Shown: piece after piece, positions 1 to 64,000 of the stretch
How positions within the stretch are numbered: the first letter of the stretch is position 1
How the letters are laid out: the number at the start of each line of letters is the position of its first letter
DNA from: Polytrichum commune
Lineage: Eukaryota; Streptophyta; Polytrichopsida; Polytrichales; Polytrichaceae
DNA: 64,000 nt
Assembly (NCBI GenBank): GCA_950295325.1
Contig: OX485807.1
Span: 25,021,666-25,085,665, forward strand
Reading direction: 5' to 3'
Position numbers and translations under genes: made by a program
The notes under the pieces: model-generated
Told to the model about the DNA's origin: nothing
What the model saw: the letters and a program-made list of their open reading frames with translations, nothing else
The model's database searches: none

Positions 1-675
1 TTGTCAAAACCCTAAACCGGTGGTGCTTGACATGCGCTTTGGAAGTTGAATGAAAATAGTTAGGTTGTAACCATGTGCAAGATCACTTGTCTATGGCATT
101 TGGATCCACTACTTGCATTCGGGCCCCAAAGCACATGCCACGTGCAATTGAGAATTTCCAAAATCTACCATTGTAATAGATGTGCAAAAACACTATTTAG
201 TCACACATGTTGCGCACTCTAAAACTCAAATATGTGATACTACCTAGTGAGAGTTGGTGGTTACGTACTAGCCCCAATGCATGAGTGTTGTTTTTGTTTT
301 ATTATTGTTATTGTTATTGTTATTGTTTTGTGTGTGTGAGAGAGAGATTCAGTCCACATTTTGCATGTGGCTCCTAATCTAAACCTCACAAAGTTGCAAC
401 GTTCTTTCCACAAACTCGCCTCACCTATTGCGGGACGTATGTAAGTCAATTGATTAGAAGAACTTAGTAAGCGGTGGCTTAGTAATGCACACGTTTTCAT
501 TTCTTTAAATGTTCCAAAAATGAGAGAAGAGCATATGAGTTAGTAGGTATTCCGAAAATTCCATTGTTGTTGTAAGGTGCCACCCACACCACTTAGCTAG
601 GAGAACTATCTAACACATGAATTAACTAATATGTTAGCTAATCAACTTCATTATCACAATGCTCGCACCACCTAA
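1..675. other. Intergenic DNA, no gene recognised
   Basis: AT-rich sequence with short TTATTG runs near 300-325. No reading frame has recognisable protein character. Confidence 0.6.
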
Positions 676-1073
676 GTATGATATTTAGTGTCACCAAGTC
701 TCATTGTCTTGCTCAATGCTGATTGTAAACCCAAAGGTATAGTGTCACCAACACTAAATGTTAACCCAAAATTATTTGTCATTCCGTGTAATTTATTATT
801 ATTATGATTTTAATAAATTAAATGGGGGGGGGGGGTATTAGATTTACAGTGTTGCAAATACTGTCACTTACCAAGTGATCTTTCATCCAAATTTCAATTA
901 CCCATGACAATATTTCATCACAAGTTGCTGACAAGAGAAGGCAGGGGTTTGACCAATGGATGAACTCATCTGTCATCCATGACAACATTTGTTCACTTAT
1001 TCGTAAGAAGTGTCATTTGAAAAGTCACCATAGTGACATCAAATACCATATGACACTAAACATCATATTTAGT
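676..1073. mobile_element. CACTA-ended MITE-like element, copy 1
   Basis: About 400 bp bounded by imperfect terminal inverted repeats: TATGATATTTAGTGTCA at about 677-693, and its reverse complement inside GACACTAAACATCATATT near 1051-1068, with an outer TAGTG at 1069-1073. It is non-coding. An inverted, diverged copy lies at 33,512-33,880, and shared interior blocks such as the 'catgacaatatttcatcacaa' stretch match between the two. The CACTA/TAGTG ends suggest a non-autonomous CACTA derivative. The left end here has lost the outer CACTA and no clear target duplication is visible. Confidence 0.55.
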
Positions 1074-4000
1074 GTAGCTAACCTACAAGTGAGAATTGGT
1101 TAACCAATGGGTAACTAATCAATCTTACAACCACACTGTCCGATTAGGACTAACCAAAGGTTAAGCAATTTTAGTTTTTTTAGTTGTAGTTTTGGTTTTC
1201 TAGTTTTAAATTATTATTATTATTATTATTATTTTGTTTTTGTTGTTGTTGTTGTCGTCACAAATTGAAATTCTAATTACAAAGAAGGAACCAAAATACA
1301 ACTACCTTGCAAGGATCAACACAAATTGAGGGGAGATCAAGAAATAATGCCCATATGGGGGTTAAGCAATTTCAGAGTTGGATTTATGTTGAATGTCTAA
1401 AAATTTCACTTGCCCTGTTCAAGTTTTGAACATGACACGAACTATGAATATTTTGAGATTTGTGACCCACACCACACGTGCTTCATCCTAATTTGAATGT
1501 GAGAATTATGTTTTTTCTTTTGAATTTAAATGAAAATATTTGTCTAATTCTTGAAAAGAAAAGAATTAGGTTTTTTGAAAAATAAATCATCAAAATTTGA
1601 GATACATGTTCATTCTGAATCCCTTAAGAAACAATGTGGTCCACCACTTACTCAAAGAGAGAAGAGATGGGGAGAATGAGAGGCAGTCATTCAAGAATTT
1701 TTTTTGACTAATAATTGGTATAGTTGAGAATACGGGGGCACATACGAGTTAAGTATTCTAGTGTCTTAAATTCTATTTGAACTTAATTAGGCGGTGCGGG
1801 TGTGAGATTGAGTAAGGAGTTACACTAGTAGTAGTATTAGTTGCATACACCTACCTTTAACATAACCTTACTCAACAATGTCAGGGTCTTCATACACCAC
1901 TAGGCCAACATTGTGGCGTGCAAGATGATGTGATTACAATCCTAGGATTCCGTGGCCCACCCAATTGAAGGGAAGGTATATGTGGTGACTAATGTGAGGA
2001 ACCTTTCAAGAGCTTTCTGAATGCTTTTCAGTTGCTACTAGGACGCAGTGTTGTTATCAATCACAATGCAAGACCTATTAGTATACAGTCCCCCAAGTAC
2101 CGAGCTCACTTCCAACAATGTTTCAAGAAAGGAAATGTGCACACGCTTGCTTGGACGACCGCTTCACATATGAACCCCCCATGTCCTTCCCAAAATTGAG
2201 GTTCCAAGCCCGCCAAGCCACTTGCAAGGCGAAGTGAGGGCCATAAGCTTTGGGTGGGGCATACTACGCGGCTTCACTAGCTTAGCTTCATTCATTGATC
2301 CATTCTTTCTTTCTTTCTTTCTTTCCACCACATTTCCACAACAAATAGCCTTTTTTCTGAAACCTAGGGTGTGGGACAAGCCCACATTGGCCTTTGTACG
2401 CAAGGTCGGGAAGCCCGGTACCCAAAATGAAAAATGTATACATAGAGGACAAGGTACCAATGTTTTGTGTGCAAGGTAGGCAATAAACCCTATTATGTAT
2501 CAAGGGGACTATTGAACAAAAGAATATGCACAACCTCGGATGCGAGGTTGGTGATGTGATGTGGTGGGGAAAACGTAAGTGTTTTACTTATGTGAAACTA
2601 AAGGTGAGGTAGGCTAAGGCCACGGATTTTGACAAATTTTCAAAGAGTATATGTGTGTGTGTGATGTTTCTTATGTGATTATGTAAGTGTGTCTAAAATG
2701 GTTAGTGTTGAGCGAGTCTCGAGTGTTGTCTTTTTGGGTATGCAACCAATGGGCCGTCGTCGTAGTCTTATGATTATATTGGAAGTGTGTTTGCTTTAGG
2801 ACTTTGGAGGGTACATTGAACCATTTTGTGCCTGAAAGTAGATGTCTAAGGAAGCCGCATCTGCCTTACTTACATGACCCCTCAATTCTTGTCCAATTCC
2901 TATGTGGTGTGTTATTATTGTTATTATTATCATCCTTTGTTTGTGCATTTTATGGTTGCTGGACTTGGAAAGGGTGGAGTATGAGTTGAATTGACTCTTG
3001 AATAAATCATAACCTAAAACGTCGACTTAGTATTGACAACGGTCACTGAGATTTTGAGATGCAAGTCAAACAAGTGTTTTCTACAAACTTAAGTTGATCT
3101 TTGGGTTCGAGGGTTGCTATGAGCGATCCATAAAAGATTTGGGCTTGAATGTCACCAGGTGAAAGGGTTTCCCACAATTGGGTAAATCACATGTCCAAAT
3201 AATTGGAGTGAGCAATGTCGAAAAAGGCAAGATTCCACAACGATCTACCATGGGGGAGGGTGAAAACGCAAAGGAAACATTACATAGTTCACGGAGTTCT
3301 GTTTTTTTCTTAATCCAAAACAAATATCAGTTTAGTACAGTATAGCAAGATTCAATTGAAATGACATAACAACAAAAACTTGAGAAGGACGAGTTTCAAT
3401 TACACCCCCCCTCTACCATTGGTAGAAAAGAAAAGAAAAGAAAAGACGAAAACCAATGTCAGGCAATCCAACGTGAATTTGAGCCTGTTGGCCCTACCCT
3501 GCTCAAGAATCCCCTTGGTGCAAGGTGGGGTTTACTGCCCACCTCGCGGTGGGTGGGCTCTTGTTTGTAAAAACACACATAAATAGAAAGATAAAAAAGA
3601 AACAAAACACAACACTTTGATATCCACTTACTATGTGGGGGAGGAGGGGGGGGGGGGAGCACTACAATAGTTCTTGTTTACTATCGAGTTTTCTCTTACG
3701 AAGTACTAGGTATGTGAGCTATTTGATAACTATTTGGTGGATGGTTTTCATTGTTGTTTTGTGTTTGATTTATGAGCGAGGTGGGGATATGCAGTAGGTT
3801 CCGAAGGAGTGAGTTATATGCTTCTTGTGTGAATGGCTTCCCTTACTACCCATTGGTAGCATGGTGTGATGAAACCCAATCCATTGTCGGGAGAGCCTTT
3901 CAATGCCACCCACGCTTACAATACACAATCAATATATATACACATATTCATACTCAGCATGTCCATGGAGTAGCCAATTTGCCGGATCGTTAGCCTCATG

Positions 4001-5392
4001 TGGCCCAAATTCATGGCCTAGCACGAATATTCAATTATTCACATATTCACAATTTGTGGCAGAAATCGAACTACACCACACCACACCACACACGATTACG
4101 CTTTAGCAACACACTATTTCTTTCTCCCATGCATCACTATTTCTTTCTCCGGTTTCGCTTGTGGATCGTCAGCATGAGCTGGGCGTTGAATTGCGACGTG
4201 GGAAGCATCTTCACCCCAAGTCACCACACTCCACCCTTGGGTAGAGTTGAGCCACCTATTCCTTAAGGACGACCCCGTGAGGAATCTATAGGGTGCCATA
4301 CTTTCAATGAGGAAGAGGGGACTGGTTTTGGTAATTTTCCTTTCGTGGGTGGTTAAAAAGAAGGTGCCATGTTTCGTAGTTTATAAGGGTTGGTTTCCAT
4401 GTAGGTCATATTCTAGTGGAAACGTAGATTCCACCTGGTGGCGTCTACGGTTTCGCTAGAATGTGATGGGCGAGCGGCATGTGTGGGAACTAGTCTTGAG
4501 TCTCCAACCCTGGTTATGATGTCCCGAGGGAAGTGACTGTGGCATGACACATGTGTCCCGGTTCTGAGTGCTAAAGTGAGGAGGGATTCGGCGTGAAATG
4601 AGCGGTTATGGTGAACCCTAGACACTGGTAATGTGTTCGGGTCAACTTTTGGATTATAAAATTCATAGTAGTTTCAATTTAAGGAATGAAATTACCGAAA
4701 TACTAATTTCTTAAGTGATCGGTTATGGGCACCTCTACTTTATGTGTCCATATGTATTCTGGGGCACTTCCAACTTCACTTTGAAGAAGAAGAAGAAGAA
4801 GAACAACAACAACAACGATGGTGGGATTAGAAACTGACATTTAAGTATATTTAGACGGACCAACCACTTGTCCAAAAGTAATAAGGGATGTGCACTTGTG
4901 GGGACAAAAAACAACAAATGGCGATAGCAAAAGCAACAACATAACGACCACAACTTTGGATGTTTGTATTTCATGTTCGCCAACCACCACATTTGTGCAG
5001 TTTTGCGATCTAATGTACATCATGGTGGCGGTTGGAATCGTCCAAAATTCGATGCATAAATCCCAAATGTACTTAAAACGCTAGTCCAGAGTGGGAAACC
5101 AACCTCTCGACTTGTTACCACTTGCGAACCATGGAATTCGTCATTTCAAAATTTCAAAATTGGAGCCGAGGTGCAAAAGTTATCAACGATCAAAGTGAAA
5201 AGATTCTCGTGTTCTTAAAGTGACCGCATCAGTCCTTCCGAGTACACACCCAAATTTGGTGTTAAAATTGTTGAACCTAGAATGGTGTCCATAAAAGCAA
5301 GCGTGTCACCCAATCTCATCGTAACACGTGTCCATTCTCAACTCACATACAACCTCGCCATGGACCACTCAAACAAACCGCAGGCTAGGACT

Positions 5393-5426
<34 letters not shown>

Positions 5427-6560
5427 AGGCCCACATATATACATATATACACACTACACACCTTACACTACATAAATTGTACCATAGTATAGAAACACTA
5501 ACCTACATCTATTGAACCAACTTACCCTCCTCTGGGAAGACTGTGCCCCCTTGTGGCTCATGATGGGGGGTGGACCCAATTAGGCTCAAACTTTCATCCA
5601 AAATCCTCATTGGACACAAGGAAAGTGGCCACATGGCACTCCCAACACAAAGTGGGAAAAGCAGAGGACTGAAAGCGCAAAGTCCACATGGGAACCTACT
5701 CCGTGGGCCCCACGGAGAGGTGACAACACACTCCAAGAGAGTCCCAAAAGTTACACCAAAAGGAAGGGGTCGTGGGGCCCACCCAACCCAAAGGTACCAT
5801 AACCATACCCCATAGTTAACTTCTTATTAGAGGCCTACGGTATTACCCCCCCACCCCCCCACCATCTAGGTGCCTTGTTTGTTATACAACCTCAAGGACG
5901 ACTGAATGGGAATAGGAGACTAGGAGCCTCGTGGGCCCCACCTCCCCCTCCCCCCCCCAACTGAGGGAATGCTCATACCTAGGCTACTCATTGAGGCCTG
6001 CTTATGTATAATAAGTCACACGTCCCCTTGGCCCATTCCATGTAAGGAAATCGAAGGTGGCATATGCGCACCCCATAAGGGTATGTGGGTTGTTATTTTA
6101 GTTTGTTTTTCGTGCTCTCCAAATTCATTTGTTACACAAGGAAGCTCGTGTCACAATAGCAGATCTACGATGAACACACGGGCGAAAACTGGATTGAAAT
6201 CGGGCCTCCCCTTAATTTCATTATGGTTATTGGAAGTGCGTGTCCGTCGATTTCTTCACATGGGTCCCTTCCCAATGGTGTTCACTGTTGAGTGTAGAGT
6301 AGTTATTGATATTTGAAGACGTAGTCCAATCTCTTTCAAACATGTGTCTTCATGATGTTCGCTCTTTGGTCCTCACCTGAGCATATATGAATCGAATATG
6401 GGGGTCGGGCTCATGAAATGGGCCACTGGAAAACCCGACTACCATAAGCAACCCCTAAAGGCCGACGTATGCCTTCAATTTCAAATCTCATCCTCAACGT
6501 TGATAAATGACGAGCCTCTCTTTCATCTCACAAAAGAGTGCCTTGAACCCACACACACAC

Positions 6561-6601
<41 letters not shown>

Positions 6602-6829
6602 AGCCCATAGGCTACTTGTTGTTTATTTTCTTGTTCATTGGACATCAAAATCACTTCAAAGATCGTGATAGTTAGTCTAGTTGGGGCAAATTTGTGATGC
6701 ATTAATCATGTCAAACATCATAATATTGTGTAACATGGGTTAGTGTCAAACATCGCACATACACACATACGTTGGTAACATGGATGGATGAGAATGACGC
6801 TCACATCCACCAACTTCCATTCCCCCCCC
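1074..6829. other. Intergenic region with microsatellites
   Basis: No gene recognised. The short open frames lack domain features, and many consist of microsatellite translation. Visible simple repeats are (TTA)n near 1210, a CTTT run at 2305-2325, poly-G near 3645, CA then TA dinucleotides at 5395-5427, CA/TA/GA dinucleotides at 6550-6601, and an oligo-pyrimidine CCCCT run near 6825-6860. Confidence 0.6.
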
Positions 6830-7870
6830 CCTTCCCTTTCCCCTCCCCTCCCCTCCCCTCTTGCCTTATTCCACGAATGGCACGAATCCTGGTCCCTACT
6901 TACGTCTCGCCCCCGCTTGCTCGCTCGCTAGGCTAGGCTAGGCTAGCTTAGCTTAGCGTAGCCTAGCTAGGTCCCTATTGATAAACACTCCAAGGATGAA
7001 GACGTAGCGGGGCCCACCGGATGGGGTCTTCGTACCTAGTACCTACTCATTGGGGTCTACTACGTAGTGGTGGTGGACCCCACACACCCGAATTCCTTGA
7101 GTCATTCTTCCAGCCCTTCCCTTTTCTTCCATTCCCTTGCACACTAATAAAGCTGTGGTGCGAGGCTCTCGACTTATTGCTCTGCCACCTTCTCTTCCCT
7201 GCACCCGCTTCTCAGTCTGCGAGTCTCAGTGTTGTTAGGGTTCCTGCAAAGAGTCAGTTGTGGGATACAAAGAGAGAGAGAGAGAGAGAAAGAAAGAAAG
7301 AGAAGAGTGTTTCAGATTATCAAATTCTGGACTCGGACTTTTTCAGGGGTTAACATAAGAAGAAGAAGAAGAAGAAGACGAGGTTTGATCATTTGGAGTT
7401 GAGAGAGGTTTGGTTCGGAGGAGTGTGTGTATGTTGTCTGCTGCACACGTTCGGAGAGTTTTGGTTGCGTGAATGAGGTTGAGGTTAAGTGGAAGATGTG
7501 TTTGGGGCGAGTTTTTGTGTACAAAAGAACACCCGTGTGAGCCTGTGGGCCGTAAGAGAGCGAGAGAGAGTGAAGAGTGAGGAGTGGAGAGTGGAGTGAG
7601 TGATCTTGGAAGATCGGAAAAGGGATCAGAGATCATTATCAGGTTGGCAGGCATTGGGAGCATTCTTCAACCGGGTTTGGTTTGAGAGAGAGAGAGAGAG
7701 AGGAGTGGATGCGAAGCTTTTCTCTGATGCATTGGAAGAGGACACTTTGTGAATCCTTGTGAATCCTGCTGCTGCAGTACTACTATACTTATGCGATCAC
7801 CGCAGTAATCCGGATTGAGCGAGTAAAATTTTGAAGAGTGGCCATTGACGGATTCAGCATAGTCGGCAGG
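6830..7870 (+). promoter_or_regulatory. Probable promoter and 5' leader of the DUF506 gene
   Basis: This segment lies directly upstream of the DUF506 start codon. It carries a pyrimidine patch (repeated CCCCT near 6840-6860), a CTAGG/CTTAG tandem tract (6925-6970), and long GA, GAAA and GAA purine runs (7271-7300, 7360-7380, 7685-7702) of the kind common in plant 5' leaders. Several ATG triplets occur between about 7430 and 7870, so small upstream ORFs are possible. The transcription start cannot be fixed from sequence. Confidence 0.4.
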
Positions 7871-9470
7871 ATGCCAGGACTCCGGAACCATCAGGCAGGG
7901 ATGATGATGAGTAGTGGTACTAGTCCATATAACACCATGACCACCACCACCGCACCCTACTACATTGACATGCACCATGTGCAGTCATCTGCACAACATC
8001 ATCATCATCAGCAGCAGCAGTCGTATAACGAGCACGAGAATCTGAGCCACTTCAAACGGCCCAGCAGTCGGAAGCAGTCCATCCCTCGCCCCGCCCCACA
8101 GTGGTTGCAGCTGGGGAAGGAGGATATGCGTTACAATTCACTCCGAACCTCGCAGTGGAGCGATGTTGTTGCACCCCAAGTCTCATGCCATGGCGGTGGT
8201 GGTAGCATCATGAACAACGACAGTGATGACTTGCAAGCCCTGGTGCATGATTTCATCGAGAATGATTGCGAGTACATGGATGGCTCGGATGCCGACTTCG
8301 CTTCCCCTCCCATGAAGCTTACAGACCATTTGCAGGTAATAACGCACAACAGCTTTCTTGGAGTATGATCATTGATGATGGATGATGGATGATATTTTGA
8401 TAGCTTGGATGGATGATCGGTGTTTAGGAAACTTGTGACGATGAGGAGGCATATGATATGATACAAAGAATGGTGGACATGTTGTTGTTGTTGTTGTTGT
8501 TGACATCCGGTTTTGTGTGTCTGCGTGCAGATGCTCACCACACCTTCCAGCTGCTTCGAACGGGAGGTTCTTACGGATGTGAGGGTCCTCCTGCTCACTA
8601 ACAATGAGACCACCGACCTAATGTGCGATGCGGGCGATTCCGAATGCAAAGGTGGATGCACCAAGCGTTTCTTGGTGAAGCATCTCAAGGTCGCTGGCTA
8701 CAGCGCCTCCATTTGCCAATCTAAATGGCTCACCACTGTCGGAGTCCCTGGAGGTGCATTTCTCAACACCTCTGTAGTTTGTGAACTACAGTGATCATCT
8801 TGACAGAAATAATTTGAGAGTAAGAGTTCGAGAGATGCTTTTTGCCAACCTCTTTTGTTAAGGTAGGAAATTGGATATGAGGAAGATTGGTTTGGTTATT
8901 GAGGACTGATGATTCAAGCCATGGTTGTGTATTCCAGGGGAGTACGAATACATCGATGTGGTGTTCAACGGAGACCATCCAGATCGCCTCATAGTGGACA
9001 TTGACTTCCAAGCACAGTTTCAGATTGCAAGGCCTACTCAGCAATACAAGGCAGCTCTGAAGACGCTGCCGACCATCTTTGTGGGAACGGCATCGAGGCT
9101 GGAGCAGATCCTGAAGCTAATGTCGGAGGCGGGGAAGCTATCCTTGGTGCAGAACAACATGCATCTGCCTCCATGGCGAACTCTGGAGTACATGAGTGCC
9201 AAATGGTTGTCTCCTAATTTTGAAAGGAAGAGTACGAATGCTGTTTCAAGCTCATCAACCCCATTCAACGGCCCCTGCAGCCTTCACTGGCGATCAAATA
9301 TGAAGACATCAACTCCAACACTCGAATTAGCAAAGCCATGCGGTGATCTACTTCGATGCATCAAGGTTTCTCTTCTTGCAGAAGTGTCCGGTTCCGCAGG
9401 GTTAATGATGGCGAATCTCCCTCGAGGGCGAAGCTCTCGTTCCAATCTACTCCTTCGACCGTACATCTAA
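7871..9470 (+). CDS. DUF506 / PDDEXK_6-like plant protein, three exons
   Basis: Exons: 7871-8335, 8531-8753, 8938-9470. Introns start GT and end CAG, in phases 0 and 1. The product is 406 residues. It belongs to the plant DUF506 family (PDDEXK-nuclease-like fold), whose Arabidopsis members include a repressor of root-hair growth; catalysis has not been shown. Visible family blocks: an acidic N-terminal VHDFIEND near residue 125; CFEREVLTDVR after the first junction; KRFLVKHLKVAGYSASIC; GGEYEYIDVV across the second junction; RLIVDIDFQAQFQIARPT; LPPWRTLEYMSAKWLSP. The N terminus is His/Gln rich. ATG 7871 was chosen because the frame upstream opens only with a GTG. The last 65 residues are Ser/Thr/Arg rich and not recognised, so the C terminus is less certain than the core. 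No other gene is adjacent. Confidence 0.9.
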
Positions 9471-10235
9471 ACCTTCTACTTCTCTACATCCACATAACCG
9501 AAGAGAAAGATTGTTCCAGGTGCAATTTTTTGGTGACTGAAGAAGCATCATCTCCCATGGTGGATCAAAAACCTTGCGAGAAAGAGCTGAGAGAGTCGTT
9601 TTTACTTCTTCTGGAAACCTACTTTTGACCTAAAAGTGTTCATATAGAGACGTTTGGTGGCCATCAAACTGTTTGGAGCCATCCAATGCGATGCGATGCG
9701 ATGCGAGGTGATGCGGTCACGCGGCAACGAAGAAGTTTGCTAGCCTAGCCTCTCCTGCTGCGTATACTGAGAATTTTGTATGTCGACAAACACAACAAAC
9801 TGCCTGCCGGAAACAACATACTTGTACCAAAACTTACAGCAATCCACGGCGACTTTACCCTTACCCTTTGTCACACTCTGCAGGCGTTTCTATGAAAACA
9901 AAAGCATGCTATGCCTTGCTAGATGATGATGATGTTGCAGAGAGGTTAGATAGAACGATAGGAACGATAGAACGATACTTTGGTTTTTACCCAACCCACG
10001 GCTGGACAGCAACTGTATTGAGTCCCTTTTTTATTGAGAGTTTGCGGTGATCTTCACCTCCACATGTGAGACTTTGTTCAAACCTTACGTTGCAGAGTGA
10101 CAGCTCTTAGATCACCTTCCACTTTTCTGAATAGGAAACCACACTTACACTACGTCATGTACAGACAGTACATTTCCGAGGACCCCAAACTCCTTGTCAA
10201 GAAATTCTTCACATATTTTGTCATCAATCAATAAA
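9471..10235 (+). other. Probable 3' UTR of the DUF506 gene
   Basis: Non-coding DNA after the TAA stop, with a short GATGC repeat at 9685-9712. AATAAA at 10230-10235 is a plausible polyadenylation signal; the true end is not determinable here. Confidence 0.35.
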
Positions 10236-11957
10236 ACCTGGTGCCATCAACAAAGTTTGGCTCCAAAGACCTCCGGTTTGTCCATCCTCTTTCTCCTCGG
10301 GTATGAGTCTGTTAGTAGCTTCATATGTAGCACATATACATATCCAAATCTTACTGTAGTCTACCTACGGTTTGTATTCATATACATATATACATATCCC
10401 TCCTGTATAAGTTACCCCATTCAAAGATCTGCATTCTTATGAGCATTTTGATGAGATTTTGGCTCCTGTTGTCTCTTAAGACTTGAAATATTTTCTTTGC
10501 TGATTTCCAAAGTTTCTGTCAAGGCTCGAGAGTTGTCTTTGGATTGTGATTCTGGATTGTGATTCTGACAGATGGCTTTTACAGTCGGATTGGATTGGGA
10601 ATTGTGTCATCTGATCCTAAATCTTGAAATGCCAACACTGCTGCCTAGGTTACAAATCAAACAGATATATAAATTTGTGTACTTTGTTCACATGTGATGA
10701 ACTGGAGTTTGTATCATCGAGTTCACATGCGATGAGGGCAAATAGGCTTATGATGTTTTGGTTGAGGAACAAGGTCACATGATTCTGATGGGGACTGCCA
10801 CCATTAATTTGTTAGTGTAGAGAAACATAGCATCGATCACCCTTTATACTACATATAACTTCATGACGGCAATTGTAACCTAACAGTAGGTTCTGCATTT
10901 ATCATGACGTCTGTTGTCACATGATCTCTGCATTCAGGGCTGACAACACGGTGAAGGATGCCGCTTCCTACTTCACTCACTGTCACTTATAACATTTTTG
11001 TTATAATACATCTTCATGGGTGGTTGTTGTTACCTACTTTATATACTTAATTACTGTCTATGTCTGTATGTGTAGATTATATTGCTAGCTATTAAAACAG
11101 GTTCTCAATGACTTTAACCCCTATACGCATTTGGAGCCCAAACATACAGTATGTTGAAATTGTGATGTAATCATGCGACTTTTTGGTAGACAAGTGATAG
11201 CTTGTTGTCTTGCAAGGTTTTTCTGCTTTACATCTGGCCACAAAGTGACTTGGGAAGACTTTGATGAAGATTCCATATCATCCAGTATAAAGAGAACACA
11301 CAATTTGTATGAACATGCTAAAAGTGTCTAGGGATTATGTTATAAGCTCACTTTGTGAATGGAGTGGAATGGATAAGCATGTCTTGGCTTCGATACAAAA
11401 CATCATTTAGTCAAAGAAATTACGTGATCAAATCCATTGTGCTTAATCTAATGACTAGGCAATTCATTCTTGAGGCACTCCCATTCCCAATGCAAAGGAC
11501 GTAAGAGTTCATTTGTTCATATTTGTCAAGGACTACAAAACGGGTGAGAGGAGAGTGGAGAACGAGTTGCAATAGCAGTGAGACATCCATTGACTCTTGT
11601 CCATTATGGGACATAACTGATATGCTCACAGATGTAAACTATGGGTTATGGATGAAATGCCCTCTGCGTGGATTAAAAAAAGTACAAGAGAGTTGATGGA
11701 AATACCCTCCACTTGGATGAGTGATCTGTTATGGTATGTGACCACCTTCTATTATTCTTAAATTGAAAGCTTAGATGCCAATATATGGCAAGGCTTGTAT
11801 TTAAGAATGAAAACAAAAAGGGCATGTGTTATAATGGGATTGAACAATTGTTCAAAATGTATTAACCATTAATAGGCTTGATCATTAACACTTTTGGGAG
11901 GGTCATATATGTGATTATTTAAAGAGAAAGGAAAACTTCTCTGAGTTGGTCTTCTAT
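10236..11957. other. Intergenic, includes a dispersed repeat
   Basis: No gene recognised. The block around 11,155-11,215 (TTTTTGGTAGACAAGTGATA and following bases) matches 28,855-28,915 with scattered changes, so it is part of a dispersed repeat family. Confidence 0.5.
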
Positions 11958-12957
11958 AGTCCACCCTCGACATCTGTTCACAATTCGGAGCAAGGAAACT
12001 TATAACACTTATGTGGTGTTAACACTTTAACACTTCGGGGGTAGCATCGACACTTTGTAACACTTACATGAATAACACTTATGTGAATTTAGAATTTTAG
12101 AAATAACACTTATATAAATAAAAGATGAAAATACATAAGATATAAATGCCATCATACATCTAAATGTAATGGGAGAAACGAATCTATAGTGGTTTGATGA
12201 GATTCTTGTGCACACCAAGATCCCACTTCCTTTTGAAGTGTTTGAATGCTTTGAATGAAAGGTGTAACATCAATAGGTCTTTGTTCCATAAATTGTTTCA
12301 AGGTCACTAATGCACATTCAACATCCTTGAATCCTACTCCATCTACCACCACATCGCTAATTTGCACATTGTCAACTTCCTTCAATGGGTTCATTGTCAG
12401 TTGTATCACCTCCTCCATTAAGCGTACCTATAATTTCCTCCTTAGTAGGTATGTAGGGATTGTTTAGACCAAATTCCAATTCATAATTGATGAACTCATG
12501 TGCATTCATAGTGGGTCAACTTTCACTCTCTTTAGATACCAATGCCAGTTGTTCCAGTAAGGTAGTAATTTCTTCCAACTCTTTCGTTTCTATCGCTTCA
12601 TGAGCTTCTCTATCTCTCATGATTGCCTCCTCTACTTCCATATTGTCGTAAAAACCTCCCAAAATACATGTATGTTTCCACCAAATTCATGGTTGTTGAT
12701 GCAGTAACCCCAAGCAAATTGGGCTCCGAGAATTTTTCATTTAACCTACTATACATTTGAAAGTGATTGTGTGCATGATGTATGCATGCAACAATAAATT
12801 CATCCAAGTTAACACTTATTGAGGTGGATTCATTGAAGAGGGGAGTGTATTTTTCCCTAAATTCTCTTAACAGTTAACAGTCAACACTTACTAATGTATT
12901 TTGTAGAGGTTTCTTGGGCAGCGCAATCTTCCTTAACACTTATCGAGGGTGGACTCT
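11958..12957. mobile_element. 1-kb TIR element, copy 1
   Basis: Bounded by 13-bp perfect inverted repeats: AGTCCACCCTCGA at 11,958-11,970 and TCGAGGGTGGACT at 12,945-12,957. The interior contains many copies of TAACACTT. Two short - strand frames (12,152-12,418 and 12,610-12,807) have no recognisable domain. The interior aligns in order with 37,417-37,747 and 43,350-43,763, which are parts of a second copy split by insertions. No target duplication is evident, so the superfamily is not assigned. Confidence 0.65.
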
Positions 12958-13009
12958 GTGTAGCTTTTGCATCTCCACTTTGATGATGCTAATGCTTTGA
13001 ACAGCGATC

Positions 13010-14245
13010 GGGGCCGGGAGATTTTTGGGCATAATCAGTTGAGATCCTCGTGTTTCCAAGCCTAGCCAGTTACATGTTGACATCCTCCGGTTTTCTTTTA
13101 TTAAATTGGGGTATAAATATTCCATAGATTCCTCTAGAATTCCTATAGAATTTTCCTGCAGTCTCGAGCTTCAACCGCTTATTTCTCAAACTCAACCGGT
13201 TCATTTGTAATTAACTGCCACCGGTTCTCCCCGATCATTGGCTTTGAAATGCCAGTATATATGAGTGATTTTAGAATCGTTAACAGGTCGAGACATACAG
13301 TTCCCAATTCAATCCAACCGTCAAAAGTATATATGTCTGTCGAGTTCCAAGTGCCCATAATAGGGCCACAGATCTGTTACTCGATCCAATGAGTTCCATG
13401 ACACATGTCCCTTGGACAGGGTGCAGTGGCCTTGAATCTGGTGTCAGTCGAACGGCATGCACAGAGCGCACTCAACTGACAACTATATTCCAATCAAAAC
13501 ATCAACTAACTTAATCGATCGCACCTTTTCCCCACAACCCTAGCCCGGCCTGCCTCCCTCCGCCTTCGAGTCTTCCGACTCGTAATTAATGGACGTGGCA
13601 AAAGCAAAAAGAAAATGGTTGATTCAGCCACTTCTCTCGAGTCTCGTTATTGGGAGCCCTGTTGGGTCGCGTGCACTGGGGAGGGTGTGTTTATCAAGAT
13701 CCTCCTGTAACTAGAAAGGTAACTTGCATAACTGCACCACATTGCAGCCAAGGTTATAGCACCTAGCTAGGTCTAGTCTACATGATGGGCCACTGTCCGG
13801 GGCTATGATCGAGGAGAACCAGTGGCAGTTAGTTGCAAATGAACCGGTTGAGTTTGAGAAATAAGCGGTTGACGTTCAAGAGTGCAGGAAAATTACGGAT
13901 CGTTTTAGAGGGATTTATAGAAGAATATACCCCAATTTAATCAAGGAAAACCGGAGGATGTCCACATGTAACTGGTTGGACTTCAAACACTAGGATCTCA
14001 ACCGATCACTGGTCCGGGGAGATTTCTGGACATTGTCGGTCAAAATCCTCGTGTTTCCAAGTGCAGCCGGTTCCATGTGGGGATCTTTCGGTTGTTCTCT
14101 GCTAATTTGAGAGGTATATTCCACAGATTCTTCAAAATGATGGGTAATTTTCCTGAAGCCTTGAGCTTCAATCGCTTGTTTCTCGAATTCAGCCGGTTCA
14201 TCTGTGACAAGCGGTCAGCTGGTCTCCCCGTTCATGGTGATGGTC
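13010..14245. repeat. Three copies of a 230-bp unit, two forming a hairpin
   Basis: Unit A (about 13,010-13,240, forward) is repeated as unit B (about 13,800-14,015, inverted) and unit C (about 14,010-14,245, forward). B and C share a centre near 14,015-14,030 and form a near-perfect foldback. Shared blocks include CCTCGTGTTTCCAAG, CAACCGGTTCAT and GGTTCTCCCCGAT. No coding potential is seen. Confidence 0.7.
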
Positions 14246-14424
14246 GTGATGATCCTCATCAGAATCGTGTGAAGTGGGCCATTCCTTCATTACAATATCA
14301 CATTGTATATGTGCGTTTCCAAAAAATAGTTCAGCGTCTTCCACTTTGTCTACACTTGACGTTAAGGAGCTTTCTCTGCAATATACTTCAGACAGTACTC
14401 GAGTCTAGGATGAAGTTTGTAACA

Positions 14425-14945
14425 TTCCTGGTGTCTATGTAAACTCGTCCATCGTGAACGTGAAAACACATTGAATTATACTAAACCCTATAAATTAGTA
14501 TGTGTAAACAAAATGATTCCGGAATTAGAGGTAGGGACCCCGAATTAGTTTAGTGGTGTTAAATTGGAATGAATCAGCCCTCAATCTTGTAGGGGATTTT
14601 TTTACTAGAGCCCCTTCATCCACAATGGATGAGTTTACGTAGACACCATGAACCCCAAGCTAGATTGGCTTGCAGAAAGTGTATGTTGTGACGCATTCGA
14701 TCAACTTTGGGTTTGTGGTGTCCATGTAAAGTCATCCATCGTGGATGAAGGGGCTCTAGTAAAAGTAGGTCCCCAACAAGGTTGAGAGTCAAATCATTCC
14801 AACTGCATCTTGCTAGCCTAATGCGGGGTCCCCATGGCCATTTTTTAAAGTCACATAGTCCATTCCTTGAATCGTCCCCTTCAAACAAGAAAATTATTTT
14901 TTGTTTTCTCACCTTCCTAATGGATGAGTTTACATAGACATCACA
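14425..14945. repeat. Long foldback (about 230-bp arms)
   Basis: The left arm (about 14,425-14,656) and right arm (about 14,708-14,945) are reverse complements with scattered mismatches. Landmarks present in both orientations are TTTTACTAGAGCCCCTTCAT, TTGGAATGA, GGGACCCCG and TCTATGTAAACTC. It is non-coding: a foldback transposon or an old nested MITE. Confidence 0.7.
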
Positions 14946-17900
14946 AACCTCTAACCCAAATGATCTTGTCATTACATTGTACATTTGATTAAGGATGGCC
15001 CTGACTATTCATCATCAATCCATGTAAACAATCTTGTAATCAGTGAGTAGTGCGCACATAAGATGGCATGGAATACTTAATGTGATTTGCTTGAGAATGA
15101 AGGTCGTTAAAAAAAAATTCAAAATTAATGAGAGTAAGACCAATATTAAACCCTTGAAAACCTAAGAGGCTCAAATTGTACCATTCATATATGCTTTCTA
15201 TATTTCTACATTTCTAGTCTAAATGACTAATTCTATTGATAGCACTCTTCCAACCAATGCAATACATTATATTTTCATTTATTGATAAAGAGATGATTTG
15301 AAAGATGAAAACATATAAATACACACATGTTAGTTTTCATTTTGAATATTTTAATGTAATACTTGTTATTGTCACGCATGATCATACTTTTCTTGCTTCT
15401 TGCAACCTCATATGATAAATATATATTCAAGCTCATATACACATACACATCCATTATTTATAATACATTTCAACTCATTGTACATTCTAAACCTTAACAT
15501 CGTACCAAGAGATTTTCTCCATAACACAAATGTGAATACAACATTACAAGGATCGTGTGCATTGGACTACATGGTCATTCCACTAGACCTTGTGATTGGG
15601 TTCAATATTTTCACAAAAAAGTGGGAGAAAGTGGTCGAAGCTCATTGTCTTGTCAATTTGATTTTTTTGCACAATTGGGCAACCTCACAATGTGTTCCCC
15701 AATTAGGGGGGCTCCAATGAGATGACACGTGTCAATACATGCATATTAGGAGTGATGAAATGAAGTTACACTATCACTTACAAAACATGATTTCAAATGT
15801 GAAAGAGATGTTCTGAAGGTAAGGAGCTTAACTAGCTAAAAGTGATTCCCATGATGGGGAACCGCTTTTGAGCTCAAGCAAGTGCAAAGATGGTTCCCGA
15901 GGTGGGGAAGCCCATTTGAGCTCAAGTAAGCTCAAAGATGGGTGCCTTAGTAAGAATCATTATTGTGGCCTACATGAATAGGAGAACTTAGTATACCTCA
16001 TTGAGTTTGGCCTCTCATTTGTGGTCCTCTTGGTACCTCAATTTAAGCATGGGTGCATTAAAGCGATCGATAATATGGTTAATAAACTCAATGTGTGCAT
16101 GTGTCATGAGTGTGCTTGGTGAGCTCGGCAATTGCTTGGGAGTGGTGACGTCATGAGTTCAAAATACTTAACACAATCATGCAAGCCTAGGTAAGCTTCA
16201 CATTGTGTGGTGACATACCTAGGTAGACAAATGTGTACTAATTGGTGTGATTTTTGGATTGGGTAGATTTAATGCACATGACTATTCTAATTGTATGTAT
16301 ACTTAAATAGGCTAATGTTGCATTATACATGGTCACTGCCATTGGTTTTGTCCCACTATAATATAACACATAATTCTAGAGAAACATATAGAATACTACA
16401 TAATATGTTGGCCTTCAATATTGGACACTTTGCTAGTGACTTGACCACATGATCCTTGTAGTGCAACTTCCAATTAAATGGATGTTATGTTTAGTTCATT
16501 TCCAGTAAAACTTGTTTTTGTTTTTTTTAATTGATTTTGGAATTGATGAAGCCTTTCATCTGAGATGATATTGCTAGTCAAAAAGAACACCTTGGTCCTT
16601 TGACATTAAAGGAAATATGATTTGCTCAATCTGAAAAAATTCAAAGACCCCCTGTTATTCCAAGAGTGAATAGGTAGGCCATGATCTCCTTCCCTTAGTT
16701 GGCAAGTGATCATAGTGTATTTGTGATCACAAGTTACAGCTCCCACATTATAATCACATAGTATTTCCTTCACCCATGGCTGTAATAAATGGGGTGAGGA
16801 GAGGCCTTTTGATATAGGAAGGATTTCAACAACTTCTCCATCATGGGAACGGAAGCATGAAGACTCGGCACTTTCGAGGGCTTCCTCATCATGTTATTGT
16901 TGCCATCAGGGTTTTTTAGACCACATCAATGAAAGTTGTTAACTTAAGAGTTCAGATGAAGACAACTTTTCCATCGTATGCAAAAGCTGAAGCCAGAGAA
17001 ACGACCTTTCTTTTGTTTGACGTTGTCAATACCCTTTGTACCTTTGTCAGCATCTCTTTTGTATTAGACTGCCGGGCCTAAATATCTTGAATGTTCTTTC
17101 TCTTTGTCCCAGATGTTGATTTTTTATGAAAGACAACTGTACATGTATTGAAACCTACCTAGACTTTTTGCTGAGTCAGTTTTGAGAAACTTTTTGTAAC
17201 TTTGACATACCTTAACATTCAACAAAGTGTTGCTGTAGGTAGTAAAGTGCTCACAATTCTTTATGAATGAAGATAAATATGTGTATTACAACCAGTAGAC
17301 TTAATTTGAACTTTTTGAGAGGAGCATTGGCAACAACTATTAGAGTGACAAAGCCACATATGAATGATTATACAAACTTCTATCCAAATCTATGCACATC
17401 CATCCAAAAGTTGGCGATCTCGTCCAATTTTATGATTTTTATGGATATTTCTGGCTATATCATACGCAAAAATCATTCAATAATCTCATAATTCTTCTTT
17501 TTATTTTTAGAATCTCAAAATACCGGCGCATAGCCGGACTTAAAATCACTGATCACAAGTGTATAGCGTCTTATTATGAACTCAAGATTCATAAACAATC
17601 CTCCCAGACTTTCAGACAACAAACGTTGCATCTTATAATGCTAACAGAATACCGATGCAAGAACATGTGCAAGGAACAGAAGAGCAATGAGAAGTAAGCC
17701 TATGAATTTGTGTTTTCCCTCTGGCATTTCTGGAAGAAATCAATTATGGTAGCTACATGATTGTATGATGGAGCCTCCTTGAATATCAAAACATGTGACT
17801 TGCAGAATTGCTTCCCTTCAGAACAAAATCAGAAGAAAAATCAACAAAATGAGGTGCAACATCATGCTAGCAGCAAGTCATCTAGTATTGATAATAGTCG

Positions 17901-18074
17901 TATGGCTGTTACGTAAAAAAAGTCTGCTCCTTTTCAACTTCTGAAGCAAATAATGTTTCCTAAAAATTGATGATAACCCCAGGTTTTAGTGTACATTATC
18001 TCAATTCACCACTACAGGTGATGCCAAGTGTCAGAAGAAAGCCTCCTAAATCAGGCATCACAATTTCTCATTCT
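14946..18074. other. Intergenic and UTP14 downstream region
   Basis: No gene recognised. An imperfect tandem duplication of about 60 bp (GAGCTCAAG context) lies at 15,845-15,950. The 3' UTR of the - strand UTP14 gene should lie just below 18,075, but its end cannot be fixed. Confidence 0.5.
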
Positions 18075-21000
18075 TTACTTGCTTCCCTTCTCAAGTCGTT
18101 GCCGGCGCCTCTTACCTACACGTAATGCAACATCCAGAGATTCTCTTTTGGCAGAAATATCTTTCTTGATGGGATCGATGATAATTCCAGCACTCCGTAT
18201 CTCCTGCGGCAAGAGATTTGGAAGAGAAGTTAAAAGATATTCAGAAACATTATTGAGTGAACTGAAGACCACCAAGATCAGCCATTCCTAGTATCTCATT
18301 GTCAAAAGCATGTGTTGGTTGGTCTTTGACCCTTAAAAGACGTGGGGTCTCAAAATACAACTTATACAGGCTTCACCAAGTTCATAAACATATATTTGTG
18401 TCTTTGAAACCTTATTATATACATTGTCTTATGTCAAGGCGAAAATAAAAATGCATTCACGAATGCACCTTGAGGATCAAAATAAAACATGTATATTTGT
18501 ATGGAAGGGACCCGCGCTGCTTATTTGAACTTAAATCTTCAATAACATCAAAGAATAAGTAGTGCACTTGAAGAATAAGTTGAATTCAGCGAGGTAAATT
18601 TTTCACATGATTAGCTAAAAATGGAAGTGTAGCTCAAATACACTACTTATTGCTTGAAGAAGGGCCCAGTGGGTTTCTTAGACAATTAGGGGTTAAAGTA
18701 TGGTATTTTCTTAGCTGCAAGTTCATTATACCCAATTTATTTCATCTTATCATGATTACACTAAACATCTTATTTAATGTGGCCAACATCATCGACCCAC
18801 ATTTATTGTTTTGCAATCATAGGGTGGCAACTAGAGAGGGTGTCATGTGACACTTGGTCCTGCATGAAGACCACTCTAACTAACATGGCACACCAATTTT
18901 TATGTCACACGAAATCAGATGTTTAGTGCACTGAAGAACACCAACTTATGAAATGGTGTCAAATACTGACATAATATTGCATGTATCCTGAAAAATGTTG
19001 ACAAGACATATTTTAGCTTCCCTCATATTTGGTCCTTCCCAAACAGTGGAACAATAGGTTAGTAAATGAATATTGGACACTGCACTTAAATATGGTGTAG
19101 GAATACTAAACCTCACTATGATCCTCATCAAAGTTCCAATCTTTTTTTAAACTGAGCCAAGAAGAAACCACAAATGTATAATATTTGGCTTAATGAAAAT
19201 CACTTGAAGCATTATCAATAGAGAACACAGAGAGGAATGAAGGCTCACTGCAGGACGAATCATATCCCGAAACACTTTCTCGCTATTATACTCCCGGCCA
19301 ATTGGCATCCGCATGGTTTTTTCAAACACTTCCTTTGTCTTCATTGGAAACGGCACCTTGGAAGCAAGGTATTTGACACCCTAAGCAACACAAATTACAT
19401 CACACAGTTAACCTTAAGATCATTAACACCATTACACAAGAAATAGAATACAGTAAACTTGATAGATATTTCATAAACTCCCTGCACCAACTGCAACAAA
19501 CTTTACAAAACTCATACTAAACACCAGAAAAAGCATCGCCATACCTTCTTATCCAGCTTCTCAGACACAATAACATACTGTAGCTTCGCATCTTTACGAT
19601 TTTTCAAAGCTTCTTCTCTCTTCTTCTTTGCAAGATCTGCTTGCCATCCTGGCTGTACTCTCTTCTTCTGGACATGAGTCCACTGACCCCAGCCTGGTAG
19701 AGATTTAGGCTCTTCGACTTGGACAACCTCCTCATCCATAGCCCGTGCTTTCATGTCTTGAAAATCGGCTTCCACATCATCTCCTGCAAATGCACGTCGA
19801 ATGAGCTCTTGCTGCGAGGTGTTCTTACTAAGAGGCTCCAATCCCGTATCCTTCGCGAAGTCATCCTCTTCATAATCAAGCACCTCCTTGACGTTTTGTG
19901 CAACATGCACTTGTGACAAAGAATTTCCACCTTGTCGTCTAGTGTTTGTGACTAGGTCTGATCGAGAACTTCCAATGGTAGGAGTAGTGGTGGTGGTGGT
20001 GGTGGTGGACTGGCTACTTTTGAAACCTGTTTCCTTGTTAAAAGTTGAAACTTGCACAACCCCAGTAGTAGTTATTTTCTTTAAGTCCTTGCTCTGTTGC
20101 AATCCTTCAACAGTTCCTATACCATCTCCACCAGAATTTATCTGTGTTTTGTCTTCAGAAGTTTCCTTGAATCCTTGGAGACCCACCTGGTTTGACCAAT
20201 ACGTAGTTGACACTCTGTGAAACAGGTAAGGAATATTGTACATCTATACCATGATTGAAATATCTGCATGACCCAATTCTTGCTTTCCAAACATGCCCAC
20301 CTCATAGCACCAGTACCATCAACCCTTTGGCAAATAACTATGACACACAACTACTTACACCTACACCATTCACCATGGAAGCCATACCAGCTAGGCATAA
20401 TTTCTGCCGGGATATGTGAAGACCCTACTGGTATTCAAATAAAAATTATGCACATAGTTATTTACTGTAGTGAAAGGCAGGCACTTCATCACAACCTTAT
20501 GCTTATAGAACATGCCTTGTGTATTCTCCATTGTTACCACATATAGTTGAACTTAAAGAAAGTGGGCTTTAAATGAACACTTTTCTATGTACTCGCGTCT
20601 TGTAGAATATAAAATACACAATTAGTGTCAGATGATTAGCAACTCCAAATTGTACCCACAGCCATTTACCTCAGAATATCTTAGAAAACCTCAGAATACC
20701 TCAGAATCAAGGTGAATATTCTCGTGCTCATTAAATGGTCATATAGGTCCCCCCCCCCCTTCCCCCAATTATGTAAATTGTTGAGCCTAGAATGGTTAAC
20801 ATATTTTAGCCACGTAGTCCAATCTCTTCTAAATGCATGTATTTTTAGGGTCTGTTCCCAGTTTCACACCTAACCACACACCACTCAAATGTAGGTGTCC
20901 ACATTTTGGGGGTGTTGGATTAACACCAGTCTACCTCGATAATCAGTTAAGATTTTCAGAACTGACTTCCCTGATATCAAAAAATCATAAAGTAAAGGTT

Positions 21001-24000
21001 ATCAAACAGAGAGGCAATGAAAATACAGGTTGATATGCACCTTTTTAGACTCCACATCAGCAGAGGCCTTCTGTTCAGAACGCCGCTTACGCTGGCGTTT
21101 CTCCTTCGCCTTTTGTTTCCTTTTGTTCCCAATAGTTCGAACAGCCTCGTTGTCTTGCTCCTCATCATCATCAACTGCCATTTCTAAATCTTCATCCTCA
21201 TTGTCCATATTGCTTCTGGATTTCTTTCTTACATTCTTAGCCACCAATGGAGCCACCATGTCTCCAAAAGCCATTCTACCCGAGTACCCAGCCCCCTCAC
21301 TCTCTTTCTCTCGATTCACATACTCTGAATCATTTTCCCTAGCAAGCATTCCATCATCTGCTTCAGCTTGCTCCAGCTGCTCCAAAACAGCAGCTGCTTC
21401 CTCCCGAGCCTCAATCCTTTTCTTCTCCATAGCACGAGCCTAAAAGAACATGAAGTGATCACTTTCTGCCATTATTAACATCTTGCATCATGGCATCAAT
21501 TTATATGAGCGCAAATCTCCCTTCAATTCAACATACATGTGTGTATGCTCCAATTGAAATGATGCATAAGAATGATGGGGTAAATTTAGATAGGGTTAAT
21601 GTTAACATTTTTAGCTTAGTATCAAAAAGTATTCTTAAATTTCTCCATGTGACATCTTGAGGCCCAGTATGGGTCTCATTGACCCTGAAGGGTTAACGTA
21701 TTCTTGATCAATCATTACCACCAATAAGTAATGGACTTCAGGACACTTCTCCCACTCTTACCAGACCAAGTGCAGATCAGAAAACATACTCCCACTCTGT
21801 ATGTTCCTTCTGCACTCTACCCTCAACAGACTCCAGATTTACTCCTCCTAGTGATGCATATCTAGGACCAGAACTAGTACGCTTATCCTAATTAAATGAC
21901 ATTCCCAAACACTGAGGAGCAAGTCAAAGGTGAGCTATTTCAACTTAAGAACGTGTAGGTTCAAATTATCTTGAAAGAAGAGAGCTCATCAGCACAATTC
22001 TTACCATGAAGGGAAGAGCAAAAAGACCAGATTTTGGTATCTCTGCCTCGGTATCAAACTGCAGAGCTTCAAGTGTAGCTGCCTTTGACTTTGCCAATAT
22101 TTTAGACTTCCTACCTCCTGCAGTACCAACTTCATCATCTTCTTCATCATCTTCACTGCTGCTTTCATCAGAACTGCTCATCGTCGCTGATTGAACTTTC
22201 TTTGTTAACATACTATGAGCCCTTAGCTGCTCCAATATAGCATCCCTTGTGCCATCCTCATGAGCCTTCAGACCTCTCTTCAGTATACGCTTTGCCCACC
22301 GTGAAGTATTTTTGTGCTTCAACGTCATGCGCTCCTGCAAAAATTACAATTGTCAAGCAACCTATGCCTCACAAAAACCTGCGAGTTCAAAGGTTAGTCT
22401 CTCACAATCAGAAGAAGGGCATTATGCTTCTGCTGAAGAAGAAATGGAGTCCATAAGACTGTTGATACAAATCCACTAGCCTGAAAGAAAGAGATCTACA
22501 TTTAATTAAGTCATACTGTTGGTTTTGGTAACAGAGAACAGCATTGCTCTAAACAGTGACCTCTTAAAAATGAGAGACATCCTTTGAAACAAAATGTTGC
22601 GGACAGTGCAGAGACAGAAATAGAAACATCTGCTCTAAAATAGATATTAGAAGACCATGAGAATGGTGAGCTACCATGAGAATGGTGAGCTACCATGAGA
22701 ATGGTGAGCTACCATGAGAATGGTGAGCTACCATGAGAATGGTGAGCTACCATGAGACTAGCTACTAAGATGCAAAGTAAAGAGACAGACCTCAACACGG
22801 CTTGCTTCTTGCTTCAAGGCCGCCTCCTTGACAGCCTCTTCGTCTGTGTCTTTAAAGCTCCTCATCTTTCGATCTTTATCCAATCGGTGGAAAGTTTTCG
22901 ACTTGATCTTTGCAACTCGCTTGGCTTTCACCTCATGTTGGAACAACAGACTTCGCATCCTTGATAGACGTTCCTGTCGATCCCTAACCTCCTCTACACC
23001 AAGCTACACAGAGACCAACCAAGCACGTAAATAGCAAGTCAACATTATCATCTCAAGGCTGAAACGGTGAGGTGCAATAAGGTGCAAGTAGTCAATTATC
23101 ATCATCGGAATCATTACGTCCACCTAATGGTAAAAAATGCTGTACTCTTATTCACATAAAATTTTGGAAGCCCCATAAGAACAACATGGAGACCCCTGGT
23201 GCTTGTCAATTGAGTATTCTTAACACAATAATAAATTTCAACAACACTACATACTCATGGACCTCAGAAAGCACACATACATGAGGCGAACCTTGAGTTG
23301 CACAAGGATAGAGGATGGACCTTATTGAGTTCAAGTGCTTCCATCGCCTGGGCTTCCTTCATTTCCAGCTGGCTCTCCCTTAATAGCAATGCAACCTCTT
23401 TTTCCATGTCATTTGAAGGCTGGAACTTATCTGCCAAAGCAGCAACAGTAGCTGTTGCACCCCGCTCTCTCTCATTGAAAGTAAGGGTAGAAGCCTCACG
23501 GTTCTTCTTTACCAGCGGCACCCATTTCGTAACCTCATCCCTACTTTTATCATACCCTACCTTGCGTTCAACTCTCTCTTGTATGATTTTTGGTAGAGGA
23601 ACACTTATAGGCCGTTTCTCTTTCTGCAGAGGCTGCATACGCTTTCTCAGAGCTCCAAACCCTGAAGTACCTTGAAGTGATCCTAAGAGCTCCTCCACAC
23701 TAACATTGTTTGTTCCTGATGCACTTCCATTTCCATCTGGATTTATGTTGTATTCTGATTCGGCATAAGCCTCTGATCTAACAGCCTTTTTGCGCACCTT
23801 TGCACTTTCTGCTGACAAGAAAAGAATAGGTATTCTCAGATAATGCACAGTGAATTGTACAGAAGTAAAACAAAAAGAAGCACTCCTTAACAAAGATTAT
23901 GCACATCACTTCTTAGTCAACCTCAATAGCCACAAGCAGATAGTATTATATACACAATGAATACATATACATTGCAGAAGCCAATCAAGGGACAACAACT

Positions 24001-25914
24001 GGTCGAGAAGAAACGGTGAGGACTACAAATAATAATGAAAATCAGGTAACCAGTCACCAGCATTCCATGCATTGGACAAACCCTAAAAAAAAACTGCAAT
24101 GTGGTGACTGTTTCATGTCAAAGACACCTGAAAGAACAAGGAGATGTAAATTCAAAGTTCTCTGCTGATTACATGGAATTATTGAGGTTTATACCTTGTG
24201 TGCTTTGCTTAGATTTCCCTGTCACAGCCTCGAGCATTTGCTGATGCTTCTTGTCATCCTCATCATCCTCTTCATCCTCTTCATCTTCATCTTCCTCTTC
24301 CTCTTCCTCTTCCTCTTCCTCTTCCTCTTTATCTTCATCTTCATCTTCATCTTCATCTTCATCTTCCTCAGAATCAGAATCAGAATCAGAATCATCCTCT
24401 TCACTGTTCAAATCTATCTCCCCCTTCTTAAGATGGACCTTGCTTTTCCTATTTGATTTTAGAGTTTCCTCTAAATCATCGTCTTCTTCTCCAAGGGCAG
24501 TGTCTTCATCTATCTCCTCGTCCTAAGCCACAATATCAAACAATTGCCATGACTCTCATCCACAGGTTCAAATCACATTATCCTCGAAATCTACAGATTT
24601 CAAACTCCAAAACCATAACATACGACAAAAGTCACCCAACACCTCCACTCTTTGTATCAAATTCGGACATTGACATATTGGCCACATTGGCCTCAAAAAT
24701 TATGTCGTTTTCCAGAACCTCGACAATGGAGTTGTGGAACAATAAAACTACATACTAGATATTGAGGTGAATAAAAAATGCAAAAGCTGCAGAAGTCTGC
24801 TAATTATGGTCTGAAAACTCCAGCCAATTTTGAAAAACACATCCAGGGTTACATAAGGTAGATGATGCCAAGAACAACACCCTAAAATCCTGCATAATGA
24901 GTACGTATTGATTCTCATAATACCCACCACCTTACCATCAAGCTCCCATGTTGGTGTTGGTTTTGGGTCATCTACCAATACAACTTTGAATCCTTATAGC
25001 TTTTGCATACAGATTTCAAACAAAGATGTACCTCGGTGCATTGGAACCCCCTGTCACTTGCTCAGTGCTATAAGTGACGATTTTAGCACCATCTACCTTA
25101 CAGAATTGTTAAATAAATCCAAACTTCCCTTGTAAGGTAAGCAGGCCTGATTCGATAACTCATCTTAAATGGATTTGCAATGGTGTGGATCTAAAAACAG
25201 ACACCAAAAAGACATATATACAAAAGAGATTTGACTACACGCTCAAATTTTGCTAACTGTTTTAGACTCAATTGTCAACAACATTATTGGGAGGACCTAA
25301 ATAATCATTTAATGAGAAAGAGAATCTTCAATTTGATGATGAATAAGGTTTTCATATGAACTCCAAAAATTATAAGGAGAGTGGCTCCAGGCACGATTTG
25401 GATTTGCTAATCATATTGCAACACTAATTTTGCAACACTGATTGCGATGTGTTTCAAATCCTCCGCGAAGTGGGTGCAGAGCTTAAAGTGTCTGTTTGAG
25501 AACCGCTTACCTTAAACAGATACATACAGGATGATATACATAGCAATCTCTACAGAATTGTTAAAACAAATCCAAACTTCGCCAAAGGATGCAAATTATC
25601 ATGAGCATTACCTCAAAGTCGGAGGGAAGCTCGTACTCCACACCATCCACAGCATCAAAGCGTCGGTTCTTCCCGGCTTCTTCTTCAGCCACTCCTTCCT
25701 CGTACTCGTACAAATCCTTAACCACCAGGGCATCATCATCTTTGTCTTCATGGACTTGCTTCCTTCCACCGCCCAGCTCCTTGAGCAGCTTGGAATGCAA
25801 CCTAGGCCCGCTCCCTCCGTCTCTTCCTCCAACGCCATCCTTCTTCCCACCCCTGCCTCCTCGCCCACCCCTTCCACCGCCACCCCCACGATTGCTTGCG
25901 CCTCGCCTGCCCAT
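18075..25914 (-). CDS. UTP14: UTP14, U3 snoRNA-associated small-subunit processome protein, nine exons
   Basis: Exons in coding order: 25914-25612, 24522-24195, 23811-23321, 23003-22791, 22334-22005, 21439-21041, 20186-19545, 19380-19249, 18203-18075. All introns are GT-AG, and the model reads through as 988 residues, near the usual length for plants. UTP14 is a nucleolar component of the SSU processome; in yeast it activates the DEAH helicase Dhr1 in 18S rRNA maturation. Family signatures: a basic Gly/Arg N terminus; a long Asp/Glu tract (residues about 140-200); KIKSKTFHRL near 410; ERMTLKHKNTSRWAKR at the exon 5 start; RRAFAGDDVEADF near 800; LPGWGQWTHVQKKR near 850; MRMPIGREYN near 925; AGIIIDPI near 955. 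The start MGRRG was preferred over an in-frame ATG 99 bases upstream. The exon 7 acceptor (20,186) is the least certain junction; AG dinucleotides about 30 bases earlier are out of phase with the chosen donor. Confidence 0.93.
18759..18928. mobile_element. Small CACTA-ended MITE in UTP14 intron 8
   Basis: 170 bp with inverted ends CACTAAACATCT (18,759) and AGATGTTTAGTG (ending 18,928). The ends resemble those of the elements at 676-1073 and 33,512-33,880. It is non-coding and no target duplication was found. Confidence 0.5.
22652..22752. repeat. 19-bp tandem repeat in UTP14 intron 4
   Basis: About five near-identical copies of CCATGAGAATGGTGAGCTA in a row within the intron between exons 4 and 5. 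Confidence 0.9.
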
Positions 25915-26021
25915 CGTGATTGCAGTGCAAGGATCGAAGAGCAACAAAAAAACGGATGTCACGAATCTCCTGAACGCACCATTTCGAAGCGCAATGCGCT
26001 TGCCAGGGTACAAGCTTGCTT

Positions 26022-26037
26022 AAACCCTAAACCCTAA
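26022..26037 (-). promoter_or_regulatory. Tandem telo-box upstream of UTP14
   Basis: AAACCCTAAACCCTAA lies about 108 bp upstream of the UTP14 ATG. Telo-boxes (AAACCCTA) are enriched close to transcription starts of plant ribosomal-protein and ribosome-biogenesis genes, where they act with other elements in proliferating cells. Function here is inferred from position and family. Confidence 0.65.
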
Positions 26038-26079
26038 TTTATCACGGTTGTAAGGTACATGGTCCCAATTCCGTCTGCT

Positions 26080-27480
26080 GCTGAGCAATGGTCGGGGAAA
26101 ACCGACGGCTAGTTCATTATCAGCCGATGGATTTCCCCTCATGGCCGGTCCAAATTTCCAACCATCGGATGGCAATATGACTATAATTTCAATCTTCCGG
26201 CAATTAGCTGATGGACCAGAAAATGTCCCAGAAATGTAGCCGATTCTTTTTGTGAGTTACTGGATTTTAGCCGGAAGAAGTATTCAAATATTGGCCGATA
26301 CCCGGGAAATGGTAACCGATACCCTCCGATAACCGACAGCTAATATCAAGTGAAATTAAAGGTTCTAAGTTTCATTCTATAGACTTGATTCGGGATCCTT
26401 TGGGTCGTGACTTAGAGAGTGCTTTGGACTTTCAAAAAACTTATTCTGAAGCGGTTTGTAGTGCTTTAGAGGCAAGATTTGTTGATAATGACATTATAGA
26501 TTTTTTTTTAAAATTCTTAATCCTTTACACATGCCTCGTAGACAAGTAGGTTTGGCTTCTTTGGGTGTTGTGGAGTTGGATAGGTTGTTGCAGCAATACG
26601 GTGTACAAAAAATGCAAGGAGTTCAAGTCCTTCCGCCGTTGGTGAATGCAACATTGTGCAAGCAAGAGTTTTTTTGCTTTCAAGATACAAGGAAGTACAA
26701 AGTGGATGGATCTTACTTTTGCAAATGTATGAACATCAATTTCTTGGTCTCCATCTTTGAAAGTGAAGTATTATAACCTTCTGATTCTTGTTTAGATTGC
26801 TAAGTGCCAATGTGTGAGTACTGCAACATGTGAAAGGGCATTTTCTGTTCAAAATACTATTAAACAAAAACTTCGTAAACGAATGTCTACATCTAACTTA
26901 GAAAGTATGATGCGTGTTGCTATAGAAGGCCTAGACAATGATTTTGATGACATTCTAACAAGTGCTCTAGATCTTTGGAAGGATGTTGCTAAGTTTCACT
27001 ATTTGTATAGCAATCCTGAGCGTTATTTGTATGAGGCATCTGATGATGCACTTGAGGAAGTACCCTAAACCTTAAACTTTTTGAATTATGCAACCTTTCC
27101 ATGACCAAATCCAATTGCTTCTATGAAGAATTGGGGGACCCTTGGCCTTCAAGTGGTGAAGGCATTGCTAGGTTCAATTCCTGCCAAGGATATTAACTCT
27201 TCAAATTTAAAGTTTTGAACATGCCTTTCTTTTCACTTATTCAAGATTTTGTACGAAGAAATGATTTCTAATAACTTTTCATACATTTTTTAAACAATTA
27301 GTGCCGATATGAATTCCATTTAATCGGATATTGGCCAATGAAAATATGAAAATATAGGCAATTGGCCGATTGATTTTACAAAAGACCGGCTCTTGCCGAT
27401 GTAAATTGGAAAAAATCCGACCCTTCGTAGCAACTACCGGCAATTAGCCACTAAGGCTTCAAAAACTTCCCGAACTCTGT
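26080..27480 (+). pseudogene. Degenerate hAT transposon (C-terminal half)
   Basis: The best-preserved frame is 26,814-27,068, containing CERAFSVQNTIKQKLRKR and KFHYLYSNPERYLYE, typical of the hAT C-terminal dimerisation region. A further frame at 26,531-26,776 and bases from 26,390 read like the middle of a zinc-finger/DUF4371-type hAT transposase, with stops between. GCCGAT-type motifs (and their relatives GGCCGAT, AACCGAT) cluster on both flanks (26,135-26,335 and 27,300-27,460), as expected for subterminal transposase-binding repeats. TIRs and the 8-bp target duplication could not be identified, so the outer limits are approximate. Confidence 0.7.
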
Positions 27481-29635
27481 TGATGCGTGTCATAATGGTG
27501 GTTTTACAATTAGAGCCATGGTCCAAGGAACTTGGGGTCCAAAAAACTCCAAAGCATTAAACTTGAAATATTCATAAGAAATGCTAATTGCATCAATATA
27601 TTTTTCAAATTTGGCGTGTGTATCACCAAGATGATTACGTATGTAAAGTAGAGAGTTAGAAATATAACATCATCTTTGATGAATTGAATAACAAGTGTGC
27701 AATTCCATTAACAAATGTTGTTCGCACTTAATACAAATGACCTTGTTTTTTGTGCATTTAAAAAAGGGGGTTATGGAATTGACCACACACTAGTTTAAAT
27801 GACCACAAAGATGCGTTGCATGGTCACATGTGACCCATCAAATTTAAAACCATTCCAGTTGTAAGTTGAAATGTAAAGAAAGAGGAAGCATAGTTGATGT
27901 CTTGCTCCTCTTCATGTATGCAATGAGAAATCAAAATTTGGTAGGTAATGTGATCGTCTAACGTGTCTTTGTGATCGTTTTAACAAACCGTATGGTTGAT
28001 GTAACAATCCCTTATAAAACTTACAAAAGTCTTCATAAGATGGACATATCTACAAAATAATCACATATAATAATTTAATTGATAGTTTATCCAAAAAAAA
28101 ACTTAAATGCTTTGAAAATGCTTCCATGCAGTTCATGATCTCAACCATGTGCATGTAATATTCGACTTTGTGTCAACAATTTTGCCTTATGAATGTCTCA
28201 TATAGCAAGCTTGTACATCTCACTTCATAATTGATTTTGAATATACATACAATATTAGGGTATTGAGGGTTAAGCGTCCAAGATCCTCCTTATGCACAAA
28301 ACAATATATTTGAGCTACATACTTCCATAATTTTAGTTCATGATGCTAAAAATGCCCCTATCTGGAATCAACTTAGTAGTGATCATTTGTTGTTGTTGAA
28401 GATTGAAAGGGTCATAACATCTATGTTGCATCACGGACAATCGTGATCAGCGGTAGGCTAATAAGCTCACATGTGGCTCACATTCACGCTAGTACCTAGC
28501 TATGGACGTTACTTTTTCATTTTCTTTACTTTTCTTGTTGAAGATTGAAGCTCCAATACACAACATAGGTGTCCTTGGATGCAAAAATGTACATTGTGTT
28601 TTGATCATCAATGTCAAGTATGAGTATTTATTTTGCTCCTTGACATAAGACAATGTTTAGAATTAGGTTTCAAATCCATAAACATTTAAGAATATGAACA
28701 TGAACTTGGTGTGGCCCATATGAACTGTGTAGTCGGTCGTACATGTTGAGACCATGCATCCTTTAAGAGTTAACCCCTAAAGGAGTTTTCAGCCCACTTT
28801 GGGGTTCTCATAAGTTGCACAGAGTACAAGAATCTTGTACACCGTGATTGCATAGATTGTGATGTGATTTTTTGGTAGATAGTGATAACTTGTTGCCTCG
28901 CAAGGTTATTCTTCTTGACACCCACATGTGACCTGTGACACAATGTATCTCATAAAGATTTTGCAATATATGTCATCATATCTCATGACATCACTTTTGT
29001 GTATGATAATTTAAGCATTAAGAAAACTTGGTTAACTTTGTGTTGATTGTCATAAACTCAAGGTTTGGGACTAAACCCATGGTTTCATCTGCTTTACTTA
29101 ATGAATAACTCTACTAAATCCTCACCAAGCAACAACAAAGGCTTCAAAACATGGGCTTCCAAAGAGACTTAAGAGGCAATAATGCACCACCTACGTTTCT
29201 TAACTTACTTTTCCCTTATACAAAGAGCCTGCCTTTGTTCCTTTTTTGAATTTAACTTTATTATTTCAAAATTGAAATGAAGCTCTGTGCATGCACCCGT
29301 ATTCTTATGGTTTGCCTCATTTGGCACCTATTTTTGTTCTATAATTTTTTTAACTATACTCTAAAAGTGGACAACCCCCCCCCCCACACACACACACACA
29401 CACACATGTGTGTGTGTGTGTGTTTATTAATGCACTTAAATCACATGATGTTGATCATTTCACAATCATAATTTTGATGAATGTTTACATGCATCATAAA
29501 CTTTCGATAAGAAGTTTTATCAACAACCAAAGTTTCCACCTGGGGCATGTACTAAACTCTAACTACGAAACAAATGATTGAAAGAAAGATATTACCACGA
29601 AACACTTCCCCGTCCCGACACTCTAGCTAACTTGA
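27481..29635. other. Intergenic, no gene recognised
   Basis: AT-rich, non-coding. It contains the second copy of the dispersed repeat seen near 11,155 (at 28,855-28,915) and a poly-C/CA/TG microsatellite at 29,377-29,422. Confidence 0.5.
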
Positions 29636-30214
29636 GGGCCGCTTCACACTATGGCCATCCAAGTCGAGAGGTCTGGGACTGAATGGCCAAACTTTGTTGA
29701 GAGTCCAAAGAAATGGACCGAAAATAGTCAATAAAGTATAGGAATTGGAGTCTTCAGCCGGGCATAGTGTGAAGCCTCCAAAGGCAAGCCCAAAGTCCAA
29801 ATCTTTGGCCATGAACTCCCATGGCCTCTTGACTTGGACAACCATAGTGTGAAGCCTCCAAAGGCCAAGCCCAAAGTTCAAAGTAAGAAGGAGTGTCCCA
29901 CTTTATTCCCTGCCCAAAACAACCCCTCCAATCTAACGGCCAAGACCTTGTCATTTATTTATTTATTTTTAATGGAAAAAAACCAACGGCCTCTCAACCA
30001 TAGTTTGGGTTTCCATTCCTGTCCGACCCTAAATTCCTTTGAGAATCCGTCGCCTTGGTCAAAAAGTATTGCCATGTAGGCATTTTGAAGAGCGACGGCC
30101 TTTGGACTTTGGCCACTAGTGTGAAGGATGGAGAGGACGAATTCTTGGTTTCTTGCAATCCGATTGGTGGAAATTGACAGCCTCTCAACCTTTGGCCATA
30201 GTGTGGAGCGGCTC
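29636..30214. mobile_element. Non-coding TIR element with nested relatives
   Basis: The left end GGGCCGCTTCACACTATGGC (29,636) pairs with the right end GCCATAGTGTGGAGCGGCTC (ending 30,214); similarity continues inward for about 40 bp. Inside, CATAGTGTGAAGCCTCCAAAG occurs twice (about 29,763 and 29,843), and a CTCTCAACCATAGT end occurs near 29,994, suggesting nested or rearranged family members. There is no coding capacity and the target duplication is unclear. Confidence 0.5.
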
Positions 30215-31850
30215 TAAATACCAAGCTATACAACGAAGTGAAAGGCTAGAGTAGAGGTGTCATAGTAAAACTCGCCATGGCTAACTCCAACTGGAGCACA
30301 TGTTGGGAGTAACAAACTTGGACGGGTCCAAAAAAACAAGCATTTTACTTGGTTTGTTTCCCATGGGTTGGTGTTGGATTGATCTCAATGGGACCCCACT
30401 TGACCTAAATTGACATCTCCAAGCCACAAATGATCGCTTGTCCAAGAGCATAATTGAAAGAAATACGACTACGATGCTGCCACTAGCATGAATTATGGTG
30501 TTGCTTCATTTTCAAGTTGGTCTAACTCCATATGTAATCAAGAAACGAGCATTCTTATAATTAGAGGGCCCCCAACGATTGTTGCCTCTTTTCAAAGGTG
30601 AACACCTTGAACGCATGATTTGATGTTTTGGGTCGGTTCTGTCTAGGGGACTCCAACACCACGACTCTAAATATGACATTGTTGCATAGTAAACTTGTTG
30701 TGAACCACTTACATGACTCCAAAGACGACTTTGCCCCCACCACTTTCTCAAACTTGATTTTTACCAAAGTGCATGGAACTTCTCGCACCATTCCATATTG
30801 TATCTACCATAGAGGGCTCCCTATTTTATCTTTACATGTGCTGGAATGTAATTTCCACATGAGATACTAGTGGGGTAGTGGCGAATGTGAGCATGACATG
30901 TGGCAAAATTGAGGGGGAAATATGTGTTCGAATAAAGAGCCCTCTATGATACTTAGGAATGGTTATTGCTTCCTCAATCTCTTTTGTTGAATCTGATTTT
31001 GACCAAGTGTACATCTAAAACCATAACCAAATTGAGAATTTTAGGCAACATGGGACTCCAATTAGCTTACACAATGAGTATTACGCTATATATCCAATTT
31101 AGTGTGGCATAGAAATTGACTAGCCATGTCGATTAAAGTGTCTTGGACATGACCCATGTAGTAGCATCAAGTGTCTTATCCTACCTTCTTTAGTTGCCAC
31201 ACTGTGATGGCAAGGTCATTTTTTGTGCCCAAAAATCTAGCTCATCAATTTAGTTTTGAAGGTCAAATATAGGCATACAAATTACTATTTTTGTCCCCAC
31301 CCGAAAGAACAAAAACTAAATAAATGCAATATGTCATTAGTGATTGGTTGGAACCCCTTTAAAAATGACATAATCATAAAATTTAAATTGCGTTGTGATG
31401 TTTCGAAAGGCCTCACATGAGGTGCAACAACTATGAAGGGTGAGAGGCAACATGTGAGATGAGTTGCATGTATAATTGTTTTGCAAGAGCCAACCATGAT
31501 GGAATTGCAATACATGGGCAAACTCCCTCATTGTTTGGCATGGCTATTATTAGTGGCGTTCAACTTGATTTAGGGCTTGCAAGTGGGCCACAAAAGTATG
31601 AGCATGTTAATTGGAATGTGTCAATAAGGATTAACTTTTATAAGGTTTATTATGTGTTGTATGTCCTTATAAACTCCCCCATCAACAACAACATTGATAT
31701 TACATAACAAAATAAATAGTGTCAGAGAACCTAGTAGCCAACTCCTCATGGTCCAACATGGAGTTTGGGAAGTTATCTTGTTGTTTTTCTAGTTGCATAA
31801 TGCCCCGTCTACATCCAAACAACAACAACACATTCATGTAAAGAAAAATA
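30215..31850. other. Intergenic, no gene recognised
   Basis: No domain-bearing frame and no clear repeat boundary seen. Confidence 0.5.
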
Positions 31851-31856
31851 TTATTG

Positions 31857-32015
31857 GCTAATGATGTAGTGTCTACTCCCGGCAAAGGGTGAAGTAGTTT
31901 TACATCTAACATCATTATCCTCTAGGATGTGGCCAAGGATATTCTACAATCCAGACACTCTGATCACTCCGAATTCATCCGGAGACCGGAGCTTCTTTTT
32001 TTATGCTCCAATTGG
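31857..32015 (+). mobile_element. 3' tail fragment of the Dualen-like LINE family
   Basis: GAAGTAGTTTTACATCTAA, then a GGCCAAGGATATTCTACAA-type block, then a CCGGAG...CTCCGG-type hairpin and a CTTCTTTTTTT end. The same order occurs in reverse complement at 43,764-43,900, the 3' end of the large LINE. The orientation here is +. No coding part is attached, so this is a 5'-truncated copy. Confidence 0.65.
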
Positions 32016-32819
32016 GTGGTGAGAAGATAAGGCATTATTGCGTATGAATAGAGATCATGTGGTTGTGTGAGAGGTTGAGTCATTGTAATGAAGGTTGTGG
32101 TAGGGAGTTGAGACAAGATTTGTGAGAAATCCATGATAGGATTGGAGGTTAGTGAAGCGACAGTAAGAGAAGGTTAAAAATATGAGAATTGTGAGCGAGG
32201 TGGTCAATAGCAATGAAAGATATTAGGATCAATAAAGGAGGTACAAGCAACGCAATAAACATGAGCAAAAATGTGATTCCCTTGAGACCCTTCCTTGTCA
32301 TTCTAAACAAAGCACACGAATGATTATGAAAGAGAAACCCCTATATACGAGAAAATAATAGAGAAAAACAAATAGTAACACACTTACTAAAGGCACACTA
32401 GATAATAAATTGATACATTTATATGAAGTTTCCTAATCTATGCATTAAATGCCTCGATGCATACACAAGTCCATGGAAAAAGGTTTTTACTACCCATAAT
32501 TACCTCCCAAAAGTAATTTGAACTGCCGTATTTGTATGTACAAAACTAGGTGAAATAATACCCGTCTCGTATGTATACTTCAAGAGCCAAATCCTTATAT
32601 TATGCTCTTTCGTACATCCATGTGGTACTGTATGGGCTAGCTTGAGTGCCCCCTCCCCCCCCCCCCCCCCCCGGCAAGATAATATCCATTTTTACAATCA
32701 TGTTACTTCATTCATGATAGGAAGGGTGCACCCCTCAGGTTTGAAAGTGATTCATAAGAGTTCTTACACATGTGTGCTAGTGATTTGAGACAATATAAGT
32801 AGGGGTTTTAAAAATGCAT

Positions 32820-33310
32820 TAGAATGTATTGAAAGCAATAAGAGAAGACAAATATAAAAGACAAATATAATGAAAGAGGTAAGAACATTGAAGGGAGTAG
32901 GATCTTTGAGTGAGATAAGAACAATGAAGGAGATAAAACCAATGAAGGATGTAAAAGCAACAAGAGAAGCTTTAGCAAAGAGGTATGTTCATTTGAGAGT
33001 GAATATTGGGAGGTGTGGCACATGTGCGGTAAGGGAGTTAAGGCAAAATGATTTGGGAATCAATGGAAGCATTGAAATTTATTGGAAACAATAGAAGACA
33101 AATAGAAGAGGCAAGAACTATCAAGCACGATAAAAACATTGAAGGAATTAAAGCAATGATGGAAGTAAGAGCAATGCAATGAGCATGAGCAAATGGGGTT
33201 GTTCATTTCCAAGAATTAGTGGTATATAGAAGTGTGAGACATGTGCGGTAAGGAGTGGAGGCACGATGGGATGGGTGTTTATGAAATCATTGAAAGCAAT
33301 AGGAGAACAC
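32820..33310. repeat. Imperfect tandem duplication (about 230-bp unit)
   Basis: Two diverged units share GACATGTGCGGTAAGG-type and AAGCAATGGAAG/AAGACAAATA-type blocks. The + strand frame 32,870-33,094 is the purine-rich first unit and is not considered a gene. A run of C lies just upstream at 32,650-32,672. Confidence 0.5.
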
Positions 33311-33511
33311 ATATAAGAGAGCCATGAATATCTCGGCCACATGCCAATGTTGAGAGGTCCCTTTTGGAATGAACCTTTCCCAATTCAAATAGCTACATTG
33401 TTTTGTCTATTTAATGCGGGTTACCACTTGGAATTGTGCATTGCTATAACATTTTACTGAGAGTGGGTATTCATTTTTACCGACCATATTCTTTGATGTG
33501 CATACTAACTA

Positions 33512-33880
33512 CACTAGATATGAAATATAGTGTCATGCGGTATTTTATGACACTATGGTAACTTTTTGGATGACACTTCTTATGAGTAAGTGAACAAATA
33601 TTGTCATGGATGATGGATGCATGCATCCATTGCCCAAATATCTTCTATTGTCAGCAACTTGTGATGAAATATTGTCATGGATGAATGACATTTGGATGAA
33701 AAAAATACTTGGTAAGTGATAGGAAATGTAACACTATAAATGTATAGTCCCCTAATAAATTTACAAGGAATGACAAATAATGTTGGGTTAATATTTAGTG
33801 TTGGTGACACTATACTGTGGTTTACAATTAGCATTGAGCAAGATAAATAGACTTGGTGACACTAAATATCATATTGAGTG
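33512..33880. mobile_element. CACTA-ended MITE-like element, copy 2
   Basis: Begins CACTAGATATGAAATATAGT (33,512) and ends AATATCATATTGAGTG (33,880). The interior is the reverse complement of 676-1073 with substitutions and small indels. It is non-coding. Confidence 0.6.
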
Positions 33881-34790
33881 TATTTACCCACTCAATTAAA
33901 TATCACACTGAAGAATATGGTTGGTAAAAAATGATACTCTCATTAAAATGTTATAGCAATGCGTAACTCCAAATGGAAACCCATAGAGAAGAAACGTTGA
34001 CCATGTGATAAAATGGAAACCCGCAATAATCAGACGAAACAATGTACTTGAGGATGTACTCGCATGCAAGTGAAGTTTTCATAATCTATTCAAATTTTGT
34101 AATATATTAAAGAGCAAGTTACTAGGGGGTGTCGCTTTTAGGCATGCTTAAAGTACCTACATATTTGCCCAATCCCTTCCACTTTCAAGTTCATAATAGT
34201 GCATGGATATCCTAATTTGAGCTTAAATCTCATGGGAATAGGTCCCTAAATAAACAACAAGGGGTTCCTAAATTTGCCAAAAATTATCACTTGCGATTCA
34301 CTGCTCACATCTTAGCACCTCCGCCCTAATCTCCTCGGGTGCAATCAACAATGGAAACATTGGGTTGTCAAATGCTTTTAACTTCCCCAACTCTAGTCGT
34401 TGAGCGTTGAGAGCCATGGGATGAGATAGTCTTGTCTAGAAGGGGATGTTATGCAATAAGCAACAAATAATATGCCATTTTTCCACTCAGGTTGACCAAA
34501 CAAAATAGTAGGAATGTGTAGTGGAGTGTTTTGCCTCATTGAAGGAGGAATATGTAGTTCTCTAATGTTACGGAAATAGAAGAAGAAGGAAGTAATGGTA
34601 TGAGCTTTGGAGATAAAATATGTGAAACAACATACAAGAAAACAAATTAGGGGGTCCAAAAACTAAAATGTCACATGTTTCTTGTTTGTGCCGAATGTGG
34701 TATCAAGTGCGGCTCTGCTATAGTGATTGTGTGTCAATAATCTTTAGTTGCCAAGGAGTTTGAAAACCCACTTTGAAGGGCATGTTGTCA
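33881..34790. other. Intergenic, no gene recognised
   Basis: The open frames here are short and show no family resemblance. Confidence 0.45.
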
Positions 34791-34799
34791 CTCATGATC

Positions 34800-35625
34800 G
34801 CAAACCCCCCTCCCCCCGCCCAACTTCTCATTTGACGTTTGGAGAATTCCTTGTAATGGAACACCGAATATGGGTTTGTTATGTCCCCATTTATATGCTT
34901 GTTGCTTACCCAGATAAAGGTATCATCACTACCAAACCCACCATACAAATACAAGGAATGGAATCCAATATCTATGACCAAACAAGAGCGTACATCCTAA
35001 CCATGCCGCTCACAAGGCGACAATGGTTATGGGAAAGATATAACCAAAACCAAACGCACCCTATGACCCACTTCCTAAACCCCCCATGACAAGATTTTGT
35101 CACCAAAATATTATGGCTAACCCAAAGATATGTCACAATCCTCCCAAATGAAAACCCAAACAACAACCACCAAACCCTCCACTCCTCCACCCTCCAAGCC
35201 TTAACAGAAACATACAATATTACACACTCGTACTACTCTTTGCCCCTCGCATGTCCAATAACACTCACCCAATACAACTCCTCACACAACCGGGACATAA
35301 TATTCGGCTCGACAGGACTGGTACACTCATCAAAATGGAAAGGCAATGGCCTAGCCCACCCCCACACCTTAGAACTACCATGACATCCATCCACTGGGCC
35401 CACATGGTAGCCTAAGAAAACCACAACACCACAACCATCATCATAATCAACCATAAAAAGAACCCCCTCCCCATCACCCATGCAGAAGTACACACGATAG
35501 CAACCATCCCACCTAGCACCATACAATACAACCCCACAATGGAATGGCCAAAATATCTACACCAACTAGAAAACCAACATGTGACAACAATAGATGAAAA
35601 CGTGAATTGGATGAAACTAACACAT
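34800..35625 (+). pseudogene. Diverged second copy of the LINE methyltransferase-like region
   Basis: Translating + strand frames gives, in order, a segment ending RRQWLWERYNQ, then ITHSYYSSPLACPITLTQY, RDIIFGSTG, KWKGNGLAHPHT, and later AHMVA and NVNWMKLTHP. Each block aligns with the - strand frame 45,773-47,032 and the start of 45,350-45,676 (RLNWLWDQYHS, ITHSYFSSPVTCPTTLRQF, RDAIFGSTG, KWHGNGYAHPHT, KKWAKLTYPP). Stops and at least one frameshift (near 35,370) break it. It is a separate, older insertion of the same family in opposite orientation; no RT or endonuclease sequence is adjacent. Confidence 0.8.
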
Positions 35626-36007
35626 CCATTATCAATTTAATTCTCAATAACCCCAGGGCCCCCTTTCGTACATCTACATTTACTTCAAAAATCTCAACAA
35701 CCTTCTTAGATGTACACACTAAAGAAAACATAATTCATGTTGCTTATGTATTACTTTGTACGCAAATGCCTCAAATAAAACCCCTTCTTTCACCCACGTT
35801 AGTTTGTACGTGGTATGAAAAATCCACCCCCTGAGGATGTCAAGTAGGTAGAAAGGACATGACAATCAATCATTGGCTCGATAGAGCCCTGCCACCAATT
35901 ATGTATGGTTATTGGTGGAGGGGAGGAGGGGAGGAGGGGGCATTATACACCCAATACCCATCCTCCAAATAAGCAATACCTATACATACATGCAATGCTA
36001 ACTACTT

Positions 36008-37050
36008 AGGGGTTGATCACACTGGCGAGTTTTGACATCATCCATTGGCCTCTCCGGCTGTAATAGTGTGAAAAGTGGTGGGCCAACATCTATTTCTCAA
36101 CATAATACAATAGTTTCACAACTAAAACTAGACATAAATTTTGGTATGATAAGGGCATGAGCAATCTCAAAGTAGAGGTTGAGCCTTCCGTTTGGTGTTG
36201 AGATTGCCAAGTAAATGGCATTGTAGGTGGATGGTGAACCATGGGATAACCCTTCTAGAAAACCCCGTGGTCACTGCTAAGTTGATTTGGGCGAACCAAC
36301 CCATACACTTGATCTTTGTTAGATGCCTAAACCCTTGCCTCCAAGGAACCAGTGTACGGGTTTGTTCACCTCAGCATGTTAAGTTGTGATAGCTTGGTAT
36401 GAACTGTTGCAAGGCATCGTTTCAGGGAGAGAAAATTTTCTATTTGGTGGTTCCACACAAGTTTGGCTCCAAATGTTAAGAGGGAAATGGTTAATATGGC
36501 CTCAATCTGGATTAGCTAATCATCTCATAGGAATGGTGGTGTGTTAAATATTGTGGAGAGGAAGTGGGCATTTTGGAAAAAGTGTGTCAATTTTTCAGCC
36601 CACTTTATCTGAGGTTGGTTTCACCTACTAACATGCTACACTGATTATCCCAATTAGTGTGTGTTACTATTTAGAGTTACACGGTGCAAGACAATCTTAC
36701 TCAAGAGTTCAATTTTTACTAATAAAAGTTCAATAGGTTGTTCGGACATTGTAGATTGTAAATGGCGTTGCTTGGTAAAATACTATATTCTTGTGAAATA
36801 GGTATAACACTACATAACTCCGAACAGTGACACACAATAATCGGGATAATTAGTGTAGCGATGGTCACAATGGGAGAACACTCAGAGGCCCGTTGAGGGG
36901 CTAATCACACCAACCAGTTTTGACATCATCCGTCGGCATCTCTCGTTGTAATAATGTGAAAAGTGGTGGGCTAACATTTATTTATGAACATAATCCCAAG
37001 TAATTTCACGGCTGGAATCAAACATAAATTTTGGTGTGATTGGGGCATGA
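36008..37050. repeat. Direct repeat pair flanking 0.7 kb
   Basis: About 36,008-36,150 and 36,894-37,040 share GTTTTGACATCATCC, GTGAAAAGTGGTGGGC and ATAAATTTTGGTRTGAT in the same order and orientation. No LTR-type TG/CA ends or internal coding domains are visible. The spacer contains the small inverted-repeat element at 36,636-36,858. Confidence 0.5.
36636..36858. mobile_element. 223-bp MITE
   Basis: CTACACTGATTATCCC at 36,636 pairs with GGGATAATTAGTGTAG ending at 36,858. The arms remain similar for about 45 bp, and the unit CACT...AGTG is flanked by TA on both sides. It is non-coding. Confidence 0.65.
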
Positions 37051-37826
37051 GCCTTGGTCATCAACCAAGTTGGATACTTCATGCCTCCTCGTGTGGGCAG
37101 TGTACCCAATCATCTCCTTACCTTTGGCCAACTAAGGTAGACGCGCCTAATACATTTGCTCACCTTAATCAAACACCTATGTTTGAGTGCGTGTGGTTAG
37201 GTGTTGCTCCAAGGACGGATATCAAAAAGACATGTGTTTAGGAGAGATTGAATTGCATGTTCAAAATATGATAACCATTCTAGGTTTAATAGTTAGCAAA
37301 ATTTGGGGGGGGGGGGAGGGGCTATATGCCCGTTCAATGGAGCATGAGAAGCTTCAATTTGATAATGAATAAGACATCACATAAGCTCCAAAAATTATAA
37401 GGAAAGTGGCTACATTCCACCCTCGATATTTGTTAACACTTCGGAGGAAGGAAACTTGTAACACTTATGTGATGTTCGTACTTTGACACTTATTAGGGGT
37501 ACCATACACAATTTGTAACACTTACATGATTATCACTTACAATATGTGACTTTGGAATTAAAGTCAATAACCCTTATATAATAAAGGATGAAAATACACA
37601 AGATACAAATGACATCATACATCTAAGCGTAATGGAAAAACAAATCTGAAGTAGTTTGATGAGATTCTTGTGTTTGATTTCTTTGAATGAGAGGTGTAAC
37701 ATCAATAGGTTTCTATTGCAAAAATTGTTTCAAGGTCACTAACGCAGTTAGACTCCCTACCATCCTTAGTGGTGTAATTGAGAAAGCGCCCTCTGTCAAT
37801 CCACCTCCACCGATCTAGGTCCCATG

Positions 37827-37927
37827 AAATTTGGACCATTTCTCAATTTGTGCATGTCATCCTTGCACAGGGGCCATGCTAATCTTCTACGTATCGTTCC
37901 AATTTTATCGTATGTCTCCAAAGAGAC
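37827..37927 (-). pseudogene. U6 snRNA pseudogene
   Basis: The - strand sequence from 37,927 down to 37,827 follows U6 snRNA end to end: the 5' stem-loop, GATAAAATTGGAACGATAC, AGAAGATTAGCATGGCCCCT, CAAGGATGACA and AATGGTCCAAATTT are all present. About ten positions differ from the usual plant sequence. Several are C-to-T at CpG (TGTGCAAGG, ACATGCAC, AATTGAG), and ATACAGAGAAG reads ATACGTAGAAG. There is no 3' oligo-T terminator, and no upstream sequence element or well-placed TATA box was found. It therefore looks like a dead retro-copy. Confidence 0.88.
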
Positions 37928-38619
37928 TTCATGAAAATTCTTGACGGACCAATGCACTTCTTCACCATATTCTAAAACCAGCCCCAAACCTAGATTATAG
38001 AAAGTGATTTGACAAAAACTTACTCGGTATTAGTACAAACAAATGAAAAAACGTGAAGTTGTAAAATCTAGCACCCACCTATAATCTACTTATATTAGCA
38101 TGCTAGTGCTCACCTAGAAATTACACCCAAAACAGTCAAAGGCCGCTTAGGTCATCAGGGTACAACTTGTTGTGACTTAAGTATCATACTGGTGACTTGT
38201 GGTCGTATTAGTACTTCTATTTATTATCGGTTTAGAGGCCTCTAAAGTCCATGGCTTGGACCAATGGGGATGAGCTAGCTAATTATGCCCCCAACCCATC
38301 TAACTTTACCAAATAACCAAAGTTTTTTTCTAAAAACCGGGTAAAGCTCTCTTGGTTAGAGCATCCCCACTAGCCCGGGCACCGCCCCGGGCATAATTGC
38401 ACCAGTGGCACCCCGGGCATAGTGTGGGTTTACCCGACATATTGTTGGAGCCCACTAGCTCGGGTACATGCCCCTCTTCGAGGCCGGCCCCCGCCCGGTA
38501 TTACCCCCTTGCCCGATTCCATTAGCCTTGCCCGATGCCTTGCCCGGATACCGATTCCGTGCCCGATGCGTTGCCCGATTCCCTACCCGATCCCTTTCGG
38601 TTCTCCGCCCGGAAATATA

Positions 38620-41040
38620 CTAAAATCCCTCGTTAACTAATTCACTAATCAACTAATTCACTAATTCACTAATTCACTAATTCACTATATTGATTAATTT
38701 GAGGCTTTCCATTGTCTCTAATTATTATATGGATCACAACAACATGGTATAATGTTTGAGTCGTCCTACCTAAACCATCTTGAAATGGGTTCTTAATTAG
38801 GGTCATGATATATACAACAATGCCTAAAAATGTTTTGTCTAATTGGTGTGGGTACCAATTGACATTACGCATTGCTATAATCTTTTGACCATGAGCTGGA
38901 GAATCTTACTATGGTGATTGACAAAACTGGAACAACCATCCACAAAGAATCTTGTGGATTGTTATGTGTCTCAAGTGCATCGATCGAGCTCTATGTCAAC
39001 CACTTCGAGACGCGCTTCACCAAGTAGGACGATGTTTTTCGCTACAATGATAGATTCTCCAAACACATGCATCAGAGTTAACTCAATACCATGTAGCGCA
39101 GAAATGTAGATCTTCTATACACCTTTACGTTTAAGCTTTTCTTTGAGATTTGACTTCTTTCACTACTATTTGAGATTCTACAAACCCATTGTAGTTTATA
39201 ATCAAACGCAATCAATTTTTTTTTTTAAATTTTTGCATTGTTAATCAAGTGAGGTTTGACTTTGTTAATCAAATTGTTAATGACATTGTTGATCAAATGA
39301 TTAATTGTACTTGTTAATTTTATTTGTTAAAGATATATTATTAATTAAATTTTTTGCATTTATTTTTTATATGCCATTTATTATACACTCTATGCAACTA
39401 GTAGACAATCAAATTGTTAATGACTTCGTTAATCATATTGTTAATGACATTGTTAATAAAGTGAGGGTTGATATTTTTTATCAAATTGTTAATCACTTTG
39501 TTAAACAAATTGTTGATGACATTGTAAATGAAATGATTAATTGTAGTTGTAAAAATAATTTAAAAACTATATCGCACATATTTATTATTACTCACAAAAT
39601 TTAATAAAATGAAATTCATATTATTAAATTTATTGAAATTATTGTGCTACTTATTATTACTCACAAATTAAAAACAAAATGAAATTCATATTATTAAACT
39701 TATTGAACTTATTGTGCTAATTATTATTACTCAAATTTTTTTTAAAATGAAATTCATATTATTAAACTTATTGAAATTATTGTGCTACTTATTATTACTC
39801 ACAAATTAAAACAAATTGAAATTCATATTATTAAACTTATTGAAATTATTGTGCTACTTATTATTACTCACAAATTAAAACAAATTGAAATTCATATTAT
39901 TAAACTTATTGAAATTATTGTGCTACTTATTATTAATCAAAAATTTTAAAAAATGAAATAAATATTATTAAACTTATTCAAATTAAATATATTGAAATTA
40001 AATTTGTAAATTTGTAAATTATTGAAATTATATTTATTGTGGAAAAAAAATTGGTAAATTGATTAAAAATCAGAGCTGGTTGATCGAATCTGATTTTGCT
40101 CCAGCTGCTTAATCGTATCAGATTGAAAAACCAGTTGCTTAATCATAACAGGTGCAGGTCGTATGTTTAATCAGTATGGGCCAGCACCCTGTTTAATCAT
40201 TTCAGACTGCAGACCCTAAACATTAGATCAGTCAGGGTTTCTTGTTGCAGGGTTAAGGATGGTTAGCATTAAGTTAGCTTTCATTTAAATTGCAGGGTTA
40301 GTATTGGCTGCAGGGTTAGTTGGAGCTCTGTCTCGATTGCGGGGTTAAGTTAGCTGCAGCTGTGGCTCGAGTGCAGGGTTAGCTGCAGCTGTGGCTTGAT
40401 TGCAGGGTTTGCATTGGCTGGTTCTTAAGTGCAGGGTTTGCATTAGCTGGTTCTTAAGTGCAGGGTTAGGTTCTTCTTAAGGTTCTTCTTTAGGTGTTGA
40501 TGTTCATTGCTGGTGGTGTTCATTGCTGGTGCTTATGCTTAAGGTGAGTCTTCTTAAGGTGAGAGTGCTTAAGGTGAGAGTGCTTAAGGTGTTCATTGCT
40601 GGTGCTTATGCTTAAGGTGAGTTTTCTTAAGGTGAGAGTGCTTAAGGTGTTCATTGCTGGTGCTTATGCTTAAGGTGAGAGTGCTTAAGGTGGTCATTGC
40701 TGGTGCTTATGCTTAAGGTGAGTTTTCTTAAGGTGAGAGTGCTTAAGGTGAGAGTGCTTAAGGTGTTCATTGCTGGTGCTTATGCTTAAGGTGAGTTTTC
40801 TTAAGGTGAGAGTGCTTAAGGTGTTCATTGCTGGTGCTTATGCTTAAGGTGAGTCTTCTTAAGGTGAGAGTGCTTAATGTGAGGGTGCTTATGCTTAAGG
40901 GTTTTGGGTTTATGCTTAAGGTGAGAGTGTTCATTGCTGGTGCTTAAGGTGAGAGTGCTTATGCAGGTTGAGAGGTTGTTAAGGTGCAGAGGGTGGTGAG
41001 GGGGGGTTTTGCAGTTCAATTGGGTCATATTGCAGTTTGT
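38620..41040. repeat. Tandem-repeat block inside the Harbinger element
   Basis: Successive arrays: CTAATTCA units (38,630-38,690); TTGTTAATGACATTG units (39,235-39,540); a roughly 60-bp AT-rich unit repeated about five times (AAATTCATATTATTAAACTT; about 39,600-39,970); GCAGGGTTAG units (40,235-40,480); and a GTGCTTAAGGTGAGAG / TTCATTGCTGGTGCTTATG array (40,500-40,970). None of the overlapping short frames is considered a gene. Confidence 0.8.
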
Positions 41041-41154
41041 GTGAGGGTTAACAACAAACATAATGCATGAAACACAAGCAAGACATGAATGTGGACACAG
41101 ATTTAGCTGGAATTGAAGAAATAAACTTACATACTACCCTGACATAGAGCATTC

Positions 41155-42654
41155 CTAAGCCCTTCCACCCTGCAACCATGGGGATTGAAGGGAATATGAA
41201 TTGTGAGGAGAGGGGGAGTGAGATTGTTGAGAGAAGATATGCCTATTAGCATAATCTTCACGAACTCCAGAGTTCCAGAACTGGACATGAGCAGCATGCA
41301 TTTCGTGTGGATCTATGGAGAGACGTCTCCGTTGTGAAGGGGGAGGATTGATTTGGAAGTCACTCGCTTGTGAATCAAGGATGATAGTGGTGTCATCCTC
41401 GCGATCCGAAGCTGCTTGGGCGAAGTCATTACCAAAAGTCCTCCTTCTCTCCCTCAACTCCTGCACATTGTATCCAGGATCCCCAAAGACATCTTGCGAT
41501 TCATCATCACAGTCTAACTCGGCACAGTCATCTTCATCGCCAGCAACGTCTGCATCATCGTTCAAATCCCTAAACCCTAACCCTTGATGTTGTTGTTGTG
41601 ATGGTGTTGGTAAATCCCTAAACCCTAACCCTTGCTGTTGCTGATGTGTTGTTGTTGGTGCAGGTGCAGGTGTTGGTGGAGGAGTAGGGGTAGGGGCAGG
41701 GGCAGCAGGTGCAGGAGAAGGTGCAGTTGCAGTCGATCTCGAAGGTGAGATCGAAGGCGTGCTGTTGCCGGGGGAGGAGCAGACTCCAGCGCGGGGAGGA
41801 GGAGGGACGTTGGAGGTAGCAACCGCGGCAGCGGCATCGGCAGCAACCTCGGCCTTGAGCTTCGCAAGTTCCTGAGTCCTGTGCAGGTGGAGCCACTCGC
41901 GAGCAAGGTCACAGGTAATTAGCCTATCCTCTAATGTAAAGAGACTAAAGGCGTTTTGCTGAGCGTTTTGCTCAGCTTTCTTCAATGTGGCAGCAGCAAA
42001 GTCGATTGTTGCTTTGGCATTATCTCGGGCAGCTTGGTCCTTCACCCTTAGATGTAGGTGATCAGCTTTTGAGGACTTACTACCTTGGGGCCGTGCAGGT
42101 GCAGGTGGAGGCGAAGACTGGGAGGGGAGGGCCTCACCATTCGGAGAGACCATATCGCGACGATCAACTGGGAGGGGGTTCGGAGCAGGGAGATCGAACC
42201 CTCCAGCCTTCCTCTTCCCCATGAAGATTGCTACAAATCTAGGATAGCTTTTTAACAACAACCAGCAATGTTTTAGAACAAATGGCTTCCCACATTTTTG
42301 TTTGTACAAGTTCATAGCATCTAATACAACATCATCCTCTGTTTTCCCACTCTCATCTAGATCTTTGATTGAACAATAGCAACCAACAAACTTGGCCACA
42401 AAAGTTTTGATATCACTCCATTTTGTCTCCAAGGACCTAGCAGGACGATCAGCTCCTCCAGCAGGTTTGTGCCTTGCATAATGCGCTGCAACAGAAATCC
42501 AAAAAGTTGCATTTTTCTGCCCTATCCCTCTCCTAGCATCTGTGGAAGTGTGCATGAATGATCTGCAACACTGTTCTTCCTCCTCCGGGCAGAAGTTTCT
42601 GCCCTTCTTTGTCCGGGCACCCGTTGCTAAACCCTCTTCCCCCCTTCCTGACAT
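41155..42654 (-). CDS. Myb/SANT-like protein of the Harbinger element (ORF1)
   Basis: An uninterrupted 499-residue frame starting ATG 42,654, in the right-hand part of the TIR element. Residues about 20-110 resemble the trihelix/Myb-SANT-like domain of PIF/Harbinger ORF1 proteins and NAM-associated plant proteins: FCPEEEEQCCRSFMH, GIGQKNATFW, SLETKWSDIKTFVAKF and GCY. The middle is Pro/Ser rich, followed by a helical Ala/Lys-rich segment (about 215-275) and a low-complexity Pro/Thr/Gln stretch with duplicated GLGFRDL. The C terminus contains an acidic patch (DDADVAGDEDDCAELDCDD). In this superfamily such proteins bind element ends and help the transposase. Whether this copy is expressed is unknown; the clean frame implies recent constraint or recent insertion. 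Confidence 0.75.
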   Translation of the reverse strand: MSGRGEEGLATGARTKKGRNFCPEEEEQCCRSFMHTSTDARRGIGQKNATFWISVAAHYARHKPAGGADRPARSLETKWSDIKTFVAKFVGCYCSIKDLDESGKTEDDVVLDAMNLYKQKCGKPFVLKHCWLLLKSYPRFVAIFMGKRKAGGFDLPAPNPLPVDRRDMVSPNGEALPSQSSPPPAPARPQGSKSSKADHLHLRVKDQAARDNAKATIDFAAATLKKAEQNAQQNAFSLFTLEDRLITCDLAREWLHLHRTQELAKLKAEVAADAAAAVATSNVPPPPRAGVCSSPGNSTPSISPSRSTATAPSPAPAAPAPTPTPPPTPAPAPTTTHQQQQGLGFRDLPTPSQQQHQGLGFRDLNDDADVAGDEDDCAELDCDDESQDVFGDPGYNVQELRERRRTFGNDFAQAASDREDDTTIILDSQASDFQINPPPSQRRRLSIDPHEMHAAHVQFWNSGVREDYANRHIFSQQSHSPSPHNSYSLQSPWLQGGRA

Positions 42655-42989
42655 GGTAGAATAAGTCTAATCAAAGAAAAAATGGCTGATGGCGTTGGCG
42701 GGGAGAGCACGGCACCCGAGGACAAAATGCCGGATGTACTCCTCCCAAATGCCCGGCCCGGGACCCTTTTTACCCATACCGGAGACTGGTGGACGTTGGA
42801 ATTTGGCGGCCCCGCCAGCGAGATTCCAGGAGTGCCGTTCAACTGACTTATACCTCCGCTGGTGGGGACGCTCTTACATCGAAGGCATCCGGCTATCCCA
42901 ATGCACCTACAAGAACTTGCTTTGGAGATTTTCGAGTAGGTTTTAGTTAAGTAGTTTTCACACATGGTTATTTTGAGTCATTTAATAAA

Positions 42990-43260
42990 AGGTGAGGAAT
43001 CGCAGGTATGAAAGCGTTGATGGGATCTTTAAGGAAAGAAGCAGTAGTCGGCGTCACATGTTGGGAACTCAAATCTCACCTATTCAAGGCTTTAGTGCTT
43101 CCTACTTTCACGTATGGCACCGAATTTTGGGAGGCAACTTGAAAAACTCTCGTTGGAAAGTCTTTGAGAAGGGCATTCGGCCACTCTAGAAGATTAACTA
43201 ATTTGAAACCATCTGATGTACTTTCAGTCCCATCATCCTATTTGGCTTCCCAAACTTTAA
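42990..43260 (+). pseudogene. LINE reverse-transcriptase remnant
   Basis: One frame reads HLFKALVLPTFTYGTEFWEA at about 43,077-43,136, the conserved post-palm segment of many non-LTR reverse transcriptases, followed by a stop. It is on the + strand and unrelated in orientation to the large LINE. Only this scrap is recognisable. Confidence 0.6.
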
Positions 43261-43750
43261 AATCAATTTCATTTCATTAGGAAAAAAAGCCATGTAAGAA
43301 GTACCTACCTAGTCTAATTTCCAAAGGTGAAGCATCATATGGCGAATACTATTTCACCATCCTTGAATTTCTACTCTATCTACTAGCACATCACCAATTT
43401 GCACATTGCCAGCTTCTTCAATGAATTCATTATCATATGTATCATCTCTTTCATCAAGCATACCTATAATTTTCTCCTCAATAAATATGCAAGGATTGTT
43501 TGAATCACATTCCAACTCAAAATTGATGAATGCATGTGCATTTATGTGGGTCCAGTTTCACTCTCTACGGAATTCAAATACATGAGGGACCCAATTCAAT
43601 TTCATTAAAATTATTGAGGTGAATTCATTGAAGAGAGGAGCACAATCTTTAGAAATTCCCTCAACAATTAGCAATTAACACTTATTAGTGTATTTTTGGA
43701 TTGTTTTTGGAGAGTGTGATTTTCATTAACACATAGGTTATTTTAACACC

Positions 43751-43763
43751 TATCGGGGTAACA
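43751..43763. repeat. Target-site duplication of the LINE, 3' side
   Basis: TATCGGGGTAACA, repeated exactly at 63,916-63,928, flanking the whole LINE-containing block. Confidence 0.75.
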
Positions 43764-44003
43764 GAAGAAGAAGAACTCCGGCCTCCTGAAGGAAGCTGGA
43801 GTGAATAAAGTGTCTGTTCGTAGAACATCCTAGGCCAAGCCTTACGGCATTGGCTTTAGATGTAAAACTACTTCGCCCCTTTCAGGACGTAGATACTATA
43901 TTTAGTAATCAATGTTAACTTTCGGTAGCTGGTGAGTTGTATGTGGTTTTTTGTTTGGGGTTTTTGGTGGGAGGAGTGAGGAATTTGCTTTAGGTGATGA
44001 AGT
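43764..44003 (-). other. LINE 3' UTR and tail
   Basis: Non-coding. The last about 125 bases contain GTTTTACATCTAAAG, GGCCTAGGATGTTCTACGAA and a hairpin (CTCCAGCTTCCT ... AGGAGGCCGGAG), and end in TTCTTCTTCTTCTG. The same blocks occur in order at 31,857-32,015, so this is the family's conserved 3' end, the region expected to be recognised by the RT. Confidence 0.7.
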
Positions 44004-44963
44004 TTAATTATGGGGGTCTTGGAGATCATTAATAGTTTGTCGGTTTTCTAACCTTCGTTTATGTATAAGTATGGAGTGCGCGTATTGTGTAGCAATTATA
44101 TTAATTTGTTTAAATGTGTTTTTGATTTTCGTGATAGGGAGCGTAAATGTTGATTCCAAGTTTTTCATTGAGGGGATATATGTTGTGCCTCTTGCTTCTG
44201 CAACTAGTACCATGAGTGGGGCCACCTTCCAACCTTTTGTGGAGATGTTGTCTATGAGTGGTTGGTATTTCATAATTTTTCTGTCTAAGGTTTCAGTGGC
44301 GAATCTGTCATTGCAATATGTGAATTCTATGAACTGTATGGTAATATTAGGTGTGGGGGTTTCTGGGGGTGGGTGGTTATATGGGTGGCCTATGATGCAT
44401 AGTATGTTGGGTTTGAGACGAGCGTTGCAGTGACATCTTTGGGAGTTACATGTACATGAGAGTAGCCATGATGGGACTATATTTTCTTGTGGTTGGTCAT
44501 TATGTATTCCTGCATTCATTAATGTGTAGTGCCTTGATGTACTGTTTGAGACAATGAGTTTACGTATTTCCCATACCGCTTTATTATGCCTTTTAGTGAT
44601 TAGTGCATGGATGTGTTGTTGTTTGCATTTAAGTAGTACATGTAGCCATGTATCGGCATCTGTCGAATTGCATATGGGGCATGTTCTTGATGGGAAGGCT
44701 TCTCTTCCAAAGAAGAGTTGTTTTCGAGCATGGCCCATATATTGACCGGTTCGGAATTTTACTAAGCATGTTTTTTGTTTATCCGTGACGTTAGGATTCG
44801 TCCAAAAGTCATTTGATAATGTTTTATCTATGTCATCATTGTCCAACCATTTGTGTAATTGATGCGTTTGATTTGCTATTGTAGCTAAGTTATGTTCATT
44901 GTCATGTTTGAGGATATGTTTGCTGAGGTGTCTAATGGGGCCTTTGTCAGGTGTTTCTTGCAT
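44004..44963 (-). pseudogene. LINE C-terminal Cys/His motif and restriction-like endonuclease domain
   Basis: A 319-residue frame. CPICNSTDADTWLHVLLKC (CX2CX9HX4C) lies about one third along, followed by KRHNKAVWEIRKLI. Then come ARLKPNILCIIG, IQFIEFTYCNDRF, KIMKYQPLIDN, and GWKVAPLMVL with EARG. This order (zinc motif, R/K-P-D, acidic residue, K..KY, GW.V) is that of the R2/Dualen restriction-like endonuclease. The expected Asp of the PD motif reads Asn here (about 44,406), consistent with a G-to-A change. The frame is shared with 44,973-45,239 across one stop (44,975-44,973). Confidence 0.7.
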
Positions 44964-44972
44964 GGAGTGCCA

Positions 44973-45676
44973 CTAGTCTTTTTGTAGATAGTATGGTGTG
45001 GGGTGTGCGTGTTCATGTGGGAGTGTAGCATCTCTGTGGTCTAGTTCACATCCTTGTTTGGCCAGTATATATGCTTGGTCATTTCCTCCTATGTTTGTGT
45101 GAGCCTTGATTTTATGTATTATGGTTATTTGTGTTCGGGATGTTAGCATTCTAAGCATGTTTTCTAGGATTATTTTGTCTGGGTGACTGTTATGGCTGGT
45201 GGGGTTTGTGTGTTTAAGAGATATAGTATGTTTAGGCAATTTGTGAATATGTATCCTGGCTCATTTCGGTATGTTGTGGTGAGGAGTTGTAGAGTGTGAT
45301 GTATAGCCATCATTTCTGCTCGGAGAATATTTTGTAGTCCTGGTAGCCTTTATGTGATTTTTAGATTTTTGAAAGGGTTGTAAATGCCGTAACCGGCTTT
45401 TTCCCGTCTCCATTGCCCATTGTTTAGCTGCTTTGGTGGTTTGAATGACCCGTCCGTGTAATAGCAGAATTGAGGCGGGTATTTAAGCGGTAGGCATTGT
45501 ATCGGGTTGATGTTCCATAGGTTGGTTGGTATTTGTGTGGTTGGCGGGGTAGGTGGAGGTGGGTAGGTGAGTTTGGCCCATTTTTTATTGCGGTTCACTG
45601 GTGTATCTGGTGGTGTTGGTGGAGCAATTTGACAGACCATTTCAGGGATTTGTAGTGTGTTTGCAGTATCGTTCAT
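44973..45676 (-). pseudogene. LINE RNase H domain
   Basis: Starts in the frame 45,676-45,350 with FCYYTDGSF (catalytic Asp), continues past one stop with RAEMMAIHHTLQ (catalytic Glu), then shifts frame near 45,240 into 45,239-44,973, with IKAHTNIGGNDQAYILAKQG. The last motif normally has Asp where Tyr is seen, and the third acidic position (FTNCLN) reads Asn, so the copy is catalytically broken. It lies between the methyltransferase-like and restriction-like endonuclease domains. Confidence 0.78.
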
Positions 45677-45772
45677 TTGTTGGATAAAGGAATTTGTTCC
45701 TATGGGTGTGTTTTTGTGATGTATGCATATTATTTGTATAGCGTGGGTTTCTGTTCTAGGTTTTGTACGTAG

Positions 45773-47050
45773 TTATGGGGGAATTGTTGGTTCTTCGTAT
45801 GTGATGGTGTCGGCTTTGAAGTGAGTTATAATATGTGAGTCTGGAAAGGGTCCATTATGTGGGTTAGGATTGTGATACCAATTTTCGTTTGGCATTACTA
45901 GTATTGTGACGGAGTTGGAGTCATTTTTGGCTGCGAGGCGGGCTTGTTGAGTTTCGGTGTTCGTGTGTGGATGTGCATAGCCATTTCCATGCCATTTATG
46001 TTGGAATGCCTTTCCAGTTGATCCAAATATTGCATCCCTAGGAAATGGGGAGTGGAATTGTCTGAGTGTAGTGGGGCATGTTACTGGTGACGAGAAATAT
46101 GAGTGTGTTATTTCGAATGTGTTTATGAGGTTTTCAAGGATGGCATTTGGGAGTGTGTATTGAGAGAGTTTAAGGGGGTCATTTTTGGGGGTTTTGTATT
46201 TATACCTTTGATATAGCCATGCTACTTCTGTTTCAAATGATTGAGTGGGTGATTCTAGGTTGTGTGATGTGTTTAGTGCTGAGTGGTATTGGTCCCATAA
46301 CCAGTTTAATCTTGTTTTCGGGATGGTAATTAAGTGGCGGCTGGTGTTATCGTAGATGTGTGCAGTGTCATGTTGGGTTTGGATAGTATACTCTGTGTTT
46401 TCAATATCATTCTCTGGGTTGCAATCGTTGATGTGTATGTGGCATAAGGGTATGGTTTGTGGTGGGGGGATGTATCTGGTGTCTCTCATTTGTTCGTGGT
46501 TGAAGTTTGTATTGAGGATGTTAGTAATCTGTTGGTGTTGTTTTTGGGTATAGTATTGTGTTAATAGCAGAATGTTGTGGTTTATGGCGTCTTGGTTGTT
46601 CCAAGGGAATAATTCTTTTTGGGGTAGCCATTTATCATAGATTATATCGTTTGGGAGTGTCCATTGGCATAGGTAAGATGTGTATTTTTTCTTGATTTTG
46701 TACTTGTCCGTGTATGCACATGGGCGGTCATTTTTTATTTTGTATATCGGGAAGTGTTTTGGGTCTTCGAGTATGTAAGGGGGTGGTTTTGGGTATTCTT
46801 CCATTATTGATGGTGGTACATAAGTGTGGTGTCTTTGGGGGTTCAGAGGTATATTATGGTTTATTATTTTATATTCATCTTTTAGGGTGTTTGGTGTCGT
46901 ATGTGTTGAGCATTGTCGTGTGCATGGGGTAAGGCATGTTGGCTTACAAAATAGTTTTCTGGCATATTCTAGTACAGTTTTCTCTAATTTAGTGGGTTTA
47001 TTGTAGTGATTTTTAAATTCTTCGTTATTCATTAGGTGTGTTCCATTGGG
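45773..47050 (-). pseudogene. LINE domain resembling the PCIF1-type adenine methyltransferase
   Basis: A 419-residue open frame running from the gypsy insertion point to a single TAA at 45,775-45,773. The first 60 residues contain a Cys-rich patch (CKPTCLTPCTRQCS). The C-terminal half reads ITHSYFSSPVTC, RDAIFGSTGKAF, KWHGNGYAHPHT and SVTILVMPNENWY. The spacing of SSPxxC, FGSxG, a G-N-G...-P- segment and a hydrophobic strand ending in PxxxW resembles the PCIF1/CAPAM (PCIF1_WW) core. HPHT stands where PCIF1 proteins have the catalytic NPPF. The same HPHT occurs in the second copy near 35,360. In the element the domain sits between RT and RNase H. The homology call is mine, from motif reading, and needs profile searches. 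Confidence 0.55.
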
Positions 47051-47055
47051 GCATG
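47051..47055. repeat. Target-site duplication of the gypsy element
   Basis: GCATG, repeated exactly at 57,464-57,468. Confidence 0.95.
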
Positions 47056-48581
47056 TGTGAGACCAAATCCACCACCCTTAAGCGTCCTAGTCCGGGTGAT
47101 GACTTTGAGAATCACATTTGTCTATCACAACATGGAACCATATGCAAGGTGATTTTCATGTTTAAATGAACATGCATTGTCTCACTCATTGTACTTTATT
47201 AATGTTGGCCTCTTGGCTTGTGCTAGAGTTGGCTTTCTCAAGAGTCCAACCCGCGGCTTTAGCCGCACATGCCCTCAATGATTTTCCCCTTGCATACTTT
47301 GACCCAACCTCCTTTGTCTTCCCCTCGCGGAAGTCCTCCACCTTCTCCATTACTTGTGCACTTGATTTATTTAATAGAGAGGATACAAGCGTTAAAAAAC
47401 GCTATTTCCCATAATCAATCCTAAGTGCAATTACTTATGAAACCCACACGTGCCTCCACCTAACCTAATGTGGCCAACTACTTATCTATAAACTAATATA
47501 GTCTAATATAGTCTATAAACTAATGTAATCATATAAACTAATCAGTCTCAGCCGCAGCTAACCAGCTACCCAAAATACAGTCCCGGCCACAGCCAACCAG
47601 CTGCCTCCGATGCAGTCGCAGCCGCAGTTAACCAGTTGCCTCTTGATACAGTCCCGGCCACAACTAACCAGCTGCCTCCAATGCAGTCGCAACCACAGCT
47701 AACCAGCTGCCTCCAATGCAATCACAACCACAGCTAACCAGCTGCCTCCAATGCAGTCGCAACTGCAGCTAACCAGCTGCCTCCAATGCAGTCGCAACCA
47801 CAGCTAACCAGCTGCCTCCAATGCAGTCGCAACCACAGCTAACCAGCTGCCTCCGATGCAGTCGCAGCCGCAGTTAACCAGTTGCCTCTTGATACAGTCT
47901 CCCCTAGCCGCTAATCGAGCATTTCCCTAAGTCTTTGTTTTCGATCCTTTACTAATGAATTAATCTAACCCACTAATTCCACTAAATAACTACCTAATCC
48001 CCACATGTTGTCTCAAGCTCTAAGAGCTCACTCCACTTGAGAGGAATTGAGAGAGAGAACTTAACTAATTAAATTCACTAAAAACTAATGTCCTACACGC
48101 GTAGCTCAAGCTTTTAAGAGCTTGCTCCCTTGAGAGCGCTTGATGAAGAGAGAGAGAAATGAGAGAAAAAACACCTTAAGTAGCAAAGAGGGAGAGAGGG
48201 AGAGAGGGGGAAAGAGGTGAGGATAGGGTGAGAGGATTGGCACCTCCAATCACAATCCTTTAACCCTCTCCTCCAAAGTAGGGACTAATCCCCATCCACC
48301 AAGCTTCCTTCTTCCCAAACTACCAAGGTGGATCCAAAAGTGGGCATTTAACTCGCGGAGCTCACCTTGCTTCACCTTACCCCCCACTCACCTAATCAAG
48401 GCATCCTCTTATTGAAGTTAAACCTTGAAATTACTACACAACACATTCTAATGCCTAAACTTAAATCCATACCACACTTCACTCTTTTTATGTTTTGTGA
48501 ATAATCATAGCACATCAAAGTCACACTAAAATTGGTTTCGAAGACTTAATCACCACATGTGGGCACCATTTTGGGCTCACA
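47056..48581 (-). repeat. 3' LTR of the Ty3-gypsy element
   Basis: 1,526 bp, starting TGTGAG and ending CTCACA on the + strand, equal in length to the other LTR and differing at one position that I noticed (48,553 C versus 57,435 T). It contains a minisatellite at about 47,543-47,900 with units like AACCAGCTGCCTCCAATGCA. The 82-residue frame inside it is present in both LTRs and has no domain; it is not called as a gene. Confidence 0.97.
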
Positions 48582-48585
48582 TAAT

Positions 48586-48600
48586 TGGCGACCATCGGGG
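48586..48600 (+). promoter_or_regulatory. PBS-like motif next to the 3' LTR, inverted orientation
   Basis: TGGCGACCATCGGGG begins four bases after the inner edge of this LTR on the + strand, the geometry of a primer-binding site, but at the wrong end for the - strand gag-pol. At the expected place the candidate is TGGGTGCGTCCGCC (55,934 down to 55,921). No polypurine tract is obvious at either inner edge. Confidence 0.35.
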
Positions 48601-48643
48601 GATGAATCCCAAAAATCACTTGCTCCCAAGGTAAGTTGCCTAG

Positions 48644-49735
48644 TTAAGCTCGGTACTCCTTACACCTACTTCCCGATGTACGAGTAGGAAAGAGCTCACC
48701 GTTCAATGTTTCCAATTGGATTGAATTATTAGGAAAAACCTCATAGACAAGGTAAGGTCCCAACCACACCGCATCGAATTTTGCCGGAAATTCAAGCTTC
48801 CGCGCATCTTGGATCATGACCATCATCCCCGGTGTTAAAGCCCTTTTCTTATGTCGTTTGTCAAAAGTAATCTTTCGCCTTCGTTGGATCGCTTCAATAT
48901 GTTGAGCCGCCATTCTCCTCCTTTCGTCAAGTGCTTCCAAATCGGTTAGTCGATTTCGTAAGGATTGACTTTCGGTAAGTCTTGCACTTACGGCCACCCG
49001 AAGTGATTCGACTTCATATTCGATTGGAAGTGTGGCTTCTAGGCCATAGACTAAAGAAAATGGTGTAGCACGCGTAGTTACCTTGTAGGTCGTACGATAT
49101 GCCCAAAGTGCCGCCGTTAATTTTGTATCCCAATTCCGCTTTGAGTCCAAAATTGTTTTGCGTAGAATACTTACCAAAATACCGTTGACTCGTTCCGTTT
49201 GTCCATTTGTTTGTGGGTGGTAAGGAGTGGTCTTCCGGTGATCGATTTGAAACCTCTCGGTCATCTCCCGGATTAAGTCGTTCAAAAAGTGAGTACCCCG
49301 GTCACTTACTAGAATTTTCGGCACTCCGAACCGAGAAATAATATTTTCGTACATGAAAGTTGCCGCATGTTCCGCCGTATCGGTCTTTACCGCTTTGGCT
49401 TCCGCCCACTTCGTAAGGTACTCCGTAGCAACTACAATATATTTCATCCCTTTTGTAGATTGAGGGTGCACCTCACCCACATAGTCAATTCCCCATTTCT
49501 CAAAAGGAATTAAAGGCAATGACACATGGAGTGGCATTTCCATCCTTAGGTCGTTCCGGGCATAACGTTGACAAGCATCGCATTTTCTCACATAATCGTG
49601 TACATCCTTAAATAGTGTGGGCCAAAAATAACCCGCCCTAAGGATTTTTTGCCCGGTGAGTTGACCGGAGAAGTGCCCGCCACATGCGCTATCGTGGCAA
49701 GCGATTAAAATCGCTTCAACCTCCGATTTCGACAC
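48644..49735 (-). CDS. Gypsy integrase segment of pol
   Basis: 363 residues. The HHCC zinc motif comes first (ACHDSACGGHFSGQ, then VRKCDACQRY). The core follows with catalytic acidic residues in WGIDYVGEV, LVSDRGTHF and the Glu of GQTERVNG. The C terminus has a GPY/F-like segment (FDAVWLGPYLVYEVF) and no chromodomain. It is separated from the upstream RNase H frame only by a TGA at 49,741-49,739, so it is part of the same polyprotein rather than an independent gene. It integrates element cDNA in the nucleus. Confidence 0.93.
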   Translation of the reverse strand: MSKSEVEAILIACHDSACGGHFSGQLTGQKILRAGYFWPTLFKDVHDYVRKCDACQRYARNDLRMEMPLHVSLPLIPFEKWGIDYVGEVHPQSTKGMKYIVVATEYLTKWAEAKAVKTDTAEHAATFMYENIISRFGVPKILVSDRGTHFLNDLIREMTERFQIDHRKTTPYHPQTNGQTERVNGILVSILRKTILDSKRNWDTKLTAALWAYRTTYKVTTRATPFSLVYGLEATLPIEYEVESLRVAVSARLTESQSLRNRLTDLEALDERRRMAAQHIEAIQRRRKITFDKRHKKRALTPGMMVMIQDARKLEFPAKFDAVWLGPYLVYEVFPNNSIQLETLNGELFPTRTSGSRCKEYRA

Positions 49736-49738
49736 ACA

Positions 49739-50812
49739 TCATCGTAAAAGACCATCGGATCCTCTCCTAAATAACCTATGGCCTACCACAACAAATTGCC
49801 TACTATTTACCCTTACTTTTCTTCTCTCCTCCTTTGTCCATTCTTCGGGCAACTTGTGGGTTGTTAGGAACTCCACAATTCCGGCATACCATTCCGGTGT
49901 CGAAGTAACTACGAATAGGCTATCATCTACCAACCTATCATCTACCGGATTTTCTCCTATCTCCTCCGACAACCTAGACAAGTGGTCGGCTTGTAAATGC
50001 ATGCGACCCGGCTTGTATTCTACCGTGTAATCAAATTCTTCTAGCAACAAGACCCACCTAGCTAACCTACCACTTAATTCCGCCTTGTTAACTAGATACT
50101 TGATAGCCATGTGGTCAACGAAAAATACAACCGGGTTACACATTAAGTAATGTCTAAATTTTTTTACCGAAAATACCATCGCTAGGCATTCACGTTCTGT
50201 GGTTGAATAATTTCGCTCCGCCAGTGTCAATTGCTTACTTGCGTAAGCTATAGGTTGATCATTCTCTTTTTCCCCCGTTGCTTGACAAAGTGCGCTCCCA
50301 ACCGCCACATTGCTCGCATCGCAATAAACATGAAAAGGCTTACCCCAATTTGGTGGCATCAATACCGGGTAAGTGCTCAACCTATCCCGTAATTCTTCAA
50401 AGGCTCTTTGACACGCATCCGTCCACTCAAATTTCACATTCTTCTTGAGCAATTGTGTAATGGGCACCGCTATCTTTGAAAATTTAGGAATGAGCTCCCG
50501 GTACCAATCCACATGCCCTAACAATTTAGATATCCCCTTAGAATTGGTTGGAGTTGCCAATTCGCTTATGGCCGCAACCTTTTCCGGATCCGGTTCTCTC
50601 CCCTTTTCACTAACTACATAACCCAACAACACTCTCCTATTGACACCCAAAAATGTCTTATCCGGGTTCAATGCTAACCTCATCTTTCTACACCTAATCA
50701 ATGCCTCCTTAACACAATGTAAGTGCTCATCCATATTACTTTGTGTACTAAAATCATCCACAAACACGGTCATGGATTTAAACAACAAGTCGGTGAAAAC
50801 ATACATCACCAA
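49739..50812 (-). CDS. Gypsy RT C-terminal part and RNase H segment of pol
   Basis: 357 residues in the same frame as the upstream gag-pol frame, following the stop at 50,818-50,816. It contains the RT catalytic FVDDFS (about 50,764-50,746), the thumb-proximal KTFLGVNRRVLLGYVVS, LLGHVDWYRELIPKFSK, and RNase H motifs FHVYCDASNVAVGSAL, IAYASKQLTLAERNY and TTERECLAMVFSVKKF. It ends with GRMHLQADHLSRL and a linker to integrase. In a working element this would be translated as one chain with its neighbours. Confidence 0.93.
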   Translation of the reverse strand: MVMYVFTDLLFKSMTVFVDDFSTQSNMDEHLHCVKEALIRCRKMRLALNPDKTFLGVNRRVLLGYVVSEKGREPDPEKVAAISELATPTNSKGISKLLGHVDWYRELIPKFSKIAVPITQLLKKNVKFEWTDACQRAFEELRDRLSTYPVLMPPNWGKPFHVYCDASNVAVGSALCQATGEKENDQPIAYASKQLTLAERNYSTTERECLAMVFSVKKFRHYLMCNPVVFFVDHMAIKYLVNKAELSGRLARWVLLLEEFDYTVEYKPGRMHLQADHLSRLSEEIGENPVDDRLVDDSLFVVTSTPEWYAGIVEFLTTHKLPEEWTKEERRKVRVNSRQFVVVGHRLFRRGSDGLLR

Positions 50813-50815
50813 CCT

Positions 50816-53800
50816 TTAAAAAGTGGCCGGGGCATTACATAATCCAAATGGCATCACAATCCATACAAAGGTTCCCCATGGTGTGGTAAAGGCCGTCTTA
50901 TGGATATCTTGAAGGGCTATGGAAATTTGATTATATCCCGCATACCCATCCATAAAAGTATACCTCACATGACCTCCAACCTCTTCAAGCAATAAGGTGA
51001 TGAAAGGTAAGGGGAAATGGTCCTTTTGTGTGCAAGAATTTAATTTTCTATAATCTATACACACCCTTAGTTTCCCATTCTTTTTCTTCACTAGGACCAT
51101 AGGAGAAACCCAATCCGTAATTTCAACCGGCTTAATAAACCCGGCCTTCAACAACCTCTCCAATTCCGCCTTCACCAACAATTGCAATTGAGGATTCATC
51201 CTCCGCTCCTTTTGTCTAATTGGTCTAGCACCCGGAATCAAAGGAATCCGGTGCTCTACCATCTCCCTAGGAATTCCTTTAAGCTCATCGTAAGACCAAG
51301 CAAAAGTATCACTAAACTCATCTATCAAATTGCTATACTCCCTAACCTCTTTCTCCCCCAATTTGGATCCCATTTTCATTTGTCGCACCTTGTCATTCTT
51401 CAATTTCACGTCCACGTACCGCCAATCCGCTTCCGACACATGTGCTTGTTCATCTTTATTTCGATACCAATCGGAAGGCACATTGGGGTAGTCTTTCACA
51501 TTTTGACCCACAACTATCCCCGTAGAAGTGGTCTTAAAATGTAAGGGCTCCTCCAATTTTGATGACTCGATAATAACCTCCTCCTCTTGAGTTCCATCCA
51601 CATGGATTAAACTAACTTCACCCTCTTCCACGTCATCTACCCAAGGTGTTAACCCACCTCTAACCCATTCTTCCTCGGTGAGCACCTCACATGGCTCCAA
51701 TGATGAACACTCTTCTAAACTAGCATTAAGAATTTTATCACCTAATTCCAATTGGTGAGATGTGACCATGACATCAAATTCCGACTCGGAGTACTCCCTT
51801 AACCATTGGGCATAATCCCCATCATCCCCATAATGGTAGAAATTAGGACCTAAGCTTCCCGATCCATAATATATGGGCCTACTACGACCTCCCGAATGCA
51901 CTTCCCCTATCAACACATCTTCATTTTTGTTAGCCTCCTTGGCATCATCTCCGTCCTTCTCGTGGTGATAGAACTTAGGGCTTAAGTTCCCCGAACTTGA
52001 GCGTATAAATGTGTGTTGACCTTTGGGTTGAACAACTCCCACTAACGCCTCATCACAGTTATCTTTAACCTCGTCATCAAATACCTCTTCCGATGGTAGA
52101 CACAATTCTTTCTTCATCCAACCTCCTAGTGACCCAATCGACACCACTACTCTATTATCCTTAGGACCATAAGTTATGGATGGTTTTGGTCCACCCCAAT
52201 TAACCATAGCATTCGCCATCCGTAGCCAAGGCCTTCCTAGCAAAATGGGAAATGTGTCCTTGTTGGAGTGCATTTTAATGACATGGAAGGTCACTAAGTA
52301 CTCTTGACCCCCGGTAGTCATCCTACAATCCTTGATCATCCCCAAAGGTGTAGTTGAACTTTGATTTGCCATATTGATGATCAAAGGTGAAGGCCCCGTG
52401 AGTCCAAGTCCTAACTTCTTCATGGTATGTTCCGGTAGTATGTTTAAACTACTCCCTCCATCAACTAATACGTTAGGAACTACCTTGTCTACAATCACAA
52501 CTTCTATCTCTATGGCTTTCACATCTCTTCCGCCTTGTGATTGGATTCTAGCGGCTACTTTAGTTTTGACCTTCCTAGCCCTCCTATGCACCGGCATCCC
52601 TTCCTTTAATGTTTTCCTTGCCGCGGGTGAAATCTCCAATAGTTGGCCGAAAGTAATATCCGCCTTGAGTGTGCTAAGATCCGCCCACAAGTCGTACCCG
52701 GTAGACTTGTCCATCTTGGAATTACCCACTCCGTCAAATTCATCCAAGGGAATTCCCGGTCCGTCCCATTCGCCCACATCGCTACCATCCAAGTCATGTA
52801 CTACATTAGGTCTCTCCCTAGCTTGTAGAATTACATTCTCCCTTTCCACATCCTTGGTAGCCCTCCTAGCTACCCTATCTAATTCGGAGAGGTTAAGCTC
52901 TTCATCCGAAGAGTAATTCCCTTGCTCTCCTATTCCTACCTCCAATGGGGCATCCCCTCTCCTAGCTCTAGTAGTTACCGCTAATGCGGGTGCTTCTTCA
53001 ACCACACCCTTACCCTTCACTAACTCATGTGTAATAGCATTGGTGTGGGGGGGCCATTGACTTTGTTCCTCTCCAATTCCCATTGGGAGAGGAAGCATGT
53101 CATCACAAGTGGCCTCCAACACACCATTCATAAACCTAACGTCTTGGGAGTTAGATGGACCCGGATCCATTGGAGGCGCTTGTCTTCCGCCATTGACATT
53201 AGGTGAACTTCCTTGTCTATTTTGTATCGGAATGTACCCGGTTGTGGTTTGCAATCCCGCCGGCGGGTGAAAAGTTTGCCTAGCATTACTATGGTCATAG
53301 TATAAGTTAGGTGGCCTAAGTTCATTAGCCGGTACTCCTTGTGGCCTAGCACCTCGCATATTATCCCTTGCTTGTTGTTGTGGATTAGCCACCGGGTAAG
53401 GGACATTAATTATTTTGTCCGGTTGGCGACACTCATCCGAGGGGTGACTCCCTCCGCAATTGCTACAATTTAACCCTTGACCTTCGGACCAACATTGTCC
53501 TTGAGCGTGCCACCTACCACAAAATGGGTGAAATTCTTTTTTCTCATAATTTTGGCCACCTTGCCCTCTAGGTTGTGATCCTCTATTGTTGCCGTTTCCA
53601 TAGTGAGGTGGCATTTGCCCTCGTTGATTTTGTTGAGGTGGATTACCGTTTCCCCTTTGGTCACGGTTTTGTCCACCTCTACAAAATTGCCGAGTGTGGC
53701 CCGGTTGGCCACATTGGACGCACCATAATCCGGAAGAATGCCTCCCCGACTCAACCGGGGGTGGAAGTCCCGGTTGTTGACTCCGGATCATTAATGACAT

Positions 53801-55033
53801 TTGATCCGTGAGGCTTTGCATTTGTTTTATCATAACCTCTTGGAATCCTAGTTGGCTAGCACCTAATCTCCTCTCAACCTCTTCTAAGTGTGGATCCGTT
53901 CTAGGGGCCGGTAGTGCCAAAAGAGGTGCCGGTTCCCTAACCGCCAAAGGTTGGGGGCCGGTATCCACCATAGCATAGGGGATTTGACCTTCGTATTTAA
54001 CCGGTTCTCCCGAAACTACTCTAGGTCGGATAGGAATGAATTGAGGGATTAATTCATCCTCCCTTCTCCATAACCTTTCGTGATCCTTATCCAAATTTTC
54101 AATATCCCTAGCCGCCCGCTTGGCATCCGCTAAGGTTAAGGGATTTCTTTCTAGAACACCCCTAATAGTTCCGGACTTGAAAAACCCTTGGATAAAAAAT
54201 TGTTTTAGTGTATCGTCGTTGAGCATAGTACCCACGAACCTAGTGTACACTAAATCAAACCTCCTAATGTAAGCCGAAATTTCTTCCTCCCTACCTTGCT
54301 TTAATGAGGATAATGCCCTTAAGGCGGTACTTTGACCTACTTCCGGCCTAAATTCATTTAGGAATTCCCGTTGTAATTGTTCCCATCCCCTAAAATGACC
54401 CTCGGCATGATCCCGATACCATTCATAGGCTTCTCCCTCTAAAGTGGTCGGAAACCACACTAACCAATAACCCGGGTTGGTTATGAGGGAGCTAGCCAAC
54501 CGTTCGATATACCGTTCCATGTGGCGAGAGGGATCCTCATCCTTGGTCCCATAAAATTTAGGGAGATGAGATGGCATATCCATCGCCGCTAAATTTTGTG
54601 GGACCACAATGGGTAGGCCTCTTGGCCTAACCAATGGGTCTATAGGAGGTACCGGAGGTATAGGCGGAATTGGGGGTATGGGTGGCGGATCCATCCCCCG
54701 CTCCTCGGCCATAGTGTCCGGTAAGGTATTTTCTAACCCCTCACCCAAGCCTATAAAATTTTCCTTTGTTAATTTATGTGCCTCCGATGAGGTTTCTCTA
54801 CCCAACTTGGAAGGAGTTACCTCTTTCTCAAGTTGAGTGTCCACTCCTAATGTCTCCACTAACAAACTAACACTAGGCTCAATATTTAAGCAACTCTCTA
54901 ATCTAATATGAGCTTCACCTACAACTTCACTAATTCTAGAAGTCCTTCTCTTACGGGTAGATTTTTCTAAGCCTAACACTAAACTCGGTTTTTGGGATCG
55001 AATCTTACCTTGCATTCCCCATAAGACGATCAA
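50816..55033 (-). CDS. Gypsy gag-protease-RT segment
   Basis: 1,405 residues. Gag capsid core from about residue 155 (LPKFYGTKDEDPSRHMERY, GEAYEWYRDH, EFRPEVGQSTALRAL); a zinc knuckle WCVQCGQPGHTRQFC near 437; and a second Cys/His-rich segment near 510 (LNCSNCGGSHPSDEC). The aspartic protease active site VDGGSSLNILP has its Asp at residue 858. RT begins near 1,280 with GFIKPVEITDWVSPMVLVKK, then LRVCIDYRKLN and FMDGYAGYNQIS. The frame stops (TAA, 50,818-50,816) right after NAPATF, in the middle of the RT palm, where family members continue. Gag packages element RNA; protease cuts the polyprotein. Confidence 0.93.
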   Translation of the reverse strand: MIVLWGMQGKIRSQKPSLVLGLEKSTRKRRTSRISEVVGEAHIRLESCLNIEPSVSLLVETLGVDTQLEKEVTPSKLGRETSSEAHKLTKENFIGLGEGLENTLPDTMAEERGMDPPPIPPIPPIPPVPPIDPLVRPRGLPIVVPQNLAAMDMPSHLPKFYGTKDEDPSRHMERYIERLASSLITNPGYWLVWFPTTLEGEAYEWYRDHAEGHFRGWEQLQREFLNEFRPEVGQSTALRALSSLKQGREEEISAYIRRFDLVYTRFVGTMLNDDTLKQFFIQGFFKSGTIRGVLERNPLTLADAKRAARDIENLDKDHERLWRREDELIPQFIPIRPRVVSGEPVKYEGQIPYAMVDTGPQPLAVREPAPLLALPAPRTDPHLEEVERRLGASQLGFQEVMIKQMQSLTDQMSLMIRSQQPGLPPPVESGRHSSGLWCVQCGQPGHTRQFCRGGQNRDQRGNGNPPQQNQRGQMPPHYGNGNNRGSQPRGQGGQNYEKKEFHPFCGRWHAQGQCWSEGQGLNCSNCGGSHPSDECRQPDKIINVPYPVANPQQQARDNMRGARPQGVPANELRPPNLYYDHSNARQTFHPPAGLQTTTGYIPIQNRQGSSPNVNGGRQAPPMDPGPSNSQDVRFMNGVLEATCDDMLPLPMGIGEEQSQWPPHTNAITHELVKGKGVVEEAPALAVTTRARRGDAPLEVGIGEQGNYSSDEELNLSELDRVARRATKDVERENVILQARERPNVVHDLDGSDVGEWDGPGIPLDEFDGVGNSKMDKSTGYDLWADLSTLKADITFGQLLEISPAARKTLKEGMPVHRRARKVKTKVAARIQSQGGRDVKAIEIEVVIVDKVVPNVLVDGGSSLNILPEHTMKKLGLGLTGPSPLIINMANQSSTTPLGMIKDCRMTTGGQEYLVTFHVIKMHSNKDTFPILLGRPWLRMANAMVNWGGPKPSITYGPKDNRVVVSIGSLGGWMKKELCLPSEEVFDDEVKDNCDEALVGVVQPKGQHTFIRSSSGNLSPKFYHHEKDGDDAKEANKNEDVLIGEVHSGGRSRPIYYGSGSLGPNFYHYGDDGDYAQWLREYSESEFDVMVTSHQLELGDKILNASLEECSSLEPCEVLTEEEWVRGGLTPWVDDVEEGEVSLIHVDGTQEEEVIIESSKLEEPLHFKTTSTGIVVGQNVKDYPNVPSDWYRNKDEQAHVSEADWRYVDVKLKNDKVRQMKMGSKLGEKEVREYSNLIDEFSDTFAWSYDELKGIPREMVEHRIPLIPGARPIRQKERRMNPQLQLLVKAELERLLKAGFIKPVEITDWVSPMVLVKKKNGKLRVCIDYRKLNSCTQKDHFPLPFITLLLEEVGGHVRYTFMDGYAGYNQISIALQDIHKTAFTTPWGTFVWIVMPFGLCNAPATF

Positions 55034-55937
55034 CCCTCACTTGACCAATCGCATCTCTCACAACCCTCCCCTCTTAATGTTTCCATTTATCTTGGTGTGA
55101 TTTAAATTTTTAGGAGGTGAGGAGAAAGACCCTGCAAGCCCACTTAAGTAAAGAAATCCCAATAAGGGATAGGCATGCTCATGTTAATTTTTGGTTAAGC
55201 CGGAGCATCACCTCCGCACTTTTCCGCAAATTAAACACTTGCCACAATACCGATTGTGAGGGGGTGACCTTCCTTGTAGATTATGTTAAAAAGTCGAGGC
55301 TTCACCCTTCGACTTCTCACACTATCCACAATTCGGGAATTACCCTCTACAACGGATAACGACAATCACGAATACAAAATGCATTCCTTAATTGGTTAAT
55401 AATTTCACTTTGAAGAAACAAACGTACCTTAAGCAATCGCATCCCCCTGTGAGTTAGCACTCCCCTCAATCGTGACTCAATGTGACAACACAACAAACTT
55501 CCTAAAATATTAATTTAATCTAGAGCATGAAATGACAACTCCCGAAACTTTGAGACTCACCCCGAGGGGAGTGTCAAAGTTCAATGTCCTAAGGTGAATT
55601 TACCCTCTAATGTTTTAATGAGCTACTCGGTTATAGGTTCCTTCTAAGTCCTTAGCAAATCCCCAAAAAGGTTGAGGACGTACCTTCGCCGCGCTCCTTC
55701 CTTAAAAATAAATTTGCGTAATTGACAATGCAATCCATTCCAAGGAATAATTGAAATACAATTAATCTAATAAATTCAAATGTAAACCCCAAAGAGAGAA
55801 CACTTACCGAGTCTCGGATGCTCCTTCCCCTCTCTCAAGTTTGTGTCTCCAAATTTTCCTAGTTGCCTCCAAGTCTCTTAGTCGCCTCCAAGTCTTGTCC
55901 CTACCTCCCGCTTCGCTCCCGGCGGACGCACCCATTA
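55034..55937 (-). other. Gypsy 5' leader
   Basis: About 900 bp between the 5' LTR and the gag frame, without a convincing ORF. A candidate primer-binding site TGGGTGCGTCCGCC starts three bases inside the LTR edge; the matching tRNA was not identified. Confidence 0.6.
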
Positions 55938-57463
55938 TGTGAGACCAAATCCACCACCCTTAAGCGTCCTAGTCCGGGTGATGACTTTGAGAATCACATT
56001 TGTCTATCACAACATGGAACCATATGCAAGGTGATTTTCATGTTTAAATGAACATGCATTGTCTCACTCATTGTACTTTATTAATGTTGGCCTCTTGGCT
56101 TGTGCTAGAGTTGGCTTTCTCAAGAGTCCAACCCGCGGCTTTAGCCGCACATGCCCTCAATGATTTTCCCCTTGCATACTTTGACCCAACCTCCTTTGTC
56201 TTCCCCTCGCGGAAGTCCTCCACCTTCTCCATTACTTGTGCACTTGATTTATTTAATAGAGAGGATACAAGCGTTAAAAAACGCTATTTCCCATAATCAA
56301 TCCTAAGTGCAATTACTTATGAAACCCACACGTGCCTCCACCTAACCTAATGTGGCCAACTACTTATCTATAAACTAATATAGTCTAATATAGTCTATAA
56401 ACTAATGTAATCATATAAACTAATCAGTCTCAGCCGCAGCTAACCAGCTACCCAAAATACAGTCCCGGCCACAGCCAACCAGCTGCCTCCGATGCAGTCG
56501 CAGCCGCAGTTAACCAGTTGCCTCTTGATACAGTCCCGGCCACAACTAACCAGCTGCCTCCAATGCAGTCGCAACCACAGCTAACCAGCTGCCTCCAATG
56601 CAATCACAACCACAGCTAACCAGCTGCCTCCAATGCAGTCGCAACTGCAGCTAACCAGCTGCCTCCAATGCAGTCGCAACCACAGCTAACCAGCTGCCTC
56701 CAATGCAGTCGCAACCACAGCTAACCAGCTGCCTCCGATGCAGTCGCAGCCGCAGTTAACCAGTTGCCTCTTGATACAGTCTCCCCTAGCCGCTAATCGA
56801 GCATTTCCCTAAGTCTTTGTTTTCGATCCTTTACTAATGAATTAATCTAACCCACTAATTCCACTAAATAACTACCTAATCCCCACATGTTGTCTCAAGC
56901 TCTAAGAGCTCACTCCACTTGAGAGGAATTGAGAGAGAGAACTTAACTAATTAAATTCACTAAAAACTAATGTCCTACACGCGTAGCTCAAGCTTTTAAG
57001 AGCTTGCTCCCTTGAGAGCGCTTGATGAAGAGAGAGAGAAATGAGAGAAAAAACACCTTAAGTAGCAAAGAGGGAGAGAGGGAGAGAGGGGGAAAGAGGT
57101 GAGGATAGGGTGAGAGGATTGGCACCTCCAATCACAATCCTTTAACCCTCTCCTCCAAAGTAGGGACTAATCCCCATCCACCAAGCTTCCTTCTTCCCAA
57201 ACTACCAAGGTGGATCCAAAAGTGGGCATTTAACTCGCGGAGCTCACCTTGCTTCACCTTACCCCCCACTCACCTAATCAAGGCATCCTCTTATTGAAGT
57301 TAAACCTTGAAATTACTACACAACACATTCTAATGCCTAAACTTAAATCCATACCACACTTCACTCTTTTTATGTTTTGTGAATAATCATAGCACATCAA
57401 AGTCACACTAAAATTGGTTTCGAAGACTTAATCATCACATGTGGGCACCATTTTGGGCTCACA
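55938..57463 (-). repeat. 5' LTR of the Ty3-gypsy element
   Basis: 1,526 bp, TGTGAG...CTCACA, essentially identical to 47,056-48,581, including the minisatellite (about 56,425-56,782). Confidence 0.97.
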
Positions 57464-57468
57464 GCATG
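57464..57468. repeat. Second copy of the gypsy target-site duplication
   Basis: GCATG immediately outside the 5' LTR; matches 47,051-47,055. Confidence 0.95.
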
Positions 57469-59640
57469 TGATGTGTTTTATTTCATATATGTTATGTAAT
57501 ATTAGCTTGTGAAGGTATTTTAGTGATAGTTCGGGGGTAAGTGTTGGGATGTTTCGTGCTTGTAACATCCATTGTGTTTCTAGTGGTGTAGGGGTGAGAG
57601 GAAAGTTTCCTTGTGTACTTGTGAGGTGGATTCCACTTGTCTTTTTCAATAGGAATAGGGATCTTGTAATTGGTGATCGCATACAGTCATGCAGTGAGAG
57701 GCGTGTTAGGTTTTGGGCTCCTCTGTGTTTAGCAAGTATGTGTTGTATTAAGCCTTTGTATATTCTACTGAGCCTTCCTTTGTCGTTTAGGGCATTTATG
57801 AGTTGTTCTCCTATACATGTTATGTATGTATTTTTTTAATAAAAAGGCTTCTGTCCCGAATATGTCATGTGGTAGTTGTGTGACGGCGTTTGACATACAT
57901 TTTGGTAATCCACATATGGTTTTGTGTAGGGCGACGATTTTCTTGTCTAGTTTTTTAATGGCCGGAAGAGAGTACGGTACGGCATAGAAGCTGTAGGCAA
58001 TACCGGCTCTTATGACTGTATCGACCATTTTTATTTTTTGTTTCATGGTCGCTGGGCATGTTATTAAAAGTTTGTTTTGTTTGGTTAATTTAGCCGTGGT
58101 GATGTGCATTTGTGTTTTCCACTGTAATGAAGGAACTAGGTTAATTCCAATGTATACATATGGTTCGTGTTGGCTAAATATGGGTATTTGTTGTTGTCTG
58201 AAATTTATATTTGCTTCTTGTAAGTGTATTTTGAAGGCTTGTGGATTTAGTTTTGACTTGTTGGGGCATCCCGTGATCGCGCATTTGGGTATACCTAGGT
58301 CCATTCCTGCCCATTCGCAGAACTTGTCTAGTTTGTCTAGTTGTAATTGTAATGATGTTACTTTGTTGGCTAGGATGGCTAAGTCATCGGCATATGCTGC
58401 GGAGTTCAACTTAGTGGTAGAGGTTTTGAAGGTATATCCATTGTTTCCCCTTTGTAACCACCGCAAGAGGGGTTCTAGAAAAATAATAAACAAGTATGGG
58501 TTTAATGTATCTCCTTGTATGGTTCCTCGTTGTATGGGGATTGGTTGTGTTTTACCAAAGTATTCTCCTATATATGTGATGGTAGATTGTGCGTAGATAT
58601 TTCCTATCAATGCTACGGCATCTTGTGGGTAGCCTAGATCTTTCATGATGGTTAGTAATCTAGCGTGATCAATTAAGCCAAAGGCATTTTTTAAGTCTAT
58701 ATATAGGATATAGATATCTTGATTTGTGAATTTGACATCTTCAAGTGCTGATATTAGAGTTTGTAGTTGCCTTGACGTACATCTCTCGGCTCGAAATCTT
58801 TCTTGGCTGTCATGTAGGATTTGATGTCTTTTTCCATATGTGGCGAGGATACTAGTGAGTGTGCTAGTAAAGAATTTGTATATTGTGTTGGCAAGAGCAA
58901 TTGGTCTGTGGTTGTTGAGGCAATATGGGTTGCCTTTCTTATACAGTAGTATGGTAGTACTTGTTTTCTAGGATGTCGGGATGCGTTTTTGTTTATAGCA
59001 ATGGGTAAAAAGGAGAAATAGGAGTGTATGGAAGCGTGGAGGCATGGACTTTAATATGGCATTAGGGATTTTGTCTGGCCCTGGGGTTTTCCCGTTTGCT
59101 AGATTTCGGAGACACATGTCGTACGTTTCTTGGTCTAGGTATGTGTGTAATGGAACATTTGGTTCACCTCTTTTTTCGATAGTATATCCGTCTAGGTCAT
59201 GCCATGGGTATTGCCTAACCCCACATGTGCAGTATTGTGGGTGATCAGGTTGGTAGTGGCATGTGGGGACTGTAGGTTTGTTAATGATAGATTGTTGGGT
59301 ATGAATTTCTTTGGCGATGTCTTCTGGGTTGGTGAGGATGTTATTATATCTATCTATAATGCAGTCTAGTGGGGGTGAATCGTTTTCTTTGAAGACCTTT
59401 TTGTTGATTTTTTTGGGGTTTTTGTCATATAGTTGTTGGTATTTGAATATGGTTTTTTTATTTGTTTTAATGAATATTCCGTTGTGATTTTTCGGGCTTC
59501 TTTTTTGGTTGTTTTTGCCTTGTTGGCTAGATCTTCTATCCAAGTATTGTGTGGTAGTGGGTGTATTGGGGGTGTTGGGAGGGTGCTATGCGTTTGGCTA
59601 TTCATTTGTTGAATGATGGGGTGGTCTCGCCAATTCAGGT
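57469..59640 (-). pseudogene. LINE reverse transcriptase
   Basis: Most of the domain lies in one frame from about 59,605 to 57,765, with a single TAG (58,970-58,968) inside RIPTS*KTSTTILLYKKGN. Motifs in order: GKTPGPDKIPNAIL (about 59,090), HRPIALANTIYKFF, LYIDLKNAFGLIDH, RGTIQGDTLNPYLFI and AAYADDLAIL (YADD at 58,395-58,384), then IGINLVPSLQWKTQ and an AGIAYSFYAVPYSLP thumb-side segment. A frameshift near 57,760 moves the connection region into 57,682-57,464, which runs up to the gypsy insertion point. The upstream part (59,543-59,100) links endonuclease and RT. This is a target-primed non-LTR RT. Confidence 0.9.
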
Positions 59641-59685
59641 TATTTTTTGTAATGTATATTATTTTCCAGGTAAGGTGGTATGTGA

Positions 59686-60810
59686 CTAAGTGTTTTTTCC
59701 ATTGTTTTTGGAGTTTCTTTGGAAGGTAGCCTCCTTGTTTAGCAATGTTGTTTGGTAAATTCGGAATTGGTGGTGCACTACATGTTTAATTTCTAGTACT
59801 ATATTAGAAATGCTATTGACGAGGGTTTCGAATGATTCACATACCATTTGCCATTGTATTGTTATCAAGGTCATATTGGTTTTAAGCAATTGTGTAAGTT
59901 CGTTTATTTGGGTTGAATTGGTCTCGAAGAACTGCATGTGAAAGTTTTCTATATTTGACTTTGGTATGGGGTTGAATATTCTTGGGGGTGGTTCCAGTTT
60001 GGGTACTGGTGTTCTGGCTATTAGTGTATTGGGTGGGATATGTAATTGTACGGGTATGTGGTCGGAATTGAGGTTTATATCTTGGTTTGTGGTTGATCTA
60101 TATTGGTTATTGTTTAGGGTGTTTATAAAGAAACCGTCTATTAGGCTATTGTGCGTGTAGTTGTTTCCTCCTTGTCTTGAGAATGTGGAATTTGTTGTAA
60201 CGTATGTTAGATCTAGGTTGTCTGTAAATGCCCTCCATTGATAGTCTTCTGCTTGGGGTGGTATAGTTTGTTGGTCGTTTTGTCTTCCTATGAGTGCTAT
60301 GTCTCGGTTAAAGTCGCCACATAATACATAGGCGTGATTGGGATGTGCATTAATTTGTTCAACTATGGTGGTTTGTATGGTGGGAATGAGGGGTAGATCT
60401 TCATCGTGGGATGGCATATACATGTTTATTAATAGCCATGGTTGGAGGGGTTGGTTTACTATACGTATTATCTGAAGAAAAGGTGATATGTCTGCGGGAG
60501 TGGGTATTTTAGATATGTTACCAGGGTACGCATGGTTATTGTGGATGAGAGTGAGTAGACCGCCTCTGTGATTCTAATGTGTCATTCTTTGTCGTATAGT
60601 ACGTGTGATGTTGTGCGTATTGTTGAAGAAGAGTTTGTATTGTGGGAAGATGTTTTGAATGTATTTGGTGGATTTTATGGCAGTAAGTTTGGTTTCTTGT
60701 ATAGTTATGGCTGTTGGGGGGTATCGGTAGTGGGTTAGTAGCTCGTGGAGGCATGGCATTGCCGTGTTGAGTGACGCGGCATTCCATGTTATGATGTATG
60801 TTTCTTGGCT
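59686..60810 (-). pseudogene. LINE APE-type endonuclease
   Basis: One frame with a single TAG at 60,576-60,574. Motifs of the apurinic/apyrimidinic-like endonuclease in order: IITWNAASLN (about 60,800), AITIQETKL, RGGLLTLIHNN, NMYMPSHD, YVLCGDFNRD (60,318-60,307 for GDFN), LIDGFFIN, and NSDHIPVQLHI (SDH at 60,066-60,058). Together these supply the Asn, Glu, Asp/Asn and Asp-His residues of the catalytic site. The domain nicks target DNA to prime reverse transcription. It is out of frame with the upstream 2A-containing frame and with the downstream RT frame. Confidence 0.9.
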
Positions 60811-61142
60811 TGTGGGTGTTATTGGTATAGGTGATAGTATTTGGTTGTGTACTATCGGGGGAAGGGGTAGGGTATGTGTATTCTGTGATAGGTTCTGTGC
60901 ATCTTAATACTTCTATAAGTAATTGTTGGGGTACGTATGGGAACGTGTCCTGTAGGTCCTGAAGATTGGGTGGTATGACGTGTCGGTGTATATAGGCATA
61001 TAGCTGATGGTGTATTGTGTTTGGGAGAGATATTTTATCTTGATGTGTAGACATGAGTTGTGTATATGGGTGCGGGGTTTCAACATGTCTTTTTGGCGGA
61101 TTAGGTAAATTTGCCATTTTTTCTAATATTTGTGCGGCCCAA

Positions 61143-61916
61143 TTAGGCGTTGGTTGGTTGTTGTAGGTATGCATTGCAATCTTTGGTGGAGGGGCTCATT
61201 GTTACAATTAGGGCGTATATTAGTCTAGGGGGTGGGTGGTTGGTATTTTGTTGTATTTTGTTGTGTAAGTGTGGGAGTGAGGATGCAACTTGTTCGTGGA
61301 GGGGGTGTGTATTTTGGAATAATGGTTTGAAGTTAGTGGCTAGGTGTTGGTATTCTGGTTGTAGCTTTATAGTGCTAGGTATAAAGTAGGTTGAGTATCG
61401 TCTATTATGAGCGGTTGGATGATTTTGTATTATATTAGGCATTGGGCCGGGATGAGGTTCAATGTCTCCACAACACAATAATGCTAATTGATTAATAAAG
61501 TGATATCCTAGGTATTGTTTTACTTTTGATTTTCGTTTGTTTATTTTATAGTATGTTATTAATATGTATTTACTTGTAGTGAATATATTAGGTAGGGCAT
61601 GTATTATTTTCTGAGATTGTGTAGGGAGGTAGTGTGTGAATTTGGTTTATTTGTGTATAGTCCGTGTGATTGTATTAAAAGTTTGTTGAAAGGTGTGATA
61701 GTGTGGAAAAGTCTTTTGTTTGGTTTTGTGGCAAGGCCGATAGGCTGAGCCCATTTGGTGTTGTGTGTGCCATATTATAGGGGGTTTTGCAAGGTGTAGA
61801 TTAAAGTATGTGAGTTGTTCTTGTGTATGGTTGAAAGTGTAATGTTGTTTTTCCCGTATGTTAGGATAGTGGTTTAATATTTGGTCTTTGATTTTGATTG
61901 TAAGTTTAACTATCAA
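61143..61916 (-). pseudogene. LINE N-terminal region with a 2A-like motif
   Basis: The frame 61,916-61,647 and the frame containing 61,478-61,143 are in the same phase, separated by one stop at 61,649-61,647. It is rich in Lys, Thr, Gln and His, with no recognised fold. CCGDIEPHPGP (61,469-61,444 for GDIEPHPGP) resembles the 2A/2A-like consensus D-x-E-x-N-P-G-P found near the N termini of several LINE proteins, with His in place of Asn. A further frame (61,174-60,536) bridges to the endonuclease by frameshift. Confidence 0.6.
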
Positions 61917-61977
61917 TTTGTGTATATTACATATTGTTTTGATTATGTTTTGTCTTTTTATTGTAATGTAGGTTTGT

Positions 61978-63915
61978 TTGTATTATGTGTGTTTGCATAA
62001 CAACAACTTGAATACCCTATCCAAAGAGTGTGAGAGGAGACACGGTGAGAGGGTTTCCAATATGGGGTGGCTACTATGAGCCATAAGACAAGAGCAAAGA
62101 TAGTTGCATATGCAACCTTCATATTTCCTCCTAACTTGACAAAAAAGAAATTGCTATGTGACTACTTGTTGTGTGTGTGCACTTAAATCTATGTGCAATG
62201 AGTGGTTAGGGGTCTTATCTGGGATGGGGTTTTATCGCACAGTGATCCTCCAGCAGCTTGACTTCTGTTGTGCCTCCAGTAGCTCCAAAGTTGATCACAC
62301 TTCCGCAGCAACTTTTGTTTGCTTACAACTACTCAAAAATGTAGGGGCAGCTTCTTAGGCGATCATACTTGTACAAAGAGGGTACATGCAACTTCTAGCT
62401 GGTCTCCCTTCGATGAAGCAAAAGTGTGCGGGGAGCTCTTTGGCACTCTAACTTTGTCTCACTTCGGCGTACATAGAGTGTGCATGTAACTTTTAGCTGG
62501 TCTCCCTTCGGTGAAGCAAAAAGTTTGCGGGCAGCTTTCAATTGCCCAGCTTCGTTGCTCCGCAGCCTCAGCTTTACTTCTCCACGGCCTCAGCTTCACT
62601 TTCGTAGCATAGTTCACAGCCTCAGCTTTTTCTCCGCAGCCTCGGCTTCAAATTCCTCACCTTTCGCAGCAGAGTTCTTCTTCTCCGCAGCCTCGGCTTA
62701 AAACTCTTCACCTTTCGCAGTAGAGTTCTTCTTCTCCGCAGCCTCGGCTTAAAAGTCTTCTCCTTTTGCAGCAGAGTTCCGCATAATACTAAGTCTATAG
62801 CCTCCTGAGTTTCGATTTTGTTGAGGTAACAACAGATCTTCGGGTCTGAGTCCTCCTGCCTTCTCCGTAGTCAACTACGCAATGTGTCTGAGTTATCAGT
62901 AGCCTTCCTGATCTCTTGCATAGTCTCTGCCTTTACCGAGGAGGGAAGTATAAGGCTGGGGCTGGACAGTGGTTCCGATTTGCAGGAAATTCCGATCTAT
63001 GAATTTGCTTGGTCAGTGTGATCTAAGTTCACTCAATCCAAACTTTCCACTTTCTTTGTACTCTAAGGGCCTGATCTCAAGGGATCCGGGAGTGACGATC
63101 CCTTTAATCTCTGTAGCAACTAGTCTCAATAATTTTCAGCGACGTCTAATCACAGTAGTAACTTCTACTATTGGTAGCAATCTAACAGTAATGTCACTCA
63201 GTCAGATCTGTGAGAGGGGACGATCCTAGATCTATTGGCAACTTATCTATCACCACTTCGGTATCAGCGGCACTTCAGTGTTCGGCGACGCCAGCAGGCT
63301 TCAGTATCAGCTTCAGTACAAGCAGGTCGGCAGCTTCAGTATCAGCAGGTCGACTACAGATGGACTTCGGGGAAAGAAGTAACCTTCGATATCGGTAGGC
63401 AACTTCAGATAGATTGCAGGGAAGCGAGCAGAGATAGATCTCTCCTGTGATCGCAGTAGGGTTTCGGTGGCGCAAGCAGCACTAGTTCGGTGGTGGCAGC
63501 AGTAGGATTTTGGTGGCGTAGGCAGCACGAGTTCGTTGGTAATGGCAGGTCGGGTGCAGATCTGGTATAGATGTCTTCTAAGGCTTCGGTGGAGTGCGGC
63601 TCTGGTGAGAATGAGAAGACAGCGAGACTGGGTATTGCATGCGGCAGCGGTAGCTTCTTTATATTGTTGAGTGTGGGTTCCGCGGTGATAGGGTTTTGGT
63701 GCAGGGTGCCCTTTCCACTGCTGAGAAGGTGGGTGGCTGGGGAGATGCGAGGAGCAACACTTTGCCGCTTCAACTCTGTCCCTCCCCAAGCCTCCAGCAG
63801 CCTTTCGGCGCTTCAAGGGTTGCCCGACACCTCTTTCCCTCCTATTTCATTCGCTCACAGCTTCGCCATGAAGGCCCCAACTAGTGCAACCTAATCATCG
63901 AGATCAAAGCACTCT
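61978..63915 (-). other. Probable LINE 5' UTR with tandem repeats
   Basis: More GC-rich than the coding part. It holds a roughly 98-bp duplication (CTGGTCTCCCTTCGRTGAAG, near 62,400 and 62,497) and three copies of a 60-bp unit (TTCTCCGCAGCCTCGGCTT; about 62,630-62,770). Quasi-repeated GGTTTCGGTGGCGCAAGCAG-type blocks lie near 63,460-63,530. A 167-residue - strand frame (63,816-63,313) consists of these repeats and has no recognised domain. It is assigned to the LINE because the target duplication lies outside it; it could instead be a separate inserted sequence. Confidence 0.45.
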
Positions 63916-63928
63916 TATCGGGGTAACA
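63916..63928. repeat. Target-site duplication of the LINE, 5' side
   Basis: TATCGGGGTAACA, matching 43,751-43,763; followed directly by the right end of the host TIR element. Confidence 0.75.
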
Positions 63929-64000
63929 CATATCGAGGGTGGACTGTGTGACCTCGATTTTGATTTGCTAACCACCTAGTATTGATCGCTTTTGTTATAT

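Follow-up and report, generated by a model that had tools for sequence, protein, structure and literature searches.

R2 elements target rDNA and are not known to carry an APE-type endonuclease (APE), RNase H, or a PCIF1-like segment, and L1 elements are not known to carry a restriction-like endonuclease (RLE). Dualen/RandI elements are defined by the presence of APE and RLE in one element, with RNase H also reported, and the position of this dual-endonuclease group has served as the argument for the replacement of RLE by APE in LINE evolution (sections of PMC4640811 cited here). They are listed for green algae only (relevant part of PMC4438587), and the 3' repeats of algal RandI elements include (ATT)n and (CTATTT)n (excerpt of PMC3747384). 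Plant L1 elements with RNase H exist (PMC4640811, same sections). PCIF1 (CAPAM), a cap m6Am methyltransferase, requires an NPPF motif (human residues 553 to 556), and mutation of this motif lowers its activity (excerpts of PMC10544176 and PMC6318281).

The 64,000-nucleotide stretch of Polytrichum commune contig OX485807.1 analyzed here (the window) contained a single non-LTR retrotransposon on the minus strand, at positions 43764 to 63915 (Table 1). It resembles Dualen/RandI elements in combining APE and RLE in one element and in its RNase H domain (PMC4640811, as excerpted), as well as in ending in a short tandem repeat, (TTC)n, instead of poly(A) and in having a reverse transcriptase (RT) on the R2 side of L1 and RTE. 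Compared with Dualen as described in the excerpts cited, the element may differ in its PCIF1/CAPAM-like segment and differs in its plant host, as opposed to green algae (PMC4438587, cited part). An R2-type RLE fold and a CCHC knuckle are shared with R2, from which the element is distinguished by its APE, RNase H, and PCIF1-like segment and by flanks that vary between copies, in contrast to a fixed rDNA site. RNase H is shared with plant L1 elements (PMC4640811, as excerpted), whereas the RLE is not a feature of L1 and the RT stood apart from human L1 in a phylogenetic tree. Relative to PCIF1/CAPAM itself, the segment sits in a retrotransposon polyprotein and has NPPF replaced, mostly by HPH. 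Dual-endonuclease LINEs are already known (Dualen/RandI); the PCIF1-like module was without description in the open-licence literature searched, where no report joining PCIF1 with a retrotransposon ORF was found and where the available part of PMC8868631 did not mention transposons. Taken jointly, these features represent a dead copy of a large and abundant dual-endonuclease LINE that probably integrates by means of two nickases and that would have kept a CAPAM-like pseudoenzyme for binding, a reading in which we place moderate confidence. The joining of two kinds of nuclease, an RT, and an RNA cap methylase relative in one protein could help reveal how cutting and copying into targets proceed.

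Table 1. Features of the retrotransposon in the window (positions are those of the window)
Feature	Positions	Strand	Basis or detail
Target-site duplication, 3' copy, 13 bp, TGTTACCCCGATA	43751..43763	-	Direct repeat flanking the element
3' terminus: hairpin (43776-43801), then (TTC)4	43764..43801	-	Sequence; same kind in other copies
Zinc knuckle (44625-44681) and R2-type RLE	44004..44972	-	
RNase H remnants	45080..45480	-	Outer limits approximate; TDGSF at 45443-45457
PCIF1/CAPAM-like methyltransferase-fold segment	45776..46430	-	Outer limits approximate; FGSTG at 46013-46027
Conserved beta-strand/helix segment	46530..46753	-	Chromodomain-like only by eye
Gypsy LTR retrotransposon inside the element	47056..57463	-	LTRs at 47056-48581 and 55938-57463
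RT and its N-terminal part	57765..59585	-	Frames broken; YADD at 58383-58394
APE-type endonuclease	59980..60800	-	Outer limits approximate; all five sought motifs
2A-like (StopGo) peptide remnant, GDIEPHPGP	61443..61469	-	
5' region of the element	61984..63915	-	
Target-site duplication, 5' copy, 13 bp, TGTTACCCCGATA	63916..63928	-	Direct repeat flanking the element

From N to C terminus, sequences and structural models gave an ORF2 polyprotein composed of one or more 2A-like peptides, APE, RT, a beta/helix linker, the PCIF1/CAPAM-like fold, RNase H, a zinc knuckle, and RLE. Separate reading-frame pieces of the window matched Pfam families Exo_endo_phos_2 (4.6e-8), RVT_1 (4.8e-26), and PCIF1_WW (1.1e-10). 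A pattern scan recovered the APE motifs TWNAASLN, QETKL, MYMP, GDFN, and SDH, together with YADD, RNase H motifs, a CX2CX9HX4C knuckle, and the RLE core. The window's lone RLE ORF had no match in Pfam and PDB sequence searches, and a profile built from 22 relatives also failed to reach R2 at the sequence level (20 matches, the best of them a designed protein, followed by RNase H chains). An R2-type RLE fold with a zinc knuckle at the C terminus of the element was recovered by fold search alone, in agreement with the RLE-like C terminus proposed in the initial annotation. The beta/helix segment preceding the PCIF1-like segment had no useful sequence match in Pfam or PDB and was not isolated by the fold search; a chromodomain identity was suggested by predicted secondary structure only, with no chromodomain among the sequence matches in either database.

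The window copy is dead, as seen from its broken frames, the absence of approximately 2.4 kb, FTN in RNase H (45230 to 45247) where open copies have FTD, KPN in RLE (44400 to 44414) where relatives have KPD, and a 2A-like motif that ends in HPGP where that of an open copy, L055, ends in NPGP. The missing 2.4 kb houses an upstream ORF in the copies at C1:38.5 Mb and C1:54.95 Mb. Three tandem 51-bp units (62626 to 62778) were observed in the 5' region. The gypsy insertion was flanked by a 5-bp duplication, GCATG (47051 to 47055 and 57464 to 57468), and is recent, given a single difference between its 1,526-bp LTRs. The insertion site was uninterrupted and colinear in two other genomic copies (97.4% and 96.3% identity on the two sides in one and 94.7% and 93.1% in the other). 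Each gypsy LTR contained 35-bp tandem units, and the internal region had one 1,406-codon open frame followed by shorter frames.

Less damaged copies, for which a search of the host genome had been suggested, were found in the 407.8 Mb searched (64 contigs, seven of them 42 to 78 Mb long). In L009, a 2,169-codon frame encoded, in sequence, APE, RT, PCIF1_WW, and RNase H, with RLE motifs at the end of the frame, and a frame just upstream of the APE domain (L009:7091-9034) contained three tandem 2A-like GDI..NPGP motifs. L055 contained a 2,900-aa ORF with an ATG start, in which RT, PCIF1_WW, and RNase H exceeded Pfam cutoffs and in which patterns placed one 2A/StopGo-type motif, GDIKPNPGP, at residue 552, APE motifs at 780 to 1023, FGSLG at 2227, HPH at 2245, and a CCHC knuckle at 2677, with the RLE core spanning 2766 to 2815. 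No APE family was listed in a Pfam search of L055 at an E value of ≤0.1, a point against the proposed explanation; its APE was recognized from the motifs and from 58 to 92% identity with the APE regions of 17 further sequences, among them that of the window. The recurrence of the whole set in L009 and L055 bears out the initial annotation's single minus-strand element with APE, RT, PCIF1-like, RNase H, and RLE domains, and the GCATG duplication, the LTR pair, and the two copies without gypsy at the site bear out its interruption by gypsy.

At least 124 matches to the RLE ORF (124 of 124 scored candidates, from 5,689 first-look candidates) and at least 150 to PF12237 (150 of 150 scored, from 697) were found in the genome, and the longest open frames among the PF12237 matches were 2,924, 2,919, 2,663, and 2,625 aa. 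With an abundant lineage in a plant genome whose open copies reach 2,900 aa and beyond, the assignment of each nuclease to the strand it cuts becomes amenable to testing. A host PCIF1 gene was considered among the PF12237 matches; the single additional candidate retrieved, L056 (C1:62.8 Mb), was an element fragment with HPH. Full-length copies contained a further upstream ORF, which was open over 1,241 codons in the C1:71.6-Mb copy; a 418-aa part of this ORF in the C5:46.27-Mb copy fell below every Pfam cutoff. Subfamilies differed in the upstream ORF (L024, L022, and L011; upstream stretches L034, L032, and L027), and some upstream ORFs began with a hydrophobic, signal-peptide-like MKVA.AT stretch.

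Database searches matched the window RLE ORF to 254 proteins (of 406 candidates; E value of ≤1e-3; best 120 listed), the PCIF1 piece to 103 (of 1,170), and the RT to 565 (of 3,147; best 120 listed). PF12237 had been precomputed for 77 of the 103 PCIF1-piece relatives. Many of these database relatives may be copies from related genomes. Scans of viral contig and genome contig collections returned no relatives, nor did phages, and a plasmid scan returned one weak RT match only. This match lay in a decayed RTE-like retrotransposon, presumably of plant type, in L057 (NZ_CP104070.1, labeled an Alicyclobacillus plasmid; 39,760 bases, two annotated features), and the retrotransposon is probably a contaminant. 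One relative, P0179, was filed under a “Candidatus Nitrosocosmicus” metagenome-assembled genome and probably reflects eukaryotic DNA binned with an archaeal genome.

A phylogenetic tree of the RT covered nine family members, three R2 elements, one L1 (human), and one plant RTE. The family grouped on the side of R2, separated by the branch leading to L1 plus RTE (support, 97/96), and positions as sister to L1 or to RTE were rejected (p-AU, 0.034 and 0.031, respectively). With five references and long branches, the tree weakly suggests a placement away from L1 and RTE and does not contradict the initial annotation. This position fits the intermediate place reported for Dualen (cited sections of PMC4640811). 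The best PDB matches of the element RT were R2 chains; phmmer bits alone cannot place the RT, because an R2 chain is likewise the top match of a plant RTE. An RHNK-like stretch aligned with R2 in a nonsignificant match.

Among the 3' flanks retrieved for 20 copies, GGAG(TTC)n was present in 18; L050 had the variant AGAG(TTC)n, and L053 had neither. All 17 copy ends compared ran into differing sequence, including that of L053, which stops before the hairpin. Duplications were sought in nine copies, of which eight were assessed, L050 being unread because of its variant tail. The 3' flank matched sequence upstream of the element over 12 to 14 bp in five of the eight copies and over 8 to 9 bp in three. 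In a control comparing each flank with the upstream parts of other copies, matches of at least 12 bp occurred in 2 of 72 comparisons, and 8 to 9 bp was the control level. The five copies, set against this control, indicate that integration makes 12- to 14-bp duplications at unlike sites; the three copies at control level count against this part of the explanation. Full-length elements delimited by the five matches measured 12.25, 12.45, 12.48, 12.77, and 13.17 kb.

We infer a division of labor between the two nucleases. In the likeliest scheme, ribosome skipping at the 2A-like peptide, an activity predicted from the motif, would release the enzymatic part, which would recognize its own RNA through the terminal 3' hairpin and (TTC)n repeat. 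After a first-strand nick by one nuclease, the RT would prime at the nick (target-primed reverse transcription), and RNase H would remove the RNA. A nick in the second strand by the other nuclease, 12 to 14 nucleotides away, would produce the observed duplications at sites without shared sequence, and the CAPAM-like segment would perhaps hold the template by its capped 5' end. Alternatively, either APE or RLE would be the only nuclease to cleave, with the other retained for DNA binding, in keeping with other LINEs, where a single nuclease domain serves; however, the open copies L009 and L055 retain the catalytic motifs of the two nucleases, purifying selection acts on each domain, and we regard this arrangement as rather unlikely.

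A PF12237 match above the cutoff and a CAPAM fold were both obtained for the segment that the initial annotation had called methyltransferase-like; the fold was thus present, but the NPPF catalytic motif was absent. In the window, AHPH replaces ANPPF (45965 to 45976), and in relatives the position after FGSxG was mostly AHPH as well. The equivalence of HPH and NPPF is based on fold alignment ranges and on a Pfam match of P0124 that spans the position; the sequence alignments stop short of this position, just before which the Pfam match from the window also ends. The motif was readable in 71 of the 103 relatives (HPH in 55; HPY, HPN, HPR, and YPH in 3 each; HPP in 2; and HPT and HSH in 1 each), and NPP[F/Y/W] occurred at this position in none of the 71. 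Two of the 32 unreadable relatives showed HLH, and NPPY or SPPY occurred elsewhere in a few relatives.

Selection was estimated from 15 of 19 prepared sequences, the two halves of the window element and two decayed close copies (L023 and L024) having been set aside beforehand. At a dS of ≥0.3, the median dN/dS was 0.087 for the PCIF1-like segment (38 pairs, 15 copies), 0.055 for RT (24 pairs, 11 copies), and, with 15 copies each, 0.095 for APE (59 pairs), 0.096 for RNase H (66 pairs), and 0.079 for RLE (41 pairs); pairs with a dS of ≤0.05 or with saturation were dropped, and the pairs share ancestry and are not independent. By these medians, constraint on the PCIF1-like segment is similar to that on APE, RNase H, and RLE and weaker than that on RT. 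Among close pairs (dS of <0.3), its median of 0.26 was the highest of seven parts (APE, 0.21; RT, 0.155; RNase H, 0.10; RLE, 0.079 from 7 pairs); this value counts against the proposed explanation, although dead copies may have raised it.

Judged from its sequence, the PCIF1-like segment has most likely lost the ability to methylate adenosine at N6 and would be kept as a nucleic-acid-binding module. Conservation could also reflect catalysis with a new motif, the loss of NPPF being no proof of lost methylation. It is conceivable, if improbable, that the segment is an active methyltransferase with a loop rewritten to HPH that modifies RNA or DNA of the element, with escape from silencing or favored translation as examples of its purpose. 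The purifying selection near that of APE, RNase H, and RLE at a dS of ≥0.3 is in line with such an enzyme, as are the conservation of FGSxG and of the preceding F-SP...C...SPF stretch and an HPH replacement that is conserved rather than random. Against it, we know of no N6-adenosine methyltransferase with HPH, and the activity of PCIF1 drops when NPPF is mutated (excerpts of PMC6318281 and PMC10544176). The pseudo-methyltransferase was ranked above active methylation because the part replaced is the catalytic motif (same excerpts). More tentatively than the pseudoenzyme reading as a whole, dual-endonuclease LINEs may have captured a cellular cap methyltransferase, in which NPPF changed to HPH and which became a selected part of integration, either as a reader of cap-proximal RNA or as an enzyme with a new motif; as a reader, it would deliver the template's 5' end to the cut site. 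The presence in a retrotransposon of a CAPAM-like segment that lacks NPPF yet is under selection could connect integration with the RNA cap. An origin of the domains from several nested elements, which the gypsy-split window copy with its broken frames might suggest, can be practically dismissed, as single natural open frames carry the whole set, two other copies are colinear across the gypsy site, and PF12237 and PF00075 occur in one protein in 13 of the 103 database relatives.

Elsewhere in the window, ORFs at 8913 to 9470 and 19512 to 23896, which we take to resemble exons of plant DUF506 and UTP14 genes, were the sole host-gene clues noticed. A 503-aa ORF at 41155 to 42666 presumably resembles a plant Harbinger-type transposon-associated protein.
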